A stretch of DNA of 59,888 nucleotides from a virus. A program made the translations under genes and the position numbers. The notes below the pieces were generated by a model. The model was not told where the DNA came from. It was given only the letters and a program-made list of their open reading frames with translations, and did not search any database. Location of the stretch: positions 1 to 59,888 of the IMG/VR virus record IMGVR_UViG_3300025132_004452. One strand, 5' to 3'. Shown piece after piece: positions 1 to 59,888 of this stretch (position 1 is the first letter of the stretch; every line of letters starts with the position of its first letter).

Positions 1-642
1 CCAGTATTGTAGTCCATCTTTTAAACCACCTGTGAATAAGTTAGCACATTTACCTGGGTTATTACTAGTTGCATTGTAAATCGTTTGTACGTCTTCTAAT
101 GCTAAAGCCTTGTTCCATATTGCTACTTCGTCTATATCTCCTGTAAAATACTCGGAAGGATCAGTATCAGCACCAATTAAAGTATCTTTAGTTTCGTTGT
201 TTAAAACGGCTGTAACTCCAGTTGTTGTTACCACTAAACTTCCATTTATATATAGCTTTAAGTTACCTGAAGACACTTCTCTAGTAAAAGCAGCATGATG
301 CCAATTACCATCGTTAAAAGTTGTTGCAGGGGATAATGCGTACACATAAGCTCCTCCAGCTCTTAATTGAACCGCTATTCCATTATTAGTTCTTCTAAAT
401 AAAGCCCAAGAAGAGTTTGCTGTTGAATAATTAGCTCCTCTTCCTACTATATGCATTTGACTTCCACTATTACTAGTTTTAAACCAAGCTGAAACACTAA
501 TATCACCAGTCATTTGAAGCTGAGTTGGATTACCAGCTGATACATAACTTTGACCATCAAACTCCATAGCAAAATTATTATCTATGAGTTCTAGTGGAAC
601 ATCTGCTGCTGCACCGAGAAAACTAAAGGGGAATGGAAACAT
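1..642 (-). CDS. LamG/concanavalin-like surface protein (N-terminal 214 aa, runs off base 1)
   Basis: The ORF starts at ATG 642 and stays open to base 1. Residues ~20-190 form a LamG/laminin-G-like jellyroll: 'FAMEFDGQSYVSAG', 'ISVSAWFKT', 'DGNWHHAAFTRE', 'LYINGSLV', 'GDIDEVAIWNKAL' are diagnostic strands. Such domains bind glycans, and in a phage they usually sit on fibres or capsid appendages. The frame continues exactly at 59888 if the molecule is circular, giving about 234 aa in total. It lies in the late leftward convoy next to two fibre genes, so host-surface recognition or virion decoration is likely. The fold is clear; the role is inferred. Confidence 0.85.
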   Translation of the reverse strand, partial: MFPFPFSFLGAAADVPLELIDNNFAMEFDGQSYVSAGNPTQLQMTGDISVSAWFKTSNSGSQMHIVGRGANYSTANSSWALFRRTNNGIAVQLRAGGAYVYALSPATTFNDGNWHHAAFTREVSSGNLKLYINGSLVVTTTGVTAVLNNETKDTLIGADTDPSEYFTGDIDEVAIWNKALALEDVQTIYNATSNNPGKCANLFTGGLKDGLQYW

Positions 643-657
643 ATATTATGTTTTTGA

Positions 658-1662
658 TTATTTTAAATCTAGAGTTGCGTTAGCATAATAATGTGTAGTA
701 GTACCGTTGTATATTAGTGTTATTATATCTATAGCATCATTATCTGTAGTTAATATTGGTTTACTACCTCCTGGATACTTAACTGAAGTTGGGTATGTTA
801 TAGTTCCTGCAGCTCCTGAAGAAGGTTGTTTAACTTGTAATATATACGTAGCTCCAGATTTTGGATTACTTAAAGACAAAGTGTTTGCACCACTAGCTAA
901 TTGTATGTATTGAATATTACCGTTGTCCCAGTCTATTGTAGTACCTGCTAAAGGTGTACCATGTTGTTCTGTATAACCTTGACCAGTTATTTTTAAACTA
1001 GTTCTTAAAGTTGATTCTCCACCTCTTACAATTTGAAAATCTTCAGTACCAACTGTTGAAGCGTCTGCTAAATATACATTAAAAGTATTATCAACATTAG
1101 GAACTATATTTGAGGCGCTAGAGTTTCTAGCTGCTAAAGTAATAGAGTTAGATCCTGTAGGTCTAATTTTATTTCCAATAGTAACAATACCTGCATTTGA
1201 TGTGTTGTAATCTCCAGCTTGTTGACCAATACTAATGTTAGTAGGTGCGGCATAACTAGTCTGTCCTATGGCTAATCCAGAGACTTTACTCCAAGTTGCG
1301 CCACCAATCGCTATTGCCGAAGCCCCATTAGTTTGAGCGTTATTACCTATAGTAATACAATTACTATCTGTGACAGGTCCAGCGTTTAATCCTAAAGTAA
1401 AATTACCATTAGTATTTAATGTAAAAATATCTGAAGAATCTCCAGCGTTTCTAAATTGTAAAGTACCAGCTAGTAAAGCTTTTCTACCTGTAGTTATCGT
1501 ACCATCTACTGAATATATAGTAGGTATTAAAGATGATAAACCTGTAGCTAATTGGGCTAATGTATACTGATTATTAGTATTAGCTGTAGTATCGTATCCT
1601 ACTATAAATGTATTATCAGTTGTTGCTCCTGTTGAAAACTCTGAGAATTTTTTTCCTGCCAT
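658..1662 (-). CDS. Tail-fibre-like protein with YadA-type head repeats
   Basis: A 334 aa protein. The N-terminus 'MAGKKFSEFSTGATTDNTFI' resembles phage fibre attachment ends. The middle (about 85-185) has short repeats of the YadA/trimeric-adhesin head type: 'CITIGNNAQ', 'SAIAIGGATW', 'GLAIGQTS', 'NISIGQQAGD', 'GIVTIGNKI'. The C-terminal ~90 residues (about 'IQYIQLASGANTLSLSNP' onward) form a beta-rich tip seen in marine podovirus fibres. It is likely a trimeric receptor-binding or collar fibre. It sits 15 bases upstream of the LamG gene in the same convoy. The second fibre at 8587-10218 shares this architecture. Confidence 0.75.
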   Translation of the reverse strand: MAGKKFSEFSTGATTDNTFIVGYDTTANTNNQYTLAQLATGLSSLIPTIYSVDGTITTGRKALLAGTLQFRNAGDSSDIFTLNTNGNFTLGLNAGPVTDSNCITIGNNAQTNGASAIAIGGATWSKVSGLAIGQTSYAAPTNISIGQQAGDYNTSNAGIVTIGNKIRPTGSNSITLAARNSSASNIVPNVDNTFNVYLADASTVGTEDFQIVRGGESTLRTSLKITGQGYTEQHGTPLAGTTIDWDNGNIQYIQLASGANTLSLSNPKSGATYILQVKQPSSGAAGTITYPTSVKYPGGSKPILTTDNDAIDIITLIYNGTTTHYYANATLDLK

Positions 1663-1673
1663 TTTATTTTATT

Positions 1674-1847
1674 TTAAGCGCCCGAAGACTGTATTAATAA
1701 TTGTAAGCCTTGTTCACTTTTTACTAAAGCGTTTGTACCTATACCTGTCTCTAATATAATATCCCATGAGCCAATAGGTAAACTAGATCCATCTAATATT
1801 ACAGGTTCGTAAACAGTTTTATTACCAATACCAATCTCTCCAGCCAT
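1674..1847 (-). CDS. Small late protein, unknown function (57 aa)
   Basis: The ORF runs from ATG 1847 to TAA 1674 and fills the gap between the neighbouring genes with 3 and 11 base spacings. Sequence features: 'MAGEIGIGNKTVYEPVILDG' at the start, mixed hydrophobic and polar composition, no TM segment, no cysteine. Its place between the spike-base-like gene and the fibre suggests a small structural or tail-accessory protein, but nothing in the sequence proves this. No family recognised. Confidence 0.6.
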   Translation of the reverse strand: MAGEIGIGNKTVYEPVILDGSSLPIGSWDIILETGIGTNALVKSEQGLQLLIQSSGA

Positions 1848-1850
1848 ATC

Positions 1851-2399
1851 TTAATATAATGCAAGTACATCATTAGCGGATAAACCGCCTTGAGTTACTC
1901 TTGTTACTAATATAGGTAATACAGTTCCTCCAGAAAGTGATTGAAAGTTAGCTAATCTACCAGACTCCATTACAACTGATAAATCAGACAAACCAGCTGC
2001 GGCGCCTACAAATAAACAAACTCCTCTTTGTTGAGTGTTTGGTATATCTATATCAACTACTTTTACAGCTAAGCTAGACCCACTACCACCAGAAGCTGCC
2101 GGAGTTGATGCTAAAGCATACCCAGCACCTGATTCATATGTAAGTGGTGCTGATATAGGTTTTTGTTCTAATCTTGTTACACCGCCTGCGCTGTTAATAG
2201 CTTTAACTAAAAACTTAGCAGAAGTACCAGAACCAGCTGCTAAAGTTATTTCATCTTCTAAAGCATAACCTGTTCCAGCTGTGGTTATTTCTAACCCACC
2301 ATTTGTTGCGCTCCAATTAATTGCACCAACTACAATGTTCACAGCATCATGCGCGAATACCCTAGCTTGTGCAGCATCGTTTCCTTGTATACCGTTCAT
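1851..2399 (-). CDS. Spike-base-like structural protein
   Basis: A 182 aa protein. Residues ~30-115 are Gly/Ala/Ser/Thr-rich beta repeats ('TTAGTGYALEDEITLAAGSG', 'YESGAGYALASTP') like phage tail tip domains. The C-terminus ('GGTVLPILVTRVTQGGLSAN', then DVLALY) matches the pattern of spike-base or tail-tip proteins that end in 'P-I-x-V-x-R-V...T/S-A-x-D-I/V-x-A-L'. It probably forms part of the tail spike or baseplate attachment. Family assignment is from memory of this C-terminal signature and is moderate. Confidence 0.5.
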   Translation of the reverse strand: MNGIQGNDAAQARVFAHDAVNIVVGAINWSATNGGLEITTAGTGYALEDEITLAAGSGTSAKFLVKAINSAGGVTRLEQKPISAPLTYESGAGYALASTPAASGGSGSSLAVKVVDIDIPNTQQRGVCLFVGAAAGLSDLSVVMESGRLANFQSLSGGTVLPILVTRVTQGGLSANDVLALY

Positions 2400-2402
2400 T
2401 TT

Positions 2403-2855
2403 TTAATTTTTTATTTTTGTTATTTTTTCTGCGCCCCTAGATCCAAAGTACGCTACATATACTGTAATAAGTAAAGCCTCCATCAATGAAACCCAACCTG
2501 TTTTTATTTCTAATAGTACAGTTGAATCTAGTACTATAAATATTGTCATTACTAAAGTTAAAAATACAAGTGTCATAGGTCTAGTGTTTTTACTTAACCA
2601 AGAATCACTTTTCATATCACTCTCCCATCTAGCTGATATATTATTCATCTCTGCTATGTCCTGTTCTAAAAGCTTTATTGCTATCTCTTTATCTTCAGCC
2701 TTAATACTATCATCACTTGATATAAGATTTTTTACTATACCAAACGCACCGTTATCAGGTAGCACATCGCCTATACTATCAAGAATTTTAGGAGCCTTCT
2801 TTGTTAAAAAAGCTCCTACTTTAGTATCTTTAAATTTTTTCTTTTGCTTACTCAC
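2403..2855 (-). CDS. Holin, three-TM superfamily (GTA/marine phage type)
   Basis: A 150 aa protein. The N-terminal ~75 residues are polar. The central motif 'RWESDMKSDSWLSKNTRPMT' (residues ~76-95) is the hallmark of the 3-TM holin family (Holin_3TMs). Hydrophobic spans follow: 'LVFLTLVMTIFIVLDSTVLL' and 'WVSLMEALLITVYVAYFGS', with a charged tail 'RGAEKITKIKN'. It should permeabilise the inner membrane so that the amidase at 4810-5223 reaches peptidoglycan. It is translated in the late convoy, 1 base from the next gene upstream. Confidence 0.8.
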   Translation of the reverse strand: MSKQKKKFKDTKVGAFLTKKAPKILDSIGDVLPDNGAFGIVKNLISSDDSIKAEDKEIAIKLLEQDIAEMNNISARWESDMKSDSWLSKNTRPMTLVFLTLVMTIFIVLDSTVLLEIKTGWVSLMEALLITVYVAYFGSRGAEKITKIKN

Positions 2856-2856
2856 T

Positions 2857-3309
2857 TTATTTCTTTGTAGGAGACATTGCTTTTATGTATTTATCTTTAG
2901 TTTCTCCTGTTAAACCAGCGGCATCAGCTTGTCTCTCTGCTTTTGAAACTCTATCTGTTGCTTGCTCTTTTATAGGTTTGTAAGGTTTTTCATCACCTGC
3001 ATATTTTCCAGGACTTGAGTTTTTATTTATCTTGTCTTGTCTAGCTTGTTCCCATCCTGACATTTTACCATCTTTATCCAGGTCACCAAGCATTTTACTA
3101 GCTGGTGTTTTATAAGACATACACATTTTACCCTTTTTATATAAAGGATGAGGTTTAGATTTTAGCTGAGCTGGTTTACCATATAACATTGCAGGTGGTG
3201 CTAATTCTACATCTTCTTCTTTTTCAAGTTCAATGTCTTTAGTTGTGTCTTTTGTTGCAAGTTTTTTGTACTCAAAACCTGTTTTAAATTTATCATCTTC
3301 TTCAGCCAT
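2857..3309 (-). CDS. Late protein with a perfect EF-hand-type Ca-binding loop
   Basis: A 150 aa charged protein, probably largely disordered. Residues 76-87 read DLDKDGKMSGWE, which fits the 12-residue EF-hand/dockerin loop D-x-D-x-D-G-x5-E exactly. Before it is a conserved-looking segment 'MLYGKPAQLKSKPHPLYKKG' (41-60). The start at 3309 overlaps the end of the HExxH gene (3302) by 8 bases, implying coupling. Calcium binding is inferred from the loop only. Function unknown; a virion or lysis-cassette role is possible. Confidence 0.6.
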   Translation of the reverse strand: MAEEDDKFKTGFEYKKLATKDTTKDIELEKEEDVELAPPAMLYGKPAQLKSKPHPLYKKGKMCMSYKTPASKMLGDLDKDGKMSGWEQARQDKINKNSSPGKYAGDEKPYKPIKEQATDRVSKAERQADAAGLTGETKDKYIKAMSPTKK

Positions 3310-3676
3310 TATATTTCTTTTTTATTTTTTGTTGAATTTTTTTATTGTTAGCTTCTTTTTCTTGAGCTAATTTAGGATTACCATCCATTTCTGGACTTCT
3401 TTTTGTTATAATAGTTTTTGCAGTTCCTTTAGGTGAAAAATACATATTATCATCATCGTAGCTAAAGTCACCTGTGTCATTGCTCTCTACGTCGAACTGA
3501 TCTCTATGAACCATTTCATGATCTATAACATCTTGCATTTGCGCTGGATTTGTTAAATCCTTATGTAGTCTTATAGTACCATTGTCATTAGCAACACCTA
3601 GTACACCATCTTCCTCTAGAGTTCTATATATAGGAGTTTGATTAGTCGGATAAAAAGGTTTTATTTTAAAAGCCAT
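3302..3676 (-). CDS. Small HExxH putative zinc-peptidase-like protein
   Basis: A 124 aa protein. The motif 'VIDHEMVHRDQF' (around residue 53) matches the HExxH zinc site of gluzincin/metzincin-like peptidases. The N-terminus 'MAFKIKPFYPTNQTPIYRTL' resembles short late proteins of related phages. The tail is lysine-rich. A third zinc ligand is not obvious, so catalysis is uncertain. Its start (ATG 3674-3676) overlaps the TAA of the upstream gene. Possible roles are virion maturation or cell-wall processing. Confidence 0.55.
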   Translation of the reverse strand: MAFKIKPFYPTNQTPIYRTLEEDGVLGVANDNGTIRLHKDLTNPAQMQDVIDHEMVHRDQFDVESNDTGDFSYDDDNMYFSPKGTAKTIITKRSPEMDGNPKLAQEKEANNKKIQQKIKKKYNG

Positions 3677-3834
3677 TACCCTTCTTTAAAAGCTAATAAT
3701 AATTCTCTTAACCCATAACCCATAAGAACACCTGAGTATAATGGATGACCTTCTAATAATAGCATAGTACCACAAAAACCAAACGCTATAGCTTTTGAAA
3801 GTGGATGGTTTACGATTGCTTTAATCTTATTCAT
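3676..3834 (-). CDS. Small membrane protein (52 aa)
   Basis: The ORF runs from ATG 3834 to TAA 3676-3678, which overlaps the next start as TAATG. The product begins 'MNKIKAIVNHPLSKAIAFGF' and has hydrophobic stretches around 'AIAFGFCGTMLLLEG' and 'GVLMGYGLRELLLAF'. It could be a holin/antiholin or membrane accessory protein given the nearby lysis genes. No family recognised. Confidence 0.6.
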   Translation of the reverse strand: MNKIKAIVNHPLSKAIAFGFCGTMLLLEGHPLYSGVLMGYGLRELLLAFKEG

Positions 3835-3839
3835 AATTA

Positions 3840-4034
3840 TTATTTTTTATTAGCTTTCATTTCTTTATCTGTTAATGGAATGTCAGCATCTGTTGTTGGG
3901 CGTAGTTTTATTGTACCATTATCACAGTAAAACTCTCTTTTTTCTTTAGCAGCTTCCTTCTCACCACCTTTTTTTTTAGCATATCCTTTTTCCCAAGCTT
4001 TCCAAGCTGCTTTACATTTGTTACCTCTAGCCAT
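3840..4034 (-). CDS. Small lysine-rich late protein (64 aa)
   Basis: Rich in Lys/Glu/Ala: 'KAAWKAWEKGYAKKKGGEKE'. A short C-terminal part 'FYCDNGTIKLRPTTDADIP' looks folded. It is 3 bases from the gene upstream. Many tiny basic proteins of this kind cluster here; they may bind DNA or be packaged, but no function can be assigned. Confidence 0.55.
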   Translation of the reverse strand: MARGNKCKAAWKAWEKGYAKKKGGEKEAAKEKREFYCDNGTIKLRPTTDADIPLTDKEMKANKK

Positions 4035-4037
4035 AAC

Positions 4038-4343
4038 TTATTTCTTAGTTGAGCAACCAAAGTTTTTAGCATAGTTAGCCATTTTTACTACAGATGGCTT
4101 ATATTTATTTTTACTTTTCATTACAGCAGAAGCAGCAGAGCAAGCGTCTTTAAAACCATTCTTTTTAGCCCAAGCTGTAAACTTACCTTGATTTTTTTCT
4201 TTTATTTCTGGAAATTCTTTTTTATTTGCGGGAGAATTATTTTTCATATCTTTAATATGTTTTTCTACAATTTTAGCTTGCTTGCCATGAGCGATAACAG
4301 CTCCTTTAAGCTGCTCCACAACTTCTTCTAAATTTTTAGCCAT
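4038..4343 (-). CDS. Small helical late protein (101 aa)
   Basis: The first ~50 residues are a charged helix ('LEEVVEQLKGAVIAHGKQAK'). The C-terminal half 'GKFTAWAKKNGFKDACSAAS' plus 'YKPSVVKMANYAKNFGC' matches a motif type seen in many marine phage and algal-virus small proteins (K-G-K/F-T-A ... K-M-A-N-x-A-x-N). Two cysteines lie in that domain. Function unknown; a virion or DNA-associated role is possible. Confidence 0.55.
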   Translation of the reverse strand: MAKNLEEVVEQLKGAVIAHGKQAKIVEKHIKDMKNNSPANKKEFPEIKEKNQGKFTAWAKKNGFKDACSAASAVMKSKNKYKPSVVKMANYAKNFGCSTKK

Positions 4344-4348
4344 AATTA

Positions 4349-4492
4349 TTATTTTTTATAAGGAAAGTTTTTATTAAACCAATCTTTACGATGATCACAA
4401 TTGCAACCGCCTGGTATAGTATCAGCCAACTTTTTTATACCAGTGAATTTAGTAAATCTTTCTATAGTGTCTCCTAAACCTTTGCTTTTCAT
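4349..4492 (-). CDS. Tiny conserved late protein (47 aa)
   Basis: ATG 4492 to TAA 4349. The sequence begins 'MKSKGLGDTIERFTKFTGIK' and ends with a 'CNCDHRKDWFNKNFPYKK' cysteine/arginine motif. This pattern (GLGDTI..F/I-T..TGIKK, then C-x-C..RK....FP) recurs in small proteins next to amidases in flavobacterial phages. It may bind metal through the paired cysteines. Role unknown. Confidence 0.6.
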   Translation of the reverse strand: MKSKGLGDTIERFTKFTGIKKLADTIPGGCNCDHRKDWFNKNFPYKK

Positions 4493-4493
4493 T

Positions 4494-4808
4494 TTATTGA
4501 GTAAAAGTTTTGTAACCTCCATACCCTAATAAACCAGAGCTTACGAAGCCAAGAGCATTTATACCTTTTTGAAATCTTCCTTTACCTCTAAGATCTTTAT
4601 ATGTTTTATTAGACTTAAATTCTGCTTTAGGAACTTCAAACTTAAATTTAGTGTTTTTTGACCCATCAAGAAATTTACCTTGTTTTATAGGTTTAGAATA
4701 ACCTGAAACAGCTTTTATATCGGGATGGCTTAATTCATCTTCTCTTAGTTTTACTGTGAATTTTTTAGTCTTAGGCTTTCTCTGGCCCGGGGATAATCTT
4801 GATGGCAT
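4494..4808 (-). CDS. Small basic late protein (104 aa)
   Basis: The likely start is ATG 4808 ('MPSRLSPGQRKPKTKKFTVK'), 1 base after the amidase stop. A longer frame to 4871 would overlap the amidase by 62 bases and add an unrelated hydrophobic stretch, so it was not used. The middle is charged beta-like sequence; the end 'INALGFVSSGLLGYGGYKTF' is Gly-rich and weakly hydrophobic. Function unknown; it lies in the lysis cassette. Confidence 0.6.
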   Translation of the reverse strand: MPSRLSPGQRKPKTKKFTVKLREDELSHPDIKAVSGYSKPIKQGKFLDGSKNTKFKFEVPKAEFKSNKTYKDLRGKGRFQKGINALGFVSSGLLGYGGYKTFTQ

Positions 4809-4809
4809 A

Positions 4810-5223
4810 TTATAAGTTTTTATATTCGTTAGTAGCGTCAAAGCTAGGACAAGCTTTATTAGCATAGTCACTGTGTGAATGTATAGTAGCTTCAGGATAC
4901 ATAGCTTTTAGCGTTTTAAGCACTGCTAGCAAACTATCTTCTTGTTCTTCTGTTCTAGTATCTTTCGGGGTCTTACCATCTACCTCAACTCCTCCACAAT
5001 AACAAATACCGATTGAATTTCGATTCTGCCCTTTACAGTGAGCCCCGATTTTAGCTACATCTCTACCTTTATATATATCACCATGTAAGTCAATATAGAA
5101 ATGATAGCCTATGTCACTCCAGCCTCTACCTTCAGTGTGCCATTTCCTAATTGTATCTACAGAAATGTTTTGGCCTTCTCTAGTAGCAGAGCAGTGAACT
5201 ATAATCTTATTAATGTTCCTCAT
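4810..5223 (-). CDS. N-acetylmuramoyl-L-alanine amidase (T7 lysozyme-like endolysin)
   Basis: A 137 aa single-domain Amidase_2/PGRP-fold enzyme that cleaves the lactyl-amide bond of peptidoglycan. By alignment to T7 lysozyme, the zinc ligands are H10 ('IIVHCSAT'), H117 and C125 ('HSDYANKACPSFD'); catalytic Y40 ('SDIGYHFYI') and K123 are present. H117-K123-C125 spacing equals H122-K128-C130 of T7. There is no signal peptide, so it depends on a holin. Its ATG overlaps the TGA of the small membrane gene upstream (ATGA). T7 lysozyme also inhibits T7 RNA polymerase, but no such polymerase is present here. Confidence 0.93.
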   Translation of the reverse strand: MRNINKIIVHCSATREGQNISVDTIRKWHTEGRGWSDIGYHFYIDLHGDIYKGRDVAKIGAHCKGQNRNSIGICYCGGVEVDGKTPKDTRTEEQEDSLLAVLKTLKAMYPEATIHSHSDYANKACPSFDATNEYKNL

Positions 5224-5372
5224 TTTTTATTTTTTTTCATAATCAACCACTTATGAGCAGTGTAACCTATAGTTACAACAAGTAGTGTTATTTTAAGTAT
5301 TGGCTCAAGCCAATCCATCATTGTTACACCAAATGACAACGCATTTAAAATGTAAAGCTTTATGTCTTCCAC
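5220..5372 (-). CDS. Small membrane protein, GTG start, holin-like (50 aa)
   Basis: The ORF begins with GTG 5370-5372, inside a TAGTG overlap with the upstream stop, and ends with TGA overlapping the amidase ATG. This double coupling supports the start. The product is 'VEDIKLYILNALSFGVTMMD', then a TM span 'ILKITLLVVTIGYTAHKWLI' and a lysine tail. One TM with a basic tail next to an endolysin fits a holin, antiholin or pinholin partner of the 3-TM holin. Role inferred from context. Confidence 0.65.
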   Translation of the reverse strand: MEDIKLYILNALSFGVTMMDWLEPILKITLLVVTIGYTAHKWLIMKKNKK

Positions 5373-5539
5373 TATTTCTGAGCGTTAAGAGTAGCATTTC
5401 CCTTGTACTCTGGAGAATCGAAATAAAGGTCACACTCAATATTACTATTAATAGACTTCATCTTTCTCATACCTGATTTTTTCATAGCTGGGCTTTTGTC
5501 AACTCCTGCTGGTTTTTGTTTTTTTCCGTAACTTGGCAT
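5372..5539 (-). CDS. Tiny late protein, unknown (55 aa)
   Basis: ATG 5539 to TAG 5372-5374. The N-terminal ~28 residues are Lys/Met-rich ('MPSYGKKQKPAGVDKSPAMK'); the C-terminus 'IECDLYFDSPEYKGNATL' is acidic and beta-like. Its stop overlaps the GTG start of the small membrane gene. No family recognised. Confidence 0.55.
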   Translation of the reverse strand: MPSYGKKQKPAGVDKSPAMKKSGMRKMKSINSNIECDLYFDSPEYKGNATLNAQK

Positions 5540-5546
5540 AATATAT

Positions 5547-5990
5547 TTATTTTTTTTTGTAATATCCTTTCATCTTACTTGCAGCAGATGTATTAAATAC
5601 TGGATTACTATTATAACTTGAGTTTTGTTTTAATTCTCCTTTTTTTAATCCTGGTTTTATTCCAGTCTGATTAGCTATTAATTGTTCTTCCGTTAGGTTT
5701 GTGTATTCATTTGCAATACCTCCTCCGGCTATATTAGGATCTACTGGCGCTTGTGTTACAGGCTGTGCACCTTGGGCTACAGGTTTCTTTTCAGTAGCTT
5801 TTTCTATTCCTCCCATAACTAAATTACCTACTCCAGCACCTGGGTTTAAAGCTCCTTTAGCTCCACCTGCTATAGCTCCTTCAAGTCCTTCACCTGCTAA
5901 TAAAGCTCCTCCAGCTCCTGCTAATCCACCTACTAATTGTGGTATAAACTTTGCTGGTGCTGATTTTTCTTTTGATTTTTTATAACTCAT
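5547..5990 (-). CDS. Gly/Ala-rich late structural-type protein (147 aa)
   Basis: Residues ~15-75 are a Gly/Ala-rich, mildly hydrophobic region ('LVGGLAGAGGALLAGEGLEG'), followed by a Pro/Gln linker and a helix ('EYTNLTEEQLIANQTGIKPG'). The C-terminus is 'SKMKGYYKKK'. Such proteins resemble internal or membrane-interacting virion proteins, but no motif is diagnostic. The start (5990) overlaps the stop of the next upstream gene by 4 bases. Confidence 0.55.
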   Translation of the reverse strand: MSYKKSKEKSAPAKFIPQLVGGLAGAGGALLAGEGLEGAIAGGAKGALNPGAGVGNLVMGGIEKATEKKPVAQGAQPVTQAPVDPNIAGGGIANEYTNLTEEQLIANQTGIKPGLKKGELKQNSSYNSNPVFNTSAASKMKGYYKKK

Positions 5991-6421
5991 CTTTTTTTAT
6001 CTTTATTAAGATTTTTAATAGCTACTTTTAAAACCTTGTCACTATAACTAGGTATGCCATTAGTTTTTATTTCAGGTATATCTTCTTCACCTAACATTAT
6101 TCTATACATTCTGTTTAGCAAGCGCTTAAACTTAAATGAAGCTTTATATATATGATACTTTTGAGTTGTTCTATTTCTTCTTCTCCAAACAACTATCCAA
6201 TCTTCTTTTAGTAATCTATTCCATCTTCTATTGTCCCAAGAATAAGAATAAACTCCCATTTTAAAATCTTGTTTTGTAAATAGCTCTAAACAATCTAGAT
6301 ACATTAAAAGCTCTAAGTCAGCATCATTTAAGTCATACTTTTTACAAGCCCATTTTCGTATTATACGATAATGCTTTAAAAGATTAAGTTCTTTAACCTC
6401 TACAGCTGTAAGTTTTCTCAT
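5987..6421 (-). CDS. Winged-helix (MarR-like) late protein
   Basis: A 144 aa protein predicted mostly helical with a beta wing: 'DLELLMYLDCLELFTKQDFK' (helix-turn-helix) followed by 'RWNRLLKEDWIVVWRRRN' and 'QKYHIYKASFKFKRLL' (wing and last helix). This resembles the MarR-like winged helix widespread next to structural genes in flavobacterial phages. It could regulate late transcription or bind DNA at packaging. It overlaps the GroES gene by 4 bases, so all three are coupled. Confidence 0.6.
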   Translation of the reverse strand: MRKLTAVEVKELNLLKHYRIIRKWACKKYDLNDADLELLMYLDCLELFTKQDFKMGVYSYSWDNRRWNRLLKEDWIVVWRRRNRTTQKYHIYKASFKFKRLLNRMYRIMLGEEDIPEIKTNGIPSYSDKVLKVAIKNLNKDKKR

Positions 6422-6678
6422 AGTACTATAACTACATCAAACTCTTTTATAACTTTATAAGTGTTTTTCTTTATCTCTATGTTAAAGCCAGCTGAACGAT
6501 CATAATATATTTTATCACCGTTTTTTATAACATTAACATCTTCACCTGTCTTAATAACTTTAGCTGTTCTATATCTAATGTCTTCTCTTTGTTTTTCAGC
6601 TAAAATTAAACCTCCTTCAGTTTTAACGGAGGTTTCTTTTATTGGATCTATAACTATATACTTACCTATTGCTTTCAT
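6418..6678 (-). CDS. groES: GroES-like co-chaperonin
   Basis: An 86 aa Cpn10-fold protein, slightly shorter than bacterial GroES (~97 aa). 'IGKYIVIDPIKETSVKTEGG' followed by 'LILAEKQRE' covers the first strand, the mobile loop and its hydrophobic GroEL-contact tripeptide (L-I-L in place of I-V-L). 'RYRTAKVIKTGEDVNVIKNG' and 'DKIYYDRSAG' match the conserved barrel (V-x-x-G-D-x-V-x-Y). The C-terminus 'FDVVIVL' is the final strand. The start overlaps the groEL stop (ATGA). It should cap the adjacent phage GroEL, or the host one, during folding of virion proteins. Confidence 0.9.
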   Translation of the reverse strand: MKAIGKYIVIDPIKETSVKTEGGLILAEKQREDIRYRTAKVIKTGEDVNVIKNGDKIYYDRSAGFNIEIKKNTYKVIKEFDVVIVL

Positions 6679-8216
6679 GCTCGTAAGTTATTAATTACAC
6701 AATCAGTTGATAAAATAGTAGTAGCTACAGAAGCCGCATTTGTAAGTGCGCTTTTAGTAACAAGTAAAGGATCTATTATTCCGGACTTTACCATATTAAC
6801 CGTTTTTCCTGTAACCACATCTAATCCTTTACCTTTTACACTTGGAGTTTCATAATCATCAATACCAGCATTTTCCAGTATTAATCTATATGGAGCTGTT
6901 ATAGCTCTTAATAACACTTCTTCTGATAATGACTTAGGTATTATTTTTTGAGATGCATTTAATAATGCTATACCTCCTCCTGGCACTATACCTTCTTTAA
7001 TTGCGGCTTTTGTAGCACAGATAGCGTCTTCGACTCTATCTTTCTTTTCTTTTAATTCAACTTCAGAGTTAGCACCTATTTTTACAATAGCTACTTTAGC
7101 TAATAATCTAGCTAATCTTTTTTCAAGTCTTGCAACCATATTAGGATGCTTGACATTTGCTATTTGCTTTTTAATATTAACTATTAAATCATCAACAGCT
7201 TCTGGTATCTCTTCTAGTTGTAGTATAGTTTCTCCATTACCGGTTACACTTCTTAAACACTCGCCTAAGTGCTCAGGCTGTATGAGATCCATATTATCAC
7301 CTAAGTCCTCGTTTATTAAAGTAGCGCCAGTAAGTAATGCTAAATCATCTAAAGTATCTCTTTTATTTATACCGAAGGTTGGTGCATCTATTATGTTTAC
7401 TTTTATATTACCTTTAACCTTATTCATAGCAAGGGCTGTCATTACCTGAGGCTCTACGTCTGCTATGATTAATAGAGACTTATTGTTTTTTATAACATAT
7501 TCCAATACACCTTGTATTTTTCTTATGTTTTCAACTTTATTCTCTATTATAAGTACCACTGGGTTTTCTAACTCGGCCGTACCCTTTTCTTTGTTAGTAA
7601 CAAAATGACCATTAACAATGCCTTTGTCGTACTGTACTCCTTCTATTCTTTCAACAACTGTATCAGGATTTTCATGTGTTTCCATCATTACTATACCTGT
7701 TTCATCTACAGCTGCAAAAGCATCACTTATTATTTTACCTAGTTCTAAATCGTTATTAGCTGATATAGTAGCTACTTGTTTAATTGTATTTCCTTTTACG
7801 TTAGAGGAAATTTTGTCAAGATAATGCACTACTTTTTGAACAGCTAAATTAATACCTTTTTTTAAGTCTCTTGGACTTTGTGAATCGGTTACTTTATAGG
7901 CTTCTTTAAGTATAGCATGAGCCAATACTGTAGCTGTAGTCGTTCCGTCGCCTGCTTCTAATACTGTTTTTCTAGCAGCCTCTTTTAAAAGCTTAGCACC
8001 CATATTTTCTACTGGGTCTAAAAGAATAACACTATTAGCTACTGTTACTCCATCTTTTGTTATTTGTGGGCTACCACTTCCATCTTCAAGGATAACACAC
8101 TTGCCACTAGCCCCTAATGTGGAGCTAACAGCTTTAGTGAGTTTTTCTATACCTTGAAATATAGCATCTTTAGCTTCATCTCCGAAGTTAAGATGCTTTA
8201 CAATTGTTTCATTCAT
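6675..8216 (-). CDS. groEL: GroEL-like chaperonin (Cpn60)
   Basis: A 513 aa group I chaperonin, nearly full length. The ATP-site motif 'EAGDGTTTATVLA' carries the catalytic Asp (GroEL D87); 'ITKDGVTVA' and the second catalytic Asp (D398) in 'RVEDAICATKAAIKEGIVPG' are present. The flexible Gly-Gly-Met C-terminal repeats of bacterial GroEL are absent: it ends '...STDCVINNLRA'. Together with groES it forms a complete phage folding machine in the late operon, probably for capsid or giant virion proteins. It lies between a fibre/unknown pair and the winged-helix gene. Confidence 0.95.
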   Translation of the reverse strand: MNETIVKHLNFGDEAKDAIFQGIEKLTKAVSSTLGASGKCVILEDGSGSPQITKDGVTVANSVILLDPVENMGAKLLKEAARKTVLEAGDGTTTATVLAHAILKEAYKVTDSQSPRDLKKGINLAVQKVVHYLDKISSNVKGNTIKQVATISANNDLELGKIISDAFAAVDETGIVMMETHENPDTVVERIEGVQYDKGIVNGHFVTNKEKGTAELENPVVLIIENKVENIRKIQGVLEYVIKNNKSLLIIADVEPQVMTALAMNKVKGNIKVNIIDAPTFGINKRDTLDDLALLTGATLINEDLGDNMDLIQPEHLGECLRSVTGNGETILQLEEIPEAVDDLIVNIKKQIANVKHPNMVARLEKRLARLLAKVAIVKIGANSEVELKEKKDRVEDAICATKAAIKEGIVPGGGIALLNASQKIIPKSLSEEVLLRAITAPYRLILENAGIDDYETPSVKGKGLDVVTGKTVNMVKSGIIDPLLVTKSALTNAASVATTILSTDCVINNLRA

Positions 8217-8242
8217 TTGATTAAATTAAATTAGATTTGGTT

Positions 8243-8527
8243 TTACTCGAATGTTTTTATTACTTTAGGTCCTTTTAAAAATTCTAGTTTTTTAAGATAA
8301 TGTTCTATAGATGCATCTATTGCTTGTTCAGCTCCAGATATTGTTTCTCTACGAGTAACATCTATCCAATCATCTGATTCCATATCTTTATATTCAGTTT
8401 GTAAAAATCCATTTGGTAACTGTACAATTCTCCAGTTTTTCTTTTGGGTTATATGTTTCCAAAGGTTGATCACTCTTTGATCGGGTTGTGTAGCAGCTCT
8501 AAAGCCGCTGGTGTATAAAAACGTCAT
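8243..8527 (-). CDS. Conserved-type small late protein (94 aa)
   Basis: The product 'MTFLYTSGFRAATQPDQRVI' through 'NWRIVQLPNGFLQTEYKDME' and 'ISGAEQAIDASIEHYLKKLE' looks like a small folded domain: beta hairpin then a helix. No catalytic motif seen. It lies between groEL and a 38 bp inverted/direct repeat element. Unknown function, likely virion or assembly. Confidence 0.55.
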   Translation of the reverse strand: MTFLYTSGFRAATQPDQRVINLWKHITQKKNWRIVQLPNGFLQTEYKDMESDDWIDVTRRETISGAEQAIDASIEHYLKKLEFLKGPKVIKTFE

Positions 8528-8552
8528 GTTATTTGGTTTTATGTTTAACGTT

Positions 8553-8590
8553 GGTTATTTATACTATCACTTGATAGTTCGGTTATTTAT
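8553..8590. repeat. Inverted repeat flanked by direct GGTTATTTAT copies
   Basis: ACTATCA (8563-8569) and TGATAGT (8572-8578) form a perfect 7-bp inverted repeat with a 2-base centre. It is flanked by exact 10-base direct repeats GGTTATTTAT at 8553-8562 and 8581-8590. It fills the gap between the fibre stop and the 94 aa gene. It could be an operator, a late promoter site for the groEL-to-holin genes, or a processing site. It is not a Rho-independent terminator, since no T-run follows. Confidence 0.55.
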
Positions 8591-10218
8591 GTTTTTAAAT
8601 CTATATAATATACAGTTCCGTTAATAGTTATCTTTAATTGTTTTGTTACAGAGGTTCCTGTACCTGTATTAACTATTGAATTTGTAATTCCGTTTAACTC
8701 TATTTCAGCAGTTGCTGCAGAAGCTCCTTTACCTATTGCTATACCATCAGTTGCAGCTGTTGCGCCACTACCTATAGCTACAGCATTGTTATCCTCTGCT
8801 CCAGTTGTAGTTGCTTGATAACCTATACAAACATTGTCTACCCCACTTGTTATTAATTTACCTGCTGTATATCCTAAGAAAGTGTTGTTGCCACCAGACG
8901 TTAATTCTCTACCTGACCTATAACCTGCCATAGTATTATTAGAGTATGTAGCTGTACCTGACGCGCCTTGACCAGAACCTGCACCTATAATAACGTTAGC
9001 ACCACCAGTAACATATTGTCCGGCTTGACCACCTATAGCAGTGTTTGCAGTACCAACCTGATTAAACTGTAAAGCATCTGAACCTACAGCAACAGTATAG
9101 TTGGAGTTAGTATTAGTTAATCCATCTAAAGAAAAGCCAGCGTTAGCACCTATTGCTACTATGTTGTTCAAAGTTTTACCAACAGAAGCTGCTCCAGCCT
9201 GATAACCTATTAAAGTGTTACTAGATCCATTAGTAGCATTTAATCCTGATTTAGAACCTAACGTAGTGTTGTATAATCCAGACTCATTAGAATATAAAGA
9301 CTTAAAACCAATAGTTGTGTTATCATCACCTGTATTGTTAGAAAATAATGCCTCTTGACCTATCGCTACATTTTCGTACCCTTCTGTTAGAGCTGCGCCA
9401 GATCTGTAACCTAATAATATATTACTATAACCTGTAGTAAGTGCATTACCACTACTATTACCTATTATTAAGTTACCTACTGGAGTACCTGATAAACCAG
9501 AAGGTATATTAATAAAATAAGCAGATGTACCTGATATTGTTACATCTGTTAATCCATTTAAGTTAGTTGCGCCACCTCCAGCTTGTGCTTGCCATGTTGG
9601 TGCACTTGAAGATCCTGTCGATGTAAGTACATAACCTACAGAGGAAGGATTAGCCACTACATTTAAAGCGCTAGTGCCATTACCTAAAATAACGCCATGG
9701 GTTGCAGCTGACACAAAACCAGTTCCACCTCTTGCAACACTTAAAGTACCTACCATAGAAGTAGCAGATAAATCAACTTGCATTTCTTGGCCATTGATTA
9801 TTAAACCACCATTAGCTAACAAGTCTGCTTGGATAACATCTGATGCTAATTGAGTGGCATCAATACCTGTGCCTGCTGTAAAGTTAGCTCCAGAAGGCGC
9901 TGACCAAGAACCATCAGCTCTTAAAAACGTAGATGTTTGTCCAGCTGCAGCAGAGCTAGGTACATGTCCTACATTAGCAGCTCCTGCAAAAGCGTTAGTT
10001 GTTAAAGTTACACCACCTGTAGGAGAACTCGCTACTAAAGCGTTACCTGTTGATGTTCCGCTAGCTATAGTAATACTAGACACACCAGCAGTAGAACCAC
10101 CTGGCAGACTAGAAACCTTAAGCTGCTTTGTTTTATTATTATCTGCAGAATCTGAAATTAATATTAAATCTTCATTTGCTGCCGCAGATTTTACTGGGTA
10201 TGAATATATTATTGCCAT
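8587..10218 (-). CDS. Large fibre/collar protein with YadA-head repeats
   Basis: A 543 aa protein. The N-terminus 'MAIIYSYPVKSAAANEDLIL' is an attachment end common to marine phage fibres. Residues ~110-240 contain beta-repeat connector modules ('ARGGTGFVSAATHGVILGNG'). From about 250 to 500 there are many YadA/Hep_Hag-type repeats: 'NLIIGNSSGNALTTG', 'NVAIGQEALFSN', 'NTTIGFKSLYSN', 'NTFLGYTAGKLITSG', 'NAVAIGSGATAATDGIAIG'. These build a trimeric beta-roll stalk. It likely binds the host surface or forms head fibres. The shared plan with 658-1662 suggests two receptor-binding proteins. Confidence 0.8.
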   Translation of the reverse strand: MAIIYSYPVKSAAANEDLILISDSADNNKTKQLKVSSLPGGSTAGVSSITIASGTSTGNALVASSPTGGVTLTTNAFAGAANVGHVPSSAAAGQTSTFLRADGSWSAPSGANFTAGTGIDATQLASDVIQADLLANGGLIINGQEMQVDLSATSMVGTLSVARGGTGFVSAATHGVILGNGTSALNVVANPSSVGYVLTSTGSSSAPTWQAQAGGGATNLNGLTDVTISGTSAYFINIPSGLSGTPVGNLIIGNSSGNALTTGYSNILLGYRSGAALTEGYENVAIGQEALFSNNTGDDNTTIGFKSLYSNESGLYNTTLGSKSGLNATNGSSNTLIGYQAGAASVGKTLNNIVAIGANAGFSLDGLTNTNSNYTVAVGSDALQFNQVGTANTAIGGQAGQYVTGGANVIIGAGSGQGASGTATYSNNTMAGYRSGRELTSGGNNTFLGYTAGKLITSGVDNVCIGYQATTTGAEDNNAVAIGSGATAATDGIAIGKGASAATAEIELNGITNSIVNTGTGTSVTKQLKITINGTVYYIDLKT

Positions 10219-10229
10219 TTAGTGTTTTA

Positions 10230-10790
10230 TTATGGTTTTCTCTGTGAATTAGTTTTATAGTTATCTTCAAGCTTTTTTTTCTTTTCTTCCAGTTCTATCG
10301 CTTTTCGAGCAGCTCTAGATGGTTTTCTGTTTTGAGATGGAGGAAGTTCACTGCTATTAGCTTTATCTACCATGTTACCCATCCTCATTTGTGCAGCATG
10401 CATAGGTTTTGCACCATGTTTCTTACCTGGAGTGTCTATATATAGCTTTTCACCTTTTTTACCTCCACCTGCTATAGCATATGATGTTCCTTTTGGTGAA
10501 TTTGGTGACTGTGTTGTCTCTACATACGGTCTTTCTGGTGAAACTCTCTTAATTTCTGATAATTCTCCTTCATTTACAGTTTCTGAGCTGATTTTAACGT
10601 TATTAGCATCTATATAGTCAGTACCATAGCCAGTATATTCCTTAGGTTTTCCAGATCTAATAGCTTTTGAACCTAAATTGTACATATCACCGCTACCTTT
10701 ATAAGATGTAGTCGATGCTTCTCTGTCTGCTATAGGAGAATACTCAGTATCTGCGTCTTTTACTCCGTTTGATTTCATTTTCTTTGCCAT
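10230..10790 (-). CDS. Lys/Ser-rich late protein (186 aa), unknown
   Basis: Highly charged and low in hydrophobics: 'MAKKMKSNGVKDADTEYSPI', 'SPKGTSYAIAGGGKKGEKLY', 'KPSRAARKAIELEEKKKKLE'. It is probably disordered with one C-terminal helix. The segment 'AKPMHAAQMRMGNMVDKANS' is seen in similar small proteins. It is one of four very basic genes that open this arm. It could bind DNA or be packaged, but no function is assigned. Confidence 0.5.
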   Translation of the reverse strand: MAKKMKSNGVKDADTEYSPIADREASTTSYKGSGDMYNLGSKAIRSGKPKEYTGYGTDYIDANNVKISSETVNEGELSEIKRVSPERPYVETTQSPNSPKGTSYAIAGGGKKGEKLYIDTPGKKHGAKPMHAAQMRMGNMVDKANSSELPPSQNRKPSRAARKAIELEEKKKKLEDNYKTNSQRKP

Positions 10791-10799
10791 ATTCTAATT

Positions 10800-11018
10800 T
10801 TAACTCATCCAACTAGCTTTATAAGCTCCACGCCTCTTAGCTTCTCTTCTAGCTTTTCTATTCTTTTTCTTAAATCTCTTATAAGAACTGTCTTTTCTAT
10901 TACTTTTGTATGCTGATTTGTTTTTACACTTACTTCCTTTACCAGGTCCTAAACTTGTTTCAACACATTCTTCTTCTACTAAACTAAGCGCTGGTGATAA
11001 CCTCATTTTAAAAGCCAT
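10800..11018 (-). CDS. Small Lys/Arg-rich protein (72 aa)
   Basis: 'MAFKMRLSPALSLVEEECVE' is followed by a strongly basic tail ('YKRFKKKNRKARREAKRRGA'). Two cysteines lie at 18 and about 31. Nucleic-acid binding is plausible from charge alone. Function unknown; it is first-expressed together with its neighbours at the head of the leftward arm. Confidence 0.5.
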   Translation of the reverse strand: MAFKMRLSPALSLVEEECVETSLGPGKGSKCKNKSAYKSNRKDSSYKRFKKKNRKARREAKRRGAYKASWMS

Positions 11019-11036
11019 AATGCTAGTTTTAAAGTA

Positions 11037-11489
11037 TTATTTACCTTTTCTTCCACCCATATGTTTAGACATAGGACTTCCACTAGTCTTATCATGTCTC
11101 TCATTTTCTAAATAATGTAATCTAGCACTTGGTTTAAGATTCTTATTGTAAGCCATCTTGTTGTCATAAGCACTACCACTCATTTGACCTGGAGAAGTTG
11201 CAGAACTCTTATTAGAAACGCTAACATAGTCAGTACCAGACTTACCTGTTATTTTCTTTTTACCACCCATTGCATCGCTGATTTGTTTTGTTGATATATC
11301 TCCACTTGAAAAAGCTCTAGCAAAGTTTTGTTCTGGAGTTGATTTTGCTGATTTTCCTTTACCAATCATTTTACTTGGAGGTAATTTTTTCTTGTACTTT
11401 TTTTTATGTTCTTCTTTAGATTGACTATAATCAAATGGTTTATCTGATTTAATAGCCACTTTTTTAGGCTTTATATTCATCTTTGGCAT
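11037..11489 (-). CDS. Basic, probably disordered protein (150 aa), first gene of the leftward arm
   Basis: The start at 11489 faces the divergent control region. Lys/Ser/Gly-rich sequence ('KIKPKKVAIKSDKPFDYSQS'-like; 'KEEHKKKYKKKLPPSKMIGK') with 'SPEQ/TPEQNFARAFSSGDIS' as the only apparently folded piece. No family recognised. Position suggests a late virion or nucleoid-associated protein. Confidence 0.5.
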   Translation of the reverse strand: MPKMNIKPKKVAIKSDKPFDYSQSKEEHKKKYKKKLPPSKMIGKGKSAKSTPEQNFARAFSSGDISTKQISDAMGGKKKITGKSGTDYVSVSNKSSATSPGQMSGSAYDNKMAYNKNLKPSARLHYLENERHDKTSGSPMSKHMGGRKGK

Positions 11490-11592
11490 AATTATGTTTT
11501 TTAATGTTTTTAATATTTTAATTCTTTATACGTATATTAATAGCTATTTACATATAAAATAACATATTTACATTATATAACTATATACCAAA

Positions 11593-11638
11593 TGTGACAA
11601 TAGCCCCTTACTCTATACCTAAGTACCTAATGTCACAC
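11593..11638 (+). repeat. Dyad element, copy A (TGTGACA...TGTCACA)
   Basis: The arms TGTGACAATAG and CTAATGTCACA are complementary with one mismatch, around a ~24-base centre containing TTACTCTATAC. The same organisation occurs at 12356-12403 (same strand) and 18252-18298 (opposite strand). It may be an operator for a dimeric repressor or an RNA hairpin. Confidence 0.7.
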
Positions 11639-11670
11639 TTTTAAAAAAAGTATAAGATATATAGAAGTTA

Positions 11671-11735
11671 GGGGTTGCCCCCCTCCCTCCCACTTTTTTT
11701 TTCAAAATAAAATTGATTTTAATTTTTAGGGCCCT
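11671..11735. other. C-rich tract and GGGCCC palindrome in the control region
   Basis: GGGGTTGCCCC (11671-11681) begins a C-rich run CCCCCCTCCCTCCCAC followed by ten Ts. The minus strand thus reads GGGAGGGAGGGGGG, a potential G-quadruplex. An AGGGCCCT palindrome follows at 11728-11735. It could mark an origin or act as a transcription barrier between the arms. Confidence 0.4.
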
Positions 11736-11836
11736 ACCCTTTTTCATTTCGTTTTCATTTCATTTTTCAATTTCTTTTTCATACGATTTTATATTTCATT
11801 ATCATTTGCCAACTAACTTTCTAAATGTTTTTAAGT

Positions 11837-11869
11837 TACAAGCTTATTACGATGCACATTAGATAATAT
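11837..11869 (+). promoter_or_regulatory. Early promoter family, member 1 (diverged)
   Basis: TACAAGCTTATTACGA, then AGATAATATAAATATA. The distance from ACAA (11838) to GATAATAT (11862) is 24 bases, identical to the other six members. It drives the first rightward gene at 11895. Confidence 0.7.
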
Positions 11870-11894
11870 AAATATAATTAATAACTTAAACAAT

Positions 11895-12059
11895 ATGAAT
11901 AACTTCAACTATCAATTCGAAATAATATTACCTGACTCATCAACTACATATCAATACAATGACTCACCTCATCTTACTCAAGACTTTCTTGATTACCTCA
12001 TCGACATTGATATTAACATCTACGACTGTATATATACTGTCACTGAAGTTACAAACTAA
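11895..12059 (+). CDS. Small early protein (54 aa), unknown
   Basis: 'MNNFNYQFEIILPDSSTTYQ' to '...CIYTVTEVTN'. Acidic, Tyr/Asp-rich, no TM or cysteine motif. It is the first gene of the rightward arm, 26 bases after promoter member 1. Its stop codon lies inside promoter member 2. Such leading tiny acidic genes are often host-takeover factors, but no function can be read from the sequence. Confidence 0.6.
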   Translation: MNNFNYQFEIILPDSSTTYQYNDSPHLTQDFLDYLIDIDINIYDCIYTVTEVTN

Positions 12060-12082
12060 ACACAACTACAATAAGATAATAT
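12051..12082 (+). promoter_or_regulatory. Early promoter family, member 2
   Basis: ACAAACTAAACACAA, then AGATAATATAAATATA; ACAA at 12051 and GATAATAT at 12075 (24 bases). The upstream box overlaps the stop codon of the gene before it. Confidence 0.75.
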
Positions 12083-12110
12083 AAATATAATAACTAAATA
12101 AATAATAACT

Positions 12111-12347
12111 ATGAAAACTAATAATATAACTACTAAAAGATTTGTAATCAGAAAATCACTAATAGGTACTAACTCAGTAATTACTTTTACTAACAAAAAA
12201 GATATTACATTCACTTATGATCATGATGAAATATACTCAACATTTCAAGAAAAGTTTGAATCAATGAAGTGTTTTCAAGAGTACAAGTCGTATACTAATT
12301 CAAATACTGTTCCAGCTTTTGCAAGAAACTTAAGTGAAATATCTTAA
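12111..12347 (+). CDS. Small early protein (78 aa), unknown
   Basis: 'MKTNNITTKRFVIRKSLIGT' then a polar, aromatic-rich body ('EIYSTFQEKFESMKCFQEYK'). Preceded by an A-rich leader with no Shine-Dalgarno, 28 bases after promoter member 2. It is followed by dyad copy B. No family recognised. Confidence 0.6.
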   Translation: MKTNNITTKRFVIRKSLIGTNSVITFTNKKDITFTYDHDEIYSTFQEKFESMKCFQEYKSYTNSNTVPAFARNLSEIS

Positions 12348-12355
12348 AACAACAG

Positions 12356-12403
12356 TATGACAATAGGGTGTTACTCTATACTATTAACTACCTAATGTCA
12401 CAC
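12356..12403 (+). repeat. Dyad element, copy B
   Basis: The arms TATGACAATAGG and CCTAATGTCACA flank TTACTCTATAC. The TAGG/CCTA pairing differs from copy A yet still pairs, so the structure appears conserved over sequence. Nine bases after the 78 aa gene stop. Confidence 0.7.
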
Positions 12404-12503
12404 TATGATAATACTTATTCATGTAAGTTATTCAGAGAATAAGTGTAACAACTAATAACTAAAAATAATAAATAAATAAACTATCACCTTTAAATTAAAT
12501 AAA

Positions 12504-12587
12504 ATGACTAATAAATTCCAAATAAATATAATAATAATACAAGTAGTAACAATACTAACTTTAACTATAATACTAATGTTATCTTAA
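12504..12587 (+). CDS. Single-TM micropeptide (27 aa)
   Basis: ATG 12504 to TAA 12585-12587, preceded by an A/T leader like its neighbours. The product 'MTNKFQINIIIIQVVTILTL' plus 'TIILMLS' is one hydrophobic helix. It may be a small membrane toxin or host-envelope effector. Supported only by its position, leader and TM character. Confidence 0.4.
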   Translation: MTNKFQINIIIIQVVTILTLTIILMLS

Positions 12588-12589
12588 TT

Positions 12590-12621
12590 ACAAACTAAAC
12601 ACAATTACTTATAGATAATAT
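12590..12621 (+). promoter_or_regulatory. Early promoter family, member 3
   Basis: ACAAACTAAACACAA, then AGATAATATAAT; ACAA at 12590 and GATAATAT at 12614 (24 bases). The next clear gene starts 97 bases downstream at 12718, so this mRNA would have an AT-rich leader in which no gene is apparent. Confidence 0.7.
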
Positions 12622-12717
12622 AATAAACAATAACAAAAGTCTTAGTTGATGGTAATACTTTAGAGACTATAAATATAATGAATATATTACTCAGCACAAA
12701 CAATAAAATTAAATAAT

Positions 12718-12954
12718 ATGAAAAAAGTAATATTAAGTATAGCAGCACTAGGCGTAATGTCTTTTACAACAAATCAATTATACTACGGAACTCAACTGGT
12801 ATGGGCAATAAGTAACTTAAATGACATGCAAGAGTATATTCATGAAGATATGGTCAATGGTAAGATAGATGAAGCAACTGCTGAAAACTATAATGAACTA
12901 CTTGACGAGACTCAAAGCTTTATACAAGATTTTTATGAAAAGCAATGTCGTTAA
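12718..12954 (+). CDS. Small exported early protein (78 aa)
   Basis: The N-terminus 'MKKVILSIAALGVMSFTTNQ' is a classical Sec signal peptide (KK, hydrophobic core, polar end). The mature part (about 55 residues) is helical and acidic ('ISNLNDMQEYIHEDMVNGKI', 'NYNELLDETQSFIQDFYEKQ') with a terminal Cys. A periplasmic early protein could block superinfection or alter the envelope. Family unknown. Confidence 0.65.
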   Translation: MKKVILSIAALGVMSFTTNQLYYGTQLVWAISNLNDMQEYIHEDMVNGKIDEATAENYNELLDETQSFIQDFYEKQCR

Positions 12955-12955
12955 T

Positions 12956-12987
12956 ACAAACTAAATACAATAAGCAATAGATAATAC
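12956..12987 (+). promoter_or_regulatory. Early promoter family, member 4
   Basis: ACAAACTAAATACAA, then AGATAATACAAAT; ACAA at 12956 and GATAATAC at 12980 (24 bases). The ATG at 12992 lies only 5 bases after the -10-like box, which would make a leaderless or nearly leaderless mRNA. Confidence 0.75.
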
Positions 12988-12991
12988 AAAT

Positions 12992-13249
12992 ATGAAAACA
13001 ATAACAACAAATAACTTAACAGCAAATATCTATCCAACAGGTGAAATTAAACTATCAGTTTATAAAACAACTAAATCTCCTTATGGTTGGTCACCTAGAA
13101 AACTGTTGTCAAGTTTTGTTGCTGTTGAACTAAAAGACTTTACATACTGGTATGTATGTAGCAAGGTAGCTGAGGTGTATGCTTCCTTTTCAAACAAAGA
13201 AATACACAATTTATTACAAAAAATACAAGTACATAATGATACAAAGTAA
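12992..13249 (+). CDS. Small early protein (85 aa), unknown
   Basis: 'MKTITTNNLTANIYPTGEIK' then 'SPYGWSPRKLLSSFVAVELK' and a helical end. It may be a small beta/helix domain. Its ATG sits at the predicted transcription start of promoter member 4, so it should be translated leaderless. It overlaps the next gene by 14 bases. No family recognised. Confidence 0.6.
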   Translation: MKTITTNNLTANIYPTGEIKLSVYKTTKSPYGWSPRKLLSSFVAVELKDFTYWYVCSKVAEVYASFSNKEIHNLLQKIQVHNDTK

Positions 13250-13388
13250 AATCAAACAGTTGCAAAACCTGTACTCGTGGAATCAGTTCTATCAAGATAG
13301 AAAGATGAAGCCAGAGATGAAAAAGTGCCAAAGTGATATTCACACGCTTAAAAATGTGATTAATGAATTAAAGAGTAAAAAGAAATGA
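13236..13388 (+). CDS. Small helical early protein (50 aa)
   Basis: The chosen start is ATG 13236 ('MIQSKIKQLQNLYSWNQFYQ'), overlapping the preceding gene by 14 bases. The open frame upstream to 13179 lies wholly within that gene and is not used. Lys-rich helices ('SDIHTLKNVINELKSKKK') suggest a coiled-coil. The stop overlaps the next ATG. Unknown function. Confidence 0.55.
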   Translation: MIQSKIKQLQNLYSWNQFYQDRKMKPEMKKCQSDIHTLKNVINELKSKKK

Positions 13389-13669
13389 AAGATACTAATG
13401 CAATAGAAAAAGCTATTATCGATAAAAGTAAACAAGAGATAGCTATAATAGTGGCAGACTTTATTACTAACGTTAATACTAAGCTTAGAAACAAGTACAA
13501 TGCATGTAGCTTTTACTACATCAAGCATCCTAATAGTGAACTAAAACAAATGTTTTCAGGTGATAACGAGTTAATGAAAGCATTATGTGCTACGTTAGAA
13601 GAAGGTCATATGAAAGCTATGGTGAATAAAAAATCAAAAGAATTACTAAACAAACTAGAACTAATATGA
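13385..13669 (+). CDS. Small early protein (94 aa), unknown
   Basis: Helical, charged: 'NAIEKAIIDKSKQEIAIIVA', 'FITNVNTKLRNKYNACSFYY', 'MKALCATLEEGHMKAMVNKK'. It overlaps both neighbours by 4 bases (ATGA), so it is in one coupled cistron set 13236-14012. No family recognised. Confidence 0.6.
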   Translation: MKDTNAIEKAIIDKSKQEIAIIVADFITNVNTKLRNKYNACSFYYIKHPNSELKQMFSGDNELMKALCATLEEGHMKAMVNKKSKELLNKLELI

Positions 13670-13863
13670 AAGAAATACAAGCAATAGAGGCTATAACAAA
13701 AGATATTCTAGCCGGATACTATGGTACTAAACAAAATGCAGGTACTGAAACACAGAAATGGCAATATGCTCACAACCAAGCTAAAAAAATATATAGTGGT
13801 GAATTACTAATAGATCCTGATCATACTTGGTTTGATGAAGGTAAACAACACGAAGCTATATGA
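13666..13863 (+). CDS. Small early protein (65 aa), unknown
   Basis: 'MKEIQAIEAITKDILAGYYG' and 'TETQKWQYAHNQAKKIYSGE', then 'DPDHTWFDEGKQHEAI'. Acidic, Tyr/Trp-containing. ATGA overlaps on both sides. No family recognised. Confidence 0.55.
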   Translation: MKEIQAIEAITKDILAGYYGTKQNAGTETQKWQYAHNQAKKIYSGELLIDPDHTWFDEGKQHEAI

Positions 13864-14012
13864 GTGATTTTAGAACAATACAAGACTATATGTCTTATGA
13901 AAAAGAAACTGCAATACCAAAACTAAGGTGGTTACAAGTAAATGAATTAGCAATAAAGTATCCAAACAATCAAGAGTTTGGTGCAGAAGTAAGAAAATTA
14001 ATTAACAAATAA
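13860..14012 (+). CDS. Small early protein (50 aa), unknown
   Basis: ATG 13860 overlaps the preceding TGA; TAA 14010-14012 directly precedes promoter member 5. The product 'MSDFRTIQDYMSYEKETAIP' with 'LQVNELAIKYPNNQEFGAEV' looks like a small helical domain. No family recognised. Confidence 0.6.
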   Translation: MSDFRTIQDYMSYEKETAIPKLRWLQVNELAIKYPNNQEFGAEVRKLINK

Positions 14013-14013
14013 T

Positions 14014-14045
14014 ACAAACTAAATACAAACACTTAAAGATAATAT
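14014..14045 (+). promoter_or_regulatory. Early promoter family, member 5
   Basis: ACAAACTAAATACAA, then AGATAATATAAATATA; ACAA at 14014 and GATAATAT at 14038 (24 bases). ATG at 14052 is 7 bases after the box. It should transcribe the 47 aa gene and the structured RNA at 14203-14313. Confidence 0.75.
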
Positions 14046-14051
14046 AAATAT

Positions 14052-14195
14052 ATGAAAACAATTAAATTTTATCCCAGTAACAGGTCAGTTATAAAACTAG
14101 ACGGCAAGAAAGTAAAAGGCTACACTATAGATAGCATACCAGATGACATTACATCTTGGTTTAATTACAAAGGTTTAACTTTTGTAGTCAACTAA
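14052..14195 (+). CDS. Small early protein (47 aa), unknown
   Basis: 'MKTIKFYPSNRSVIKLDGKK' then 'VKGYTIDSIPDDITSWFNYK'. Likely one small beta domain. Preceded by promoter member 5 with no room for a Shine-Dalgarno. Followed at 8 bases by the structured RNA region. No family recognised. Confidence 0.55.
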   Translation: MKTIKFYPSNRSVIKLDGKKVKGYTIDSIPDDITSWFNYKGLTFVVN

Positions 14196-14202
14196 AAGCA
14201 AA

Positions 14203-14313
14203 CTACTGCTATACGTAAAGGTATGCGGTAGGACTAAGTGACGGCTTAGTATGGACAGCGAGGTCAGGTTACACTGTTCTAGACATGAGAGGTTCGAATC
14301 CTCTCTCTCGCTC
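14203..14313 (+). ncRNA. Structured RNA ending in a tRNA T-arm/acceptor mimic
   Basis: No gene fits this ~110 nt stretch. Helix 1: CTACTGC-T-ATAC (14203-14214) pairs with GTATGCGGTAG (14221-14231) with one bulged U and one U-G, loop GTAAAG. Helix 2: ACTAAG (14233-14238) with CTTAGT (14245-14250), loop TGACGG. Then GCGAG (14258-14262) can pair with CTCGC (14307-14311), enclosing a canonical T-arm AGAGG-TTCGAAT-CCTCT (14288-14304). Only ~23 nt separate the acceptor 5' strand from the T-arm, too few for D and anticodon arms, so this is not a normal tRNA. Transcribed from promoter member 5. Confidence 0.55.
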
Positions 14314-14314
14314 T

Positions 14315-14530
14315 ATGAATAATAAATGTAAATGTGGAAACGAAATCCACCCAGTAAGAATTAAATACGGTTATAGTAACTGTGTAGCATGTTCTACAGT
14401 AGAAAAGTACGGTTGTGCACCAGTTATTAACCACAAAACAGGCAATAGCATAGAAATATTGTCTAGAGCAGATGCAGAGCGCATCGCTAAACTAACACGT
14501 CGTAAAGGTTACGGCACAATGCTAAGATAA
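14315..14530 (+). CDS. Small zinc-ribbon-type early protein (71 aa)
   Basis: The start is ATG 14315 ('MNNKCKCGNEIHPVRIKYGY'). An upstream in-frame ATG at 14285 lies inside the T-arm mimic and was rejected. 'CKC' near the N-terminus and 'SNCVACSTVEKYG' later could form a four-cysteine zinc site. 'APVINHKTGNSIEILSRADA' is a conserved-looking segment seen in other marine phage proteins. Probably nucleic-acid or RNA-polymerase binding, but this is inference. Confidence 0.6.
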   Translation: MNNKCKCGNEIHPVRIKYGYSNCVACSTVEKYGCAPVINHKTGNSIEILSRADAERIAKLTRRKGYGTMLR

Positions 14531-14531
14531 T

Positions 14532-14885
14532 ATGACAAAAGCAAGAACAATAAACGAAATAAGACAAACTAAAGAGTATTACACAGGTAACAGCAAGAAT
14601 CAAGATCAAGAAGCCACTAAACAAATGGTAGAGATAGATCGTCAAGAGTGTGAACTTGATCCTGTTGAAGAAGCTAAAACACTAATAGTAGACAAGATAA
14701 CTAAACACTTTCATGATGTAATGTTTGAAATGGTTAACAAAGAAATGAGTAAGTGCTACTTGTTTCAATCACAAAACTATCTAACTGAAGCGGGTTATGA
14801 GCTATTTGAAGATGAATACTTTGAATTCTACCACAATCATCACGGTGACATTATGTATGAAGTAATGCAAAATATTACAAACTAA
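14532..14885 (+). CDS. Early protein (117 aa), unknown
   Basis: Acidic and helical: 'MTKARTINEIRQTKEYYTGN', 'VEEAKTLIVDKITKHFHDVM', 'AGYELFEDEYFEFYHNHHGD'. Spacing of 1 base from the preceding stop. It ends in '..ITN' with its TAA inside promoter member 6, just as the 54 aa gene ends inside member 2. No family recognised. Confidence 0.6.
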   Translation: MTKARTINEIRQTKEYYTGNSKNQDQEATKQMVEIDRQECELDPVEEAKTLIVDKITKHFHDVMFEMVNKEMSKCYLFQSQNYLTEAGYELFEDEYFEFYHNHHGDIMYEVMQNITN

Positions 14886-14908
14886 ATACGATTACTAACA
14901 GATAATAT
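14877..14908 (+). promoter_or_regulatory. Early promoter family, member 6
   Basis: ACAAACTAAATACGA, then AGATAATATATATATG; ACAA at 14877 and GATAATAT at 14901 (24 bases). ATG 14913 follows the -10-like box by 5 bases. Confidence 0.75.
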
Positions 14909-14912
14909 ATAT

Positions 14913-15146
14913 ATGAAAACATTATATGACAAACTTAAACCAGAAATTAAAGCTAAACTCGAAGCTAACTACGCTGAAGGCTATGTTACAAGCATCGATA
15001 TTATCTTTAAACAATTAAAAACCAACAATAGATATAGTGCATTAACTATTGACGACGTTAAAACTTTAAATACATTTAGCGATGTATCTTTAGTTGAAAC
15101 TACTCAACTAGACTTAATGTATGGTGATCATCTATTTAATAACTAA
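14913..15146 (+). CDS. Small early protein (77 aa), unknown
   Basis: 'MKTLYDKLKPEIKAKLEANY' and 'GYVTSIDIIFKQLKTNNRYS', then an acidic end ('LVETTQLDLMYGDHLFNN'). Helical. Directly follows promoter member 6. 'KPEIKAKLEANYAEGYVTSI' resembles short helices in other phage early proteins, but no family is assigned. Confidence 0.55.
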   Translation: MKTLYDKLKPEIKAKLEANYAEGYVTSIDIIFKQLKTNNRYSALTIDDVKTLNTFSDVSLVETTQLDLMYGDHLFNN

Positions 15147-15149
15147 ACA

Positions 15150-15512
15150 ATGACAGAAAAACAATATGAAAAAGCATTACAAGCACTAGGTGCTGAGAAT
15201 GTAACTACAGAAAGGCAAAGAAAAAACGGCACTACAGCTTTCAAGCTACCAACAGGTCAAGTAGTATCAGAGCATAAATCAGGCTATATTAGAAGATACT
15301 TATACAAAGAAACAAAAGCTAACAGAGGTTACTTCGGTGACAGTACGTGTTATCAGCTAAACCCTACTTACGATATACCTCACAAAGCTATAGGCCAAAA
15401 CGGTCAAAAATATGAAAGTACTAGCAAAGCTAGAATGAGGATATGGTCTAGAAAGTCAAGATTAAAAGCATTATTTTTATACACTACTAAAAAATTAAAT
15501 TATGAGCTATAA
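15150..15512 (+). CDS. Early protein (120 aa), basic, unknown
   Basis: 'MTEKQYEKALQALGAENVTT' looks like a short helical N-domain; 'KNGTTAFKLPTGQVVSEHKS' and 'YIRRYLYKETKANRGYFGDS' a basic beta segment; '..RMRIWSRKSRLKALFLY' a basic helix. Basic character suggests nucleic-acid binding. It overlaps the next start by 11 bases. Family unknown. Confidence 0.55.
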   Translation: MTEKQYEKALQALGAENVTTERQRKNGTTAFKLPTGQVVSEHKSGYIRRYLYKETKANRGYFGDSTCYQLNPTYDIPHKAIGQNGQKYESTSKARMRIWSRKSRLKALFLYTTKKLNYEL

Positions 15513-15957
15513 AATACCATTACAAGGTGCAATGCCTGAAGAAAGAATGATTGAACTAGTTAAAAATCATTTAGAAATATCAGTGTCTCAAGATGTATCA
15601 GATTTCGATAATGTAGATTGTCACATATACAGTGAATCAACTGCAGATGGTTATGACGTATACATGTGTACCAACAATCCTAATCAACCTAGTATTTGTG
15701 AAGACGTATACTATTACGACAATGACCTATGTGATGCTTTTCAAGAGCAAATAAGGTATGGTGACAGAACATTTTACGTATGTGATAGTATATACGAAGA
15801 CTGTTACTTTGATGATACACTGTTAGAACTATTTTCAGAATACGTTGAAGACATTGTAGAAAATGACGAACTAGATATTACAATAGAAGAAATTAATTAT
15901 TTAAAGAAAGAATATGAGCTCGAAAACGAAGAAGCCGACAGCACCGAAGTGGTTTAA
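15502..15957 (+). CDS. Acidic early protein (151 aa), unknown
   Basis: A very acidic, Tyr/Cys-containing protein: 'MPEERMIELVKNHLEISVSQ', 'EDVYYYDNDLCDAFQEQIRY', 'YEDCYFDDTLLELFSEYVED'. Strong negative charge along its length resembles DNA mimics or anti-restriction proteins, but no motif proves it. It overlaps the next gene by 44 bases. Confidence 0.55.
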   Translation: MSYKIPLQGAMPEERMIELVKNHLEISVSQDVSDFDNVDCHIYSESTADGYDVYMCTNNPNQPSICEDVYYYDNDLCDAFQEQIRYGDRTFYVCDSIYEDCYFDDTLLELFSEYVEDIVENDELDITIEEINYLKKEYELENEEADSTEVV

Positions 15958-16183
15958 AGGCATGATATATACAAAAGGTGGTCAAGTTACAAACCCTTTT
16001 TCCGGTGAGTTCTATGAGCTAACTGGCTTAGAACTAAGCGTTTACGACTTTATTATAGGTTGTCAAATGGTTTTTGATAACGCACCAAGCACAATGACTA
16101 AAAAAAGAATTAACGAATTTGATAAAGCATTAAACTGGTTTAGGACTAATAATCCTCAAGCTTACTACGTGTTGTTAGATTAG
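15914..16183 (+). CDS. Conserved phage protein of unknown function (89 aa)
   Basis: The motif set 'APKWFKGMIYTKGGQVTNPF', 'SGEFYELTGLELSVYDFIIG' and 'ALNWFRTNNPQAYYVLLD' matches a small protein widely found in marine phages (K-W-F-K-G..Y..G..V-x-N-P-F-S-G-E..E-L-S/x-Y-D-x-I..W-F-R-x-N-N-P-x-A-Y). No function is known to me. It is the last gene before a terminator. Confidence 0.65.
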   Translation: MSSKTKKPTAPKWFKGMIYTKGGQVTNPFSGEFYELTGLELSVYDFIIGCQMVFDNAPSTMTKKRINEFDKALNWFRTNNPQAYYVLLD

Positions 16184-16206
16184 TAGTAGTTTAGTTATCC
16201 ACGTTC

Positions 16207-16234
16207 GCTCGTACTGTAAATAGTACGGGCTTTT
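16207..16234 (+). terminator. Rho-independent terminator closing the first early unit
   Basis: GCTCGTACT (16207-16215) pairs with AGTACGGGC (16222-16230), 9 bp with one U-G, loop GTAAAT, followed by TTTT. It lies 17 bases before promoter member 7, so it separates two transcription units. Confidence 0.7.
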
Positions 16235-16250
16235 CGTGGTATAACATATT

Positions 16251-16282
16251 ACAAACTAAATACGAACACTAATAGATAATAT
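16251..16282 (+). promoter_or_regulatory. Early promoter family, member 7
   Basis: ACAAACTAAATACGA, then AGATAATATTAACATG; ACAA at 16251 and GATAATAT at 16275 (24 bases). The ATG at 16287 follows by 5 bases. It starts the replication/nucleotide unit. Confidence 0.75.
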
Positions 16283-16286
16283 TAAC

Positions 16287-16589
16287 ATGGATAAAAAACA
16301 AATGAACGAACTAGCTGACATTATTATAGCTAAGCTTGAAGTTAAACAACAGCAATGGGATGATGAATTCCACAATTCTGTGCAAGATCTTTATGGTAAA
16401 GAATCTAGCAAAGAAGCTTTTATTATGACTGAAGAACAAGCTTTAATAGGTGAGCTTGCAAGACTACAAACTCTGCTTATGATCTTTGAAAACAACGAAG
16501 AGTATGAAAAAGCAGCGATACTATTAAGTAAATTAAATGCAATTAAAACAAAATTAAGAAAAGGAGATTATGACGAAGATGAAGATTAA
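16287..16589 (+). CDS. UVR-motif-like coiled-coil protein (100 aa)
   Basis: Helical protein. 'ENNEEYEKAAILLSKLNAIK' (about residues 73-92) resembles the UVR/coiled-coil motif (E-x-Y-E-x-A-A-x-L-x-x-x-I) used for protein-protein contacts in UvrB/Clp adaptor proteins. The C-terminus 'KGDYDEDED' is acidic and overlaps the ligase start. It may be a clamp- or protease-linked adaptor; function inferred weakly. Confidence 0.5.
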   Translation: MDKKQMNELADIIIAKLEVKQQQWDDEFHNSVQDLYGKESSKEAFIMTEEQALIGELARLQTLLMIFENNEEYEKAAILLSKLNAIKTKLRKGDYDEDED

Positions 16590-17415
16590 AGCTATGCTAG
16601 CGCATAAATACAATGAAGATAAAGCAGATTACCCTGCATTTATACAACCAAAACTAGATGGCGTACGTTGTTTATTCACGGCTAAAGGCGCATTCTCTCG
16701 TGCTAATAACCAGTTCATGAATGTAGAGCATATTGAACAAGCTTTAAAACCGTTCTTTGCAAAAAACCCTACAGCAATACTCGATGGCGAATTATACAAC
16801 CACGGGCTAAAAGATGACTTTGAAAAAATCATCTCATTAGTTAAAAAGAAAAAACCAACAGATGCTGACAAAGCTGAAGCAGCTGAACTAGTACAATACC
16901 ACATGTATGATGTAGCTAGTATGACAATAGCTACTTATGTAGACAGAAACTTATTTTTATTAGCTGAGCCATCATTTAGAAACAGCTCAATACTAGATGT
17001 AACACCTACTAGACTAGCAACTGACTTTGATGATGCACAAAGGTTTCATGCTAAAAACCTTAAACTAGGTTACGAAGGCTCTATATACAGAACACCATCA
17101 GGCAAGTATAAAGGTACAAGATCATGGGATCTTATGAAATTTAAAGACTTTCACGATGACGAAGCAGTTATCGTAGGCTATGAAACAGGTAAAGGTAAGC
17201 GACAAGGCACGCTCGGTAAGTTCATCATGCAAGATGACGAAGGCATAGAGTTCGGCTGTCCACCGGGCAAAGGATATGACTACAAGGATCTTGCAGGTAT
17301 GCTCGATAACGTTCATGACTATATAGGTCAACGTGCTACCTTTACTTACTTTCAAAGAACTCAAGCAGGTTCTTACAGGCATCCACACTATAAATGTTTA
17401 CGTAACTACGAATGA
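16570..17415 (+). CDS. ATP-dependent DNA ligase
   Basis: A 281 aa minimal ligase that seals nicks in phage DNA. Motif I 'QPKLDGVR' gives the AMP-accepting K28. Motif III-like 'AILDGELYNHG' and motif IV 'GYEGSIYR' follow; motif V 'LMKFKDFHDDEAVIVG' starts the OB-fold lid. A Shine-Dalgarno-like AAGGAGA precedes the start. The gene overlaps the neighbour by 20 bases. Size and motifs match T7-type ligases rather than NAD-dependent ones. Confidence 0.9.
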   Translation: MTKMKIKAMLAHKYNEDKADYPAFIQPKLDGVRCLFTAKGAFSRANNQFMNVEHIEQALKPFFAKNPTAILDGELYNHGLKDDFEKIISLVKKKKPTDADKAEAAELVQYHMYDVASMTIATYVDRNLFLLAEPSFRNSSILDVTPTRLATDFDDAQRFHAKNLKLGYEGSIYRTPSGKYKGTRSWDLMKFKDFHDDEAVIVGYETGKGKRQGTLGKFIMQDDEGIEFGCPPGKGYDYKDLAGMLDNVHDYIGQRATFTYFQRTQAGSYRHPHYKCLRNYE

Positions 17416-17921
17416 ATATATTTTATTTACATAAAGACCCAGTTGTTGCTGCTAAGGTACAATACAACAAACACGTTGTTAAAATGATCTTAGAATCAGC
17501 CCAGATGCTTTGTACAGCACATCATCATTATGCTGAACAATATGAATATGACAATAGTTATATACCTTACAGAAAAGCTCATTACAATCATCCATCTACA
17601 ATATGGACACGTGAAAGTGATGAGCATTACTTCTGGCTGTTTAATCATATGGTAGCACTAGGTAAAGAATATACTAAACGATACGGTAAAATACATTTAT
17701 CAATCAACAAATGTTTCTTACCATTATACAAATTACCAAATGGTATACCAAGCAAAGGTTTTGAACAACCACCTCAGTGTATGCCTGACGAATTTAAAAA
17801 CGAATGTAGTGTTAAAGCTTACTGGAACTACTACATAGGTGAAAAATACACAGTAGCTAATAAAGACGAGAAGATATATGAGAAAGCTGATATGGAAACT
17901 ATACAACGAAAATATGATTAG
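17412..17921 (+). CDS. Conserved phage protein of unknown function (169 aa)
   Basis: 'MNIFYLHKDPVVAAKVQYNK', 'HVVKMILESAQMLCTAHHHY' and 'HYNHPSTIWTRESDEHYFWL' match a protein common in marine and T4-like phages (M-N-I-F/I-Y-L...K-H-V-V-K-M-I-x-E..Q-L-L/x-C/S-T-A-H...H-P-S-x-x-W). It is His-rich, so metal binding is possible. Its place after the ligase suggests a DNA-metabolism role, but no activity is known to me. Confidence 0.65.
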   Translation: MNIFYLHKDPVVAAKVQYNKHVVKMILESAQMLCTAHHHYAEQYEYDNSYIPYRKAHYNHPSTIWTRESDEHYFWLFNHMVALGKEYTKRYGKIHLSINKCFLPLYKLPNGIPSKGFEQPPQCMPDEFKNECSVKAYWNYYIGEKYTVANKDEKIYEKADMETIQRKYD

Positions 17922-17964
17922 TGAAGAAGTTGCTAACTTATTATTGGATAAATACTACGAATGA
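17914..17964 (+). CDS. Possible coupling micropeptide (16 aa)
   Basis: 'MISEEVANLLLDKYYE' begins inside the end of the previous gene and its TGA overlaps the next ATG (ATGA at 17961). It may be a coupling leader. The only support is its position; it may not be translated. Confidence 0.25.
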   Translation: MISEEVANLLLDKYYE

Positions 17965-18149
17965 GACGCTACAAACACGAACTACAGAGATATTTAAAAT
18001 ACAAAAAGCATGTCTACTTAATTGAATTACACGTAGTTGAGTTACGTAATAAACTATGTAGACAAGCTTGTAAATACGGTAACGTTGATAAAGTTACTAG
18101 AGAATTATATTTAAAATATAACAAATATTTATATTTATTAAAACCTTAA
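17961..18149 (+). CDS. Small basic helical protein (62 aa)
   Basis: 'MRRYKHELQRYLKYKKHVYL' with Lys/Arg/Tyr-rich helices. No motif. It sits between the 169 aa protein and the 43 aa gene. Unknown. Confidence 0.5.
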   Translation: MRRYKHELQRYLKYKKHVYLIELHVVELRNKLCRQACKYGNVDKVTRELYLKYNKYLYLLKP

Positions 18150-18150
18150 T

Positions 18151-18282
18151 ATGGGACAATCAAAAAGAAATTTCGAAGAAATTGTATCTAGTTATAATGA
18201 ACAATTTAAACAACACATAGAAAATGAATACTTAATGTATGCAAAGCTAGAGTGTGACATAAGCCCTATAAATAAAGAGTAG
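18151..18282 (+). CDS. Tiny protein (43 aa), unknown
   Basis: ATG 18151 to TAG 18280-18282. 'MGQSKRNFEEIVSSYNEQFK' and 'IENEYLMYAKLECDISPINK'. Its last codons form the left arm of dyad copy C, so the element spans a stop and the next start. Confidence 0.5.
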   Translation: MGQSKRNFEEIVSSYNEQFKQHIENEYLMYAKLECDISPINKE

Positions 18283-18298
18283 GAGGCTAATGTCATAC
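18252..18298 (-). repeat. Dyad element, copy C, over the start of the HTH gene
   Basis: Inverse orientation to A and B. TGTGACATAAGCC (18253-18265) can pair with GGCTAATGTCATA (18285-18297). The right arm contains the ATG (18290) of the HTH gene and abuts its AGGAGG (18281-18286), the only strong Shine-Dalgarno seen in this region. A hairpin here could hide the start codon. Confidence 0.65.
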
Positions 18299-18916
18299 GA
18301 TAGAAATATAAAATATTTAAATGATAAAAGAATTATATACCGTACAACACCAACGGATAAACCAACTAAAGTTTATAGCTGGGGATTATATTACAAAGAT
18401 GGTACTTACCAATGTTATGATTTATTTAGGTCTAAAGCTAAAATAAATACTTATAAATCTTTAAAATGGCATTTATTAGTATTGTGGTATTTAAACCCTG
18501 AGCTTAATCCAGATCAATTTAAAAAACTAACGTATGTTTTAACTACTAAAGAAAATGGTTTTACTACTTTCAGCATATCAGATAATGTTTTAGAAAAAAT
18601 ATTACACGATGTGTATATGTCTGATCTTGAAGAACCACCAACTAATAGATTAAGAAAAATAATTTTTAATACTATGTGTGGTTTAACAGCTAAAGAAAAG
18701 CTAAAAATAGTAGGAAAGTTATCTGGCAAAAACAAAAAAGTACAACAAGATGATCTATATCAGAGCATGTTAGACATAAACGATATGGGTGTTAAAATAA
18801 CCATAAGTAATCTAGCTGAACTATTTAAATGTTCAAGTAGAACAATACATAGAAATATGGGCGAAGAGCTAAAAAGAGAAAAAGAATTATTAAATAAAGA
18901 AATTGAAAAAGTATAA
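18290..18916 (+). CDS. Helix-turn-helix DNA-binding regulator (208 aa)
   Basis: The C-terminal part 'VKITISNLAELFKCSSRTIH' plus 'RNMGEEL' (about residues 164-190) is a typical HTH: helix, turn, recognition helix. Residues 1-130 have aromatic-rich beta/helix sequence ('VYSWGLYYKDGTYQCYDLFR') of unknown fold. It is followed by the sigma-like gene, which overlaps it by 14 bases, so the two are probably a regulatory pair. The start has a strong Shine-Dalgarno and overlaps dyad copy C, suggesting autoregulation. Confidence 0.7.
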   Translation: MSYDRNIKYLNDKRIIYRTTPTDKPTKVYSWGLYYKDGTYQCYDLFRSKAKINTYKSLKWHLLVLWYLNPELNPDQFKKLTYVLTTKENGFTTFSISDNVLEKILHDVYMSDLEEPPTNRLRKIIFNTMCGLTAKEKLKIVGKLSGKNKKVQQDDLYQSMLDINDMGVKITISNLAELFKCSSRTIHRNMGEELKREKELLNKEIEKV

Positions 18917-19661
18917 TATTAAAAATTATATAAGATATAAAGAAGATATAAAACTAGCTATTCAAAAAATACCAGTTAAAAACTTTGTTGATTATACTAA
19001 TAAAGAACTAAAAATAATATTCTTACCTTTAGTAGAAAACGTTGCAAGAAAATTTTCAACCGCTCAAGAAGCTTCAGGTGTTATGTCTATAATGGATTTA
19101 ATACAAGAAGGTAGTATACAACTTTGCAAAGCTGTTGATAAAATAGATAGAGAAAAGTTAGCCGATTCAGATGATGTAGCTAAAACTCTAAAATCATTTT
19201 TTGCAAAAAGAGTTAGAGGTGGAATACGTAGAGAAATAGATAGAAACAGAGCTCAAATGCGTATACCAGAGCATAAACTAAACGAGATAAGAAAAGACGG
19301 TGGTAAAGATAAAAAAATGGTTGCTATGTTTTTTAATTCAATGTTTTTAAGTATAGATAATAAACCTTACGAAGATGATGATATGATATATCAAATACCT
19401 GATAAATCAGATCCTTATAATGAAGACATGTTAAATGCTTACATAATGAGCTTATTAACTAAACATCTTGAATGGAAAGAAATGTTTACATTAGAAAAAA
19501 GCTATGGTTTAACAGGTCCTAAATGGTCTGCTAAAGAAATAGCTGATAAATTAGATATACACGGAGTATCATCTTATGTAAGAGTTTCAGAGTTAAAAAG
19601 ACAAGCAGTCGACAAACTTATAGAAAATGTAGATCACTCGCAAGTGGTTGACTTTCTGTAA
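18903..19661 (+). CDS. Sigma-70-family-like factor, TTG start
   Basis: A 252 aa protein. 'SIMDLIQEGSIQLCKAVDKI' (region 2.1-2.2, core RNAP binding), 'LKSFFAKRVRGGIRREIDRN' followed by 'RAQMRIPEHKLNEIRK' (region 2.3-3-like, -10 recognition and melting) and 'WSAKEIADKLDIHGVSSYVR' then 'VSELKRQAVDKLIE' (region 4-like HTH) support a sigma factor. The first codon is TTG at 18903; no ATG fits upstream of the conserved part. It could direct host RNAP to the late convoy. Which promoters it reads is unknown. Confidence 0.8.
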   Translation: MKKYNIKNYIRYKEDIKLAIQKIPVKNFVDYTNKELKIIFLPLVENVARKFSTAQEASGVMSIMDLIQEGSIQLCKAVDKIDREKLADSDDVAKTLKSFFAKRVRGGIRREIDRNRAQMRIPEHKLNEIRKDGGKDKKMVAMFFNSMFLSIDNKPYEDDDMIYQIPDKSDPYNEDMLNAYIMSLLTKHLEWKEMFTLEKSYGLTGPKWSAKEIADKLDIHGVSSYVRVSELKRQAVDKLIENVDHSQVVDFL

Positions 19662-19704
19662 GTTACCTATGTAAAACAATAAATAAATACGTAATTATAT
19701 ATAT

Positions 19705-20232
19705 ATGACAATTAACGAAAAGTTAAGTAAAATCCAAGTTGAGTTTAAATCGAAGAAAAGTAGATTTAACTCATTCGGTAAGTACAATTTCCGTTCTGCC
19801 GAAGACATTCTCGAAGCAACAAAACCCTTTTTAAAGGAGTTAAACGTTACAGTTACAGTAGATGAAGAGCTAGTATCTTTTGACCCACCAGTTATGCAGG
19901 TTACTGCTAAAATATCTGATGGTAAAGATTCAATAAACTCTAAAGCTGTAGTAGGCGTTGACCTTGATCAAAAAGGTATGCAAATGCCACAGAGATATGG
20001 TGCTGCAAGTTCATACGGTAAAAAGTATGCGCTTGGTAATCTATTCTTGATTGATGACACTCAAGATTCAGATGCAACTAATACACACGGTAAAGCAACT
20101 GCCGCAAAACAAACAATGACTAAAGAGTCTTTAGCTAAAGCCAAAGAATACATTAATAAAGGCGGTAGCTTAAGTGCTATTAAAGCTAAGTACGTAGTCA
20201 CAAAAAAGCATGAAGAAATGCTAACACTATGA
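19705..20232 (+). CDS. erf: ERF-family single-strand annealing protein
   Basis: A 175 aa protein. The core 'INEKLSKIQVEFKSKKSRFN', 'FGKYNFRSAEDILEATKPFL' and 'GVDLDQKGMQMPQRYGAASS', then 'YGKKYALGNLFLIDD', is the ERF domain, with the characteristic A-x-S-Y-G-x-R/K-Y-A-L motif. ERF rings anneal complementary single strands for phage recombination and replication. The next gene (nuclease) overlaps by 4 bases and an SSB follows, forming a recombination cassette. It is preceded by an AT-rich leader that weakly resembles the early promoters. Confidence 0.9.
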   Translation: MTINEKLSKIQVEFKSKKSRFNSFGKYNFRSAEDILEATKPFLKELNVTVTVDEELVSFDPPVMQVTAKISDGKDSINSKAVVGVDLDQKGMQMPQRYGAASSYGKKYALGNLFLIDDTQDSDATNTHGKATAAKQTMTKESLAKAKEYINKGGSLSAIKAKYVVTKKHEEMLTL

Positions 20233-20960
20233 AAAGAAAAGAAATAATAGATAAGCTTAGAATTGATGAGCATTACTATGGTAATTTTGGTAAACAGTAT
20301 TTAAGTAACTCAGATATATCTACATTACTTAAAAACCCATTAGCTTTAAAAGAGCCTAGTAAATCAAATGTTCATTTTTTGATAGGAGGTTATTTTCACA
20401 CTGCTATATTAGAACCAAACAAAATTAAGAATTTTAAAATTGTTGAGTCTAGTAGTAGGAACACTAAAGCATATAAAGAAATGTCTGGTGGTGAAATGTG
20501 CTTACTGCAACATGAAGTAGATAAGACTGAAGCTCTAGTTCAAAAGCTTATGGATAACAAAGTCTGCAGAGACCTCATCTCAGAAGAAAAAGGAGAATAT
20601 GAAGTACCTGCTATTACCGAGCTCTACGGTCAAATGTGGAAAGGTAAAGCTGACATTGTTAACCACAATGAAAAATTAATAATAGATCTTAAAACAACTT
20701 CTGATCTTGATAACTTTAAATGGAACGCTAAGAAATATAATTATGATTCTCAAGCATACATTTACAGTAAGTTATTTGGTTATGAGTTCGTGTTTATAGC
20801 AATAGACAAAAATTCAGGTCAAATAGGTTTATTCGACTGTTCAACTAACTTTTATAAGTCAGGTGAGTTAAAGGTTGAAAAAGCATCAGAAGCATACGAT
20901 TTATTTTATAACACAGAGGGATTTGACCCTCACCAATATTTTATAAACCAAACCTTATAA
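20229..20960 (+). CDS. PD-(D/E)XK exonuclease (RecE/exonuclease VIII-like)
   Basis: A 243 aa protein. 'HFLIGGYFHTAILEP' (conserved G-x-x-x-H near 60), 'MWKGKADIVNHNEKLIIDLK' plus 'TTSDL' (Asp then D-L-K catalytic core), and 'AKKYNYDSQAYIYSKLFG' (Y-x-x-Q-x-x-x-Y helix) match RecE/Cas4-like nucleases. It would resect dsDNA ends for the ERF protein. Coupled to erf by an ATGA overlap and followed by an SSB at 1 base. Confidence 0.85.
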   Translation: MKRKEIIDKLRIDEHYYGNFGKQYLSNSDISTLLKNPLALKEPSKSNVHFLIGGYFHTAILEPNKIKNFKIVESSSRNTKAYKEMSGGEMCLLQHEVDKTEALVQKLMDNKVCRDLISEEKGEYEVPAITELYGQMWKGKADIVNHNEKLIIDLKTTSDLDNFKWNAKKYNYDSQAYIYSKLFGYEFVFIAIDKNSGQIGLFDCSTNFYKSGELKVEKASEAYDLFYNTEGFDPHQYFINQTL

Positions 20961-20961
20961 T

Positions 20962-21279
20962 ATGGCAGGAATAATAAAAGCAAGCATTAACTTAAATGCA
21001 ATAGACAAATCAAAAATAATTGAAGGTAAAAAAGGTAAATACTTACCTGTAACCATTACCATCAATGACGAACCAGACCAGTTCGGTAATCAAGGGCCAA
21101 TATGTATGGACCAAACCAAAGAGGAAAGAGAAGCTAAAACACCAAAGCAATACTTAGGTAATGTTAAAGTTGTTTGGACTAACGGAACTTTCCCTGATAA
21201 AATACCATATGAAGCAAACGGTCAAGCTCCACAACAAACTAAACAACCAGCAAAAGTAGAGGACGATCTACCATTTTAA
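20962..21279 (+). CDS. Single-stranded DNA-binding protein-like
   Basis: A 105 aa protein. A beta-rich body 'IIKASINLNAIDKSKIIEGK' with 'KYLPVTITINDEPDQFGNQG' is followed by a disordered Gln/Pro linker and an acidic end 'KVEDDLPF'. The D-D-L-P-F tail is the protein-docking signature of SSBs. It would coat ssDNA and recruit primase-helicase and nuclease, its neighbours. Confidence 0.8.
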   Translation: MAGIIKASINLNAIDKSKIIEGKKGKYLPVTITINDEPDQFGNQGPICMDQTKEEREAKTPKQYLGNVKVVWTNGTFPDKIPYEANGQAPQQTKQPAKVEDDLPF

Positions 21280-21288
21280 TTAAATCAA

Positions 21289-23001
21289 ATGCAAGTCGAA
21301 CAAACAGAGATCAATGGTTTTCAAATTGAAAACTTTAATCAGCACGGCTTAGAAGCAGGAAAACCGCAGGGGACTTGTCCCCTGTGTTCTTCTTCTAGGA
21401 AACCTGAGAATAGAAAAGCAAAGTGTGCTAGCTATGATTGGGAGCGTGGTCTCGGTACTTGCCATAACTGTGATAGCAGTTTTCAATTACACACATACAA
21501 ACGTAAAGGTAAAGCTGAACGTGACTATGTTATACCTGAAATTAAAAAGGTTGATCTTGTAGTTGATAAAACGTTAGAATGGTTTAAGACTAGAGGAATA
21601 TCTAAGGATACACTAGATGAATTAAAAGTTAGTGTTGGTAAAGAATACATGCCTCAAACCGGCAAAGCCGAGAATACTATACAGTTTAATTATTACGTAG
21701 GTGGACAACTTACTAATGTTAAATACAGAGATGGTAGAAAAAACTTTAAGCTTTACAAAGGAGCTGAAAAAGTATTTTATAACATAGATAATATTGTAGG
21801 CCATGATTACTGTGTAATTGTCGAAGGTGAGATGGATGTCTTAGCCTTACATGAAGCGGGAATTACAAATGCAATATCAGTTCCAAATGGAGCTACACTG
21901 AATACGAACAATCTAGACTATTTAGATAACTGTATTGATTATTTTGACGATATGTCTAAGATAATCATTGCGGTTGATTCAGATGCACCAGGACAAGCTT
22001 TACAGACTGAATTAATACGTAGGCTTGGAGCTGAGACCTGTTATATAACTACGTTTGATGATTGTAAAGACGCTAACGAGTACTTAATAAAGTATTCAGC
22101 TAAAGAGCTATTGTCACGTGTTACAAACGCAAAGCCTGTACCTCTTGAAAACGTTACAACGTTTAGAGATATCGAAGATGAAATTACAGACTTTGTTCGT
22201 AATGGATTTAAAAAAGGTTTTCAAATAGGTTTAGAAAACTTTGATAATATATTTTCTACGTATACTAAACAATTTATAACAGTCACAGGTATACCTAGTT
22301 CAGGTAAGTCAGACTTTGTAGATCAAATGGTTGTAGGTTATAATAAAGAATATCAATGGAAAACAGCATTTGCTTCACCTGAAAACGCACCAACATATTT
22401 ACACGCACATAAGTTAATGCGTAAAGTATGGGGTGATATGCCTGACAAAGGAGATATTGGTGGAGATAAATGGAATCAAGTAGCTGAACATGTTAATGAT
22501 AACTTTTTCTTTATTGATATGGAACGTTATACATTGGAATCTGTATTACGTAAAGGAGCTGAGCTTGTTAAACGTAAAGGTATTAAATGCCTTGTTATAG
22601 ATCCATTTAATAAGGTTAGAGACGTTGACTGTACAACAGAGGATGTTAACCGTTACACAATGGAATATCTAACTAAGATCGAAACCTTTGCTAAGAAATA
22701 TGACGTGCTAGTATTTATAGTGGCTCATCCAACTAAAATGTATAAAACGCAAGATGGAAAAATTGAAGAACCAACTATGTATAATATTAAAGGCGGCGGC
22801 GAATGGTACGATGCTAGTTATCACGGGCTTCTCGTCCATAGGGATTATGAGCTTAAGACAACTAAAGTTAAAGTTCTTAAGTGTAAGTTTCAAAACCTTG
22901 GTGAAAACGGTGCTGAAGCATTTTTTAAGTGGGAACCACGCTCAGGATGCTTTATTCCGGAGGTAGTGCCAGAGCTTGAAGAGAAAATGCCATGGGAATA
23001 A
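21289..23001 (+). CDS. Primase-helicase (T7 gp4-like)
   Basis: A 570 aa bifunctional enzyme. A zinc-binding domain with C30-x2-C33 and C58-x2-C61; a Toprim primase core with 'VIVEGEMDVLALHEAG' (E179) and 'IIIAVDSDAPGQA' (D230-D232); then a DnaB/RecA-type helicase with Walker A 'TGIPSSGKSDF' (334-343), a Walker B 'KCLVIDPFNKV' and 'FIVAHPTKM'. It unwinds the fork and synthesises primers. It follows the SSB by 9 bases. This is the only recognisable replisome motor in the genome. Confidence 0.95.
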   Translation: MQVEQTEINGFQIENFNQHGLEAGKPQGTCPLCSSSRKPENRKAKCASYDWERGLGTCHNCDSSFQLHTYKRKGKAERDYVIPEIKKVDLVVDKTLEWFKTRGISKDTLDELKVSVGKEYMPQTGKAENTIQFNYYVGGQLTNVKYRDGRKNFKLYKGAEKVFYNIDNIVGHDYCVIVEGEMDVLALHEAGITNAISVPNGATLNTNNLDYLDNCIDYFDDMSKIIIAVDSDAPGQALQTELIRRLGAETCYITTFDDCKDANEYLIKYSAKELLSRVTNAKPVPLENVTTFRDIEDEITDFVRNGFKKGFQIGLENFDNIFSTYTKQFITVTGIPSSGKSDFVDQMVVGYNKEYQWKTAFASPENAPTYLHAHKLMRKVWGDMPDKGDIGGDKWNQVAEHVNDNFFFIDMERYTLESVLRKGAELVKRKGIKCLVIDPFNKVRDVDCTTEDVNRYTMEYLTKIETFAKKYDVLVFIVAHPTKMYKTQDGKIEEPTMYNIKGGGEWYDASYHGLLVHRDYELKTTKVKVLKCKFQNLGENGAEAFFKWEPRSGCFIPEVVPELEEKMPWE

Positions 23002-23259
23002 ATGCTACCTAAAAAAGTAGAATGGAAACATCCTATGTGGAATAGAGAAAACACTATAGCATATCAATGGTGTATAAAACATGGTATTAAAATATACTCC
23101 GTGCCTTGCAGTAAGGGTTTTGGTAACAAGACTTGTTGGATAGAGGTAAATATAAACGGAAGAAAACAGTTAAGTCCAAAGACTTATGGTCCAACAGAAT
23201 TATGGCCAAAAGTTATGGAACTATATAAATTTTATTATGACAAAAACATTCGCAAATAA
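23002..23259 (+). CDS. Small protein after the helicase (85 aa), unknown
   Basis: 'MLPKKVEWKHPMWNRENTIA', 'YQWCIKHGIKIYSVPCSKGF' and 'KTCWIEVNINGRKQLSPKTY'. Aromatic and basic with three cysteines. It directly abuts the helicase stop and overlaps the next gene by 23 bases. Similar small proteins follow helicase genes in related phages. Function unknown. Confidence 0.55.
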   Translation: MLPKKVEWKHPMWNRENTIAYQWCIKHGIKIYSVPCSKGFGNKTCWIEVNINGRKQLSPKTYGPTELWPKVMELYKFYYDKNIRK

Positions 23260-23950
23260 ATTTACAAACGCAGATGAAGCTTTTCAGTATTGGTATCAAT
23301 GTATAGAAAAATACGGTACTGAATTTGCAGGTACTAAAGCTTTGTTTAATATAGGTTTTCAAATGGATAAACCTAATGAAAACCACATAAGACCAAGTTG
23401 GCGTAAGTGGAATCATGATTATGCAGAAGCTGAATGGCAATGGTATCTATCTGGTGATCGTAATGTAGAAGCGCTAGGTAAACTATATGGAAAAGTGCCT
23501 AGTATATGGAAACGTATGGCTGATAAAAAAGGTGAAGTGCACTCTAACTATGGTTATCAGTGGAAACGTAACGAACAATTAGATAAAGTTATAGCTTTAT
23601 TAAAGAGAGATCCAGAAACCAGACAAGCAGCAATATCAATATATGATGGTAAAGAAATAAATACTTATTGGAAAGATACGCCTTGTACTTATGCAGTTCA
23701 ATTCACAGTTGTAAAAGATCATTTAAATATGGCTGTTACAATGCGATCTAATGACCTCTGGTACGGCTTCTGTAACGATCAATATTGTTTTGCACAATTA
23801 CAAAAATTAGTTGCAGAAAAAACAGGATATGAATTAGGTTCTTATTTCCATTTTGCACATAACTTACATTTGTATAAAAAAGATTTAGACAAATACTTAC
23901 CGCAACGTCCTGATAATCTTATGCAAAGAAAAGCTGACCATTATGGATAA
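23237..23950 (+). CDS. Thymidylate-synthase-family enzyme, probably dCMP hydroxymethylase or methylase
   Basis: A 237 aa enzyme; the start is ATG 23237 (the open frame to 23186 overlaps the prior gene). The TS fold is clear: 'NYGYQWKRNEQLDKVIALLK' and 'RDPETRQAAISIYDG', catalytic C150 in 'DTPCTYAVQF', 'MRSNDLWYGFCNDQYCFAQL' and 'HNLHLY'. At the position of E. coli TS Asn177, which reads the uracil base, it has Asp181. This same Asn-to-Asp change marks T4 dCMP hydroxymethylase, so dCMP may be the substrate. MazG-like genes follow directly. If dCMP-specific, the phage DNA would contain modified cytosine. Confidence 0.8.
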   Translation: MTKTFANKFTNADEAFQYWYQCIEKYGTEFAGTKALFNIGFQMDKPNENHIRPSWRKWNHDYAEAEWQWYLSGDRNVEALGKLYGKVPSIWKRMADKKGEVHSNYGYQWKRNEQLDKVIALLKRDPETRQAAISIYDGKEINTYWKDTPCTYAVQFTVVKDHLNMAVTMRSNDLWYGFCNDQYCFAQLQKLVAEKTGYELGSYFHFAHNLHLYKKDLDKYLPQRPDNLMQRKADHYG

Positions 23951-24803
23951 AGAAACAACATATTATTTATACCATATACCGGGTAAAAAAATAGGTGTAA
24001 CGCGTGATCTTATAGATAGGGTTACAAACCAACAAGGCTATGCCTTAGACGAAGTAGAAGTTCTAGAACAAAGTAAAGATATTGATTATATATCTGACCG
24101 CGAGTTAGAACTTCAATTGTCTTATGGCTACAGAGTTGATAGACAAAAGTATAAAGACTTATACATTAATAAACCAAAAAACCAAATAATGAATATAAAC
24201 GCAACAGAACAAACCTCAACATTTCCAGTACCTTTAAATAAGTTAAAAGGTAGACTAATGGATGAATTAGGTAAAACGTGGGAAACTACTCATGGTCAGT
24301 TTAAAATATCACCAAGAACGATAGACTGGATTATGAAAAATGCTAAAACGTCAATGTACACCACTGAAAGAACTTATATATATAATAAAGCTTTCGCAAA
24401 AGAAATGTTAGTCGAAAACTTACAAGAGTACGCTAACATGCTAGACAAAAGAGTTAAGCAGACTAATGGTAAAGGAATGACTTGGAATAAAAGCTATTTA
24501 AAAACAGACAATAGGTTCCAGTTAATAAGAGACTGGGCTGGTGAACGTGGTCTTTATTCTAAAGGCGATACTAAAACTCAATTTTGTAAACTAATGGAAG
24601 AAGCTGGAGAACTTGGTAGAGCAGTATTAAAAAACGATCAAGCAGAGTTTGAAGATGCTATTGGCGATATGGTTGTTGTATTAACTAACCTAGCTCATTT
24701 AGGTGGAACAACAATTGAAGACTGTATTGACTCAGCATACAAAGTTATATCAAAAAGAACTGGTAAAATGGTTAACGGAACATTTGTAAAAGATGATAAG
24801 TAA
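23943..24803 (+). CDS. Fusion: GIY-YIG-like domain plus MazG-like pyrophosphohydrolase
   Basis: A 286 aa protein. N-terminal ~75 residues 'TYYLYHIPGKKIGVTRDLID' and 'DREL' resemble GIY-YIG nuclease strands (Y-x-Y/H-x-P-G-x-x-x-G-V/S-T-x-x-L-x-R). The C-terminal ~75 residues carry a MazG fold: 'QFCKLMEEAGELGRAV' (E219, E220, E223) and 'EFEDAIGDMVVVL' (D242). The usual second Glu of ExxD is an Ala, with Asp just before it. MazG enzymes hydrolyse (d)NTPs to NMPs; here they might remove dCTP. The middle is an unknown helical linker. It overlaps the TS-family gene by 8 bases. Confidence 0.7.
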   Translation: MDKETTYYLYHIPGKKIGVTRDLIDRVTNQQGYALDEVEVLEQSKDIDYISDRELELQLSYGYRVDRQKYKDLYINKPKNQIMNINATEQTSTFPVPLNKLKGRLMDELGKTWETTHGQFKISPRTIDWIMKNAKTSMYTTERTYIYNKAFAKEMLVENLQEYANMLDKRVKQTNGKGMTWNKSYLKTDNRFQLIRDWAGERGLYSKGDTKTQFCKLMEEAGELGRAVLKNDQAEFEDAIGDMVVVLTNLAHLGGTTIEDCIDSAYKVISKRTGKMVNGTFVKDDK

Positions 24804-25080
24804 AGAGATAAAATTTAGAGATCCTGTTGTTGAAACAGTTGTAGATAAGTTTGTAGGTCGATCAGACGTAGGCTTTAAAAAATATGGCCAAACATTAGAT
24901 TCAGAACGTAAGACTGGAGTTAAAGATCTAGCAGGTTATTTAAACGATGTGCAAGAAGAACTAATGGATGCAATATTATATATTCAGGCAGCTAAAGATG
25001 AGTTGGCTGAAGCTAAAGACAAAGTCTATGGCAACAGTGTTAACGGTTTACCATACTATGTCTCGGATATTGCGTCGTAA
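24793..25080 (+). CDS. MazG-like small protein (95 aa)
   Basis: 'VVDKFVGRSDVGFKKYGQTL' and 'DLAGYLNDVQEELMDAILYI' match the family of phage MazG-like nucleotide pyrophosphohydrolases with an E-E-L-M-D core ('ERxxxGxxKYGxxL...W/YLxxxxEELMDAxxY'). It would hydrolyse dNTPs. It overlaps the fusion gene by 11 bases, suggesting joint expression. Substrate unknown. Confidence 0.65.
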   Translation: MISKEIKFRDPVVETVVDKFVGRSDVGFKKYGQTLDSERKTGVKDLAGYLNDVQEELMDAILYIQAAKDELAEAKDKVYGNSVNGLPYYVSDIAS

Positions 25081-25510
25081 AAAACGCGGTCCAGTTAGAG
25101 CTAAGAAAAAAGTTGTAGATGGTATAGAGTTTAAGTCAGGACTAGAAGCATATATGTATAAAGCTTTGAAAGAAGCTGGTATACAAGCTGAGTACGAAGG
25201 GGTAAAATACGAACTTACCCCTTCATTTGACTTTAATAATAAAAGTTATGAACGACAAGGAAATGGAAAAGGCGAGTACAAAGATCGCGGAGGCAAGAAA
25301 ATACTTAAGATCTCTTACACACCTGATTTTACAGGAACAGGATTCATCATTGAGTGTAAAGGAAGGGCAAACGAATCTTTTCCTATACGTTGGAAATTAT
25401 TTAAGAAATATGTCAGCGAACGACTTCATAGCGTTACTCTATATAAACCACAAAATCAAAAAGAATGCGACGAAACCGTGAGCCTAATTCTTGGGAAAAA
25501 AAAGATATAG
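25058..25510 (+). CDS. PD-(D/E)XK nuclease, T7 endonuclease I (resolvase)-like
   Basis: A 150 aa protein from ATG 25058 ('MSRILRRKKRGPVRAKKKVV'); an open frame to 24968 overlaps the prior gene and is not used. 'FKSGLEAYMYKALKEAGIQA' (Glu in the first helix), 'SYTPDFTGTGFIIECKGRAN' (catalytic D then E-x-K) and 'RWKLFKKYVSERL' match T7 gp3-like Holliday-junction resolvases. It would process replication and recombination junctions before packaging. Confidence 0.85.
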   Translation: MSRILRRKKRGPVRAKKKVVDGIEFKSGLEAYMYKALKEAGIQAEYEGVKYELTPSFDFNNKSYERQGNGKGEYKDRGGKKILKISYTPDFTGTGFIIECKGRANESFPIRWKLFKKYVSERLHSVTLYKPQNQKECDETVSLILGKKKI

Positions 25511-25638
25511 CAAGAAGAAAATACGCTGAACGTCAATTAGAAAAGTTTATAAAATGGAGCGTTGAAAGTAAAGGTTATTTAAAATATAAAGAATTAATAG
25601 AGTATGAAAGAAAGTACTTTGCTAGAAATGCAAAATAA
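25465..25638 (+). CDS. Small Lys/Arg-rich protein (57 aa), overlapping
   Basis: ATG 25465 lies within the resolvase end; TAA 25636-25638 lies within the next gene. 'MRRNREPNSWEKKDIARRKY' and 'ERQLEKFIKWSVESKGYLKY' are basic helices. It bridges two genes by overlaps, typical of translated phage cistrons. Function unknown. Confidence 0.5.
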   Translation: MRRNREPNSWEKKDIARRKYAERQLEKFIKWSVESKGYLKYKELIEYERKYFARNAK

Positions 25639-25828
25639 AATTAACGCTATGACAAGAGTGTTACAGCAATTAATAAATGAAAATACGCAGTTAAGAGATT
25701 TATCTGTTGGATCTTTAGAGATAATAAAACTTTTGCCTGGATATGATGAAGCATTAGAATCTTTAAAAGATAGTGTAACTAAAAAAGAGAAAGAGAAAGA
25801 TGGAGATATCAAATCAGATACTAAGTGA
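25604..25828 (+). CDS. Small coiled-coil protein (74 aa)
   Basis: 'MKESTLLEMQNKINAMTRVL' then 'QQLINENTQLRDLSVGSLEI' form a heptad-like helix; the C-terminus is charged 'KKEKEKDGDIKSDTK'. Overlaps both neighbours, including the RNR start by 29 bases. No family recognised. Confidence 0.55.
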   Translation: MKESTLLEMQNKINAMTRVLQQLINENTQLRDLSVGSLEIIKLLPGYDEALESLKDSVTKKEKEKDGDIKSDTK

Positions 25829-27662
25829 GATAACAGTATACATGAAGTATGCTAAATATATACCAGAATTAAACCGAAGAGAAAGTTGGCATGAGCTTGT
25901 AACTAGAAACAAGGAAATGCATCAAAAAAAATATCCAGAATTAAAAGATGAAATTGAAAAAGTATATATCGATGTCTACAATAAAAAAGTTTTACCATCT
26001 ATGCGGTCGCTTCAATTCGGAGGTAAGCCGATTGAAATATCACCTAACCGTGTCTATAACTGCGCTTATTTACCTATTGATCATGTTGATTCTTTTAATG
26101 AAGTAATGTTTTTACTACTTGGTGGAACAGGCGTAGGTTACTCAGTACAGCAGCACCACGTTGCTAAACTACCTCCAGTTAATAAACCTTATAGTAAAAG
26201 AACTAGAAGATTTTTAATAGGTGACTCAATAGAAGGTTGGGCTGACGCTATTAAAGTATTAATGAAATCATATCTTGGTGACAAAAGAAGTTCACGTATA
26301 GAGTTTGATTACTCTGATATACGCCCTAAAGGTGCGATGTTAGTAACGTCTGGTGGTAAAGCACCTGGACCTCAACCACTTAAAGAATGTATAGTAAAGA
26401 TAACAGGAGTCTTAGACTCAAAGGAGGATGGAGATACGATCTCCACTATAGAAGTACACGATATAGTTTGCCATATTGCAGACGCCGTTTTAGCTGGTGG
26501 GATTCGACGAGCAGCATTGATCAGTCTGTTTTCAGCAGACGACGATCAAATGATAAGTTGTAAGTCAGGTGACTGGTGGGAAACTAATCCACAACGTGGT
26601 CGTGCTAATAACTCTGCTGTTTTAATGAGACATAAAATAACTAAACAATTTTTTATGGATTTATGGAAACGTGTAGAACTTAGTAATGCTGGTGAACCTG
26701 GTATATATTTTAACAATGATAAAGACTGGGGTACAAACCCTTGTTGTGAAATAGCTTTACGTCCATATCAGTTTTGTAACCTGTGTGAAGTAAATGCTAG
26801 TGATATAGAATCACAAGAAGATTTAAACGATAGAGTGAAATCAGCTGCGTTTATAGGAACATTACAAGCAGGTTATACTGACTTTCATTATTTAAGAGAT
26901 GTATGGAGAGAAACAACAGAAAAAGACGCTCTGATAGGGGTTTCAATGACTGGAATAGGGAGTGGAACAGTCCTAGGATACGACATGACGAAAGCCGCTC
27001 AATTAGTAAAAAGAGAAAACACGAGAATAGCAAAGGCAATTGGAATTAATCCAGCTGCACGATGTACAACTGTAAAGCCTGCTGGGACAACATCTCTGGC
27101 ATTAGGAACCTCATCTGGTATTCATGCATGGCATAATGATTATTATGTACGTAGAGTAAGAGTTGGTAAAAATGAAAGTATATATAAATACTTAGTTGAA
27201 AACCATCCTGAATTAATAGAAGATGAGTTTTTTAGACCTCATGACACCGCTGTAATTAGTATACCACAAAAAGCTCCAACTGGCGCGATACTTAGAACTG
27301 AATCACCATTTCAATTACTTGAACGTATAAAAAAAGTAGCTACAGAGTGGGTTCAGCCTGGTCATAGAAAAGGATCTAACACTCATAACGTTTCTGCTAC
27401 AGTTAGTTTAAAAACTGAAGAGTGGGAAGATGCAGGAGAATGGATGTGGGAAAACAGAAAACATTACAACGGGTTATCTGTACTACCTTATGATGGTGGA
27501 TCATATACTCAAGCTCCTTTCGAGGATATTGACGAAGGAACTTATATAAATAAGTTACAGCACTTAACTAACATAAATTTATTAAATGTTATCGAAACTG
27601 AAGACAACACTGATCTTAGTGGTGAGCTTGCTTGTGCTGGTGGTGCTTGCGAAATTACTTAA
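25800..27662 (+). CDS. Adenosylcobalamin-dependent (class II) ribonucleotide reductase
   Basis: A 620 aa monomeric class II RNR. 'PSMRSLQFGGKPIEISPNRV' and 'YNCAYLP' (first redox Cys), 'MFLLLGGTGVGYSVQ', 'NPCCEIALRPYQFCNLCEVN' (thiyl-site region) and 'TVKPAGTTSLALGTSSGIHA' are conserved. The end 'LACAGGACEIT' has the C612-x4-C617 redox-shuttle pair. It makes dNTPs using vitamin B12 and works without oxygen or a small subunit. It closes the rightward unit and is followed by a CxxC-CxxC peptide. Confidence 0.93.
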   Translation: MEISNQILSEITVYMKYAKYIPELNRRESWHELVTRNKEMHQKKYPELKDEIEKVYIDVYNKKVLPSMRSLQFGGKPIEISPNRVYNCAYLPIDHVDSFNEVMFLLLGGTGVGYSVQQHHVAKLPPVNKPYSKRTRRFLIGDSIEGWADAIKVLMKSYLGDKRSSRIEFDYSDIRPKGAMLVTSGGKAPGPQPLKECIVKITGVLDSKEDGDTISTIEVHDIVCHIADAVLAGGIRRAALISLFSADDDQMISCKSGDWWETNPQRGRANNSAVLMRHKITKQFFMDLWKRVELSNAGEPGIYFNNDKDWGTNPCCEIALRPYQFCNLCEVNASDIESQEDLNDRVKSAAFIGTLQAGYTDFHYLRDVWRETTEKDALIGVSMTGIGSGTVLGYDMTKAAQLVKRENTRIAKAIGINPAARCTTVKPAGTTSLALGTSSGIHAWHNDYYVRRVRVGKNESIYKYLVENHPELIEDEFFRPHDTAVISIPQKAPTGAILRTESPFQLLERIKKVATEWVQPGHRKGSNTHNVSATVSLKTEEWEDAGEWMWENRKHYNGLSVLPYDGGSYTQAPFEDIDEGTYINKLQHLTNINLLNVIETEDNTDLSGELACAGGACEIT

Positions 27663-27679
27663 CTTTTAAAACTTACATT

Positions 27680-27718
27680 ATGTGCGAATTATGTCAAGGT
27701 CTTTGCGGAGGCTGCTAA
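27680..27718 (+). CDS. Cysteine micropeptide MCELCQGLCGGC
   Basis: A 12-codon frame 17 bases after the RNR stop. It reads MCELCQGLCGGC, giving two CxxC pairs (C2/C5 and C9/C12). It ends just before the terminator, so it is transcribed with the RNR. It might reduce the RNR or bind a metal; its coding status rests only on this pattern and position. Confidence 0.35.
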   Translation: MCELCQGLCGGC

Positions 27719-27723
27719 ATAAT

Positions 27724-27757
27724 AAAAGGGGAATCACAAATTGCGGTTCCCCTTTTT
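27724..27757. terminator. Bidirectional terminator between converging arms
   Basis: AAAAGGGGAA (27724-27733) pairs with TTCCCCTTTT (27747-27756). A T-run follows on the plus strand, and an A-run on the plus strand precedes it, so both strands can end here. It separates the RNR unit from the lipoprotein gene. Confidence 0.8.
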
Positions 27758-27822
27758 ATCTTTTCTATATATTCTATAAAGAATATACGAATAACCAAAT
27801 GGTAGTATACCACTAGCAGTTG

Positions 27823-28995
27823 CTACCGATTTAAATAATAAGTCCATTGTAAGTCCATATTTGACCCTATGGTAGGGTTTGTTGTTATAGATGCAAAACT
27901 ACTAGCATCCTGTGTAAATGTACTTGTATTTGAACAGTCTTTAAACATATTAATTAAAGTCATGTTACAATTATGTTTAACTTCCCAGTTAATAAAACTT
28001 AAATCACCGTTAGTGTAACTTGTAGCATCTGCTATATTGTCTAACTCAACATCTTTTCCTAGTGCAAAACCTTGTACTAAAACGTTGCTACAAATTCCTG
28101 TAGCACCTTTTCTAAAATCAGCAACTTCACCATCAATACCTAAAGCGTTACAGTTTTCTGTAGCGCCAATAACTGTTATACTATCTAATGTAAAAGAACC
28201 AGTATTAGATCCTTCAGGACCATCTATTTCTAAAGCGTGATCTGAAACGTTTGTCAACACCACCATTGCGTTAGATATTGTTCCTGAGTACCCTTGGTCG
28301 ATATCTATACCATCATCTCCTTGTCCCCATACTAATAAGTTAGTAGCGTTAACTGTACCACCAAAAAATTCAATTCCATCATCTACATTGTCAACTACTT
28401 CTATATTATCTATAACAGTACCTCTACCTACAGCACCAAGCGTTAATCCATTAATTTCATTTCCTTCTCCTATTTCAGCTCCACCATGTCGTATAGATAC
28501 ATATTTAAATATACCTGAGTTATCATTATCGTTGTTACCTCCATACAAACCAATTTGATCACTAGCTGGTATACCATCTATTTGAAATTCAGTTACATTA
28601 CCTGTAAAAGATCCTGTTGCTTCACCTAATATTATAACTCCACCCCACATACCTCTTGTACCTACAGAAACTTCTGACATAGAAGTAAATATTATAGGTT
28701 CTTCTTTAGTTCCTAATGCCATTATTTTAGATCCTTTAGCTATAATTAAAGTTGAAGCACTACTACCTGTTCCAGGCGCAGCTTTAATTAAAGTTCCAGG
28801 TTCTATAGTAAGTGTAGCACCTTCCGAAACAGAAACTCTATTGTGTAACTCCCATATAGTATCTTTACTTAAAGTTTTATTACTTGTTATTCTTCCATGT
28901 AATTGATGAGGTTCATATGTTTTTAACTCTACCGGCTCTGGTTTATCGCAGCTAACTAGAAGCGATAATCCAATTAATAATTTTAATATTTTCAT
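27823..28995 (-). CDS. Bacteroidota-type surface lipoprotein (probable accessory/moron gene)
   Basis: A 390 aa protein. Signal peptide 'MKILKLLIGLSLLVSC' with lipobox L-V-S-C16, then 'DKPEP'. The mature part is a beta-helix-like repeat protein: 'NRVSVSEGATLTIEPGTLIK', 'GMWGGVIILGEATGSF', 'YGGNNDNDNSGIFKYVSIRH', 'GGTVNATNLLVWGQGDDGID' match a common marine flavobacterial lipoprotein family of unknown function. It is alone, flanked by terminators on both sides, with its own upstream palindrome. It looks host-derived; it could alter the cell surface or block other phages. Confidence 0.8.
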   Translation of the reverse strand: MKILKLLIGLSLLVSCDKPEPVELKTYEPHQLHGRITSNKTLSKDTIWELHNRVSVSEGATLTIEPGTLIKAAPGTGSSASTLIIAKGSKIMALGTKEEPIIFTSMSEVSVGTRGMWGGVIILGEATGSFTGNVTEFQIDGIPASDQIGLYGGNNDNDNSGIFKYVSIRHGGAEIGEGNEINGLTLGAVGRGTVIDNIEVVDNVDDGIEFFGGTVNATNLLVWGQGDDGIDIDQGYSGTISNAMVVLTNVSDHALEIDGPEGSNTGSFTLDSITVIGATENCNALGIDGEVADFRKGATGICSNVLVQGFALGKDVELDNIADATSYTNGDLSFINWEVKHNCNMTLINMFKDCSNTSTFTQDASSFASITTNPTIGSNMDLQWTYYLNR

Positions 28996-29056
28996 ACTAG
29001 CAGTATTACCTAGTACATAGTAAATCTCCTTAAGATAAAGTTAACTTTACACTAAT
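28996..29056 (-). promoter_or_regulatory. Upstream region of the lipoprotein gene with a perfect palindrome
   Basis: TAAAGTTAACTTTA (29036-29049) is a perfect 14-base palindrome. Nearer the gene, ACTAG (around 29015) and CTAGT (around 28998) form a short inverted repeat, and AAGGAGA precedes a dead-end ATG-TAC-TAG. It probably holds the independent promoter and an operator for the lipoprotein gene. Confidence 0.45.
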
Positions 29057-29081
29057 AAAAAAAGAGGGATCTTTCGATCCC
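29057..29081 (-). terminator. Terminator of the leftward late convoy
   Basis: On the minus strand GGGATC (29081-29076) and GATCCC (29071-29066) flank a GAAA loop, followed by an A-run on the plus strand (29057-29063), i.e. a U-run in RNA. It ends transcription from the virion genes before the lipoprotein gene. Confidence 0.8.
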
Positions 29082-29092
29082 CCTTGGGTTAC

Positions 29093-29130
29093 AGGAACTT
29101 TGGGTATGGTGCCCAGTTTTTTTTGTTCCT
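29093..29130. other. Nested inverted repeat after the late convoy
   Basis: AGGAAC (29093-29098) pairs with GTTCCT (29125-29130); inside, TGGG (29101-29104) pairs with CCCA (29112-29115) followed by eight Ts. It looks like a plus-strand terminator, although no rightward gene ends here; a role in late mRNA 3' ends or a DNA site is possible. Confidence 0.4.
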
Positions 29131-29393
29131 TATTTCTTTTCTTTATTATTATTGCAAAACTTTCTAGCAGCTTCAACACTTCCAAAACCCCATTTTTTTA
29201 AAGCTCTAGCTTTTCTAGTAGGTTCACCATTAGGTTTTTTCATAGGTCCTTTCATACCTGCAAACCTACAAGCAAAAGATACTCTACGCTTACCTTTACC
29301 ACTAGTTTGTCTTGATCCTAATGTTTTGCCAGTTTCTTTCTTATACTTAGACCGCATTTTACGGTTTGATTTTTCATAGCTAGCATCATCCAT
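29130..29393 (-). CDS. Small basic conserved phage protein (DUF6321-type)
   Basis: An 87 aa basic protein. 'GSRQTSGKGKRRVSFACRFA' and 'GMKGPMKKPNGEPTRKARAL', then 'KKWGFGSVEAARKFCNN', match a small protein family common in marine phages (K-R-R-V-S-F-A-C-R-F-A-G-M...K-W-G-F-x-S). It is probably DNA/RNA binding. Last gene of the long leftward convoy. Confidence 0.6.
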   Translation of the reverse strand: MDDASYEKSNRKMRSKYKKETGKTLGSRQTSGKGKRRVSFACRFAGMKGPMKKPNGEPTRKARALKKWGFGSVEAARKFCNNNKEKK

Positions 29394-29548
29394 TATTTCT
29401 TCTTTTTACCTATTTTAACACAGTTGTTTACCATTAAAGGATTACCATTTTTATCTTTCTTACCGCTTGGAGATGGTTTTTTACCATCAGCTCTATAACC
29501 TTTCCAGCAAGTATCAGCTTTTCTTTTTTTACCTCTTTTTGTTGCCAT
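29393..29548 (-). CDS. Tiny Lys-rich protein (51 aa)
   Basis: ATG 29548 to TAA 29393-29395 (overlaps the next ATG as TAATG). 'MATKRGKKRKADTCWKGYRA' and 'GNPLMVNNCVKIGKKKK'. Two cysteines; strongly basic. The start overlaps the upstream gene by 20 bases. Unknown role; possibly DNA-binding. Confidence 0.55.
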   Translation of the reverse strand: MATKRGKKRKADTCWKGYRADGKKPSPSGKKDKNGNPLMVNNCVKIGKKKK

Positions 29549-29807
29549 CTCTATTTTGTTTAGTCATTTCTTTACACCATTCTCTAAGCTCTTGTATTTC
29601 ATCTTCAAGATCTTTTATATGGTTTGTTTGCCATTGTTGTTTTAAATCATATTCTATTCTATCTATAACAGCCTTAGGCATTTTTTTAGCTTCTTCTATA
29701 TCACTTTGTAGAGTGAAGTACATTCCCATGAATGACGATGTTACTACTATTATACTAACAATAGTTTTTAAATCTAATCTAAATTCGGTGCTTTCTCCTA
29801 TTTTCAT
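29529..29807 (-). CDS. Membrane-anchored coiled-coil protein (92 aa), spanin-like
   Basis: 'MKIGESTEFRLDLKTIVSII' and 'VVTSSFMGMYFTLQ' form one TM segment (about residues 14-34), followed by a periplasmic-type coiled-coil 'IKDLEDEIQELREWCKEMTK'. This plan resembles i-spanin/Rz-like or other envelope proteins. Its start overlaps the giant gene stop (ATGA). Confidence 0.55.
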   Translation of the reverse strand: MKIGESTEFRLDLKTIVSIIVVTSSFMGMYFTLQSDIEEAKKMPKAVIDRIEYDLKQQWQTNHIKDLEDEIQELREWCKEMTKQNRDGNKKR

Positions 29808-32800
29808 TTTTTCATTAGCTCTATAAGTTTTGCTACTCTATCTTTTTCGTATCTTAATGCACGAATCTGTTTCTTGCTTAAACCTAAACTATCTAAAATT
29901 TCAACTTGTCTAGGTTTTTTTAATTTTTTATACTTAGTAACTTCTTTTTGCTTGTTTTCTACATCTATGTCTTTTTGTGTTAATAGTTTTTTAGGCGAAT
30001 ATTGACCTTCATTATCTCTCTTAGCTTTCATTCTCTTTCTATAAGCTGACTTAGCTTCTTTTTGAGAATCTATATATTCTTTTCTTTCTTCAGTAGAATT
30101 AAGCTGATAATCTTTCCAACCTAATAAAAGAGATATTCTTTTCCAAGTTTGCTGTTCATCTTCTAAAGCACTTCTAACATTTTCTGATTTACTTATTAGT
30201 CTATCAACAGGAACGTTAGTCAGTCCTGATATAACATATGCAGCTGATTTATAAGCAGGATCATCTATACTCCATTTAGCTTCATCATGTTTATAACCTT
30301 CGTACTTCCAAGTTAAACCAGCTTGTCTAAGCTTACTTAGTTTTATATCTATAGGAGGAGAAAAGTTTAACATTTCATTTGCAGCGTCTTCGTAGTTAGG
30401 ACCTGGAAAAGTACCTTCTTTTTTAGACTCTTTGTATACTTTTCTACCAACTGATATTAATGTAGATAAAGCAACTCCATATATACCTGTACCATTTAAC
30501 ACCGTATTTAACATACCATTGGCTACATTTAAATATCTTTCGTTTTCACTTTCTTCTTCCTCTTCTTCATTAAAAGCTAATGCGAATAAACCTTGTTGTA
30601 AGGCTGAAAATATCATACTTTGTACAGCCATATAATAAGTAACTCTTGATATGTTACTCACATCACTTTGGAACTGTGTCATTCCTTTACGCTTTCTTCT
30701 GTTTATCAAATCTAAGAAAGATTTTTTACCTAACCTATTCATTTGCATAGGTGTATTTTGAAAAGCTAATATTAACCTACCTAAAGTACTCGCTTGTTGT
30801 TGTGACACTCTATCTGGACGAGATGATTGCTGTGACTCTTCTGCTATTTCTCTAAATTCTAAAAACGCTTGTTTTTTAGCATCAGCCTCACTCATACCTT
30901 CCTTCATTAAAGCATTTATTCTATTCCTATAAAATGTAGCACCACCTGATGCAATAGCAAAACTATCTGCAAATTGTGTTGGTAAGTAACCTTTAGAAAG
31001 TATATAAGCTATAGCTGCTTTAGCTTTATTTTTACTTGTAGCTGCAGCATCTGCTATTTCAGATTCACTCACGTTTAATTTTAACCCATTACGTCTTTCA
31101 ACCAAAAACTCAGAGTTCATTAACTCAGAAAAATCTTTCCAATATTGAGTTTGATTAGCAAAAGCTTTACCAGCATTATATATATTATTACTACCAAAGT
31201 CGATAAAGTTAACAGCTGATATAGTCTGAAGTAAAGCTGATCTCATGTTAAAAAACATAACTGTACCAACAGAATTATTAATATAATCTAACAATCTATT
31301 TTCTATTTTACCCATTTTGTTAGATCTGTTTCTACCAGACTTCATCCTAGAAATCATATCTTCCATAGCGTCTCTCCAGTTAGTACCAAAAGCAGCTTCC
31401 ATCTTGTTAAGATTTTTAGGTGAAAATATTAAATCAATATTATCTTGCCATTCTTGTAAGTACTTACTTCTTTTACCTGTTCTAAGACCGTCTAATAAAT
31501 CAGTTGATATAGTACCTGCTAACCAATTGGCTGTTGGCGCGGCGTAACCGTCACCTTTGTTTATGTCAATTAAGTTTTGAGCAAAAACATCTATAGCTTG
31601 GTTTTTCTTAGCAAAGGCTAACACTTGTTTTAAATCTGCTTTAGATATTCCTGGTATATCCATACCTTGTTTGTTCCACGCTAATATTCTAGCTACATCA
31701 GAGTGAGTGAATTCACCAAATGCTATTTTATTTAAGTTCTTAGGTATTAAACCCTCTTTAATTAGCTGCTCTTTTAAAACTTTAAAGTCATTGATCATTC
31801 TATTTTGATCACGAGATAAGTTTTCCATAGCTCTACCGTAAGGTTCAATTAAATGCTTATTGAAAAAGTCCATTTGCATGTTACCTATTTCACCTTTGCC
31901 TAACATAGAATATAATAAACCTACAAAATCCTCTGCAGAAGGTGGAATAAATAGTTTAAACTTACCTTTTTTTCTACCTACAAGTCTTGCTTTAACATCT
32001 GAATATTCTTTTTCAGATTTTATACCAGTTTTGTGTTCTATAATATCATTTACAGTTTGATCTACGGTTTTACTAAATTTAATTTTAGCTTGTTGCACTG
32101 CTGACTTAACATCTATAACACTTAAAGCATCTTTAACCGCTTGCACGTTTTGTATAGCATCATCTGCAAAATAAAAATCATTATAACCCTCAGCAGCTTT
32201 ATTAACTACCCAGTTAGCTTTAGCAGCACCTGTAGAGTTACCTAGACCAGTTATATTTTTTAAAGGTATATTAAGACCTAAACTATCTAAAAACTCTTTA
32301 ATTGCAGCTTGTGACTCAGGAGCTCTTGCTGTTAGCACAAAAACATCTTCTGTTCCTCTAGCTGCTTGTATTTTTTTAGCAACGTCTAATAATGGACCTG
32401 GCTTACCATCTCTAACTATATTGAAGTCACTAAAGTCAAACTCACCTCCTTCATTTAATATCTCTCCACCTCGTTCTGCAAATTCCTCAGCCGTTAATGT
32501 ACCTTTAGTTCCATCAGGCATAGTATAAAATACATTACTTTTTGTTCTTGCTAAAGTATCGTCAAAGTCGAACACTCTTATTTTTTTAACAGGAGCGTTA
32601 GGATCTCTAGCTATATCTAAAGCTTTATCCATCATATTAGCTTGCTCTATAGTCTGTTTATTAGTTTTAGTTTTAGAAAAAGGAGTAACACCACTATTTG
32701 ATTGAGATTTCTCATTAGCTTGAGTTGCTTCGTGTTGAGATTTTGCTAAAGCCAAGTGAGGTTTTAATATTTCATTTGCTATTTTAGAAGTAATTTGTCC

Positions 32801-35800
32801 ATCAAATATTTCAAATAATAATTGTTGTTGAATTTTTATAATACCAGGTGTTTGTAAATCTTTACTTACTTCTAAACCAAATTCTTTAGCTATTGAATTA
32901 CCATTAGACAATATAATAACATTAGGATTTATACCAGTGTGTTGATCACCATTTTCATCTATTCTAACTTGACTATTTACATTAGAGTTAAAATATCTTA
33001 TCCATACTGGTTTTAATCCTAACAATACGTCTGCTACATATTGAGAAGGAATATTTTTAATATAATCAAATTTAATTCCATCCGGTCCAACACCTTTTAA
33101 CATGCCGTCGTAAACTTTAGGTAAAGCTCCTTGAAAAAACGATTCTAAGGCTGGATCTATATATTGTTCTACATTATCTTGTGCCATTCTGTTTAATAAA
33201 AATTTCATTAAATCAGATGCAGGTTCTGTATGTTCTTCTACGTTTTTTAAATTAAGAGTATTTCCAAATTCTATAATTGAACCTGTTCTCCCAAAGTGAT
33301 TTTGAGAACCACTAGTAGAAGATAAAAGCCCTGCTACAACAGGTAAGAATTTAGCTTTATCAAACTGAACAGCGTCATTTAAAGACATGATTAATTCTTT
33401 AAAACCATCTCTTTTATTAATTTGCTCTTGCGTAAACTTAGGAGTACCTAACTCTCTTTGCATTTTAGCACTATAACCTTGTCTCTTAACAGCTTCTTTT
33501 ATATTTTTACTAGTTTCTACACCTTTGTCATCTATCTTAGTTTCTAAAGCAAAAGTATTTCCTCTTTTTTTAGCTTCTGCTATAGCGTTTTTTACTTGAA
33601 GAGCGTTAGCGAATAAAAACGTTCCTACAGGAGCGATTTTTAATTGAACTGATTTTTTAACAAAATCTTCATCTGAGTTTAATATTGTAGATCCATCAAT
33701 TAATTTATATTCTCTAAGGGTTTCTGTAGGTTTATTTAATAATCCATTTTTTTGTAAACGTTTTTTAACTTTAACACTTAGTGGAGTTCCAAGATTTACA
33801 TTATCTCCACCATTAGATAATGTTCCAGCCGTTAAAGCTGATTCAGGTAGGAAATTTATTAATGCACTGTTTTTATCAAAAAATATTTTATCTATAAGTT
33901 CTTTTTTACCCTCAGGAGTGTTTGCATCTATAGCGTCAAGATCATAGTTAGTTACTATTTCTTTAAAGTCCGCTTGCTCAGCTAGTAGTTGTGGACCAGG
34001 GTCGGCTTGAAACAAGTATGCTGTTTTAGCAATAGCTTTACTTTTAGCCTTTGGTAATTTAATTTTAATTTTACCACTATCTTCTACTATTCCCAATAAA
34101 GTGTTAGAATATAAGTTTAAGACTTCTTGTACGTTTTGATTTTTAGAAGATATATAACTTTTAATCAATTCACTTAAATCTTTTCCGTTTTCTATTTTAT
34201 TAATAATGTTTGAACCTTGTAAAAACTGTTCTAAGTTATTGATTTCATTTAAAACCTCGTACTGTTGTAGATTAGTTTTATTTGTTTTACTAAATTTAGA
34301 ACCAGGCACTCTATCAATATTCTTACCTACAACCGCTGTGTAATTCTCAGCTTGTCTTAATCCTTGTAACTCATAAATATCTTTAATTCTGTTTTGCACA
34401 GCTGGATCTTCTAAAACCTCCATAGTAGCGTCAAACGCTAACTCTTGAGCTATAGCACCTGCTAACGCATCTTTTCTAGTTCCTTTAGTCGATGCTCCTA
34501 CGTTTGAGCCTAGAAAATAATCCATAAACTCTGATCTCTTAACGTCTTTCTTTCTAAATAAAGGATTATTATCTGGTCTAGCTTGTTTACCTGTGGCTGG
34601 ATCAATTAATGGCTCTACAAACTGTCTAAATCGTTTGTTAGCGGTTGATTGTGATATAGCATTAAACACTGTTTGAAAGTTTTCACTTAAGAAAGTTTCA
34701 TAATTAGCTCTAGTACCTATAAACTTTTTTATCTCCTTAAACAATTCTTTGTCAAAAGCTTTTTTAAGATCTTCTCTAAACTTTTTATTGCTTACCTCAG
34801 GTAATTTAGTTCCAAGAACTTTACGCACAGAGTCTAAAACCTTATTATATATAGGTCCACCTTTCTCTATACCTAATTTAGTTCTCATGTTATCTATAGT
34901 ATCCTCTACTATATTAGCATCAATTCCAGCTTCGATATTAGTATCATCTGCAATAGTTTCTCCTATAGTTCTACCTTCTTCACCTAGCTTTTGATCTGTA
35001 GATACTTGTACGCCTGGTTTCTTAGCCTTTTCCCTCTTAGCTTTGTTAGTTACATCACCTACACGTCTGCCAATATAAGAGTTCATCCAAGCAAATAAAC
35101 TGTCATTTTTACTAGGGTCAAAACTCATTAAGTGATCAGCTAGCTTATCTCTAGTTTCTTGTATAATATTCTCTCTACTCTTGTCGTATATAGTTTGACC
35201 AGTAGCCATTTTATCTATAATGAGTCCATCAAACTTGCCTTGACTAATAGCTGTATACACTTTGCTAAATGCTCTATCTTTATCTTGAAGAAACTCGGCT
35301 TTAGTCATTTTATATTTGCCATCTGGACCTTTAGGACCTGGAGCTTCATTGGTTAAGTCTGTTAGCTCTGATCTTTCAGCTTTAGTTAAAGATAGTTTAC
35401 TTTTACTAACAGGTTTAGAATCTTTTTTAATTGTTTTCTTTTTACGAGATATTTCAGCAGTACCTTCAGCTATTGATTTAGTTAAACCACTTAGCTCACC
35501 TGTTTCAAAAGAATTATTATAACTAGTAATCATGTCAAATACATCTTTACCAGTTTTTATTTGTCCTGATCCATCATTAAATTTCTGAAACCTACCAAAC
35601 ATCTTATTGTACAAAGTTCTATCTGCTTCTAAATTATTCTGTCTCATAAAATCACTAAGCCTAGCTAAGCTTTCTTCAGCTACTAAAGTGGGGTTAGATA
35701 AATCACCTTTTGAGTCATACTCTCCATATAATTCTTTAGTTTCTAAAAAGTTTTGATATGCTTCTTTATAGTTTTTCTTAACATATGACTCAAGATCTTG

Positions 35801-38800
35801 AACTAAACCTACAGCATCAGGATTGTTTTCCATAAATTGCTTAAACAACGTATGGTGACCTATTTCATGAGATTGTACTGTAGAATTATTTCTGTTTAAA
35901 GCAAAAGTTATAGGTAGATTTATATTTTTAGTACCTTTACTACCGTCTTCGTTTGTAACTTCAATAGTTAGATTATCACCAAAAGCCATACCATTAACAG
36001 TTGCATCGCCTCTTGAAGCTTTGTCAGCTACTTCAAACTGCTGCTTCATTAATTCTTTTACTTGTAGCTTTTCTGAATCGTTTAAATCAGTTCTACTATC
36101 TACATATTCTAAACCTGCATCTAGAGCTTGTTTGTTGTTGTCACCAACAACCATTTCTACATTACCTAAAGTACCGTTTTTAGCTCTATAAGCATCAGCA
36201 AACTTTTTAGCTCTACCCTTATCAGCACTCCACTCTGCATTACTTAAAGTAAAATTCTTAACTGCTTCAACGGCCTTTAGTTCAATTAGCTGTTTGTTTA
36301 TAAGATCAGCTGCTGTTTTTTCGTCAAGATTTTTATCACTGTTTATTTTATCTATTTCAGATCTTATCTTGTGCTCAGCATTGAAACCATTTATTAGTCT
36401 TTGTCTATCTTCTTTAGTTAAAGACATTATTTCAGATCTAACTTTTTCTTGATCAGCTAATTGTTCTTTTGCTAGATCATGCATTTGTTTCTCTACTAAA
36501 GCCTTAGACTTAACTATAGCATCATGAGCTCCTGTTTTAGGCGTTAAACCAGCTAATTGCGTTTCATAACCTTTTATGGTATTACTTAATCTTAATATCT
36601 CTTTTCCTCTTTCTGCTATTTTAGCATTTCTATCAGGACCTCTAAAAGCTTGATATGTTTGTGCGACTAAACCAGGTGATTGCATAGTGCCAGACATTAC
36701 TAAACCAGAAACCATAGATTCAGTAAAACCATCTAGCATAGATACGTCTTTATTGCCTAGTATATATATCTCAGCAGCATTTTGAGATAGAGTAACAGCT
36801 CCTTCACCAAACGCTTCACCTGGAACACCTTTGACAAAATCTTTAGCACCTTCTTTTAAGTTTAACCATCGTTGATTAATCTTATTAGATATTGGCGAAC
36901 CTTTTTTAGCCACTTTGCTTAAGTCAAAAGCTTTTCTTAAATTTTTAGCACCTAGTTTAAAGTTGCCTAAAGTTATTTTTTCACTTGCATATTCAGCTAT
37001 ACCATAAATTCCAGCTGTACCATAAAATTGTAAAGCATTTATTTCTTCTGGTTGAATTTTATAAGTTTCATCATCACCTAAAGGATTAAAGCCAAACTCT
37101 TTTTTGAAATCTTGTATATATTTCATTTCGTTTAAGTTCCACTTTTCACCTTCCATACGCTTTTTCATATCGTACATTTGGTTACCACTTTCACTTAGTG
37201 CAGAAAGCACTAGACCACCACCGCCAGGAACTACTATTGATAAACCAGTGTTAAGTAATTGACCAGTTAGCATTTCAGTACCCCATCTCATACCGGCTTT
37301 AATACCATCTATTTCATCAAATCTTGCAGCAGGTCTATTTCTATTCAATAACTCTTCACCAAACTCAGAAGATTTTTTAAGCAAGTCATCAGCGGTTTCA
37401 TCTGCAAAGTTAGCAACATCCATAGCTAAGTTTACAGCATCACCTCCAGTTTCTCCAAACACATCATATGAAAAGTCGCTTATAGCTTTTACAGTGTCAT
37501 CATCTTTTAAGTCAAATCCAACGTGTTCTAAAACATTTAAAGGATTTGAAACTTCATTTAAAACAGCGCCTAGACCAGTAACTATTCTTACAGCGCTATT
37601 AGCAAGAATATTTTCATGGATTTCTAAAACGTTATATGTTTTTTGAGTTTTATCTATTATAGCTTGAGCATTATTTCCTTCAAACTGTATATTTCCTAAA
37701 AACTCCATATCAGCTTTTATATTTTTTTCAGCTAATATTACACTATTTTTTATGCTATTAAACTGATCAACGTCTTTTTGAGTTGCGTTAGGATCATTTT
37801 CTATTTTCTTTTTTAAATCATTTAATTTCGCGGCTTGAGCCAATATATTAACAGATTGCCCCTCGATGTTGTTGAGTATAACATTGGCTTCGTAATCACT
37901 GGTTTTGTTACTTAATTCTAATAGTCTTCCTAGATCTTTTTTATTTTTTTGATAATCTTCCCTAGAGTTTTCCATTCCTAAAACCTCATCAGCAGTAGTG
38001 TTAAAAAGTTTTTCAGCAATCTTCTTTTGTATAATAAACTGAGGAGCACTAGAGACAAGATTAACCACGTTGTTCCAAGCACCAACTCCTTGTTTATCTT
38101 CAAAAGTTTCTAAGGCTTCATCTATTGTATCTCTAACTTTTTTTGAATCAAGTTTTTCTTCAGATATTAAAGAAGTAGCAGACATTCTACTTGTTAAATC
38201 TAATAATTCAGGGCTTATATTTATATCTTTTACTAACTCAGGGTTTTTTGTTACCTCTTGTATAGAAGGTAAATATATTAACTCATTGTCAGTTCCTAAA
38301 CTAGCAACTGCATCATCTTTGTTTGTTGTTGTTTTTTTACCAGTCTTTTTTATATCAATAACCATATCCTGGTATTGATCTAAAAAGTTTTTTGTTAATT
38401 CATTTGATTTTCTACTAGCTTGCTTAGCCCAAGTAGTTGAATCAGAGCCTTTTCTACTTTCATTATTGCTCAAAGGTTTTAATTTCCAAGTAGCTGCATT
38501 ATTTGGATCGTATTTTTCACCATACCATTTCTTAGCTAGTTTATTATATGATATATCTTTCCATCTTTTTTTATTACTATCTATAGGTAAAGATCTATTA
38601 ATAAGATCTTGATTCTCCTCTTTGTTAGCCAATGCATATATTAAAGAAGACCCAACGTATTTACCACCAGACTGTTGTAATAAATTAGCATTTTTTAAAG
38701 ATTCTTTTTTCTGTGTTATTTTTTCATTAATTTCTTCATCAGTTGCTTGGGTTTCTATTTCAATGTTTTTTAACAATTTAGCAGCTGTTAATCTATCATT

Positions 38801-39268
38801 TCCTCCACTTCCTGACATTAAACCAACGAATTCTTTTCTTTCGGCTTGTACTTCTGCTATTTTTTTAGCTAATTTATCTCCTACAAGTGGTTCACCATTT
38901 TCATCTTTAGCTATTGTTTGGTTTGGTTTTTGTAATAGCTCTAAATACTGATCGTATTCTTTAGTATCAAAAGCATCGTCTTCAACATCAAATTGACTTT
39001 TAACTTCAATATTTTCTTCTTCACCGTCTTTTTTACTGCTTTTTTCAAAATTTAATATACGAGTTTCAAAAGTTTTAAATTTATCTTCATCACTCTCGCC
39101 TTCCATTCTTTGTATAAAAGTATCGTCAATAGAATCTAATGTGTTATATACATTACTTAAAAAACTATCATCATTTTTTATTCTTGATTTAAAATCAGTT
39201 ATAGTAAAGTTTGAATCATCAAAAGTTAATGTTTCAAATATTTCTGAAGCGTAGTCTTTTTCTTCCAT
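29804..39268 (-). CDS. 3154-aa polyvalent/internal virion protein with metallopeptidase, sigma-like and HAD segments
   Basis: One ORF of 9.5 kb. Segments seen: H1134-E-I-G-H1138-H zinc-peptidase motif ('STVQSHEIGHHTLF') with a possible third ligand in 'VAEESLARL'; a sigma-70 region-2-like stretch from about F1383 ('FDPSKNDSLFAWMNSYIGRR', later 'STDQKLGEEGRTIGETIADD'); a HAD phosphatase core with D2234-F-D2236-D-T2238, 'VLTARAPES' and 'FADDAIQN'; a C-terminal helical segment (about 2670-2990) of polyvalent-protein type. Several Gly-rich or hydrophobic stretches near 640-900 suggest membrane contact. It follows the portal-to-muzzle genes and may be injected with DNA. Confidence 0.7.
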   Translation of the reverse strand: MEEKDYASEIFETLTFDDSNFTITDFKSRIKNDDSFLSNVYNTLDSIDDTFIQRMEGESDEDKFKTFETRILNFEKSSKKDGEEENIEVKSQFDVEDDAFDTKEYDQYLELLQKPNQTIAKDENGEPLVGDKLAKKIAEVQAERKEFVGLMSGSGGNDRLTAAKLLKNIEIETQATDEEINEKITQKKESLKNANLLQQSGGKYVGSSLIYALANKEENQDLINRSLPIDSNKKRWKDISYNKLAKKWYGEKYDPNNAATWKLKPLSNNESRKGSDSTTWAKQASRKSNELTKNFLDQYQDMVIDIKKTGKKTTTNKDDAVASLGTDNELIYLPSIQEVTKNPELVKDINISPELLDLTSRMSATSLISEEKLDSKKVRDTIDEALETFEDKQGVGAWNNVVNLVSSAPQFIIQKKIAEKLFNTTADEVLGMENSREDYQKNKKDLGRLLELSNKTSDYEANVILNNIEGQSVNILAQAAKLNDLKKKIENDPNATQKDVDQFNSIKNSVILAEKNIKADMEFLGNIQFEGNNAQAIIDKTQKTYNVLEIHENILANSAVRIVTGLGAVLNEVSNPLNVLEHVGFDLKDDDTVKAISDFSYDVFGETGGDAVNLAMDVANFADETADDLLKKSSEFGEELLNRNRPAARFDEIDGIKAGMRWGTEMLTGQLLNTGLSIVVPGGGGLVLSALSESGNQMYDMKKRMEGEKWNLNEMKYIQDFKKEFGFNPLGDDETYKIQPEEINALQFYGTAGIYGIAEYASEKITLGNFKLGAKNLRKAFDLSKVAKKGSPISNKINQRWLNLKEGAKDFVKGVPGEAFGEGAVTLSQNAAEIYILGNKDVSMLDGFTESMVSGLVMSGTMQSPGLVAQTYQAFRGPDRNAKIAERGKEILRLSNTIKGYETQLAGLTPKTGAHDAIVKSKALVEKQMHDLAKEQLADQEKVRSEIMSLTKEDRQRLINGFNAEHKIRSEIDKINSDKNLDEKTAADLINKQLIELKAVEAVKNFTLSNAEWSADKGRAKKFADAYRAKNGTLGNVEMVVGDNNKQALDAGLEYVDSRTDLNDSEKLQVKELMKQQFEVADKASRGDATVNGMAFGDNLTIEVTNEDGSKGTKNINLPITFALNRNNSTVQSHEIGHHTLFKQFMENNPDAVGLVQDLESYVKKNYKEAYQNFLETKELYGEYDSKGDLSNPTLVAEESLARLSDFMRQNNLEADRTLYNKMFGRFQKFNDGSGQIKTGKDVFDMITSYNNSFETGELSGLTKSIAEGTAEISRKKKTIKKDSKPVSKSKLSLTKAERSELTDLTNEAPGPKGPDGKYKMTKAEFLQDKDRAFSKVYTAISQGKFDGLIIDKMATGQTIYDKSRENIIQETRDKLADHLMSFDPSKNDSLFAWMNSYIGRRVGDVTNKAKREKAKKPGVQVSTDQKLGEEGRTIGETIADDTNIEAGIDANIVEDTIDNMRTKLGIEKGGPIYNKVLDSVRKVLGTKLPEVSNKKFREDLKKAFDKELFKEIKKFIGTRANYETFLSENFQTVFNAISQSTANKRFRQFVEPLIDPATGKQARPDNNPLFRKKDVKRSEFMDYFLGSNVGASTKGTRKDALAGAIAQELAFDATMEVLEDPAVQNRIKDIYELQGLRQAENYTAVVGKNIDRVPGSKFSKTNKTNLQQYEVLNEINNLEQFLQGSNIINKIENGKDLSELIKSYISSKNQNVQEVLNLYSNTLLGIVEDSGKIKIKLPKAKSKAIAKTAYLFQADPGPQLLAEQADFKEIVTNYDLDAIDANTPEGKKELIDKIFFDKNSALINFLPESALTAGTLSNGGDNVNLGTPLSVKVKKRLQKNGLLNKPTETLREYKLIDGSTILNSDEDFVKKSVQLKIAPVGTFLFANALQVKNAIAEAKKRGNTFALETKIDDKGVETSKNIKEAVKRQGYSAKMQRELGTPKFTQEQINKRDGFKELIMSLNDAVQFDKAKFLPVVAGLLSSTSGSQNHFGRTGSIIEFGNTLNLKNVEEHTEPASDLMKFLLNRMAQDNVEQYIDPALESFFQGALPKVYDGMLKGVGPDGIKFDYIKNIPSQYVADVLLGLKPVWIRYFNSNVNSQVRIDENGDQHTGINPNVIILSNGNSIAKEFGLEVSKDLQTPGIIKIQQQLLFEIFDGQITSKIANEILKPHLALAKSQHEATQANEKSQSNSGVTPFSKTKTNKQTIEQANMMDKALDIARDPNAPVKKIRVFDFDDTLARTKSNVFYTMPDGTKGTLTAEEFAERGGEILNEGGEFDFSDFNIVRDGKPGPLLDVAKKIQAARGTEDVFVLTARAPESQAAIKEFLDSLGLNIPLKNITGLGNSTGAAKANWVVNKAAEGYNDFYFADDAIQNVQAVKDALSVIDVKSAVQQAKIKFSKTVDQTVNDIIEHKTGIKSEKEYSDVKARLVGRKKGKFKLFIPPSAEDFVGLLYSMLGKGEIGNMQMDFFNKHLIEPYGRAMENLSRDQNRMINDFKVLKEQLIKEGLIPKNLNKIAFGEFTHSDVARILAWNKQGMDIPGISKADLKQVLAFAKKNQAIDVFAQNLIDINKGDGYAAPTANWLAGTISTDLLDGLRTGKRSKYLQEWQDNIDLIFSPKNLNKMEAAFGTNWRDAMEDMISRMKSGRNRSNKMGKIENRLLDYINNSVGTVMFFNMRSALLQTISAVNFIDFGSNNIYNAGKAFANQTQYWKDFSELMNSEFLVERRNGLKLNVSESEIADAAATSKNKAKAAIAYILSKGYLPTQFADSFAIASGGATFYRNRINALMKEGMSEADAKKQAFLEFREIAEESQQSSRPDRVSQQQASTLGRLILAFQNTPMQMNRLGKKSFLDLINRRKRKGMTQFQSDVSNISRVTYYMAVQSMIFSALQQGLFALAFNEEEEEESENERYLNVANGMLNTVLNGTGIYGVALSTLISVGRKVYKESKKEGTFPGPNYEDAANEMLNFSPPIDIKLSKLRQAGLTWKYEGYKHDEAKWSIDDPAYKSAAYVISGLTNVPVDRLISKSENVRSALEDEQQTWKRISLLLGWKDYQLNSTEERKEYIDSQKEAKSAYRKRMKAKRDNEGQYSPKKLLTQKDIDVENKQKEVTKYKKLKKPRQVEILDSLGLSKKQIRALRYEKDRVAKLIELMKK

Positions 39269-39272
39269 ATTT

Positions 39273-40406
39273 TTACTTTGATAGCTTTGTTGGTTGAATT
39301 TCAGTTACAGCACCTTCTTCAACATTAGTAAATACTAAATCACTAGCTGGTTGTATAGCGTAAGAACCTGTTGTGGCTACATTATTAGCGATTACTTCAA
39401 ATAAATCATTAACTTCACCACCAGAATCCACCCATTCTTCGTAAGTATTAATTTCTGTATTTGGAAACATTCCTCCTAAATTATTGTAAAAAAGCTGTTC
39501 AACTGATAATTCAGGAGCACCTTTTATAGATGGTGCTACAACGTTTTTACCAGCATCATAACTCTTTTTAAGCTTTTCAACAATGTCTGTTTTATATTTA
39601 TCAATATTTCTAAACTTTCCTTTTTTACCAGGTTCTTTGCTTTTTACTTTACCACCATCTTTACTGCCAGTAGAAACTACAGTTGAAGTACCTGTTTGTT
39701 GAGTTTCTGCATATTTTTTTGGATCTAACAATGATTTAGCCCACTCATCTGTAACTAAGTTGTAATCTCTATCTATCATAGGGTATCTAGTACCACTAGC
39801 TTCGAAATCATCATAGTATTTTCCTAACTGTATTTCTTTATCAGCAAACTCTCCACCTTTAGCTCCAAATATACTGTATCTCCCATCTTCACCTCTACCT
39901 AACTTAATAGGTGCGCCTTGTTGTACAGCTAGTTCATATAAAAAATCTCCACCACCTGGAAGTTGCTCTTCTCCAGCAGCTATAGCTGCAGCCGCGGCAT
40001 CAACGTCTTTATCAAAAGAGCCTACAAACATTGTTAAATCATTTAAATCTCTATTATTGTTAGCAACAGTCTTTTGATACATTGTAAGATCTTCTGTAGT
40101 AGCTTCTGGACCAAAAGCTTTCATGTGTAGATCAGCTTCTAGTCTAGCAGCATTTTCTAACTCAGCTATAACTTGTTCATCTAAGCTTTTGTTACCAGTC
40201 TTTTCATATTCAGCTGCTTGTTTATACCTACCAGATACAGCGGCTTGAGCCTTTTGCTGCATTTCCTTCTGGGCTTTCTGCTCTTCTTTTCTTCTAGTAG
40301 CTCCTTGAGCTATGCTTCTTTTAAATGCTTGACCTGTTTGGCCTATGAAAGCAGCTGATCTAGCATCTCTAGTATCTCTTATTACTTTTTGATCTTTATA
40401 TCCCAT
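39273..40406 (-). CDS. Probable internal virion protein (377 aa)
   Basis: Ala/Gln/Lys-rich helical N-terminus ('RRKEEQKAQKEMQQKAQAAV') followed by beta-rich sections ('GRGEDGRYSIFGAKGGEFAD', 'YKTDIVEKLKKSYDAGKNVV'). Position between the giant protein and the 225 aa Ala-rich protein fits the cargo/internal-protein block of crAss-like virions. No catalytic motif. Assignment is by gene order. Confidence 0.55.
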   Translation of the reverse strand: MGYKDQKVIRDTRDARSAAFIGQTGQAFKRSIAQGATRRKEEQKAQKEMQQKAQAAVSGRYKQAAEYEKTGNKSLDEQVIAELENAARLEADLHMKAFGPEATTEDLTMYQKTVANNNRDLNDLTMFVGSFDKDVDAAAAAIAAGEEQLPGGGDFLYELAVQQGAPIKLGRGEDGRYSIFGAKGGEFADKEIQLGKYYDDFEASGTRYPMIDRDYNLVTDEWAKSLLDPKKYAETQQTGTSTVVSTGSKDGGKVKSKEPGKKGKFRNIDKYKTDIVEKLKKSYDAGKNVVAPSIKGAPELSVEQLFYNNLGGMFPNTEINTYEEWVDSGGEVNDLFEVIANNVATTGSYAIQPASDLVFTNVEEGAVTEIQPTKLSK

Positions 40407-40418
40407 AGCTATTATATT

Positions 40419-41096
40419 TTATTCAAACTCACCTGTGAGATTATTATAAACTTTTCCTTGATTCTTTTTCTTACCGAATTGTTCTTCAACGCTTTGCTCA
40501 CTACCGCTAAACAATGCTTGAATTTGTGAAGGGTCTTTAGCAATTTCTCCTAATACTCCACCAACTGCACCAGCTGTTTGTTGATCAATAGCTTGCTTAC
40601 CAGCTAAAGCATCCATTTCTCTTTGTTGATAACCTTCCTGCAGATTAGCAACTCTATCTAACTTATCCATTTCTCTTTGCTCTCTAACGGTAAATGCTTG
40701 TTGTTCACCCATAGCTCTATATTTTTCATTAGTAGCTTCTTGTTGCTTTATATCAGCTGATATACCTTGTTTAGAAGCAGCAGCTTGTCTAGCCAAAGCA
40801 GTGGCACCTGCAGCACCAAAACCACCAGCTCTCATTGTGTCTAATGTGTTTGCTAAAGCTTGATCTGTTTGCTGTGCTTGCATTTCAGCTGCTTCAGTAG
40901 ATACCGATAGATTAGCATAAGGATTAGTTATATCTTGTCTATTAGCTTCTAAGCTAGCTAACTGTTTACCCAAGGCATTAGCTTCTTTAGCAGCTTCCGT
41001 TGCTCTATCGTTGGCATCTTTTTTAGCAAAGGCACCCATTACTATTGGAGTAGCAGCCGCAGCCACTTGCATTATTCCACCTATTTTATCTGACAT
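40419..41096 (-). CDS. Ala/Gln-rich helical internal virion-type protein (225 aa)
   Basis: 'VAAAATPIVMGAFAKKDAND', 'GAAGATALARQAAASKQGIS' and 'AIDQQTAGAVGGVLGEIAKD' are Ala-rich helices, as in T7 gp14-like internal or ejection proteins. The N-terminus has a short hydrophobic stretch. It sits in the tail/internal-protein block. The next gene upstream is 11 bases away. Confidence 0.6.
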   Translation of the reverse strand: MSDKIGGIMQVAAAATPIVMGAFAKKDANDRATEAAKEANALGKQLASLEANRQDITNPYANLSVSTEAAEMQAQQTDQALANTLDTMRAGGFGAAGATALARQAAASKQGISADIKQQEATNEKYRAMGEQQAFTVREQREMDKLDRVANLQEGYQQREMDALAGKQAIDQQTAGAVGGVLGEIAKDPSQIQALFSGSEQSVEEQFGKKKNQGKVYNNLTGEFE

Positions 41097-41107
41097 ATTT
41101 TTTTAAT

Positions 41108-42883
41108 TTAATAAGATGATGGTACAAATTCAGTACCTACTGAGAATAGCTCTTTCATTTCACCTGGAGCAGTTGTTGTATCTAACCTAAGCTTAACTGT
41201 TGTGTAATAACCTTTGACACCACTAGTTTGATTACCTAGTATTACTTCACCTATTTTTGCAGGCGAATTATTAACTACATTAGCTACGTATCTATTTTCT
41301 TTTCTACAAAAGCCAGCTCTTTTAGTTATACCATTTTCAATATACTCACCTTCGTAATAACTCTTAATCAAAGCTATATTATCTGTTTCGTTCTGCCAAG
41401 AACCTAAGTTACTTAATACTAATCCAGTTTGATCAGATTCTACTTTTTCAACTTCCCAACCGCTAGAACCTTCATACTCAATTGTTTTAAAAGTTTTAAC
41501 TAAACTTGGCTGTTGGTTGAATATAAACTCTATAGACGATGTTACTGGATCGTTAGCATAAAAAGTATTTCTTGAAACATTTTCTGAATTATGAATCCAA
41601 AGATTACCATTTGATGTAGTATAAAATCTATTAAATAAGCTTTCAGCAAGTAAAGGCTTATAATCATAAAACGTAACCCATCCAGCAGCTTGCTCATCAT
41701 AAACTAAAGTTTGATAATCACCATTAGCTTGTTGCATACTGATTAAATAATTATCATTGTATACGTCATAAGCTCCTATAACATAATCTTTTTTAAATGT
41801 TCTAAAAATAACATCACTATTAGAACCAAAGTCTTGAGGAGGAAAGTCTGTTAGTTGAACTCTAGCATTCACTTTATCAACAGCTTTAACGTAACAACCT
41901 GTTTCTGCACCGTTTATTAATACTCTAGAACCTATTTCTACATTAGTAAAGAATTCACCACCTTCGCCGGCTAAATTTTTATATATATAAGGTTCACCAG
42001 CACTTAACCCTGCTGTATAAGGGAAAGGAGGTTGAACACCATCTATAGTATCATTAACATCAAAAGCTCTTAAATTTGAATCTATTTCACTTAATTCATC
42101 TCTAAAAAAGTCTTTCATTCCATTAGCAGCAATCTCAATTAAACCATTTTCAGCTAGTCTTAATACTGTATTCCTGTTTTTATCAGAAAAATACATTCTA
42201 TTTCCAAAATGATCAAATGATTCAGGATTGTCACTAATACCATATTCACCTACATATGGAGTTATTTCCCCAATTACAAGCTTTGTTGTTGAAACTGGAG
42301 TACCTTGACCATCAGCCGCATATATAGCATCTTTATCTATTAATGCTCTACTTACTTTATTTTGTTGAAATATATGTAGTTTAGTATCTGAAGCATATAT
42401 TCTTTGTATAGAACCATATTCAGGTGGTGCAGTAAAAGTTATGTTAGTAGCTTCGGAAAAAACATTTGTTTCATTAACATTAGTAGCAGAATTAAAAAGA
42501 CCAGAATAAATTACTTTATTATCTCTAACAGTGCTAACATAGTCTTTGTTTACTAAATAAGCTTTAACACCGTAATCAGTGGAAACATTATTGTAACCTC
42601 CTTTTACTCTTGATTCTTCTATGAGCCAGTTAGCTGCGTTTGTACTAGGTAATCCAATTATATCAGGATTTACACTACCCAGTACTGGAGAATTCCAAAA
42701 GTTTTGATACCTATTACTAGGAACACTTCCAACACCGTTATCATTACCAAATCTATAAAAAGGAAGACCAGGGAAGTTCGGTGCGTTTAAATAGTTACTG
42801 GCACCGTTAGGCGTCCAATTAGCTCCAACAGTTTTTTTAGCCCAAAACGTATTAAAATATTTTACTTCTAATGTAAATGCCAT
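41108..42883 (-). CDS. Tail/muzzle-type structural protein (591 aa)
   Basis: Beta-rich throughout. 'GEYGISDNPESFDHFGNRMY' and 'FSDKNRNTVLRLAENGLIEI', then 'GMKDFFRDEL', match a signature of structural proteins in crAss-like phages (G-I-x-x-N-P-E-S...D-x-x-R-x-x-V-L-R-L-x-x-N-G-I). It likely forms part of the tail muzzle or stabilising ring. Its start overlaps the 1463 aa gene end by 1 base, so the two are coupled. Confidence 0.7.
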   Translation of the reverse strand: MAFTLEVKYFNTFWAKKTVGANWTPNGASNYLNAPNFPGLPFYRFGNDNGVGSVPSNRYQNFWNSPVLGSVNPDIIGLPSTNAANWLIEESRVKGGYNNVSTDYGVKAYLVNKDYVSTVRDNKVIYSGLFNSATNVNETNVFSEATNITFTAPPEYGSIQRIYASDTKLHIFQQNKVSRALIDKDAIYAADGQGTPVSTTKLVIGEITPYVGEYGISDNPESFDHFGNRMYFSDKNRNTVLRLAENGLIEIAANGMKDFFRDELSEIDSNLRAFDVNDTIDGVQPPFPYTAGLSAGEPYIYKNLAGEGGEFFTNVEIGSRVLINGAETGCYVKAVDKVNARVQLTDFPPQDFGSNSDVIFRTFKKDYVIGAYDVYNDNYLISMQQANGDYQTLVYDEQAAGWVTFYDYKPLLAESLFNRFYTTSNGNLWIHNSENVSRNTFYANDPVTSSIEFIFNQQPSLVKTFKTIEYEGSSGWEVEKVESDQTGLVLSNLGSWQNETDNIALIKSYYEGEYIENGITKRAGFCRKENRYVANVVNNSPAKIGEVILGNQTSGVKGYYTTVKLRLDTTTAPGEMKELFSVGTEFVPSSY

Positions 42884-45800
42884 TATCTTACTAATTTTAC
42901 GTAAATAACTTTTCTAACGTCACTGCTTAGACCAGTTCCATTATTAAATTTCTCTCTTAACCTTATAGTAACTCTGTAAACACAAATGTCTTCACCTTTT
43001 AAAGCTCCTTCAGCTCTAAACTTACCACTTCTATCTTCTTCAAATTGGCAAAATGGAGGGTGATCTACATCTGCTAAAAAAACCCATCTACCAATGTTGT
43101 GTGCGTAATATTCATTAACAAGGTTCGTGTTACTAGCACCTAGTCTTATTAAGTCAGTAGGACCAAACCTTCTAACATCGAAAGGAAATTTTCTATAACC
43201 CCAAGCTTTATCGTTATTAACATTTGGATCATTGCCACCAAATTGTATTCCAGTTGTACTATTGCTGTCATTTATTATTAAAAAGTCTTTCCAACCGTAA
43301 CCACTTTTAGGTACAGCACCTTGTTCCCCATAAGTGGGAGAAGAATCTGTTCCAATAGAAAAATTGTCATAACCGTCTTTATCAAATATAGCAAGTTCAC
43401 ATTTTTCTATGTAAGGTTCTGAAGCATCGTTTTGCTCACCAAAAGAACCATCAAAAAAGTCATCTAAATAACAACTAGAAGAAGTCCCGTCAATTCCACT
43501 TCCATTGTTTTTCATTGCTAATCCAGCCGCATTAAACCTAACTGCTGAATTACCAATTTTACTAAAATCAATAGCACTAGTACTTCCAATGCCTTGATTA
43601 GCCCATCTAAATATACTGCTATCTCTACTAGTTGCGTTTGAGTTTTCAAACATTTTTCCGATGTTTTGATTATTGTTACTACCATCTCCTCCAAAAACTT
43701 CTTTTTTCTTACCAATACTCATTGTCCAATAGAAATTTCTTTTAACAGACCAATTTCTTGCATTATCATCGCTATCACTAGCACCTATTGAAGCTGTGTC
43801 TTTAATTATATCTTTAGGTAGCGGTATAAATGGAGAGTTACCGACTCTATTTGCATCTACAATAATTTGATTAAATATTCTATCAGCATTATAACTATTA
43901 ACTACGTCACTAGGATCTGTAGGATTAGGATATATTGTTGCCTGACCCCAGGTTTTTAACGGTATAGAATCTTCTGCAACCGTACCGCTTTGAACAATAG
44001 GTATACCTGTGTCTAAATATTTCCATACAGGCTTATTGTTTGTTAGTTTATTATTACTTACATAAACTATTTTTGAACTTGGCACTTCTCCTGGTATTGT
44101 TAGTTTCAACGCAAAGGTTAAGTTTTCTTGTAGTTGATGTTCAAAATTAGGATTAAAATATTTTCTTTCAGCAGCACTTTTATCTGCCATTTTAATATTC
44201 CAACTAGGTGGAGAACTTCCTATTTTTACTATCTCAAAGCTACCACCAACGGGGTCGTCTGGTCCACTAGTTACATTTTCTAATTCTATATTTGCGTTGG
44301 GATCGTTTGACTCTAGCCCTCCATTTGTTAATATTTTTATATCTCTGTTTAACAAATATTTACCATCACCATAATAATCACCTATACCATCATATGGATA
44401 TCTTTCTTCCATTAAAAATAAAAATCCAGAAATACCTGCAGGACCATTTGGAGTTTGTCCTTGTTTTATAGATGTATTTAAATCTGATATTAAACCACTA
44501 CTTGTAGTTTCCCAGTATATATCTAATTTAGATTCAACAGGGTTTGTTTCAGCTACTATTAAAAACTTAGAAAATTGAGGTTGTGTAGTATCAGATGAAG
44601 GAGCTTGATAAGTTGACTCAAAACCTAATCTTAATGTTTCAGCATTAGAAATATCGATAGATGCTATAAAAGGATTTTTATCAGCATTGTAAAAAGGATC
44701 TACATACTTAGTATTTGACGAATCTATATAATAAGGATAACTTTTAAAAGATATTAATGAAGTCGCGGTGCTAGCACTTGGGTTAATAAAACTACCTTTT
44801 TTAGTGGTCCAAGGACCAAAGTCTCTAAAAGCTTGAATATTTACGACTTTAAATGGTTTAATTCTATCTTCGTCAAGTTGTCTATTATACCAAACGTTTT
44901 TAGCATCTGCAGTAACAATTCCTGGAGTTGGATGAAAAACTCTAAAAAACAAAGTAGTGTCACTTCCAAAAGACCTGTCAGTGGGTGATATATTAGTAGT
45001 GTTTTTTGGAATTTTATTTATATTATCTCCATATATCGAAAGATTACTAATTTCATATATTCTACCATATGAAAGAGGTAGGATAGGGGCTTGAAATGTT
45101 ATACTACCACTTGTAGATCCAGGTAAATAAACATTATAATACTCTTGTTCTGATTGTTTAACAACTATTTTATAAGAATACCAGCCAAGAGGATTAGTAT
45201 CTTTATTATATAATCCTGGATAAAAATTTAAACCAGGTACTTGATTAGGTATTTCTTCAGTAAAAATAACTTTAATAGAACCTCCAAAAAAATCTGGATA
45301 AGACTTGTCTCCAGCGTTATCGTAAGGAACGTACACAGTTGACTTTTCAGATTTAACATTATTGTTAGAAGAGAATAACACTTCACTTTCATTATTAGCT
45401 AGTATAACATTAGACTGTCTACCAAATCTATCTGCTAAAATAACACCAACTTGATATGTCCTACCTTGTTTTATTGTAGAGTTATAATGTTCTTTTATAG
45501 TGTTTTCAGATGAAGTAAGCATTGGAGGGTTTTCGCCAAGCGCAACAGCGTCATCTAAGCTTTGTGACAATAAAACATTTCCTTCTGCATCAAAACCATT
45601 TGGATTATTTATATTTCTTTCACTAGAAAAAGCTTCGTATTCTAAGCTAGAAGGTGCGGCATGGGAATTTTGATAATTCGCATACATAACTCTATTACCA
45701 GCTACTTCTTGAGCCTTGGCTTTAACCGGTGTTATGTCACTTACTCTTAATACAGCTGATTCAGGTAAAACTTGAAAAGGTTTTGCAGACCTGTATTTGT

Positions 45801-47274
45801 ATATTAATTGTCTATCATAAGGAAAGCCAGTATAATTATTAGTAACAAATTGACTAGATAAATTAGCAAAAGTATTAATAGGTATTTCACCTATAGAATA
45901 AACATTGTTATCATTAGATGATTTTATTAATACTTGAATCTCCTTAACTTTGTATCTATTTATAAAGTTTAATCCAGTAGAAGTGTCAGATATATTATAA
46001 TAAGAGTTGTCAGGAAGAATTATATTTAACTCTGCAGACGTTATTAAATTAGTAAACCAATCTAAGGTAGTACTTATACTTGCTTTTCCTTCGTCACCCA
46101 CTTTAAAACTACCATATTGTTTAGGTACAAAAAGTGGTTGAGTAAAAGGAGCCATTAACGAATACTCATTGTCATCATACTTAAATCTATAGCTAAATCT
46201 AGCAAATCTTTCTTCTAAGTATTTTCTAGGTCTTAAGTTTTCTTGATACTCTGGATTTAAAAGTTGAAAAGTTATTAAATTACCTTCAGCCCAACCTTGT
46301 TTTACATCTGAAGCACTTGGAACTGTCTGGCCGCTTTTTGGTTGATCTTCTGATAAATATAATCTATTTTCTGGTAAACCACTCACAGATCTAACGTACA
46401 TGGTTCCTCCATTAGGAACGCTATAATTTTTTACCTTAATAACAGGGAAGTCAAAATTAGATCCTTTTTGCATTAAATCTCTTAACGCGGTACCTGGCCA
46501 AGAAGGTTGGTTAGACACAACCGCTGTTGCAAAACTTATATAATCTCTACTAGATGGAATATCATTTATAGGTGCTGTTAAAAAAGGTGGTAACCACTCT
46601 TCATCTTCAGCCTTCCAGGTAGGACTCCAATATGGCGTTGTTGGACCACCTGTGTTTTTAATAAACTTTATAGGTTCATAAGGTGCAAATTTAGCTACAG
46701 ATATTTGATCTTCAGCAAAGTAATAATCAGTGATATGTTTTGGCTGTGCGATTAAATCGTTATTTGTAAACGCTTTATCTATGTTTATTTTTCTAGGTTG
46801 GTTTCTATTGTCATTAAAAAACAATAAATTTTCTATAATATTAAACCCAAGTACTCTATGTGTTTTTGAAAAGTTTAGAAACTCTCCTTTCAATAAAACA
46901 ATTGGTGTGTAGTTTTCACCAGACAATTTTACTTGTATAACATAGTTATAACCTTGAAACTTATTGCTTAATTGGTCAGGTGAATTGTCAGTAAAAGTTG
47001 TTAAAAACAAATATAATGAGCTAGTATCGTCATGTGAAAACAAACCTATAATCTCTAAAACATTATTAGTGCCTAAAGTGTTTTGTAAACTTATTAAAAA
47101 GCTACCTATAACAGTATCATTACCTAAAACATTTTCTAACGCACCAACATTAGCTCCTTCTGATTTGCTTACGTTTATGTTTCTACCTTCTCTATACTCT
47201 CCTTTTGGTACTAATCTAGCATCTTTATCTCTATTCATCTTAGATGAAAGGAAATTGTTTTGTATTTTAGCCAT
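42883..47274 (-). CDS. Large crAss-like stabilisation/muzzle protein (1463 aa)
   Basis: The N-terminus 'SKMNRDKDARLVPKGEYREG' plus 'RNINVSKSEGANVGALENVL' and 'GN' is the distinctive start of the large tail/stabilisation protein of crAss-like phages (M-N-R-D-x-D-x-R-L...G-E-Y-R-x-A/G-x-N-I). Most of the rest is beta-sandwich and propeller-like repeats. It probably forms the outer tail knob. A 1-base spacing to the ring protein upstream supports one structural operon. Confidence 0.75.
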   Translation of the reverse strand: MAKIQNNFLSSKMNRDKDARLVPKGEYREGRNINVSKSEGANVGALENVLGNDTVIGSFLISLQNTLGTNNVLEIIGLFSHDDTSSLYLFLTTFTDNSPDQLSNKFQGYNYVIQVKLSGENYTPIVLLKGEFLNFSKTHRVLGFNIIENLLFFNDNRNQPRKINIDKAFTNNDLIAQPKHITDYYFAEDQISVAKFAPYEPIKFIKNTGGPTTPYWSPTWKAEDEEWLPPFLTAPINDIPSSRDYISFATAVVSNQPSWPGTALRDLMQKGSNFDFPVIKVKNYSVPNGGTMYVRSVSGLPENRLYLSEDQPKSGQTVPSASDVKQGWAEGNLITFQLLNPEYQENLRPRKYLEERFARFSYRFKYDDNEYSLMAPFTQPLFVPKQYGSFKVGDEGKASISTTLDWFTNLITSAELNIILPDNSYYNISDTSTGLNFINRYKVKEIQVLIKSSNDNNVYSIGEIPINTFANLSSQFVTNNYTGFPYDRQLIYKYRSAKPFQVLPESAVLRVSDITPVKAKAQEVAGNRVMYANYQNSHAAPSSLEYEAFSSERNINNPNGFDAEGNVLLSQSLDDAVALGENPPMLTSSENTIKEHYNSTIKQGRTYQVGVILADRFGRQSNVILANNESEVLFSSNNNVKSEKSTVYVPYDNAGDKSYPDFFGGSIKVIFTEEIPNQVPGLNFYPGLYNKDTNPLGWYSYKIVVKQSEQEYYNVYLPGSTSGSITFQAPILPLSYGRIYEISNLSIYGDNINKIPKNTTNISPTDRSFGSDTTLFFRVFHPTPGIVTADAKNVWYNRQLDEDRIKPFKVVNIQAFRDFGPWTTKKGSFINPSASTATSLISFKSYPYYIDSSNTKYVDPFYNADKNPFIASIDISNAETLRLGFESTYQAPSSDTTQPQFSKFLIVAETNPVESKLDIYWETTSSGLISDLNTSIKQGQTPNGPAGISGFLFLMEERYPYDGIGDYYGDGKYLLNRDIKILTNGGLESNDPNANIELENVTSGPDDPVGGSFEIVKIGSSPPSWNIKMADKSAAERKYFNPNFEHQLQENLTFALKLTIPGEVPSSKIVYVSNNKLTNNKPVWKYLDTGIPIVQSGTVAEDSIPLKTWGQATIYPNPTDPSDVVNSYNADRIFNQIIVDANRVGNSPFIPLPKDIIKDTASIGASDSDDNARNWSVKRNFYWTMSIGKKKEVFGGDGSNNNQNIGKMFENSNATSRDSSIFRWANQGIGSTSAIDFSKIGNSAVRFNAAGLAMKNNGSGIDGTSSSCYLDDFFDGSFGEQNDASEPYIEKCELAIFDKDGYDNFSIGTDSSPTYGEQGAVPKSGYGWKDFLIINDSNSTTGIQFGGNDPNVNNDKAWGYRKFPFDVRRFGPTDLIRLGASNTNLVNEYYAHNIGRWVFLADVDHPPFCQFEEDRSGKFRAEGALKGEDICVYRVTIRLREKFNNGTGLSSDVRKVIYVKLVR

Positions 47275-47276
47275 AC

Positions 47277-48467
47277 TTAATGTTTAATCCATTTAGACTT
47301 GTTTCTCATAACTCTAGTTATTTCGTCTATTTTTATATTAGACAATCTAATTTTAGCGTTTCTTAATTGAGCTCTTCTGTCTTTTTTAAATCTTGCTACT
47401 AGGTATTCAGGTATGTTAGATCTACCAGCTAATAAAGAATACGCTATATGCATGTACATAGCTTCCTCTGCCATTTTAGGTACTTTAGAATCAACATCAT
47501 AGGCTAAACCATCTGATATATATTCTAACACTATAACTCTACCGTTTAGGTCGCTAGAAAAACTAAACTTGCCTTCTCTTTCGTTTATAGTAAAATAACC
47601 ATTTATTTGAGTTGTTTCAGGTAATAAACCATAACGCATACCTCTATACTGTCTATCATACATGTAGTCTTGACCATAAGCGTTAAAAGCACCATTTAAA
47701 TACTGATTATACCCACCACTTAGTTGCCATTGTTGTAGCTTTTTCCAACTTGCCTCAGTTATTGAACTACCTTCAGTGTTTTCTCCAAAACCATCTTGAA
47801 CAAAGTCTCCATCAATATTTTGTAGTGGGGTTTCATAAGGATTTATAGTTAAGTTGTCACTAGGGTATATAATATGTTTTATACCACTACTATCGATCCA
47901 AGACATTCTTACGTAATTAACATAGTCTTGTGGCATTATAATAGAAAGGCTTGGTGGTATAGTAAGTTCTTGTGATTTTACAGATTTTAAAGTATCATAA
48001 GAAAACTCTTGTAAACCACGTTTTGCGTGAAATATAACATCAGTTCTTTTTACACTAGGTATTATTTTACCAGTACCTACGTAAGTAGCTATAAAAGTGT
48101 TTACTATATCATTTAAACTAGAATATGCATAACCTCCATAGTTGTTAAACACTTCCGTTATTACTAAAGTTATTCTAGCTAGATAAGCATTAGCTGCAGC
48201 TGCTGGAACAGCTATACCTGGATTTATGTTTACAACACTACCATTATCAATGGCGTCCACACTAGATATTGTGCCAGAATAAACTTGCCAAGTAACACCT
48301 AAGTTTTCGCTATACTCTAACTTAAAGTTTTGGTTAGAGCTAGATGTTCCTAGCTTTAAAGCAGTATTAAAACCAGCTGTAAAAGATGTGGTAGTAGTAC
48401 CTTTCTCTAGTAAAAATACTTTTTCACCCGCGTAATACTCTTCGTTTGTTTCTGTTATAAGTCCCAT
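47277..48467 (-). CDS. Ring/connector protein, crAss-like (396 aa)
   Basis: N-terminal ~100 residues are a beta domain ('TSFTAGFNTALKLGTSSSNQ'). The C-terminal part is the conserved ring domain: 'SSLNDIVNTFIATYVGTGKI', 'FHAKRGLQEFSYDTLKSVKS', 'IIMPQDYVNYVRMSWIDSSG'. These match the tail ring proteins of crAss-like phages (L-Q-E-F-S-Y-D...L-P-Q-D-Y-V-x-Y). It would join portal and tail. Downstream neighbours are the muzzle proteins. Confidence 0.75.
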   Translation of the reverse strand: MGLITETNEEYYAGEKVFLLEKGTTTTSFTAGFNTALKLGTSSSNQNFKLEYSENLGVTWQVYSGTISSVDAIDNGSVVNINPGIAVPAAAANAYLARITLVITEVFNNYGGYAYSSLNDIVNTFIATYVGTGKIIPSVKRTDVIFHAKRGLQEFSYDTLKSVKSQELTIPPSLSIIMPQDYVNYVRMSWIDSSGIKHIIYPSDNLTINPYETPLQNIDGDFVQDGFGENTEGSSITEASWKKLQQWQLSGGYNQYLNGAFNAYGQDYMYDRQYRGMRYGLLPETTQINGYFTINEREGKFSFSSDLNGRVIVLEYISDGLAYDVDSKVPKMAEEAMYMHIAYSLLAGRSNIPEYLVARFKKDRRAQLRNAKIRLSNIKIDEITRVMRNKSKWIKH

Positions 48468-48470
48468 TTA

Positions 48471-49559
48471 TTAACTTTTTTCATTATTGTCTTCAGCTAT
48501 AGCCATTTGAGATGCTGATTGTATTATTTGTGGATCTCTTATTACTATACCGCAATATTTTAATATGTTTAACACTAGCTCAGTTTGATCAACACTGTCT
48601 ATTTCAAATTGTGTAGATCCAAAAGAAGTTCCACTATATAAACTAGCATCTGAAATAGTAAATAAAGCATCTACAGTACCTATATTAGAACCGCCTAATT
48701 GAAAAACATTTCTGTCAAAAGTAAATGTATCTCCAAAAGCATATCCACTACCAGCAGCTGTTACTGTTAAATCTGTTATTACACCATCACTACCTAACGT
48801 AAGATTAAAAATAGCACCTGTTCCACTACCAGTGTAAGTGACTCCAGCAGAACTAGAAGTAAGTCCAATGAACGATGTTTGTATAGGGGAAGTTGTTGTT
48901 GCTGTAAAGTTAGTTGTTAAACTTTGAAATAAATAACCTGATACTATAGGTAAACCAGTGGCTATATAAGGGTAGAAATCATATAGATATTGACCTAAAC
49001 CACCTACCGTATAACCCCATCTAGGATTATTTGGTTTTCTTACATATGATGCTGATACATTAGAACCTAACCCTATAGAAGTAGGATGTACATATATTCT
49101 AGGCTCTGTAGTAGAAGAGTTTTTGTCTTGATAAGTATATACTGGAAAAGATTTAGAAGGCTTTGTCAAAGGAGCTAGATTTAAATATAATAAATCATTT
49201 TTTTGCACTCTTTCTACCTCTATAAGATCTGCACCATTTTGGTACATAACACTACCTATTCTATGTACAGCAGGATCTGTAGGTAATGTAAAAGCGTTAT
49301 AAACAGAGCTCCAAGTACAGTTGTTAACTGTTTTAAATATAGATATTTTATCGTCTATATTTTTAACCCTATCAGCGTATTCTGTTTCGTCTTGACGTAC
49401 ACGCAGCTGTTGATTAAGATCTTCAAAGTATTTCTCAAATATTTCTAATTGAACTTGATTACCTATCTTATTAAATTCATCTGGAGTTATATAACCTCTT
49501 TGCTCTTTATTTAAGATCAATAACACTGTATTATAAACTTCACTTACGTTTATTGCCAT
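48471..49559 (-). CDS. Ring/head-tail connector protein (362 aa)
   Basis: The N-terminal 'INVSEVYNTVLLILNKEQRG', 'YITPDEFNKIGNQVQLEIFE' and 'KYFEDLNQQLR' match a virion connector family found beside ring proteins in crAss-like phages. Residues ~210-290 carry a Gly/Thr-rich inserted beta domain ('GVTYTGSGTGAIFNLTLGSD'). It starts 13 bases below the terminator at 49572-49600. Confidence 0.7.
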   Translation of the reverse strand: MAINVSEVYNTVLLILNKEQRGYITPDEFNKIGNQVQLEIFEKYFEDLNQQLRVRQDETEYADRVKNIDDKISIFKTVNNCTWSSVYNAFTLPTDPAVHRIGSVMYQNGADLIEVERVQKNDLLYLNLAPLTKPSKSFPVYTYQDKNSSTTEPRIYVHPTSIGLGSNVSASYVRKPNNPRWGYTVGGLGQYLYDFYPYIATGLPIVSGYLFQSLTTNFTATTTSPIQTSFIGLTSSSAGVTYTGSGTGAIFNLTLGSDGVITDLTVTAAGSGYAFGDTFTFDRNVFQLGGSNIGTVDALFTISDASLYSGTSFGSTQFEIDSVDQTELVLNILKYCGIVIRDPQIIQSASQMAIAEDNNEKS

Positions 49560-49571
49560 TTTAGTATTTTT

Positions 49572-49600
49572 AAAAAAAAAGGGTGGCGAAATACCACCCT
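49572..49600 (-). terminator. Rho-independent terminator inside the late convoy
   Basis: On the minus strand AGGGTGG (49600-49594) and CCACCCT (49586-49580) form a stem with a 7-base loop, followed by a U-run (A-run 49572-49580 on the plus strand). It lies after the 261 aa gene, so it can lower expression of connector and tail genes relative to capsid genes. Confidence 0.8.
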
Positions 49601-49616
49601 ATTTTATAGTCACTTG

Positions 49617-50402
49617 TTATTTAAACTTTTTCTCTATAGATTTATAGACTTCAAGTCCTTCATCGGTTTGAAACCAAGCTGCCATAGCTGAATATGGATT
49701 TTCATCAAATGGTACAGTCATTAGTTTTTTACCGTTAGTACCCCAAGTAAACGTTCTTTGATCTTGAGATAAATTAACTATTCCTTCTTCTTTAGCTTTT
49801 ATAGCAAAATTTCTTAATACTACATTTTCATCATTAACTAAAGCTAAGAACGTTTGAGGATTTCTTCTAGCGTAAACTAGTAGATCTCTTTTTATTTCTT
49901 TAGAAGTCATAGAAGTAACACTAGAGCCTTGTTCAACTCTTAATATAGCCTCTGCGTGATCAAGTTCTAACTTAGACGCTATATTCATAGCTTCTAATTC
50001 TACTTGTAGATAATCTAATTGATCAACCGCTTCTTCTACTTTATCGTGTTCTAAATAAAGTTTTCCTTTTGCTGGATGATATATTGATAGTAATTTTTGT
50101 AATTGTACTTTTTCTTTAGGAACGTGCAATGTACCATCTTCAAATATGATGTGAGATAATGTTACTGGTCCTTCTTGTTCGTCTACAAATACAGATTTTT
50201 GATTAGTTGCATATCTCAACTCTCTATTGTAACCCTTATCTTCATCAAAATAAAATAAAGGATGCCTAGATGTATGTCTTGAAGCTACTTTAAATGTTAA
50301 AGGTTCTTTACTTCCTCTTAAATAATAATTTCTATCTTTATACTCCCAAGTATCTTTTTTAACTTCAGTCTTAGCTGAAGCTTTCTTTTGTTTTGTTTCC
50401 AT
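49617..50402 (-). CDS. Virion-associated protein (261 aa), unknown
   Basis: Basic N-terminus 'METKQKKASAKTEVKKDTWE', then a beta domain ('KVASRHTSRHPLFYFDEDKG') and a C-terminal helical domain ('EVDQLDYLQVELEAMNIASK'-like) ending in 'QTDEGLEVYKSIEKKFK'. Conserved position between decoration protein and connector suggests a head or scaffold accessory protein. It sits alone between two terminators and has its own leader. Confidence 0.6.
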   Translation of the reverse strand: METKQKKASAKTEVKKDTWEYKDRNYYLRGSKEPLTFKVASRHTSRHPLFYFDEDKGYNRELRYATNQKSVFVDEQEGPVTLSHIIFEDGTLHVPKEKVQLQKLLSIYHPAKGKLYLEHDKVEEAVDQLDYLQVELEAMNIASKLELDHAEAILRVEQGSSVTSMTSKEIKRDLLVYARRNPQTFLALVNDENVVLRNFAIKAKEEGIVNLSQDQRTFTWGTNGKKLMTVPFDENPYSAMAAWFQTDEGLEVYKSIEKKFK

Positions 50403-50424
50403 AATATAATATAATATAATAATT
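50400..50424 (-). promoter_or_regulatory. AT-repeat leader before the 261 aa gene
   Basis: Minus-strand leader reads TTAATTATTATATTATATTA followed by TATTATG. Almost the same sequence precedes the scaffold-like gene (53502-53530). Shared ATT/TATA repeats right before two ATGs suggest a common late promoter -10 region or a translation-start element. Confidence 0.45.
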
Positions 50425-50450
50425 AAAAAAGATCCTGCCGAAGCAGGACC
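50425..50450 (-). terminator. UUCG-type terminator after the decoration protein
   Basis: On the minus strand GGTCCTGC-TTCG-GCAGGATC forms a stem (one A/C mismatch) capped by a TTCG tetraloop, then a U-run (A-run 50425-50430 on the plus strand). It lies below the decoration gene and above the 261 aa gene. Confidence 0.8.
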
Positions 50451-50474
50451 TTATTTTATTGTTAATCCAATTGA

Positions 50475-50825
50475 TTACAATGCAGCTGATCCAGCAGCAG
50501 CAGAAGTAACAACCGTATCATTTTCAAGTAATAACGGTAAACTTCCTGGACTTTGTATTGCAGCAGCCATAGCTTTATAAAAAGCTGTTGTAATAGCCGC
50601 AGCAGTAGTAGTGTTAGCATCTGGAATAGTAACGTTAACAAGGAATTGTCTTCCGTTGCTTGCGCTAGATCCAGTACCTTCTAAATAATAAATATTAAGA
50701 ATATGCGAAGAACCTGGTGAACCACCAAAAGTTAACGCCATAACACCGTCTACAGGAATTAATATAAATTCTGCAGCAGCAGATGCAGTAGCATTTGCTG
50801 TAATTGCTTTAATGTAATTTGCCAT
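50475..50825 (-). CDS. Capsid decoration/head-fibre-like protein (116 aa)
   Basis: A small, hydrophobic, Ala/Thr-rich beta protein: 'MANYIKAITANATASAAAEF', 'ILIPVDGVMALTFGGSPGSS', 'FLVNVTIPDANTTTAAAITT'. It follows the major capsid protein by 26 bases and is closed by a strong terminator, as is typical of highly expressed capsid decoration proteins. No motif proves the role. Confidence 0.6.
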   Translation of the reverse strand: MANYIKAITANATASAAAEFILIPVDGVMALTFGGSPGSSHILNIYYLEGTGSSASNGRQFLVNVTIPDANTTTAAAITTAFYKAMAAAIQSPGSLPLLLENDTVVTSAAAGSAAL

Positions 50826-50851
50826 AATTTCTATCTTTAAAATGTTAATAA

Positions 50852-52303
50852 TTATACAGTAGACTTAAACAATACGAAGTTATTCGCTGCTTGAGTTACT
50901 AAACATCTTTCAGATAAGAAGTGTACTTCCATAGCATCTAAAGATGATGTATAAGCACCGCCTACAGAACCTGTAATCCAGTTTTTATATCTTCTATCAT
51001 CTGACTCAGAAGCTCTATATCTTACGTGTAAGAAAGGTCTTCTAATATTAGATCCTAACATTTGGTCATAAACAGTTGTTGTACCAGCTGGAACCATAAC
51101 ACCATCGATGTCTTTAGTTAACCCTCTAGTAGTAGCATCGTTTAGATATTTCCAGTCAGTTTTGTAGAAGTCATAAGAACCTCTTCTGAAACCAGAAAAA
51201 CCAAAGTTCATTGCCATTTCAGCTTCGTTATCAAAAAGACCGTAAGAAGCAGACTGAGTAGAAGCATAACCTCCACCAGCTTGAGCAGCAATCATATCAT
51301 CAAAATCAAGAGCAGTAGCTCTGTTTAAGAATAACATGTTTTCTTCGATTGCACCTTGCTTATCTAATTGCTTAAGGATCTCGTCAAAATCTCCTAATGC
51401 ACCAGCTCCAGGAGCAGCAGCACCAGCAAAATTAGACCAGATGTTTCCTCTTGTTTCTATAGCTTCAAACATACCTTCAGTACCTATTGGGTGTACACCA
51501 GCACCGGCATTACCCGTAAACTGAGTATTAGGAAAAGTACCATCGTAATTAGCTTGTTCAACTCCAGAAGCAGCGTCAGCTTTAACACCTTCAACCATTG
51601 ACATTTCAAGATAATCTTCAAAACGTAAACGAGTTTCAGATTCAGCTTTTAAATACCAAAGGTATCCATTAGTACCGTCTTCAGTTGAAACTTCAACCCA
51701 ACCAATTTGAGCAGCATCAGAACCATTTACCTCAAACTTATCTTTAATGATTATAGGATTGTTTTTAAATGTACTTAGCTGAGGATCAATTGAACCAACC
51801 ATTTGACTAGTACCTTTTGCAAATTCAGAACCATAAACAAACATCTTAAGTCCAGTAGCACCTAAACCAGACGCGTTTAAACTAGCTGACTCATAAGGTA
51901 CAGCAGTAATTGTTAAACCAGAAACAGCTACAACTAAAGCTTTAATAGTTGTAAAACCATCAGCAATAACTACAGTTTGATTTAATCTTACAGAGTTATT
52001 ACCTGTAACTGTTAAAACATTAGCAGCTCTAGTAACTCCTTCATAAGCAATGTGTAATCTATTTTGTTCAGACCAGATTACTTGATCTGATGTCATTGGC
52101 ATTTCTGCACCAACCATTCTCAAGAAAGCAGATAAAGTTCTGTTTCCGTATCTTTCTACCTCTTGCTCATAAAGCTCTGGTAGATATTGTTGTGTCCACA
52201 TGTCGAAGTTAGTATCCTGAAAATTAATATAATTCGTAGGTTGTGTAACTTTCTTTGGCATCGGGACAATTGAAGCTGGAAAAGCTCCGCCTGATAAACT
52301 CAT
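50852..52303 (-). CDS. Major capsid protein (crAss-like, HK97 fold)
   Basis: 483 aa. 'NFQDTNFDMWTQQYLPELYE' and 'QEVERYGNRTLSAFLRMVGA' (N-arm), 'GWVEVSTEDGTNGYLWYLKA' and 'ESETRLRFEDYLEMSMVEGV' (spine/E-loop region) and 'DAMEVHFLSERCLVTQAANN' followed by 'FVLFKS' (C-terminal strand) match the MCPs of crAss-like phages. Residues ~90-160 hold an inserted beta segment. Gene order TerL-portal-scaffold-MCP supports it. Two terminators follow within 1.3 kb, which favours high capsid mRNA. Confidence 0.85.
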   Translation of the reverse strand: MSLSGGAFPASIVPMPKKVTQPTNYINFQDTNFDMWTQQYLPELYEQEVERYGNRTLSAFLRMVGAEMPMTSDQVIWSEQNRLHIAYEGVTRAANVLTVTGNNSVRLNQTVVIADGFTTIKALVVAVSGLTITAVPYESASLNASGLGATGLKMFVYGSEFAKGTSQMVGSIDPQLSTFKNNPIIIKDKFEVNGSDAAQIGWVEVSTEDGTNGYLWYLKAESETRLRFEDYLEMSMVEGVKADAASGVEQANYDGTFPNTQFTGNAGAGVHPIGTEGMFEAIETRGNIWSNFAGAAAPGAGALGDFDEILKQLDKQGAIEENMLFLNRATALDFDDMIAAQAGGGYASTQSASYGLFDNEAEMAMNFGFSGFRRGSYDFYKTDWKYLNDATTRGLTKDIDGVMVPAGTTTVYDQMLGSNIRRPFLHVRYRASESDDRRYKNWITGSVGGAYTSSLDAMEVHFLSERCLVTQAANNFVLFKSTV

Positions 52304-52322
52304 AATTTTTAAGTTTTAGTTT

Positions 52323-53504
52323 TTATTTTTTATATTTAACTTTTAACTTAGAACTATCTACTCCAGAAACCGCTTTTACTTTCCATCCATTTATAAATAC
52401 ATCGCCAGGCGTTTCCGTTCTAGCATCTTTACTTATATTTTTAGACTTAGCTGTCACATCTTTAACAGCGTCGGCTTTACCTTGCTCATAAAAATGATTA
52501 GCTATTGTATCAGCATTTCTTGCAGCATATACAGCTTTATGATATGCGCTTTGATCTTTAACACTACCGTCTTCATTTAAGAACTTCTTAAAAAACGTAG
52601 TCAAGTCAGATTGCGATTCAGCAACTTCATTAGAATCTTTAACACCGTACCTAAATTTCTTTTCTCCAAATTTAAATTCAAAACCTTTGAATTCTTTAGA
52701 AAAATAATCTTTAGTTTTAGTTTTAAAATTTTCGTGTTGTTGCTTTGCTATCTCTTGTTCTTTGTTATATCTATTGAAAAACTCAGTTGCTTTTTGTTGT
52801 TCTTGAGTAACGCCCGGTCTCAACTTGATCTCGTCGTAATACTTCTTTTTCGTTTCCTCCAAAAAGTTCTTTGCTTCTGCAATTTCTTCTTTATAAGCGA
52901 GTTTTTTCTTTTTAACCTCTCGCTCTTCCGCTTCTTCAGGGTCAAAGTAAAATTTATCTTCTAATATAAAATCTACTTCTTCTCTATTTAAATGCGGTTT
53001 AGTTTGTTTATAATACTCTCTTAATAAAACGTCTTCATCAACATTTGAATAATCAGCATTTAGTCTAACAAAATCCTCAACAGTACCACCTGTTTCTTTC
53101 ATAAAATCAACTAGTTTTTCTACATTTTCAGGTAGTTCTAATTTAGGATCTTGTTTAATTTCTTCTTTAATAGTGTCTACTACATCTTCTACTGGTTTTT
53201 CAACCTCTTCATCTGTAATCTCTTGGATATTAGATTCTGGTTTTTCTTCTTCAGAGGCATCGACCCGTACTTCTTCGACCATCTCTTTGCTATCTCCGGA
53301 TGATTCGCCCACAGGTACTTCCTTTGTTTCTCCGACTGAAATGGCATCTTCTTCTTCTTTTTTAGGTTCTTCTTTTTTAGATAAATCTATTTTAGATATA
53401 TCATCTTTTTTATTTAATTTTTTAGGACGTCCAGGCTTTTTCTTAGCCTTAAACTCCCCTTGCTCTAGAACTCCGTCTGAGCCTTCTTTTACTTCTTCTG
53501 ACAT
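52323..53504 (-). CDS. Scaffold-like acidic/lysine-rich protein with an AT-hook (393 aa)
   Basis: The N-terminal ~140 residues are Glu/Lys-rich and disordered, including 'KKKPGRPKKLNKK' (about 20-32), an AT-hook core (P-G-R-P-K-K). The middle is coiled-coil-prone ('KKKLAYKEEIAEAKNFLEET', 'KATEFFNRYNKEQEIAKQQH'). Location between portal and MCP fits a scaffolding protein. The AT-hook is unusual for a scaffold and might tie AT-rich DNA to the head; this is inference. Confidence 0.65.
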   Translation of the reverse strand: MSEEVKEGSDGVLEQGEFKAKKKPGRPKKLNKKDDISKIDLSKKEEPKKEEEDAISVGETKEVPVGESSGDSKEMVEEVRVDASEEEKPESNIQEITDEEVEKPVEDVVDTIKEEIKQDPKLELPENVEKLVDFMKETGGTVEDFVRLNADYSNVDEDVLLREYYKQTKPHLNREEVDFILEDKFYFDPEEAEEREVKKKKLAYKEEIAEAKNFLEETKKKYYDEIKLRPGVTQEQQKATEFFNRYNKEQEIAKQQHENFKTKTKDYFSKEFKGFEFKFGEKKFRYGVKDSNEVAESQSDLTTFFKKFLNEDGSVKDQSAYHKAVYAARNADTIANHFYEQGKADAVKDVTAKSKNISKDARTETPGDVFINGWKVKAVSGVDSSKLKVKYKK

Positions 53505-53526
53505 AATATAATATAATAGTTAATAA

Positions 53527-55968
53527 TTAAATAGGACTAAAGGGATTCATCCCAGTAATACCTTGTTGGTTTTCTTCTGCTTCTTTGGTTTTTTCCTTCA
53601 TTGGGTTTTTCTCAAAACTTGTAGGAAGTAAATTATTTTCTTGTTGGTTTATTAATGTACTTCTTTGAGTGCCTTCCATCCTTACTCTTTCGTCTTTTCT
53701 ATTTTCAGTATTGTTTACTCTTGCTTCGATAACATCTTCTTTAGCTTTTTCTAACTGTAAATCAAAGCCAAACTGTTTCTCCATTATCATCATTTTAATC
53801 TGAGCTTCTTGCTGGTATCTTTCAACATCCATTTGTACTTTAGCTTGTTCAAACTGTACTTTTTGCTCAGTTAATATTTGTTGTTTTTGAGTTTCTGCTA
53901 ATGCAACTTTTTCAGCTGTTTCAGCTTGAGCCTTAGCTTGCTCTTGTATTTGCTGAAGCTTCATAGCTTGTTCTTTCTCTTGCTTTTGCTTTCTTCTTTG
54001 TTTTAGCAATTGATTAGCTAATGTAAGGTTTTTAACTTCTCTTATATCTATAGCATCTTCTAAATCTATACCACCTGTTTTTAAAGCTATTTGTATATTT
54101 TCTTCTAACTTAGCTTTTTCCTCATCGTCCGGTTCTAAACTTAAAAATATTCCAAAGTCGTATATATTTTTGTCAACTAAGTCTTCTAACGTTGACACAT
54201 TAAATTTAGATATACTTTGCTGTAATGCATTTCTAGTCAATGGATACATTAAAGCATCACCTATTCTAAGAGATATGTTTTCGCAGTTTCTAAGAGTCAA
54301 GTACAAACTAGCTTGTAAAATATGTCTTGTTGCTGTATTAGAATTTGCAGCTGCTATTTTTTGTAAACCTACTAGTGAATGTTTATCTGGATCACTACCA
54401 TCTCTTGCTTCGTTCAATCCGGTTACATCTCTTATCATTTGCAAATAATACTGATAAGTCTGTATTAGTGAAGCTATTTTAGCGTTTCCACCACCACTTT
54501 GTAATTCTTGTATAGGTACTTTTCCTAAGTTCTGATCTCCATCTTGAGTCATTGATCTACCAACAATACTACCAGTTTGGAAATACATATTTAAAGCTTC
54601 CTGAGGATTATAATTAGTACCATTGCCTAAATCAACCTCTGCTAAGCCATCTACATCTAAATAAACACCATCAGGTACCATACGTGATAATACTTGTTGA
54701 AGCTTTAGATGAGTAATCTGTATCATATCAGCAAATCCTGTTACTCTTTTCACTATAGAATCTATACGTCCTTTGTACATTCTAGGAGCGCATATATTAT
54801 AATTCATATTAACCTTAGTGGTATCAGCAGTTGGCCTTGTCATGTTTTCAGCCATTTGCCATTGTAACACTTCTGGAAAACCTAATATTTTAACACCAGT
54901 GTATAACACTTCTATAGATCTAAATGCTTTTGAAAAGTTTAGTTCTTCAGGTGGATTAAACGCATCTGTTTTTTCTAGTGCTTTTTCTAATCCAGTAGCT
55001 GTTTCTTTTATTTTAAACACTTGATTTGTAAAAGTTTTATATTCAAAATATAATACTTGTATTTTATCATCAAAGAATCTTCCGTTCCAGTCATTTCTGT
55101 AATTAGAGTTACCTGGATATTGCTCTATTTTTTTTAATTCTTCAGGTGTTAAATGCGGAAACTGTTTTTTAAGCTCTGCTAAACTAACTCCTTTAACTTC
55201 ACCTGCGTACCATATATCTTCAAAGTTAGGATCTTCTGTATACGAATATACTAAGTTAGCGGGATCTACATAATCTACTTTTACACCTTCTTGTAAATTA
55301 AAAGCTGTTTTAGAACATGCTATACCTAAAACTGTTAAATCATAATTTAATCTTCTTCTTACTAAATCGTATTTATTGTAATCTAGTGTATAATTAATTG
55401 CTTCCTCTTGTGATATTTCTACATTTTGTTTATAATTTAATTGCATATAAACAGAAACCTCATCCGGGTTCTTAGGTGCATTTGGATTGCCTGATCCTGA
55501 GGAAATATCTATACCTAACTGAGCTTTAGCTTTATTAATATACTCTCTAGCATATATATCTTTCATTAAACCCTCAACATATCTAGTTCTTTTAGCACTT
55601 GATGTAGGATCTTGAGCGTAAGCTTTTATATCATAATTCTTTTGAGACATACCATTTACCACTATATCTACAAACTTTGATATAATAGGCACTGGAGTCC
55701 AGTCTAAATTAAGGTATGACAAATCACCATTTATAGATAACTCGTCTTTATATTTTTGAATTGACTGTTCACCTCTAGCATACAGTCTTAACTCATGAAA
55801 ATTATTATAATTAGAAGCAAATCTATAACCACCTGCTCCAGCTCTAGCGCCGCCAAACCACTCACCTTCAATTGCTTGCCCAACCTTAAGACCATAATCA
55901 TAAGATGCTTTTACTGCATCAGGTACTACCTGATCCGGAAATGAACTTCCATAACTAGTTTCTATCAT
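53527..55968 (-). CDS. Portal protein (crAss-like, 813 aa)
   Basis: Core portal features: 'NNFHELRLYARGEQSIQKYK' and 'YLNLDWTPVPIISKFVDIVV' followed by 'NGMSQKNYDIKA' (N-terminal core), 'QVLSRMVPDGVYLDVDGLAE' and 'IRDVTGLNEARDGSDPDKHS' (crown/stem), and a long Gln/Glu coiled-coil tail ('QEKEQAMKLQQIQEQAKAQA') ending in 'GITGMNPFSPI'. It forms the dodecameric DNA gate next to TerL. It directly abuts the terminase gene, with the portal start at 55968 and the TerL stop at 55969. Confidence 0.9.
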   Translation of the reverse strand: MIETSYGSSFPDQVVPDAVKASYDYGLKVGQAIEGEWFGGARAGAGGYRFASNYNNFHELRLYARGEQSIQKYKDELSINGDLSYLNLDWTPVPIISKFVDIVVNGMSQKNYDIKAYAQDPTSSAKRTRYVEGLMKDIYAREYINKAKAQLGIDISSGSGNPNAPKNPDEVSVYMQLNYKQNVEISQEEAINYTLDYNKYDLVRRRLNYDLTVLGIACSKTAFNLQEGVKVDYVDPANLVYSYTEDPNFEDIWYAGEVKGVSLAELKKQFPHLTPEELKKIEQYPGNSNYRNDWNGRFFDDKIQVLYFEYKTFTNQVFKIKETATGLEKALEKTDAFNPPEELNFSKAFRSIEVLYTGVKILGFPEVLQWQMAENMTRPTADTTKVNMNYNICAPRMYKGRIDSIVKRVTGFADMIQITHLKLQQVLSRMVPDGVYLDVDGLAEVDLGNGTNYNPQEALNMYFQTGSIVGRSMTQDGDQNLGKVPIQELQSGGGNAKIASLIQTYQYYLQMIRDVTGLNEARDGSDPDKHSLVGLQKIAAANSNTATRHILQASLYLTLRNCENISLRIGDALMYPLTRNALQQSISKFNVSTLEDLVDKNIYDFGIFLSLEPDDEEKAKLEENIQIALKTGGIDLEDAIDIREVKNLTLANQLLKQRRKQKQEKEQAMKLQQIQEQAKAQAETAEKVALAETQKQQILTEQKVQFEQAKVQMDVERYQQEAQIKMMIMEKQFGFDLQLEKAKEDVIEARVNNTENRKDERVRMEGTQRSTLINQQENNLLPTSFEKNPMKEKTKEAEENQQGITGMNPFSPI

Positions 55969-58194
55969 TTATTTGTTTATTTTTGAAATAAAACCATCAT
56001 TATCGTATTTTGCAAAATTTAAATTTACTGGTTGTTTACTTCTTATTAAATTAGGTCTATATTTATTCTTATTGCAAGCCATTATGGCTAGTCCAGAACT
56101 TATTGAAGCATCGTGCTTTGTTCTATTGTTAATATTAAAAGCAGCCCAATCTTCTAAAGTTTTTTGATGATACATATCACCCCAAGAGTCATTCGCAAAA
56201 CCAACATAGTTTTCTACATAAAACTCTATAGCAGCAGCATGCGCTTGCTTAATATCTTCACTTGAGTTTGGTATACCACCTATTTCTTTTTCTGTTACAG
56301 ATAATCTATTCCAAAGTTTATCAGGACGATTCATACTATAACCTCTATAACCTCTTCTTCTCAAGTAGTATAATAATCTAGGTTTATTATTTTCTGCAAG
56401 TATAGGCATACCATAAAAAACCAAAGCCATAAGCACGTCTTCAAAAAATATTTCAGCAGTCTGTGGTCTAGCTATGTATTCTAAAAAGAAATGATGAGGA
56501 GGTGCATCCTCCATACTAAATTTTGTTAAGCCGTGTAAAGATCCATTAGATCCTTTACCGTCAACAGTACCTGATATATCATAACTATCACAACCAAAAC
56601 CTCCTAAATGCTCATTACCAGGGTATTTAATACCGTTCTTTATTATAATGTTGTTTTGTAAGTTTTTGTTAGGAACCCAACTAACCATAAATCTTCCATT
56701 TTGGTCTGGTACAAATACCACTCTAGTATCTCTTATTCCACCTTCCCAAATAAACTTACCTTTAGTTACGTTAGCAGTATTATTTATTTCTTGATTATAA
56801 TCTATTTGTTCGTAAATTTTTATAAGATTAAATAAACTTTGTTTAGTTTCATCTCTAAAAGCGTGCTGCTCGGTTCTTGGAAACTGTCTATAGTATTCAT
56901 TTAAACTATCTTGATCAGATTTTAATCCATCTACTTCATTTTCCCAATGCTCTATTACTCCTGTTTCAATTGGTAAACCGTCGACTCCGATTGTTTTATT
57001 TTTTGGCGTAACAAATACAGGTGATCCAAAAGTATCCATGAATCCTTCGTAGTTCCATTCCATAGGGATGAAAAGAGAATAGAGTCCGCTAGAAGTTTGT
57101 CCGTTTCTATTTCTTTTTGTAACGTCTGAATTGTAGTAAAGTTTTTTGAAGTTATTTCCACCTTTATCTAATGCATTTGAAGTTGAGCCCATCATACATT
57201 TACCTACGATTCTACGTCCTAGTCTTAATGTAGTTTTTGTAACTCTCCAGTTATTTAATATGTTGTCAGGTCTTTCCCATTTACCACTTTCATCATGGGC
57301 TAGTATTTTTAACTTTTCACCATCATAAGAGTTATCACCTGTGTTTTTCCAATCAATTGTTGTATCTAGTCCTTTTAATTCAGCTAGTTTAACATTGTCA
57401 TCTAGTTTACGTCTAGTAAGTTTTGAAGCTGGGACTCTATATGCCAGTTCGGTCTTAGGACGATCCATACCGTCTTGGATTGGTTTGAAAAAAAACGGAT
57501 AGTTAACGGATATTGGTACAACTTTGTCTGTGAACATTTTTTTAGCATCTGCTCCAGATTTTGAAAGGATACCGAATCTCGCGTCTGAAGATATAGTGGC
57601 TTGGTTAACAAGTTCTGCTGATGACATAAAGGAGAAACCAGACCGTCTGTTTTTAAGGTAACACATTCCGTAACATCTAATATCGGCTTTACACGCTTCC
57701 CAAAAAATGAAGAATAATCGATTTGCTTCTCTATAATCTGGTGCTCCAATGTCAATTTTTGACCATTGCAAATACATGTAATGAGTACCAGTAATATAAG
57801 TGGCCATACCACCATTATAGAACCAATAACCCAGTTCTCTGCGTTTAAATTCTTCATCTATATAATTATACCATTTTTCTTTAAAATCACTAGGATACTC
57901 ATCCCAATCAAACCTACTTTTAATTCTAGCTAGTTCTTTTGGGTATTCTTGTTTTTCCCAGTATTGCTCCGCTTTGTTTTCACTTCGTTTAAAAGGTTCA
58001 TCTGCTTTTGGTAAAGCAATGCGTAGGTTTTGAATTTCAATGATCTGTCCAATTTGTCCAGTTTTACTAATTACTATAAAATCATAATCTGCATTATAAC
58101 CATACTCCCATTTTTTTAACCTATTTTGTTTAGATAATATTTTAGGGTTGACTATATCTTTTACTTCTTTCCAAAGCGTTTGTTCATAACTCAT
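55969..58194 (-). CDS. terL: Terminase large subunit (crAss-like TerL)
   Basis: A 741 aa packaging motor with ATPase and nuclease parts. 'CYLKNRRSGFSFMSSAELVN' (about 178-197) takes the Walker A place but lacks the usual G-x-x-G-K-S/T lysine-serine core; Walker B is 'LKILAHDESGKW'. The nuclease side contains 'FGCDSYDISGTVDGKGSNG' (metal-binding Asp) and 'FFEDVLMALVFYGMPILAEN'. It resembles TerL of crAss-like phages. Its start overlaps the small gene upstream by 4 bases. Confidence 0.88.
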   Translation of the reverse strand: MSYEQTLWKEVKDIVNPKILSKQNRLKKWEYGYNADYDFIVISKTGQIGQIIEIQNLRIALPKADEPFKRSENKAEQYWEKQEYPKELARIKSRFDWDEYPSDFKEKWYNYIDEEFKRRELGYWFYNGGMATYITGTHYMYLQWSKIDIGAPDYREANRLFFIFWEACKADIRCYGMCYLKNRRSGFSFMSSAELVNQATISSDARFGILSKSGADAKKMFTDKVVPISVNYPFFFKPIQDGMDRPKTELAYRVPASKLTRRKLDDNVKLAELKGLDTTIDWKNTGDNSYDGEKLKILAHDESGKWERPDNILNNWRVTKTTLRLGRRIVGKCMMGSTSNALDKGGNNFKKLYYNSDVTKRNRNGQTSSGLYSLFIPMEWNYEGFMDTFGSPVFVTPKNKTIGVDGLPIETGVIEHWENEVDGLKSDQDSLNEYYRQFPRTEQHAFRDETKQSLFNLIKIYEQIDYNQEINNTANVTKGKFIWEGGIRDTRVVFVPDQNGRFMVSWVPNKNLQNNIIIKNGIKYPGNEHLGGFGCDSYDISGTVDGKGSNGSLHGLTKFSMEDAPPHHFFLEYIARPQTAEIFFEDVLMALVFYGMPILAENNKPRLLYYLRRRGYRGYSMNRPDKLWNRLSVTEKEIGGIPNSSEDIKQAHAAAIEFYVENYVGFANDSWGDMYHQKTLEDWAAFNINNRTKHDASISSGLAIMACNKNKYRPNLIRSKQPVNLNFAKYDNDGFISKINK

Positions 58195-58466
58195 TTACTA
58201 CGCCCTTCTGCAAAACCTCTAAAAGATGATTCTTCTTTCTTTTCTTTAGGTTTACCACTTAGTAATTGCTCTTCTTCTTCAATACGCTTAAGTATTTCAA
58301 AAGCGTCGAATATAGCTAGCTTTTTTGTAGCAGCAGCATTTTTTAACCTATCAGCTGAAACATCTTCTCCTGTGTCTACTATTGGTTCTTGAGCTACTTT
58401 TATTAGCTCTTTAACTGCTAACTGCCCAGCTTGGATTATATTCTTCTTCGTCTCCTTGGTATTCAT
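58191..58466 (-). CDS. Small protein before TerL, candidate small terminase (91 aa)
   Basis: Helical, charged: 'MNTKETKKNIIQAGQLAVKE', 'LIKVAQEPIVDTGEDVSADR', 'AATKKLAIFDAFEILKRIEE'. It is the gene immediately before TerL and overlaps its start by 4 bases. A small helical DNA-binding subunit fits TerS by position, though no HTH motif is clear. It starts within the upstream gene (56-base overlap). Confidence 0.5.
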   Translation of the reverse strand: MNTKETKKNIIQAGQLAVKELIKVAQEPIVDTGEDVSADRLKNAAATKKLAIFDAFEILKRIEEEEQLLSGKPKEKKEESSFRGFAEGRSK

Positions 58467-59004
58467 GTGTTAAGGCTATATCATTAGATTTCATACAATA
58501 AAGGCGTTCGCCTTCAATAATAAACTCAAACTCTGAGTTGGGAGTGAATACAACAAGTGCTCCAGGATGTAATCCTACACGTTCTAAGGACTTATTAGAA
58601 TATTTTAATACACCAAAGTATTCTCTTTCTTTTTTGTTATGTATATTGTCTATACCTTTTATAGGTTTTACAAAACAATAATTTAAATGGCATTTATCAT
58701 TATACATATATATCTGCTGTGGAGAGCAAAAATACATATTATCTTTAAAATATGTGCCACTATTCTTTTCTCTACCTTTTACATCATAGTATCTTCTAAA
58801 AACATTATGATGAACATATACATTATCACCAACTTTTATTTTAGTTTTATAAGCAGCTGGAATAGAAACTACAACTGCTTTTTTACTAACAAAAATATGA
58901 TTTTCAATATTGGTGTTTACTATAAGTTCTTTACCATTTACATTTTTAGTATTGTCATATCTTTCTTCTAAAGGCTTGACAATAAAATCATATAAACTCT
59001 TCAT
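58411..59004 (-). CDS. Beta-rich protein next to the terminase (197 aa), unknown
   Basis: 'FVSKKAVVVSIPAAYKTKIK' followed by 'VGDNVYVHHNVFRRYYDVKG', then 'YFGVLKYSNKSLERVGLHPG' and 'ALVVFTPNSEFEFI', suggest two small beta-barrels of GroES-like pattern (V-G-D-x-V-x-V/I-H-x-N). This is weak; the protein is found beside TerL in other flavobacterial phages. It overlaps the candidate small terminase by 56 bases. Confidence 0.5.
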   Translation of the reverse strand: MKSLYDFIVKPLEERYDNTKNVNGKELIVNTNIENHIFVSKKAVVVSIPAAYKTKIKVGDNVYVHHNVFRRYYDVKGREKNSGTYFKDNMYFCSPQQIYMYNDKCHLNYCFVKPIKGIDNIHNKKEREYFGVLKYSNKSLERVGLHPGALVVFTPNSEFEFIIEGERLYCMKSNDIALTHEYQGDEEEYNPSWAVSS

Positions 59005-59231
59005 TAATATGTTAAGTCAAATTCAACAGATATAGCCATATTTTTATTAAACTTTTTCCAAGGTAAAACTTCATTATTCTTTTTTATATAAATAGAATAT
59101 TCCCCGTTGTTTTCATTGTTTAATATATCACATATAGTATGGCCACCATAAACCTCTTGACCTAAAGAATAATGCATAGCATCATTTTTATAGTCAGAAC
59201 CTATACTTATTTTTCTAATAACTTTTGACAT
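59004..59231 (-). CDS. Small late protein (75 aa), unknown
   Basis: 'MSKVIRKISIGSDYKNDAMH' then 'YSLGQEVYGGHTICDILNNE' and 'YSIYIKKNNEVLPWKKFNKN'. Beta-strand-rich domain. Shares one base with the genes on both sides, so it is coupled to them. Unknown. Confidence 0.55.
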   Translation of the reverse strand: MSKVIRKISIGSDYKNDAMHYSLGQEVYGGHTICDILNNENNGEYSIYIKKNNEVLPWKKFNKNMAISVEFDLTY

Positions 59232-59488
59232 TACGAAACAGGTTCTTCAATTTCTTCTTTTGACTCTATTTTTTCATAACTTCCGTCATCAAGATTTACT
59301 TCTATAGATCCATAAGTTTTTTCTAAAGCGCTTTTTTGTTCACCTATTTCAGTGTTTAAAATAGCTATGTCATGAAGTAACCCATGCTTTTGAGTTTCTA
59401 AAACCCCTATGTCAGATACTAATCTTTGCAACTTTTCTTGTTGACCTTTTATAGTTTCTAATTCTTCTTTTGTTATTTTATTTTCCAT
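59231..59488 (-). CDS. Small coiled-coil late protein (85 aa)
   Basis: A long helix: 'EELETIKGQQEKLQRLVSDI' and 'LLHDIAILNTEIGEQKSALE', with an acidic end 'ESKEEIEEPVS'. Such coiled-coil proteins are common before terminase in marine phages. The role is unknown. Confidence 0.55.
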   Translation of the reverse strand: MENKITKEELETIKGQQEKLQRLVSDIGVLETQKHGLLHDIAILNTEIGEQKSALEKTYGSIEVNLDDGSYEKIESKEEIEEPVS

Positions 59489-59513
59489 TTAATTTAATTT
59501 AATTGTATTTGTT

Positions 59514-59765
59514 TTACTCTCCAGGTCCTGCATTTGGATCTGTCCAAGCTGCCGTTGCCATCAAAGCTAAAGCTTCTTCATGATTCATTGTACTTACCGG
59601 AGTTAATGAACCATTAGTAATAAAACTAGGCTCAACTTGGTAAGACAATAACCCTTGAGTGTTTGCTAAGTTTCTTCTCATTGTTTGAGCTGAAGACTGA
59701 TTCACTTGACTGAACAAAATAGCATTTGTATCGTCTAAGTTTATTACTGCATAAGTTGTTGCCAT
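59514..59765 (-). CDS. Small late protein (83 aa), unknown
   Basis: 'MATTYAVINLDDTNAILFSQ', 'VNQSSAQTMRRNLANTQGLL' and 'HEEALALMATAAWTDPNAGP'. It is compact with helix and strand mix; similar proteins appear beside packaging genes in other marine phages. It follows the LamG gene if the genome is circular (60-base gap). Unknown. Confidence 0.55.
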   Translation of the reverse strand: MATTYAVINLDDTNAILFSQVNQSSAQTMRRNLANTQGLLSYQVEPSFITNGSLTPVSTMNHEEALALMATAAWTDPNAGPGE

Positions 59766-59825
59766 TGTTTAATTGTTATTTGTTATCTTGTTGTTATTTA
59801 TATATTTACTTGTTTAATTTCTTTT

Positions 59826-59888
59826 TTACGATGATATATCCGGTACGCTAGACGTTTTATCATCAGCTGCCATATTAATTGAAAAAGC
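59826..59888 (-). CDS. C-terminal 20 residues of the LamG gene (continuation of 1..642)
   Basis: The minus-strand frame is open from base 59888 and stops with TAA at 59826-59828. Residues read AFSINMAADDKTSSVPDISS. The phase matches the frame that leaves base 1, so the two pieces join without a shift as one protein. The tail resembles the short 'N-M-x-A-D-D...V-P' ends often found after phage LamG domains. This is the main evidence that the window is a circle. If the ends do not join, this is simply the end of an unknown gene. Confidence 0.65.
   Translation of the reverse strand, partial: AFSINMAADDKTSSVPDISS

Follow-up and report, generated by a model that had tools for sequence, protein, structure and literature searches.

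Positions 14203–14315 on the plus strand of the window (the whole stretch of viral DNA analysed here, 59,888 nucleotides of IMG/VR record IMGVR_UViG_3300025132_004452) hold two hairpins followed by what reads as the top half of a tRNA without its remainder, which raises the question of what such an RNA would do in a phage transcript. The element is flanked by two small ORFs on the same strand. The upstream one (14052–14195, 47 amino acids) has its stop 7 nt before the first hairpin, H1 (14203–14231), which is built of stems of 7 bp (CTACTGC/GCGGTAG) and 4 bp (ATAC/GTAT). Hairpin H2 (14233–14250) has the sequence ACTAAG-U-GACG-G-CTTAGT with GACG as its loop. The tRNA-like structure (TLS) is composed of the acceptor 5' strand GCGAGG (14258–14263), a 24-nt linker (14264–14287), the T-arm AGAGG-TTCGAAT-CCTCT (14288–14304), the unpaired C14305 at position 66 and the acceptor 3' strand TCTCGC (14306–14311). 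The linker carries a D-loop-like GG (14267–14268) and the segment ACTGTTCTAGACATG, may form a CAG/CTG stem (14265–14267/14274–14276) and is the site of a variable insert in relatives. The discriminator U73 (U14312) and the trailer C-U-A run to 14315, the final A being the first base of the next ATG. This start codon, 2 nt after the discriminator, opens an ORF of 71 amino acids (14315–14530) whose product is cysteine-rich and zinc-ribbon-like by eye.

The original prediction, made from this sequence alone, described three consecutive strong helices, the last a T-arm beneath an acceptor-like stem, and all of them are present. The minimum free energy (MFE) of 14203–14314 is -39.9 kcal/mol (z -2.99 versus shuffles), while the core of H2 and TLS by itself has a z of -1.0. 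When compared with the 7-bp acceptor and T-arm of the canonical tRNA (RF00005), the T-arm is perfect and the acceptor has 6 bp plus a U·C mismatch at 7:66. The T-arm alone is modest evidence because 0.11 T-arms of this quality are expected by chance per window, both strands included, in Markov sequences of the window composition. The 24 nt between acceptor and T-arm are too short for D and anticodon arms, which are therefore absent, as had been proposed; with only an acceptor stem, a D-loop-like GG and a T-arm kept, the TLS cannot decode.

Known RNA families do not account for the element. A canonical tRNA was rejected: ARAGORN finds 0 tRNA genes in the window and RF00005 has no match at E ≤ 10 in 14150–14350. 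No Rfam family matches at the gathering threshold, and at E ≤ 10 the same interval has weak matches only, including 17 nt of the cyano_tmRNA model (E 2.9). The tRNA-like domain of tmRNA shares the acceptor and T-arm, the reduced D domain and the neighbouring pseudoknots, but the window element, unlike tmRNA, has no recognised tag ORF, no ARAGORN tmRNA call and no Rfam match at threshold. A Y RNA of the YrlA type was set aside: PF05731 (Ro60/TROVE) finds no match in the window record, which may be a fragment, and neither does Rfam. An alanine minihelix is not found either, the window having G3:C70 and the listed TLSs of the wider group described below no G3:U70 (by eye). A D-armless CUA suppressor tRNA was rejected because its TTCTAGA loop would be closed by only 2 bp. 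The core pattern has no match in the genome collection (genome_contigs), and on this ground an attachment site derived from a tRNA was rejected, as was a host RNA. The TLS class is probably undercounted, since it is missed by ARAGORN and Rfam.

By sequence similarity the window phage is related to viruses of marine flavobacteria. Among named phages its large terminase is closest to that of an uncultured podovirus (63% identity) and of Flavobacterium elemo phages (44%), followed by Cellulophaga phages (36–37%) and a Tenacibaculum phage (31%). A DNA search of named phages with the 1.4 kb around the RNA (window 13600–15000) gave no match. Exact core patterns identified in IMG/VR at least 17 distinct members of the window class, the window (L009) included, which corresponds to at least 16 other contigs. 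The terminase has a homologue with 77–90% identity in 15 of 16 such contigs, the sixteenth being a 13-kb fragment; in a wider set, the terminases of 18 of the 19 records tested are 72–82% identical to that of the window. Pattern matches in unrelated DNA (L013, L014, L136, L137) were dropped, and duplicates of window-class contigs (L138–L147) were left out of the T-arm and acceptor counts. A scan with GACGG..GGANAGCGAGG yielded, among the matches listed, mostly coding DNA and added a single member, L044.

The core of the element is kept nearly letter for letter in the 17 distinct members, window included, so that chance is excluded, while the insert varies freely. All share H2, the string GGANA-GCGAGG-U-CAGGU (with two substitutions in L001 and one in L044), ACTGTTCTAGACATG, the T-arm and the acceptor 3' strand. 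H2 shows compensatory changes: both sides vary in 6 of the 26 predicted pairs of the class, and all 6 lie in H2. Within the class the only acceptor change is a switch from G-C to G-U at a single pair in 4/17 members, so that the acceptor is supported there by conservation and not by covariation. The insert, 3' of CAGGU, can be a few nt or as long as about 70 nt, and it often folds into a stem of its own. H1 is not conserved and is dispensable: 13/17 members have a three-tier or related stem in its place, three (L001, L002, L005) have none, and the hairpin of the window is a different one. In several members ORF ends similar to that of the window's 47-residue ORF precede the RNA (by eye). Note that ACTGTTCTAGACATG (window 14273–14287, just 5' of the T-arm) is invariant in 17/17 members and contains the palindrome TCTAGA; conserved pairing beyond its CTG was not demonstrable across them. 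A GGACAG/CTGTTC pairing was also considered and is not kept in L015–L018. D and anticodon arms are absent from 17/17 members, so that these relatives do not show a decayed full-length tRNA, the outcome named as a refutation in the original prediction. In the window class the sequence is conserved far past the needs of nuclease recognition, which suggests a specific partner in addition to a nuclease.

The window RNA is, on comparison of these sequences, one of a large group of tRNA mimics incapable of decoding. A search with the downstream 71-residue protein gave 45 loci. Perfect T-arms were counted in 35 of them outside the window class (L148–L182, 259 kb, near-duplicates included): 50 lie on the plus, coding strand and 0 on the other, where 0.4 would be expected on both strands together. 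Some of the 50 belong to ordinary tRNAs (tRNA-Arg, tRNA-Ala) and most do not. Removal of duplicates left 45, of which 43 have a C-W trailer (with N73 chosen among three offsets) and 35 are non-tRNA elements; because ordinary tRNAs were recognised by a TAGCT string in the D-arm, a few may remain among the TLSs, e.g., in L209. One acceptor rule was applied to the 35 elements: six acceptor bases, 2–4 nt, GG, T-arm, acceptor 3' strand, N73 and C. All six acceptor pairs form in 27 of them, five in 5 and four in 3, versus 6% with six pairs when the 3' strands are re-paired among elements. The rule had been set after viewing the elements and was therefore tested on 12 unseen loci (11 of the 19 from the pseudoknot pattern, on new contigs, plus L188), in which 12 of 15 new elements have six of six pairs (controls 5.5%). 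Looser matching is unconvincing, with at least six pairs in 23 of 37 elements versus 28% in controls. Distinct acceptor strands number 20 in the first set and 13 in the unseen one. The window TLS obeys the same rule (GCGAGG, UCA, GG).

In the smallest elements 10 nt of linker join an acceptor of six pairs to the T-arm, and the MFE of such minimal TLSs is not unusually stable. Acceptors often start with A or U, and two TLSs lie in tandem in L162 and L175 (by eye). The covariance model of the window class matches other TLS classes weakly (best E 8e-4 in 60 loci), and what is common to the group is thus a shared design, not a proven common descent. A class of long TLSs, seen in L156 (6444), L157 (6295), L171 (5901), L174 (6939), L175 (6073) and L181 (6352), combines the acceptor AGCTTG with a variable insert and with a fixed CCTGACGAGGTG 5' of the T-arm, often behind a small hairpin; this class may correspond to that of the window. 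The CTGACGAG motif in long elements of relatives was also considered as hammerhead-like, a reading rejected because GAAA does not occur in the order required (by eye).

Upstream of the TLSs of relatives, 11 aligned elements share a hairpin A, with a conserved TGAAGTGCTGATTAG-like loop, and an H-type pseudoknot that ends a few bases 5' of the TLS. In this structure 96.7% of the alignment cells pair and both sides change in 15 of 25 pairs, values reached in 0/500 shuffles (1/500 for pair types), and slid versions are 29–52% paired; the structure was derived from the same 11 sequences, so the slide control leans its way, and relatedness among the sequences is lost in the shuffles. The model matches many further loci (searches over 46 and 19 loci) and has no match in the window. 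A hit in the genome collection, L190, looks like coding sequence and has no T-arm. L188, found with a pseudoknot pattern, carries another TLS. One window-class phage, L011, has the pseudoknot unit together with a TLS. In L010 (about 9116–9176), L007 (about 7222–7282) and L140 (about 1732–1788) the pseudoknot stands upstream of small genes with no TLS, and has therefore a role of its own. In L140 it begins directly after a promoter-like motif, as a 5'-terminal leader.

The placement of the elements points to a function in transcript processing. The next ATG lies 2 nt after N73 in 9/17 window-class members, three other TLSs and one real tRNA-Arg, and 14–61 nt after it in the other 8/17 members; a leaderless message is for this reason not a general outcome. 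Across elements the distance spans 2 to more than 100 nt. The base after N73 is C in the TLS elements, and no CCA is encoded there; in the tRNA-type rows of Cellulophaga phage phi38:1, C follows N73 in 23/23, one of which reads CCA. An orthologous gene slot, compared in 12 loci, is occupied by pseudoknot and TLS (L148–L150), by the pseudoknot alone (e.g., L010, L140), by a tRNA-Glu (L016) or by none of them. All 50 T-arms counted lie on the coding strand, between genes, as in tRNA punctuation, and the acceptor plus T-stem-loop geometry of tRNA-like elements processed by RNase P is found in the window and in the group TLSs. According to excerpts of one source, hairpins of acceptor, T-stem and T-loop are efficiently cleaved by RNase P, whose substrates include the phage M3 and C4 RNAs, a plant-virus tRNA-like structure and mRNAs (PMC11143913).

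In the model that we favour, the cut at the 5' side of the acceptor would be made by host RNase P, and the one after the discriminator by a 3' nuclease that acts on tRNAs (RNase Z or exonucleases). The TLS would then act as punctuation in a dense operon, separating an upstream message left ending in H2 (the pseudoknot in relatives) from a downstream message that would be leaderless, starting at or beside its AUG. This reading is preferred because of the parts that are kept, among them a GG that could contact the T-loop, the C after N73, the intergenic position on the coding strand with abutting ATG, and the shared gene slot. The tandem TLSs, the six-pair acceptors of the wider group and the retention of the TLS in 17 members while the insert varies also count for it. 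Acceptors that start with A or U, instead of the G common in RNase P substrates, count against it, as do the class-wide sequence conservation, the ATG distances, the pseudoknot standing alone and the unexceptional MFE stability of minimal TLSs. On balance, there is about an even chance that the TLS is a site of RNase P and 3' nuclease punctuation in phage transcripts. The broader proposal is more tentative and falls somewhat short of that: purpose-built, decoding-incapable mimics may constitute a tRNA-punctuation system whose interchangeable modules of hairpin or pseudoknot plus minihelix would mark gene boundaries, at which host RNase P and 3' nucleases would divide a polycistronic early transcript into leaderless, 3'-protected messages, with real tRNAs able to fill the same slots. 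The original prediction thus stood for the structure, an RNA shaped as a tRNA top half and plausibly a substrate of tRNA-processing enzymes, and had missed both the abutting start codon and the membership in a large group.

That prediction had also named decoy, regulator or 3'-end protection as roles, none of which is specifically supported as the main one. A small stable regulatory or decoy RNA, either the entire RNA or the TLS cut out of it, would titrate through T-arm and acceptor an enzyme of the host that binds tRNA or a defence that targets it. We consider this unlikely. The strong conservation of the window class, extending to the unpaired ACTGTTCTAGACATG, and the placement in the early region agree with such a role, and phage tRNAs blunt tRNA-targeting defences according to excerpts of two reports (PMC11555353, PMC10264068). 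However, the anticodon loop that is the usual target is absent, acceptor strands vary freely among elements, the G3:U70 pair of the alanine minihelix is in no listed TLS, and a decoy does not need exact abutment to start codons.

The position of TLS or pseudoknot immediately 5' of start codons would suit a cis-acting element for translation or mRNA stability, an uncut folded leader that recruits or blocks ribosomes or nucleases, as would the L140 pseudoknot positioned directly after its promoter-like motif. The wide range of ATG distances fits poorly with such an element, which does not require a tRNA-type trailer or T-arm, and a real tRNA fills the same slot in L016; this element is a doubtful candidate. 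An improbable reading takes the TLS as the 3' domain of a larger functional ncRNA, loosely like tmRNA or the MALAT1 3' end, in which it would make or protect the 3' end. It has in its favour the strong covariation of hairpin A and pseudoknot upstream of relatives' TLSs and the conservation of H2 in all window-class members, but the upstream parts differ by class, H1 is dispensable and the pseudoknot occurs without TLS. Finally, a decayed tRNA, a tRNA-derived attachment site or a chance structure is highly improbable in spite of the perfect T-arm, given the stripped form of all 17 members, the core pattern unmatched in the genome collection and the dozens of other elements in related phages that share the stripped plan with covarying acceptors; an element that is one of a large group of decoding-incapable mimics is not a decayed tRNA.

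Several known systems resemble the TLS in part. Artificial RNase P minihelices also consist of acceptor stem, T-stem and T-loop in a coaxial helix of 11–13 layers without D and anticodon arms. The TLS differs from them in being natural, phage-encoded and intergenic, with a 6-bp acceptor usually followed by a 7:66 mismatch and a GG-bearing linker. In mitochondria, intergenic tRNAs guide the cutting of polycistronic RNA; that punctuation uses real tRNAs, whereas the elements described here are mostly mimics incapable of decoding and reside in phages. The 3' tRNA-like structures of plant viruses and MALAT1 mascRNA combine tRNA mimicry with a neighbouring pseudoknot or other 3' structure. Unlike these, which lie at the 3' end of a genome or lncRNA, the phage TLS is internal to an operon of a DNA phage. 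The phi80 M3 RNA and P1/P7 C4 RNA are not known to have a full T-arm with a TTCRANY loop. They are likewise non-tRNA phage RNAs, listed as RNase P substrates in excerpts of PMC11143913. No description of such phage elements was found among titles and abstract beginnings of the PMC literature, a source from which subscription journals are mostly missing. We know of no described phage family of RNAs made of little more than acceptor and T-arm.

RNase P biochemistry leaves room for natural RNAs that contain hardly more than a tRNA acceptor and T-arm. If processed, they would show how the operons of a phage can be organised by the most conserved RNA enzymes of its host, would provide very small natural substrates for study and would offer a testable reason for phages to keep tRNA genes. 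If the broader proposal is true, tRNA carriage by phages would be linked with RNA processing in addition to codon supply. In phi38:1 (L186), ARAGORN misses T-arms on the minus strand near 20686 and 26814 that have perfect or partial acceptors and inserts near 108 nt. An annotated tRNA splicing ligase (RtcB) gene follows directly on the first, so these long-insert T-arms may be intron-bearing phage tRNAs.

Early transcription of the element, part of the original prediction, agrees with its location close to where the rightward gene run of the window begins. The motif ACAAACTAAATACnA-N10-GATAATA, which ends a few bases short of start codons, recurs at window positions 12962, 14020, 14883 and 16257 and in a weaker form at 12082. 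It resembles a phage promoter from which leaderless or near-leaderless mRNAs would be made. A protein similar to sigma-70 region 2, just under the Pfam cut-off, is encoded at 18903–19661. On the minus strand, 29804–39268 is a single ORF of 3154 amino acids that takes up about 16% of the window.

Follow-up and report, generated by a model that had tools for sequence, protein, structure and literature searches.

A predicted dCMP 5-hydroxymethylase paired with a MazG-domain protein in uncultured podovirus-like phages of Flavobacteriia

Introduction

Does a thymidylate synthase (TS)-family gene that lies beside a MazG-like gene in an uncultured phage serve the supply of thymidine nucleotides, or does it make a modified cytosine, and if so, which one? 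We addressed this question in IMG/VR record IMGVR_UViG_3300025132_004452 (59,888 bases, ~33% G+C), the whole of which is referred to here as the window. An earlier note on this DNA had read the locus as a likely cytosine-modification locus that resembles a base-replacement pathway for 5-hydroxymethyl- or 5-methylcytosine. The relatives compared with the window are IMG/VR contigs, none of them an isolate, and these contigs, like the window record itself, may be incomplete.

The window terminase and portal match those of Flavobacterium elemo, Cellulophaga, and Tenacibaculum phages and of the uncultured MW202828 (44–63% and 40–50%, respectively, for the best matches), indicating that the window virus is, by its sequence, a podovirus-like, uncultured phage of aquatic Flavobacteria/Flavobacteriia. 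Phage GroEL/GroES are common to these terminase/portal relatives; in the window, the GroES and GroEL genes are located at 6418–8216, and another PHROG match named GroES at 58411–59004. The window also encodes a sigma factor (Sigma70_r2, PHROG 351; 18903–19661) ahead of the replication genes, and a single ORF of 3154 aa (29804–39268) that is probably a large internal virion or ejection protein.

Results

A conserved gene order around the TS-family gene

The gene for a TOPRIM primase/DnaB-like helicase (21289–23001; Pfam and PHROG), a conserved upstream landmark, is followed on the same + strand by a small conserved gene with no assigned function (23002–23259; PHROG and synteny), the TS-family gene (23237–23950), a MazG-domain gene that we call MazG1 (23943–24803), a gene for a small protein (24793–25080), a DUF1064 (Holliday-junction-resolvase-like) nuclease gene that serves as the conserved downstream landmark (25058–25510; PF06356, 2.9e-11; PHROG 190), and a gene for class II (B12-dependent) ribonucleotide reductase (RNR), which provides deoxynucleotides (25800–27662; PHROG 367, 3.2e-128; PF21995). 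The TS-family and MazG1 genes overlap by 8 bases, and the order from primase to RNR recurred across the majority of 80 loci.

Between phages with 88–98% identical primases, TS and MazG1 (window 23237–24803) are only ~70–82% alike, and the flanking genes are more alike, which suggests that this slot evolves fast or is often exchanged. A single recent module exchange was considered as the cause; however, the low likeness of TS and MazG1 was seen between most pairs and can equally be explained by rapid evolution or by repeated exchange. A further gene conserved upstream of the slot (17412–17921) gave a weak match to the pyrimidine-dimer DNA glycosylase family PF03013, below the cut-off (E = 0.0051), and its product matched PHROG 624, 'DNA binding protein' (1.1e-45).

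Active-site residues of the window enzyme resemble those of T4 dCMP hydroxymethylase

The ORF at 23237–23950 encodes a protein of 237 aa that belongs to the TS family, as the earlier note had stated (Pfam Thymidylat_synt, E = 1.8e-29; PHROG 160 thymidylate synthase, 3.3e-43). Direct alignment with the E. coli ThyA sequence placed Asp181 (codon GAT, 23777–23779) at the position of E. coli TS (EcTS) Asn177 and T4 Asp179, again in agreement with that note. Asp at this position denotes cytosine and Asn uracil (PMC6400193, PMC5175136, PMC8670742), and SPO1 gp29 has Asn in this column. The predicted preference for cytosine is supported by this alignment, by published mutagenesis of N177/D179 (works cited in PMC6400193 and PMC8670742), and by the occurrence of Asp in both TS branches found at the locus (see below): all 249 unique proteins of the two enzyme types have Asp, and none has Asn177.

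The remaining residues bear on which product is formed. In addition to the nucleophile Cys150, Glu66, and Asp181 for cytosine, the window protein has the deoxyribose residues Ser171 and Arg129, the folate residues Asp173 and Gly177, and the PABA residue Trp91. In the ternary complex of the T4 enzyme, hydroxymethylation is marked by Asp or Glu at Cys−3 together with a Ser/Thr-x-Tyr motif, whereas TS has Leu at Cys−3 (PMC6400193). The residue at Cys−3 was counted directly, as the EcTS-numbered alignment is offset by a gap there. In the window protein it is Asp147 (Asp147-Thr-Pro-Cys150, codons 23675–23686), accompanied by Ser103-Asn-Tyr105, so that both parts of the signature are present. The C-terminal TS tail, which is also missing in T4 dCMP hydroxymethylase (PMC6400193), is absent: the protein ends 24 residues past the HLY motif, and many relatives end only 4–6 residues past it. 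In place of the Asn177, Leu at Cys−3, His147, and C-terminal tail of canonical ThyA, the window protein has Asp, Asp, Thr, and no tail. Of 157 unique relatives, 156 have the set S-Y-D-C-T-S-D intact and the remaining one is truncated; because these critical residues are invariant apart from that one protein, Asp181 and the signature are not a product of chance.

Searches against solved structures gave a consistent picture. With the single sequence, the nearest were T4 dCMP hydroxymethylase (2.5e-17) and MilA (4.8e-17); with a profile, MilA (1.8e-24) and the T4 enzyme (3.6e-23) were followed by the best ordinary TS (1.6e-22) and by 9iqc (1.5e-14). An AlphaFold model of the enzyme had the TS fold (pLDDT 90), and in Foldseek its top matches were MilA and the T4 enzyme (E = 2e-18 to 1b49), with TS structures matching as well. 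Because the signature is complete, the folate residues are kept, and the closest solved relatives are hydroxymethylases, we predict that the window enzyme is a folate-dependent dCMP 5-hydroxymethylase of the T4 gp42 type that forms 5-hydroxymethyl- rather than 5-methylcytosine. The choice between the two products, which had been left open, is narrowed in this way to a predicted 5-hydroxymethyl base in the window, with 5-methyl predicted in the sister phages described next.

A ThyA-type enzyme with Asp177 occupies the same slot in sister phages

A search based on the TS protein alone made the slot look uniform, and fetching loci by the primase brought out a second enzyme type. In sister phages with primases ~76–80% identical, another TS-family gene lies in the slot, followed by the same MazG1. 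Its product is a full-length ThyA (Pfam 3.4e-84) that has the C-terminal tail, Leu at Cys−3, and, at position 147, His or in rare cases Tyr. Asp177 (in the motif LGLPYDI) was present in 92 of 92 unique proteins of this type; their closest references, E. coli ThyA and the ThyA of four phages, have Asn. In a tree whose deep branches are unsure, the hydroxymethylase group stood apart from the ThyA-type group, each with 100/100 support, and the ThyA-type group was nested within ThyA; therefore, Asp177 arose separately in the two. By the N177D rule, the sister-phage enzyme is predicted to be a dCMP methylase. dCMP methylase is a rare activity, of which Xp12 is the classic case.

Exactly one TS-family gene was found per record in the 29 hydroxymethylase-type and 32 ThyA-type records searched, and this exclusivity, like the sequences, residues, and synteny described above, is a direct observation. 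We consider it about as likely as not that the position between the primase and the constant MazG is an exchangeable cytosine slot, held in some lineages by a dCMP hydroxymethylase (5hmC) and in others by a dCMP methylase derived from ThyA (5mC), whose branches reached Asp177 separately, and that a one-gene swap would switch the chemistry of the genome with the same MazG and host kinases.

Several further features of the two types were noted. ThyA-type proteins that combine Asp177 with an intact active site of the methylase type were found in loci L125, L126, L133, L160, L161, L168, L170, L171, and L253–L331; the copy in L125 appears frameshifted. A class II RNR gene was present in 25 of 39 hydroxymethylase-type and in 0 of 28 methylase-type testable loci fetched by the primase. 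The methylase-type phages examined have a class I RNR (small and large chains; for example, L133 14491–17612), whereas the window has the class II gene at 25800–27662. IMG/VR gave over 500 matches for the hydroxymethylase and 368 for the ThyA-type (methylase-type) enzyme.

MazG1 accompanies both enzyme types

The next two genes had both been described as MazG-like. This holds for the first: MazG1 has a PF03819 MazG domain over residues 216–272 (E = 5e-6; 27.1 bits against a cut-off of 22), matches PHROG 1992/715 (MazG-like pyrophosphatase), and carries an acidic, metal-binding-type motif (EEAGE...DAIGD), the second half of which is DxxxD, not the textbook ExxD. The description had overlooked the first ~150 residues, a separate, conserved GIY-YIG-like region (YHIPGKKIGVT...), and a weak MUG113 match was found in the relative L037. 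This N-terminal half (window 23943–24390), comprising the strongly conserved GIY-YIG-like region and a KINxTEQTxTFPxPxNKLKG stretch, is fused to MazG within the group and could tie the pyrophosphohydrolase to DNA or to another protein. Among the cultured phages of the collection, we found no full-length counterpart of MazG1, no record covering 80% of it.

The second gene (24793–25080) could not be assigned to the MazG family. Its small product, conserved in the group with a QEELMDAxLYI motif, had no Pfam hit and matched only PHROGs with no assigned function; the AlphaFold model (pLDDT 85) has three helices, and its best PDB match, M. tuberculosis MazG, was not significant (E = 6.7). A homologue is present in elemoA phages, which do not have the TS.

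Loci fetched by MazG1 and with room upstream had one of the two enzymes directly upstream in 72 of 72 cases (66 hydroxymethylase, 6 ThyA type), and MazG1 adjoined the ThyA-type enzyme in all 76 testable loci; elemoA and the replication region of MW202828, which are without the TS, are also without MazG1. Because gene order kept by descent proves little, further gene contexts were sought, and three were found in which a hydroxymethylase-type TS is paired with a MazG domain: L095, with MazG upstream, L020, with the order TS–dCMP deaminase–MazG, and L037, with another genome plan. Of all these observations, the convergence of two TS-family branches on the cytosine residue, with MazG constant at their side, argues most strongly that cytosine is the target and that MazG1 works with the enzyme.

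MazG domains are common in phages (1044 records), and their base specificity is not readable from sequence; a cyanophage MazG prefers dGTP and dCTP (PMC6850273). The proposed removal of dCTP in the manner of T4 gp56 remains plausible for MazG1, given its tie to the cytosine-type enzyme throughout the group and in the three further contexts, and makes it a candidate dCTP-to-dCMP enzyme; for the second gene, for which the same role had been suggested, a relation to MazG is not established.

Alternative roles for the enzyme and searches for accessory genes

We consider it quite improbable that the enzyme is an ordinary thymidylate synthase converting dUMP to dTMP for nucleotide supply, with Asp181 incidental and MazG engaged in general nucleotide recycling. 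In its favour, thymidylate synthase is the name given to the entire family PF00303, these genomes have no other phage TS or ThyX (ThyX was found in none of 41 hydroxymethylase-type records), and ThyX occurs in MW202828, which belongs to the same terminase group. However, Asp rather than Asn occupies position 177 in every one of the unique proteins of both branches, and the two features tied to methyl (hydride-transfer) chemistry, Leu at Cys−3 and the C-terminal tail (PMC6400193), are respectively replaced by Asp and missing.

It is equally improbable that the enzyme makes hydroxymethyl-dCMP (hmdCMP) not for incorporation into modified phage DNA but as a trap or drain on the dCMP/dCTP pool used by the host or by a defence enzyme. 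This reading would accommodate the missing kinase. The earlier note had found no dedicated hmdCMP kinase, and the searches confirmed this for the P-loop types tested: PF21448 (T4 gp1-type) and PF02223 (Tmk-type) were negative in the window and in 40 and 33 relatives, respectively. A Walker A motif occurs in just one of the window ORFs of recognized enzymes, that of the primase-helicase, and none encodes a kinase-type Walker A protein, so that these scans did not find the dedicated kinase of a complete T4-like base replacement in the window record, which may itself be incomplete. MazG, moreover, would strengthen such a drain. On the other hand, the phage itself needs cytosine nucleotides, as its G+C content indicates, the synthesis of DNA bases is the known role of the enzyme class, and TS genes of this kind are associated with physically modified DNA (PMC8670742). 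As no kinase was found, phosphorylation of hmdCMP by host kinases or by an unrecognized kinase is assumed. Searches for beta-glucosyltransferase (in which T4 matched as the positive control), GT2, and carbamoyltransferase found none in the members searched; further modification of 5hmC was therefore rejected, and unglycosylated 5hmC is predicted. dCMP deaminase was likewise not found in the group members searched.

The earlier note had also named 5-methylcytosine as the possible product, but it seems very improbable that the window enzyme is itself a dCMP methylase. Exchange of Asn177 for Asp alone makes TS a dCMP methylase, according to works cited in PMC8670742, and the sister-phage enzyme at the locus fits that class, but the window protein contains Ser103-x-Tyr105 along with the water-activating Asp147, lacks the TS tail, and is nearest in structure to hydroxymethylases.

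Most unlikely of all is a flavin-dependent 5-hydroxy-dCMP synthase yielding 5-hydroxycytosine, like RB69 ORF048c of the Mosigvirus type (PMC13390438), to which 9iqc ('monooxygenase dependent on riboflavin with dCMP and FAD') is nearly identical in sequence. In its favour, the fold search matched 9iqc at equal size (TM 0.79–0.80), and RB69 shares Asp177 and the acidic character of Cys−3, so that these two residues alone do not suffice to identify a hydroxymethylase. However, EcTS Asp169, Gly173, and Trp80 are N, V, and A in RB69, whereas the window protein and all aligned relatives keep Asp173, Gly177, and Trp91, the profile E-value is far weaker than that for MilA, and no glycosyl genes were found. 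The folate-dependent reading is preferred because the folate residues kept in the window are lost in RB69.

Discussion

The best explanation of the locus as a whole, which we regard as likely, is that a T4 gp42-like dCMP 5-hydroxymethylase acts together with dCTP cleavage by MazG to place 5hmC in phage DNA, with 5mC in the sister phages, and that this allows escape from defence. Substrates, products, the presence of the base in DNA, and its role against defence are what we infer from the residues and from homology. Cys150 would attack C6 of dCMP, with Asp181 holding and protonating the cytosine ring; methylene-tetrahydrofolate would donate the carbon; and a water positioned and activated by Asp147 with Ser103/Tyr105 would complete 5-hydroxymethyl-dCMP. 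MazG1 probably cleaves dCTP to dCMP, which would at once eliminate the normal base and supply the enzyme with its substrate, in the manner of T4 gp56 and, for dGTP, of S-2L MazZ; this is the weakest step. hmdCMP would then be raised to hmdCTP and built into DNA, which would carry plain 5-hydroxymethylcytosine. In sister phages, the dCMP-methylase-like ThyA in the slot would give 5-methylcytosine with the same MazG partner. The purpose would be escape from restriction and other DNA-targeting defences.

The T4 gp42/gp56 pair shares with the window the same cytosine, hydroxylation, and folate residues, the absence of the C-terminal tail, and a nucleotide pyrophosphohydrolase partner, and gp42 is about 32% identical to the window enzyme over 173 aa. 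Unlike T4, the window virus is a podovirus-like flavophage, its partner is a GIY-YIG-like/MazG fusion whose relation to gp56 is not established, and searches of members of its group turned up no gp1-type kinase, no beta-glucosyltransferase, and no dCMP deaminase. MilA, the CMP hydroxymethylase of mildiomycin, is the best profile and fold match and likewise has Asp at 177 and at Cys−3. It prefers CMP through Ala/Lys at the ribose (PMC5175136), whereas the window protein has Ser171/Arg129, as in deoxy-specific enzymes.

The closest named relative of the window enzyme, with 47% identity and the same active-site set, is found in Bacteroides fragilis phages BF503P1/P2/P4, BF486P2/P3, and BF494P1. 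This protein, annotated as deoxycytidylate 5-hydroxymethyltransferase, falls in the same tree branch (96/91), but the phages have an unrelated genome plan, with an AAA_28 P-loop protein and dUTPase nearby and no MazG recognized adjoining the TS. The cultured BF503P2 (L001 8471–12669) has a single cluster with two proteins bearing the dCMP-hydroxymethylase signature, the P-loop AAA_28 protein (a possible nucleotide kinase), and dUTPase.

For the proposed partnership, MazZ of S-2L is a proven MazG-fold enzyme feeding a base-modifying enzyme (PMC8342488). As would hold for the window, a small MazG-fold pyrophosphohydrolase provides the monophosphate to PurZ, encoded beside it; unlike the window, the S-2L pathway is one for a purine (2-aminoadenine), and MazZ is (d)GTP specific. 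In an experimental study of environmental phage contigs (MetaGPA), Asp177 TS genes, and their co-occurrence with genes for PRA-PH (MazG-related) pyrophosphohydrolases, were enriched on physically cytosine-modified contigs (PMC8670742). The window resembles these contigs in having both kinds of gene together, but the MetaGPA clusters often include carbamoyltransferase and dCMP deaminase, neither of which was found in the members of the window group that were searched. The enzyme class, the residue code, and this co-occurrence on modified contigs were already known. What appears to be new, as far as the literature searched shows, is the occurrence in flavophages, with a minimal gene set and with a slot in which 5hmC and 5mC enzymes are exchangeable.

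Taken together, these findings point to an abundant phage group that probably carries modified cytosines as a shield against bacterial defences. If so, base-modified DNA would be standard in a group of uncultured Bacteroidetes phages that is large and has been sampled widely, achieved with a gene set much smaller than that of T4, which would affect how sequencing, restriction, and CRISPR see such phages. The locus would also be a source of dCMP methylase and of a residue code testable on purified enzymes. Finally, it would constitute a natural two-state system, with 5hmC or 5mC at one locus, suited to asking which base is favoured by which host defences.

Follow-up and report, generated by a model that had tools for sequence, protein, structure and literature searches.

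Phages without a polymerase of their own must recruit the host RNA polymerase before their genes can be read, and the virion solutions known for this step are either to pack a polymerase, as N4, crAss and phiKZ do, or to pack a modifying enzyme, as T4 does with Alt. The locus described here raises the question of whether a virion might instead bring along a part of a transcription initiation factor, carried within a very large protein. The window, i.e. the whole stretch of DNA that was analysed, is a 59,888-base IMG/VR virus record, which may be a fragment because one of its ORFs extends past the left edge. It contains an ORF of 3154 amino acids, with an ATG start and zero internal stops, for which the first-pass annotation had described HExxH and DxDxT motifs on either side of an FDPSK stretch. 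The ORF listing and the motif positions (HEIGH at residue 1134, FDPSK at 1383, STDQKLGEEG at 1423 and DFDDT at 2234) confirm this description.

29804-39268 (-): giant-protein gene, last of the virion operon (ORF call, positional counterparts in relatives, operon order)

The phage, its virion operon and the family of giant proteins

The source of the window is a marine bacterial virus, a flavophage-like podovirus related to Cellulophaga phage phi38:1 and to the Flavobacterium elemo phages. PHROG matches assign TerL, portal, MCP and further virion genes to head-and-packaging families, and a 1463-aa gene upstream of the giant gene matches virion proteins of phi38:1 and of the elemo phages. The record also carries, at 6675-8216 (-), a phage-encoded GroEL chaperonin (phrog_5725, 4e-134). 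The part of the virion operon that precedes the giant gene is composed as follows:

42883-47274 (-): muzzle-like virion gene, N-terminal part (phrog_14478, 3.3e-36; phi38:1 and elemo structural proteins)
41108-42883 (-): muzzle-like virion gene, C-terminal part (crAss_MUZ_C, 3.5e-10; phrog_14478)
39273-41096 (-): two small virion-operon genes in the interval between muzzle and giant (39273-40406 and 40419-41096; ORF listing)

The muzzle-type virion protein (41108-47274) is divided over two adjoining ORFs, one matching the N-terminal and the other the C-terminal part of phrog_14478. The two small genes hold the relative place of the crAss cargo proteins C1 and C2, position alone being compared. 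A muzzle-type gene is located upstream, about two genes before the giant, in the distant relatives L016, L038, L040, L043, L046, L050 and L053, and a muzzle gene plus about two genes precede the giant in every relative whose upstream genes were typed. In crAss001 the cargo and RNA polymerase genes directly follow the muzzle gene. The slot of the giant gene is the one where crAss phages keep their cargo and virion RNA polymerase, a set that in crAss001 consists of the virion proteins gp45-gp50 (PMC10172136).

The virion operons of phi38:1 and elemo likewise end in a giant gene whose product is annotated as structural (1691 aa in phi38:1, 3694 aa in elemo), the structural label of phi38:1 gp101 being derived from similarity to another Cellulophaga phage. 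Based on this synteny, and because the positional counterparts in relatives are annotated as structural (they are homologous to it over residues 597-1009 only), the giant protein is probably a component of the particle that enters the cell together with the DNA. The RNA polymerase beta-prime domain (PF04997) was not found in ten related records in a search whose positive control worked, the source record itself possibly being incomplete; the single-subunit RNA polymerase profile (PF00940) gave no match, but its controls were equally silent, which makes that result uninformative.

Scans of IMG/VR identified three close relatives first and further ones later, and PSI-BLAST linked 26 giant phage proteins across the sigma-like region. 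The order HExxH, FDP segment, STKGTRK, HAD DxDxT and C-terminal block is repeated in most of these 26 giants, whose regions outside the recognizable domains include:

36629-37480 (-): module of residues 597-880, common to phi38:1 gp101 and elemo gp18, with a Gly-rich hydrophobic stretch
34289-34861 (-): STKGTRK module, residues 1470-1660, conserved in nearly all giant relatives
32759-34201 (-): fast-changing central segment, residues 1690-2170 (alignment of relatives)
29807-31951 (-): conserved C-terminal region, residues 2440-3154 (78-85% identity with close relatives, 41-55% with distant ones)

Residues 597-1009, approximately, match the giants of phi38:1 and elemo with BLASTP E-values of 1e-5 and 5e-6 (single comparisons), and residues 597-880 are a candidate membrane or ejection part; no strong transmembrane helix was predicted in the giant protein. 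For the STKGTRK module no known relative was found, its sole match, to a ribosomal protein, being judged implausible. The segment of residues 1690-2170 diverges quickly even among close relatives. For the sigma-like and C-terminal parts, a tblastn search against cultivated phages returned no homologue.

A sigma region-2-like domain

The stretch around FDPSK had been read as sigma-70 regions 2-3. The complete giant protein gave nothing with E < 1 against Pfam, and the Pfam scans were run on pieces of the protein since the full-length scan was silent. The features on which the comparison with sigma factors is based are:

35021-35359 (-): sigma-70 region-2-like domain, residues 1304-1416 (Sigma70_r2, PDB profile searches, AlphaFold2 model)
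35060-35170 (-): residues 1367-1403, ungapped against E. coli RpoD 403-439, with W1394 at Y430 and Y1398 at W434
34943-35002 (-): sigma region-3.2 finger-like motif STDQKLGEEGRTIGETIADD, residues 1423-1442 (motif only; low pLDDT)

Residues 1290-1520 scanned alone matched one Pfam family, Sigma70_r2 (PF04542), with an E-value of 0.14 and a score below the Pfam gathering score; the same family is the top one among the 26 relatives, the best member reaching 0.0021. A six-frame search of the window with PF04542 returned two matches, one to the giant ORF with E 0.0021 and one to a stand-alone gene located at 18903-19661, and across 29 related records it returned only stand-alone sigma-like genes of about 255 aa and two giant ORFs (L015, the best at 1.9e-5 per genome, and L018 at 4.5e-4). 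Family profiles searched against 177,635 PDB sequences ranked sigma factors first, weakly (E 0.015), one of these profiles placing two sigma factors at the top. The reversed-profile control, built from 16 of the profile's 22 sequences, had zero PDB matches, and a PDB profile search with the C-terminal region of the giant included no sigma factor among its matches. Individually these sigma E-values are weak, chance matches with E 0.006-0.01 having arisen with other profiles of the giant protein. Similarly, an hhalign comparison with four sigma factors of E. coli reached a P of about 0.02, not significant alone, and its internal control left a narrow gap between the sigma window (21.0) and other windows (18.5); a separate profile of seven relatives, picked by eye as the most sigma-like, matched PDB sequences no more strongly.

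An AlphaFold2 model of residues 1291-1668, computed with no templates, has a pLDDT of 79 and a pTM of 0.54. Aligned with VIA-align, its 33 best rows consist entirely of sigma factors, with Z falling from 7.2 to 4.9, the next row being unrelated (Z 4.2), and the sigma matches cover model residues of about 14-126. Foldseek's own E-values for this model against the PDB all exceed 0.5, and the structural claim is based on the second-look aligner together with the sequence, not on these values. A Z of this size can reflect a common helical arrangement, since helical folds reach middling values easily; the matches count as evidence because all best rows belong to one family, which the first-pass annotation had predicted beforehand. 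The proposal that residues 1304-1416 resemble sigma-70 region 2, by which bacterial sigma factors hold on to RNA polymerase and open promoters, in sequence register and in predicted fold, survives for the most part.

At the level of single residues, the position of RpoD F419 is F or Y and that of Y430 is aromatic (Y, W, F or H) in 26/26 relatives; the W433 position is variable across the 26, and so are the clamp-facing positions, the equivalent of Q406 being D, S, E or Q. The FDP segment lies within a domain common to all 26 giants, as expected of a motif above chance. Taken together, the sigma relationship is partly supported: region 2 stands on Pfam, PDB profiles, the six-frame search and the AlphaFold2 model, and region 3 is a motif likeness, found post hoc. 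In 76,566 residues the STDQKLGEEGRTIGETIADD-type pattern occurs only downstream of the region-2 segment, the pattern having been chosen after seeing the sequences. A complete sigma factor is not established because the region 4 helix-turn-helix was not found: with E-values as high as 10 allowed, Sigma70_r4 matched neither pieces of the giant nor 171-aa segments of the 26 relatives.

The stand-alone sigma-like gene of this phage, located at 18903-19661 (+), encodes 252 aa and matches phrog_351 (RNA polymerase sigma factor, 5.7e-15) and Sigma70_r2 (3.6e-5); genes of this type, of about 255 aa, were also found in five related records.

Putative peptidase and HAD domains

The sigma-like domain is flanked by two further domains, for which the first-pass annotation had proposed metallopeptidase and HAD assignments.

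35492-36229 (-): zincin-like metallopeptidase domain, residues 1014-1259 (HExxH and Glu conservation, AlphaFold2 model)
35855-35869 (-): HEIGH motif, residues 1134-1138 (motif scan, conservation in relatives)
35672-35674 (-): E1199, candidate third zinc ligand (invariant column E186 of alignment A11)
32069-32587 (-): HAD domain, residues 2228-2400 (DFDDT 2234, T2313, DD 2369-2370; phrog_415)

H1134, E1135, H1138 and E1199 are the sole invariant columns of the peptidase region in 24 relatives, a conservation that places the motif above chance and bears out the metallopeptidase-type signature. The zincin hallmark of an HExxH motif and, in a subsequent helix, a candidate third zinc ligand is found in these 24 sequences, and the AlphaFold2 model displays a compatible topology (a helix, three strands, the HExxH helix and the Glu helix). 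Fold comparison returned weak matches of the model to zincin-fold domains (best Z 5.0), and Foldseek alone returned zero. The HExxH motif and the conserved glutamate point to a putative zincin peptidase. Elsewhere in the window, a 124-aa protein encoded at 3302-3676 (-) contains HEMVH and has no family match in Pfam and PHROG scans.

The HAD assignment is upheld by a match of residues 2200-2400 to the polynucleotide kinase family phrog_415 (E 7.4e-6), and Pfam detects HAD in the relative L015 (E 0.0025). By position, the motifs of PNKP-like HAD phosphatases are present as D2234/D2236/T2238, T2313 and D2369-D2370, and the domain is similar to the half of polynucleotide kinase that acts as a phosphatase. 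In the relative L004 (16793-17995) a P-loop kinase is nested between DxDxT and the remainder of the HAD domain (AAA_33, 3.4e-13; phrog_505, 5.6e-8), and in L011 and L012 a P-loop is found at the same nested position, an unusual PNKP-like arrangement; the P-loop of these three relatives reads GGPGSGKT or GGPGSGKS.

Several unrelated domains in one phage or plasmid polypeptide define the polyvalent proteins, and the zincin-like, sigma-2-like and HAD domains of the giant, in a single chain, agree with the polyvalent-like plan that the annotation had suggested.

Possible roles at host entry and comparison with known systems

The reading we tentatively favour, with confidence somewhat short of even, is that the giant is an ejection protein of the polyvalent kind, which delivers its sigma-2-like module to the host RNA polymerase. 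The protein would be made late, incorporated into virions and pushed out into the host cell before or alongside the DNA, the N-terminal part common to the phi38:1 and elemo structural proteins serving in packaging or envelope passage. The zincin peptidase domain would probably cleave the chain and free its parts, after which the sigma region-2-like domain could dock on the core RNA polymerase of the host, with the clamp helices of beta-prime as the probable site, and help it to start at phage early promoters. The HAD phosphatase, with the P-loop kinase in some relatives, may heal nucleic-acid ends.

From the sequence, the module could either activate or block the host polymerase. It is unlikely, in our estimate, that the domain is an inhibitor, which would bind the clamp helices, block the host sigma and shut down host transcription, the phage sigma encoded at 18903-19661 serving the phage promoters later; the missing region 4 in the Pfam scans and the additional sigma gene that this phage and several relatives possess would suit such a role, but the aromatic melting position (Y430), kept in all 26, goes beyond the needs of clamp binding alone. 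A sigma-2-like fold that serves the capsid or the ejection channel, as a structural element or by binding DNA, and never acts on the host RNA polymerase is improbable: the location of the domain in a very large virion-operon protein and the variable clamp-facing positions are consistent with it, but the aromatic positions of F419 and Y430 are retained, and sigma-2 folds are known for binding RNA polymerase and promoters. Least probable of all is a helical segment that resembles sigma region 2 by chance, as single E-values of 0.01-0.2 and the narrow hhalign margin might suggest, given that Pfam, the PDB profile, the six-frame search and the structure agree in one register and that the reversed-profile control is empty.

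If delivery of the sigma-like module is the correct reading, carrying a sigma-2 module in the virion would add a third solution to early transcription, the virus bringing a transcription starter along in place of its own polymerase. With slightly more reserve we propose the extension that a widespread group of marine phages, relatives of the crAss-like phages and of the Pervagoviridae, packages such a module within a giant ejected protein, in the slot that houses a virion RNA polymerase in crAss phages, and so reprograms or blocks the host enzyme upon entry. No report of a virion-packaged sigma factor was found in the open-access literature, which is weak evidence of absence.

Among the closest known systems, phi38:1 gp101 and elemo gp18 (Pervagoviridae, Elemovirus) are likewise the final genes of their virion operons and share with the giant a module of residues 597-880 (gp101) or 597-1009 (gp18); unlike the giant, neither has a detected sigma-2 or HAD domain, and gp101 is half its length and without HExxH. 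Elemo gp18 (L006) contains an HExxH at residue 1543 (VAHEIFHAILL), whose flanks are not alignable to this giant. Relative to Sigma70_r2 (PF04542), the domain has a matching register and predicted fold, but region 4 is undetected and the domain is buried in a virion-operon protein. The polynucleotide kinase/phosphatases of phrog_415 and phrog_505 have the HAD DxDxT in common with the giant, which possesses the phosphatase half only, whereas the kinase is found in L004, L011 and L012. Polyvalent proteins of phages and conjugative elements (Iyer et al. 2017, PMC5512222) combine, as the giant does, many disparate domains per chain with a zincin hub and a phage late operon; their survey mentions no sigma, haloacid or phosphatase (PMC5512222).

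The place of the giant after the muzzle gene is equivalent to that of crAss001 gp45-gp50, where crAss phages have an ejection and RNA polymerase-related set and this phage has one giant, with an RNA polymerase undetected. The N4 virion RNA polymerase gp50 (Schitoviridae), a protein of about 3,500 residues that is ejected, comprises an N-terminal part and a transcription module, as well as a domain with HExxH and a C-terminus that is large and helical (PMC12633501). It is similar to the giant in size and in HExxH, but contains a whole RNA polymerase where the giant has a sigma-2-like domain and no polymerase was found. N4 gp50 shares this module plan with the giant. The simplest reading is a delivery plan like that of N4, in which a sigma-like module would replace the polymerase.
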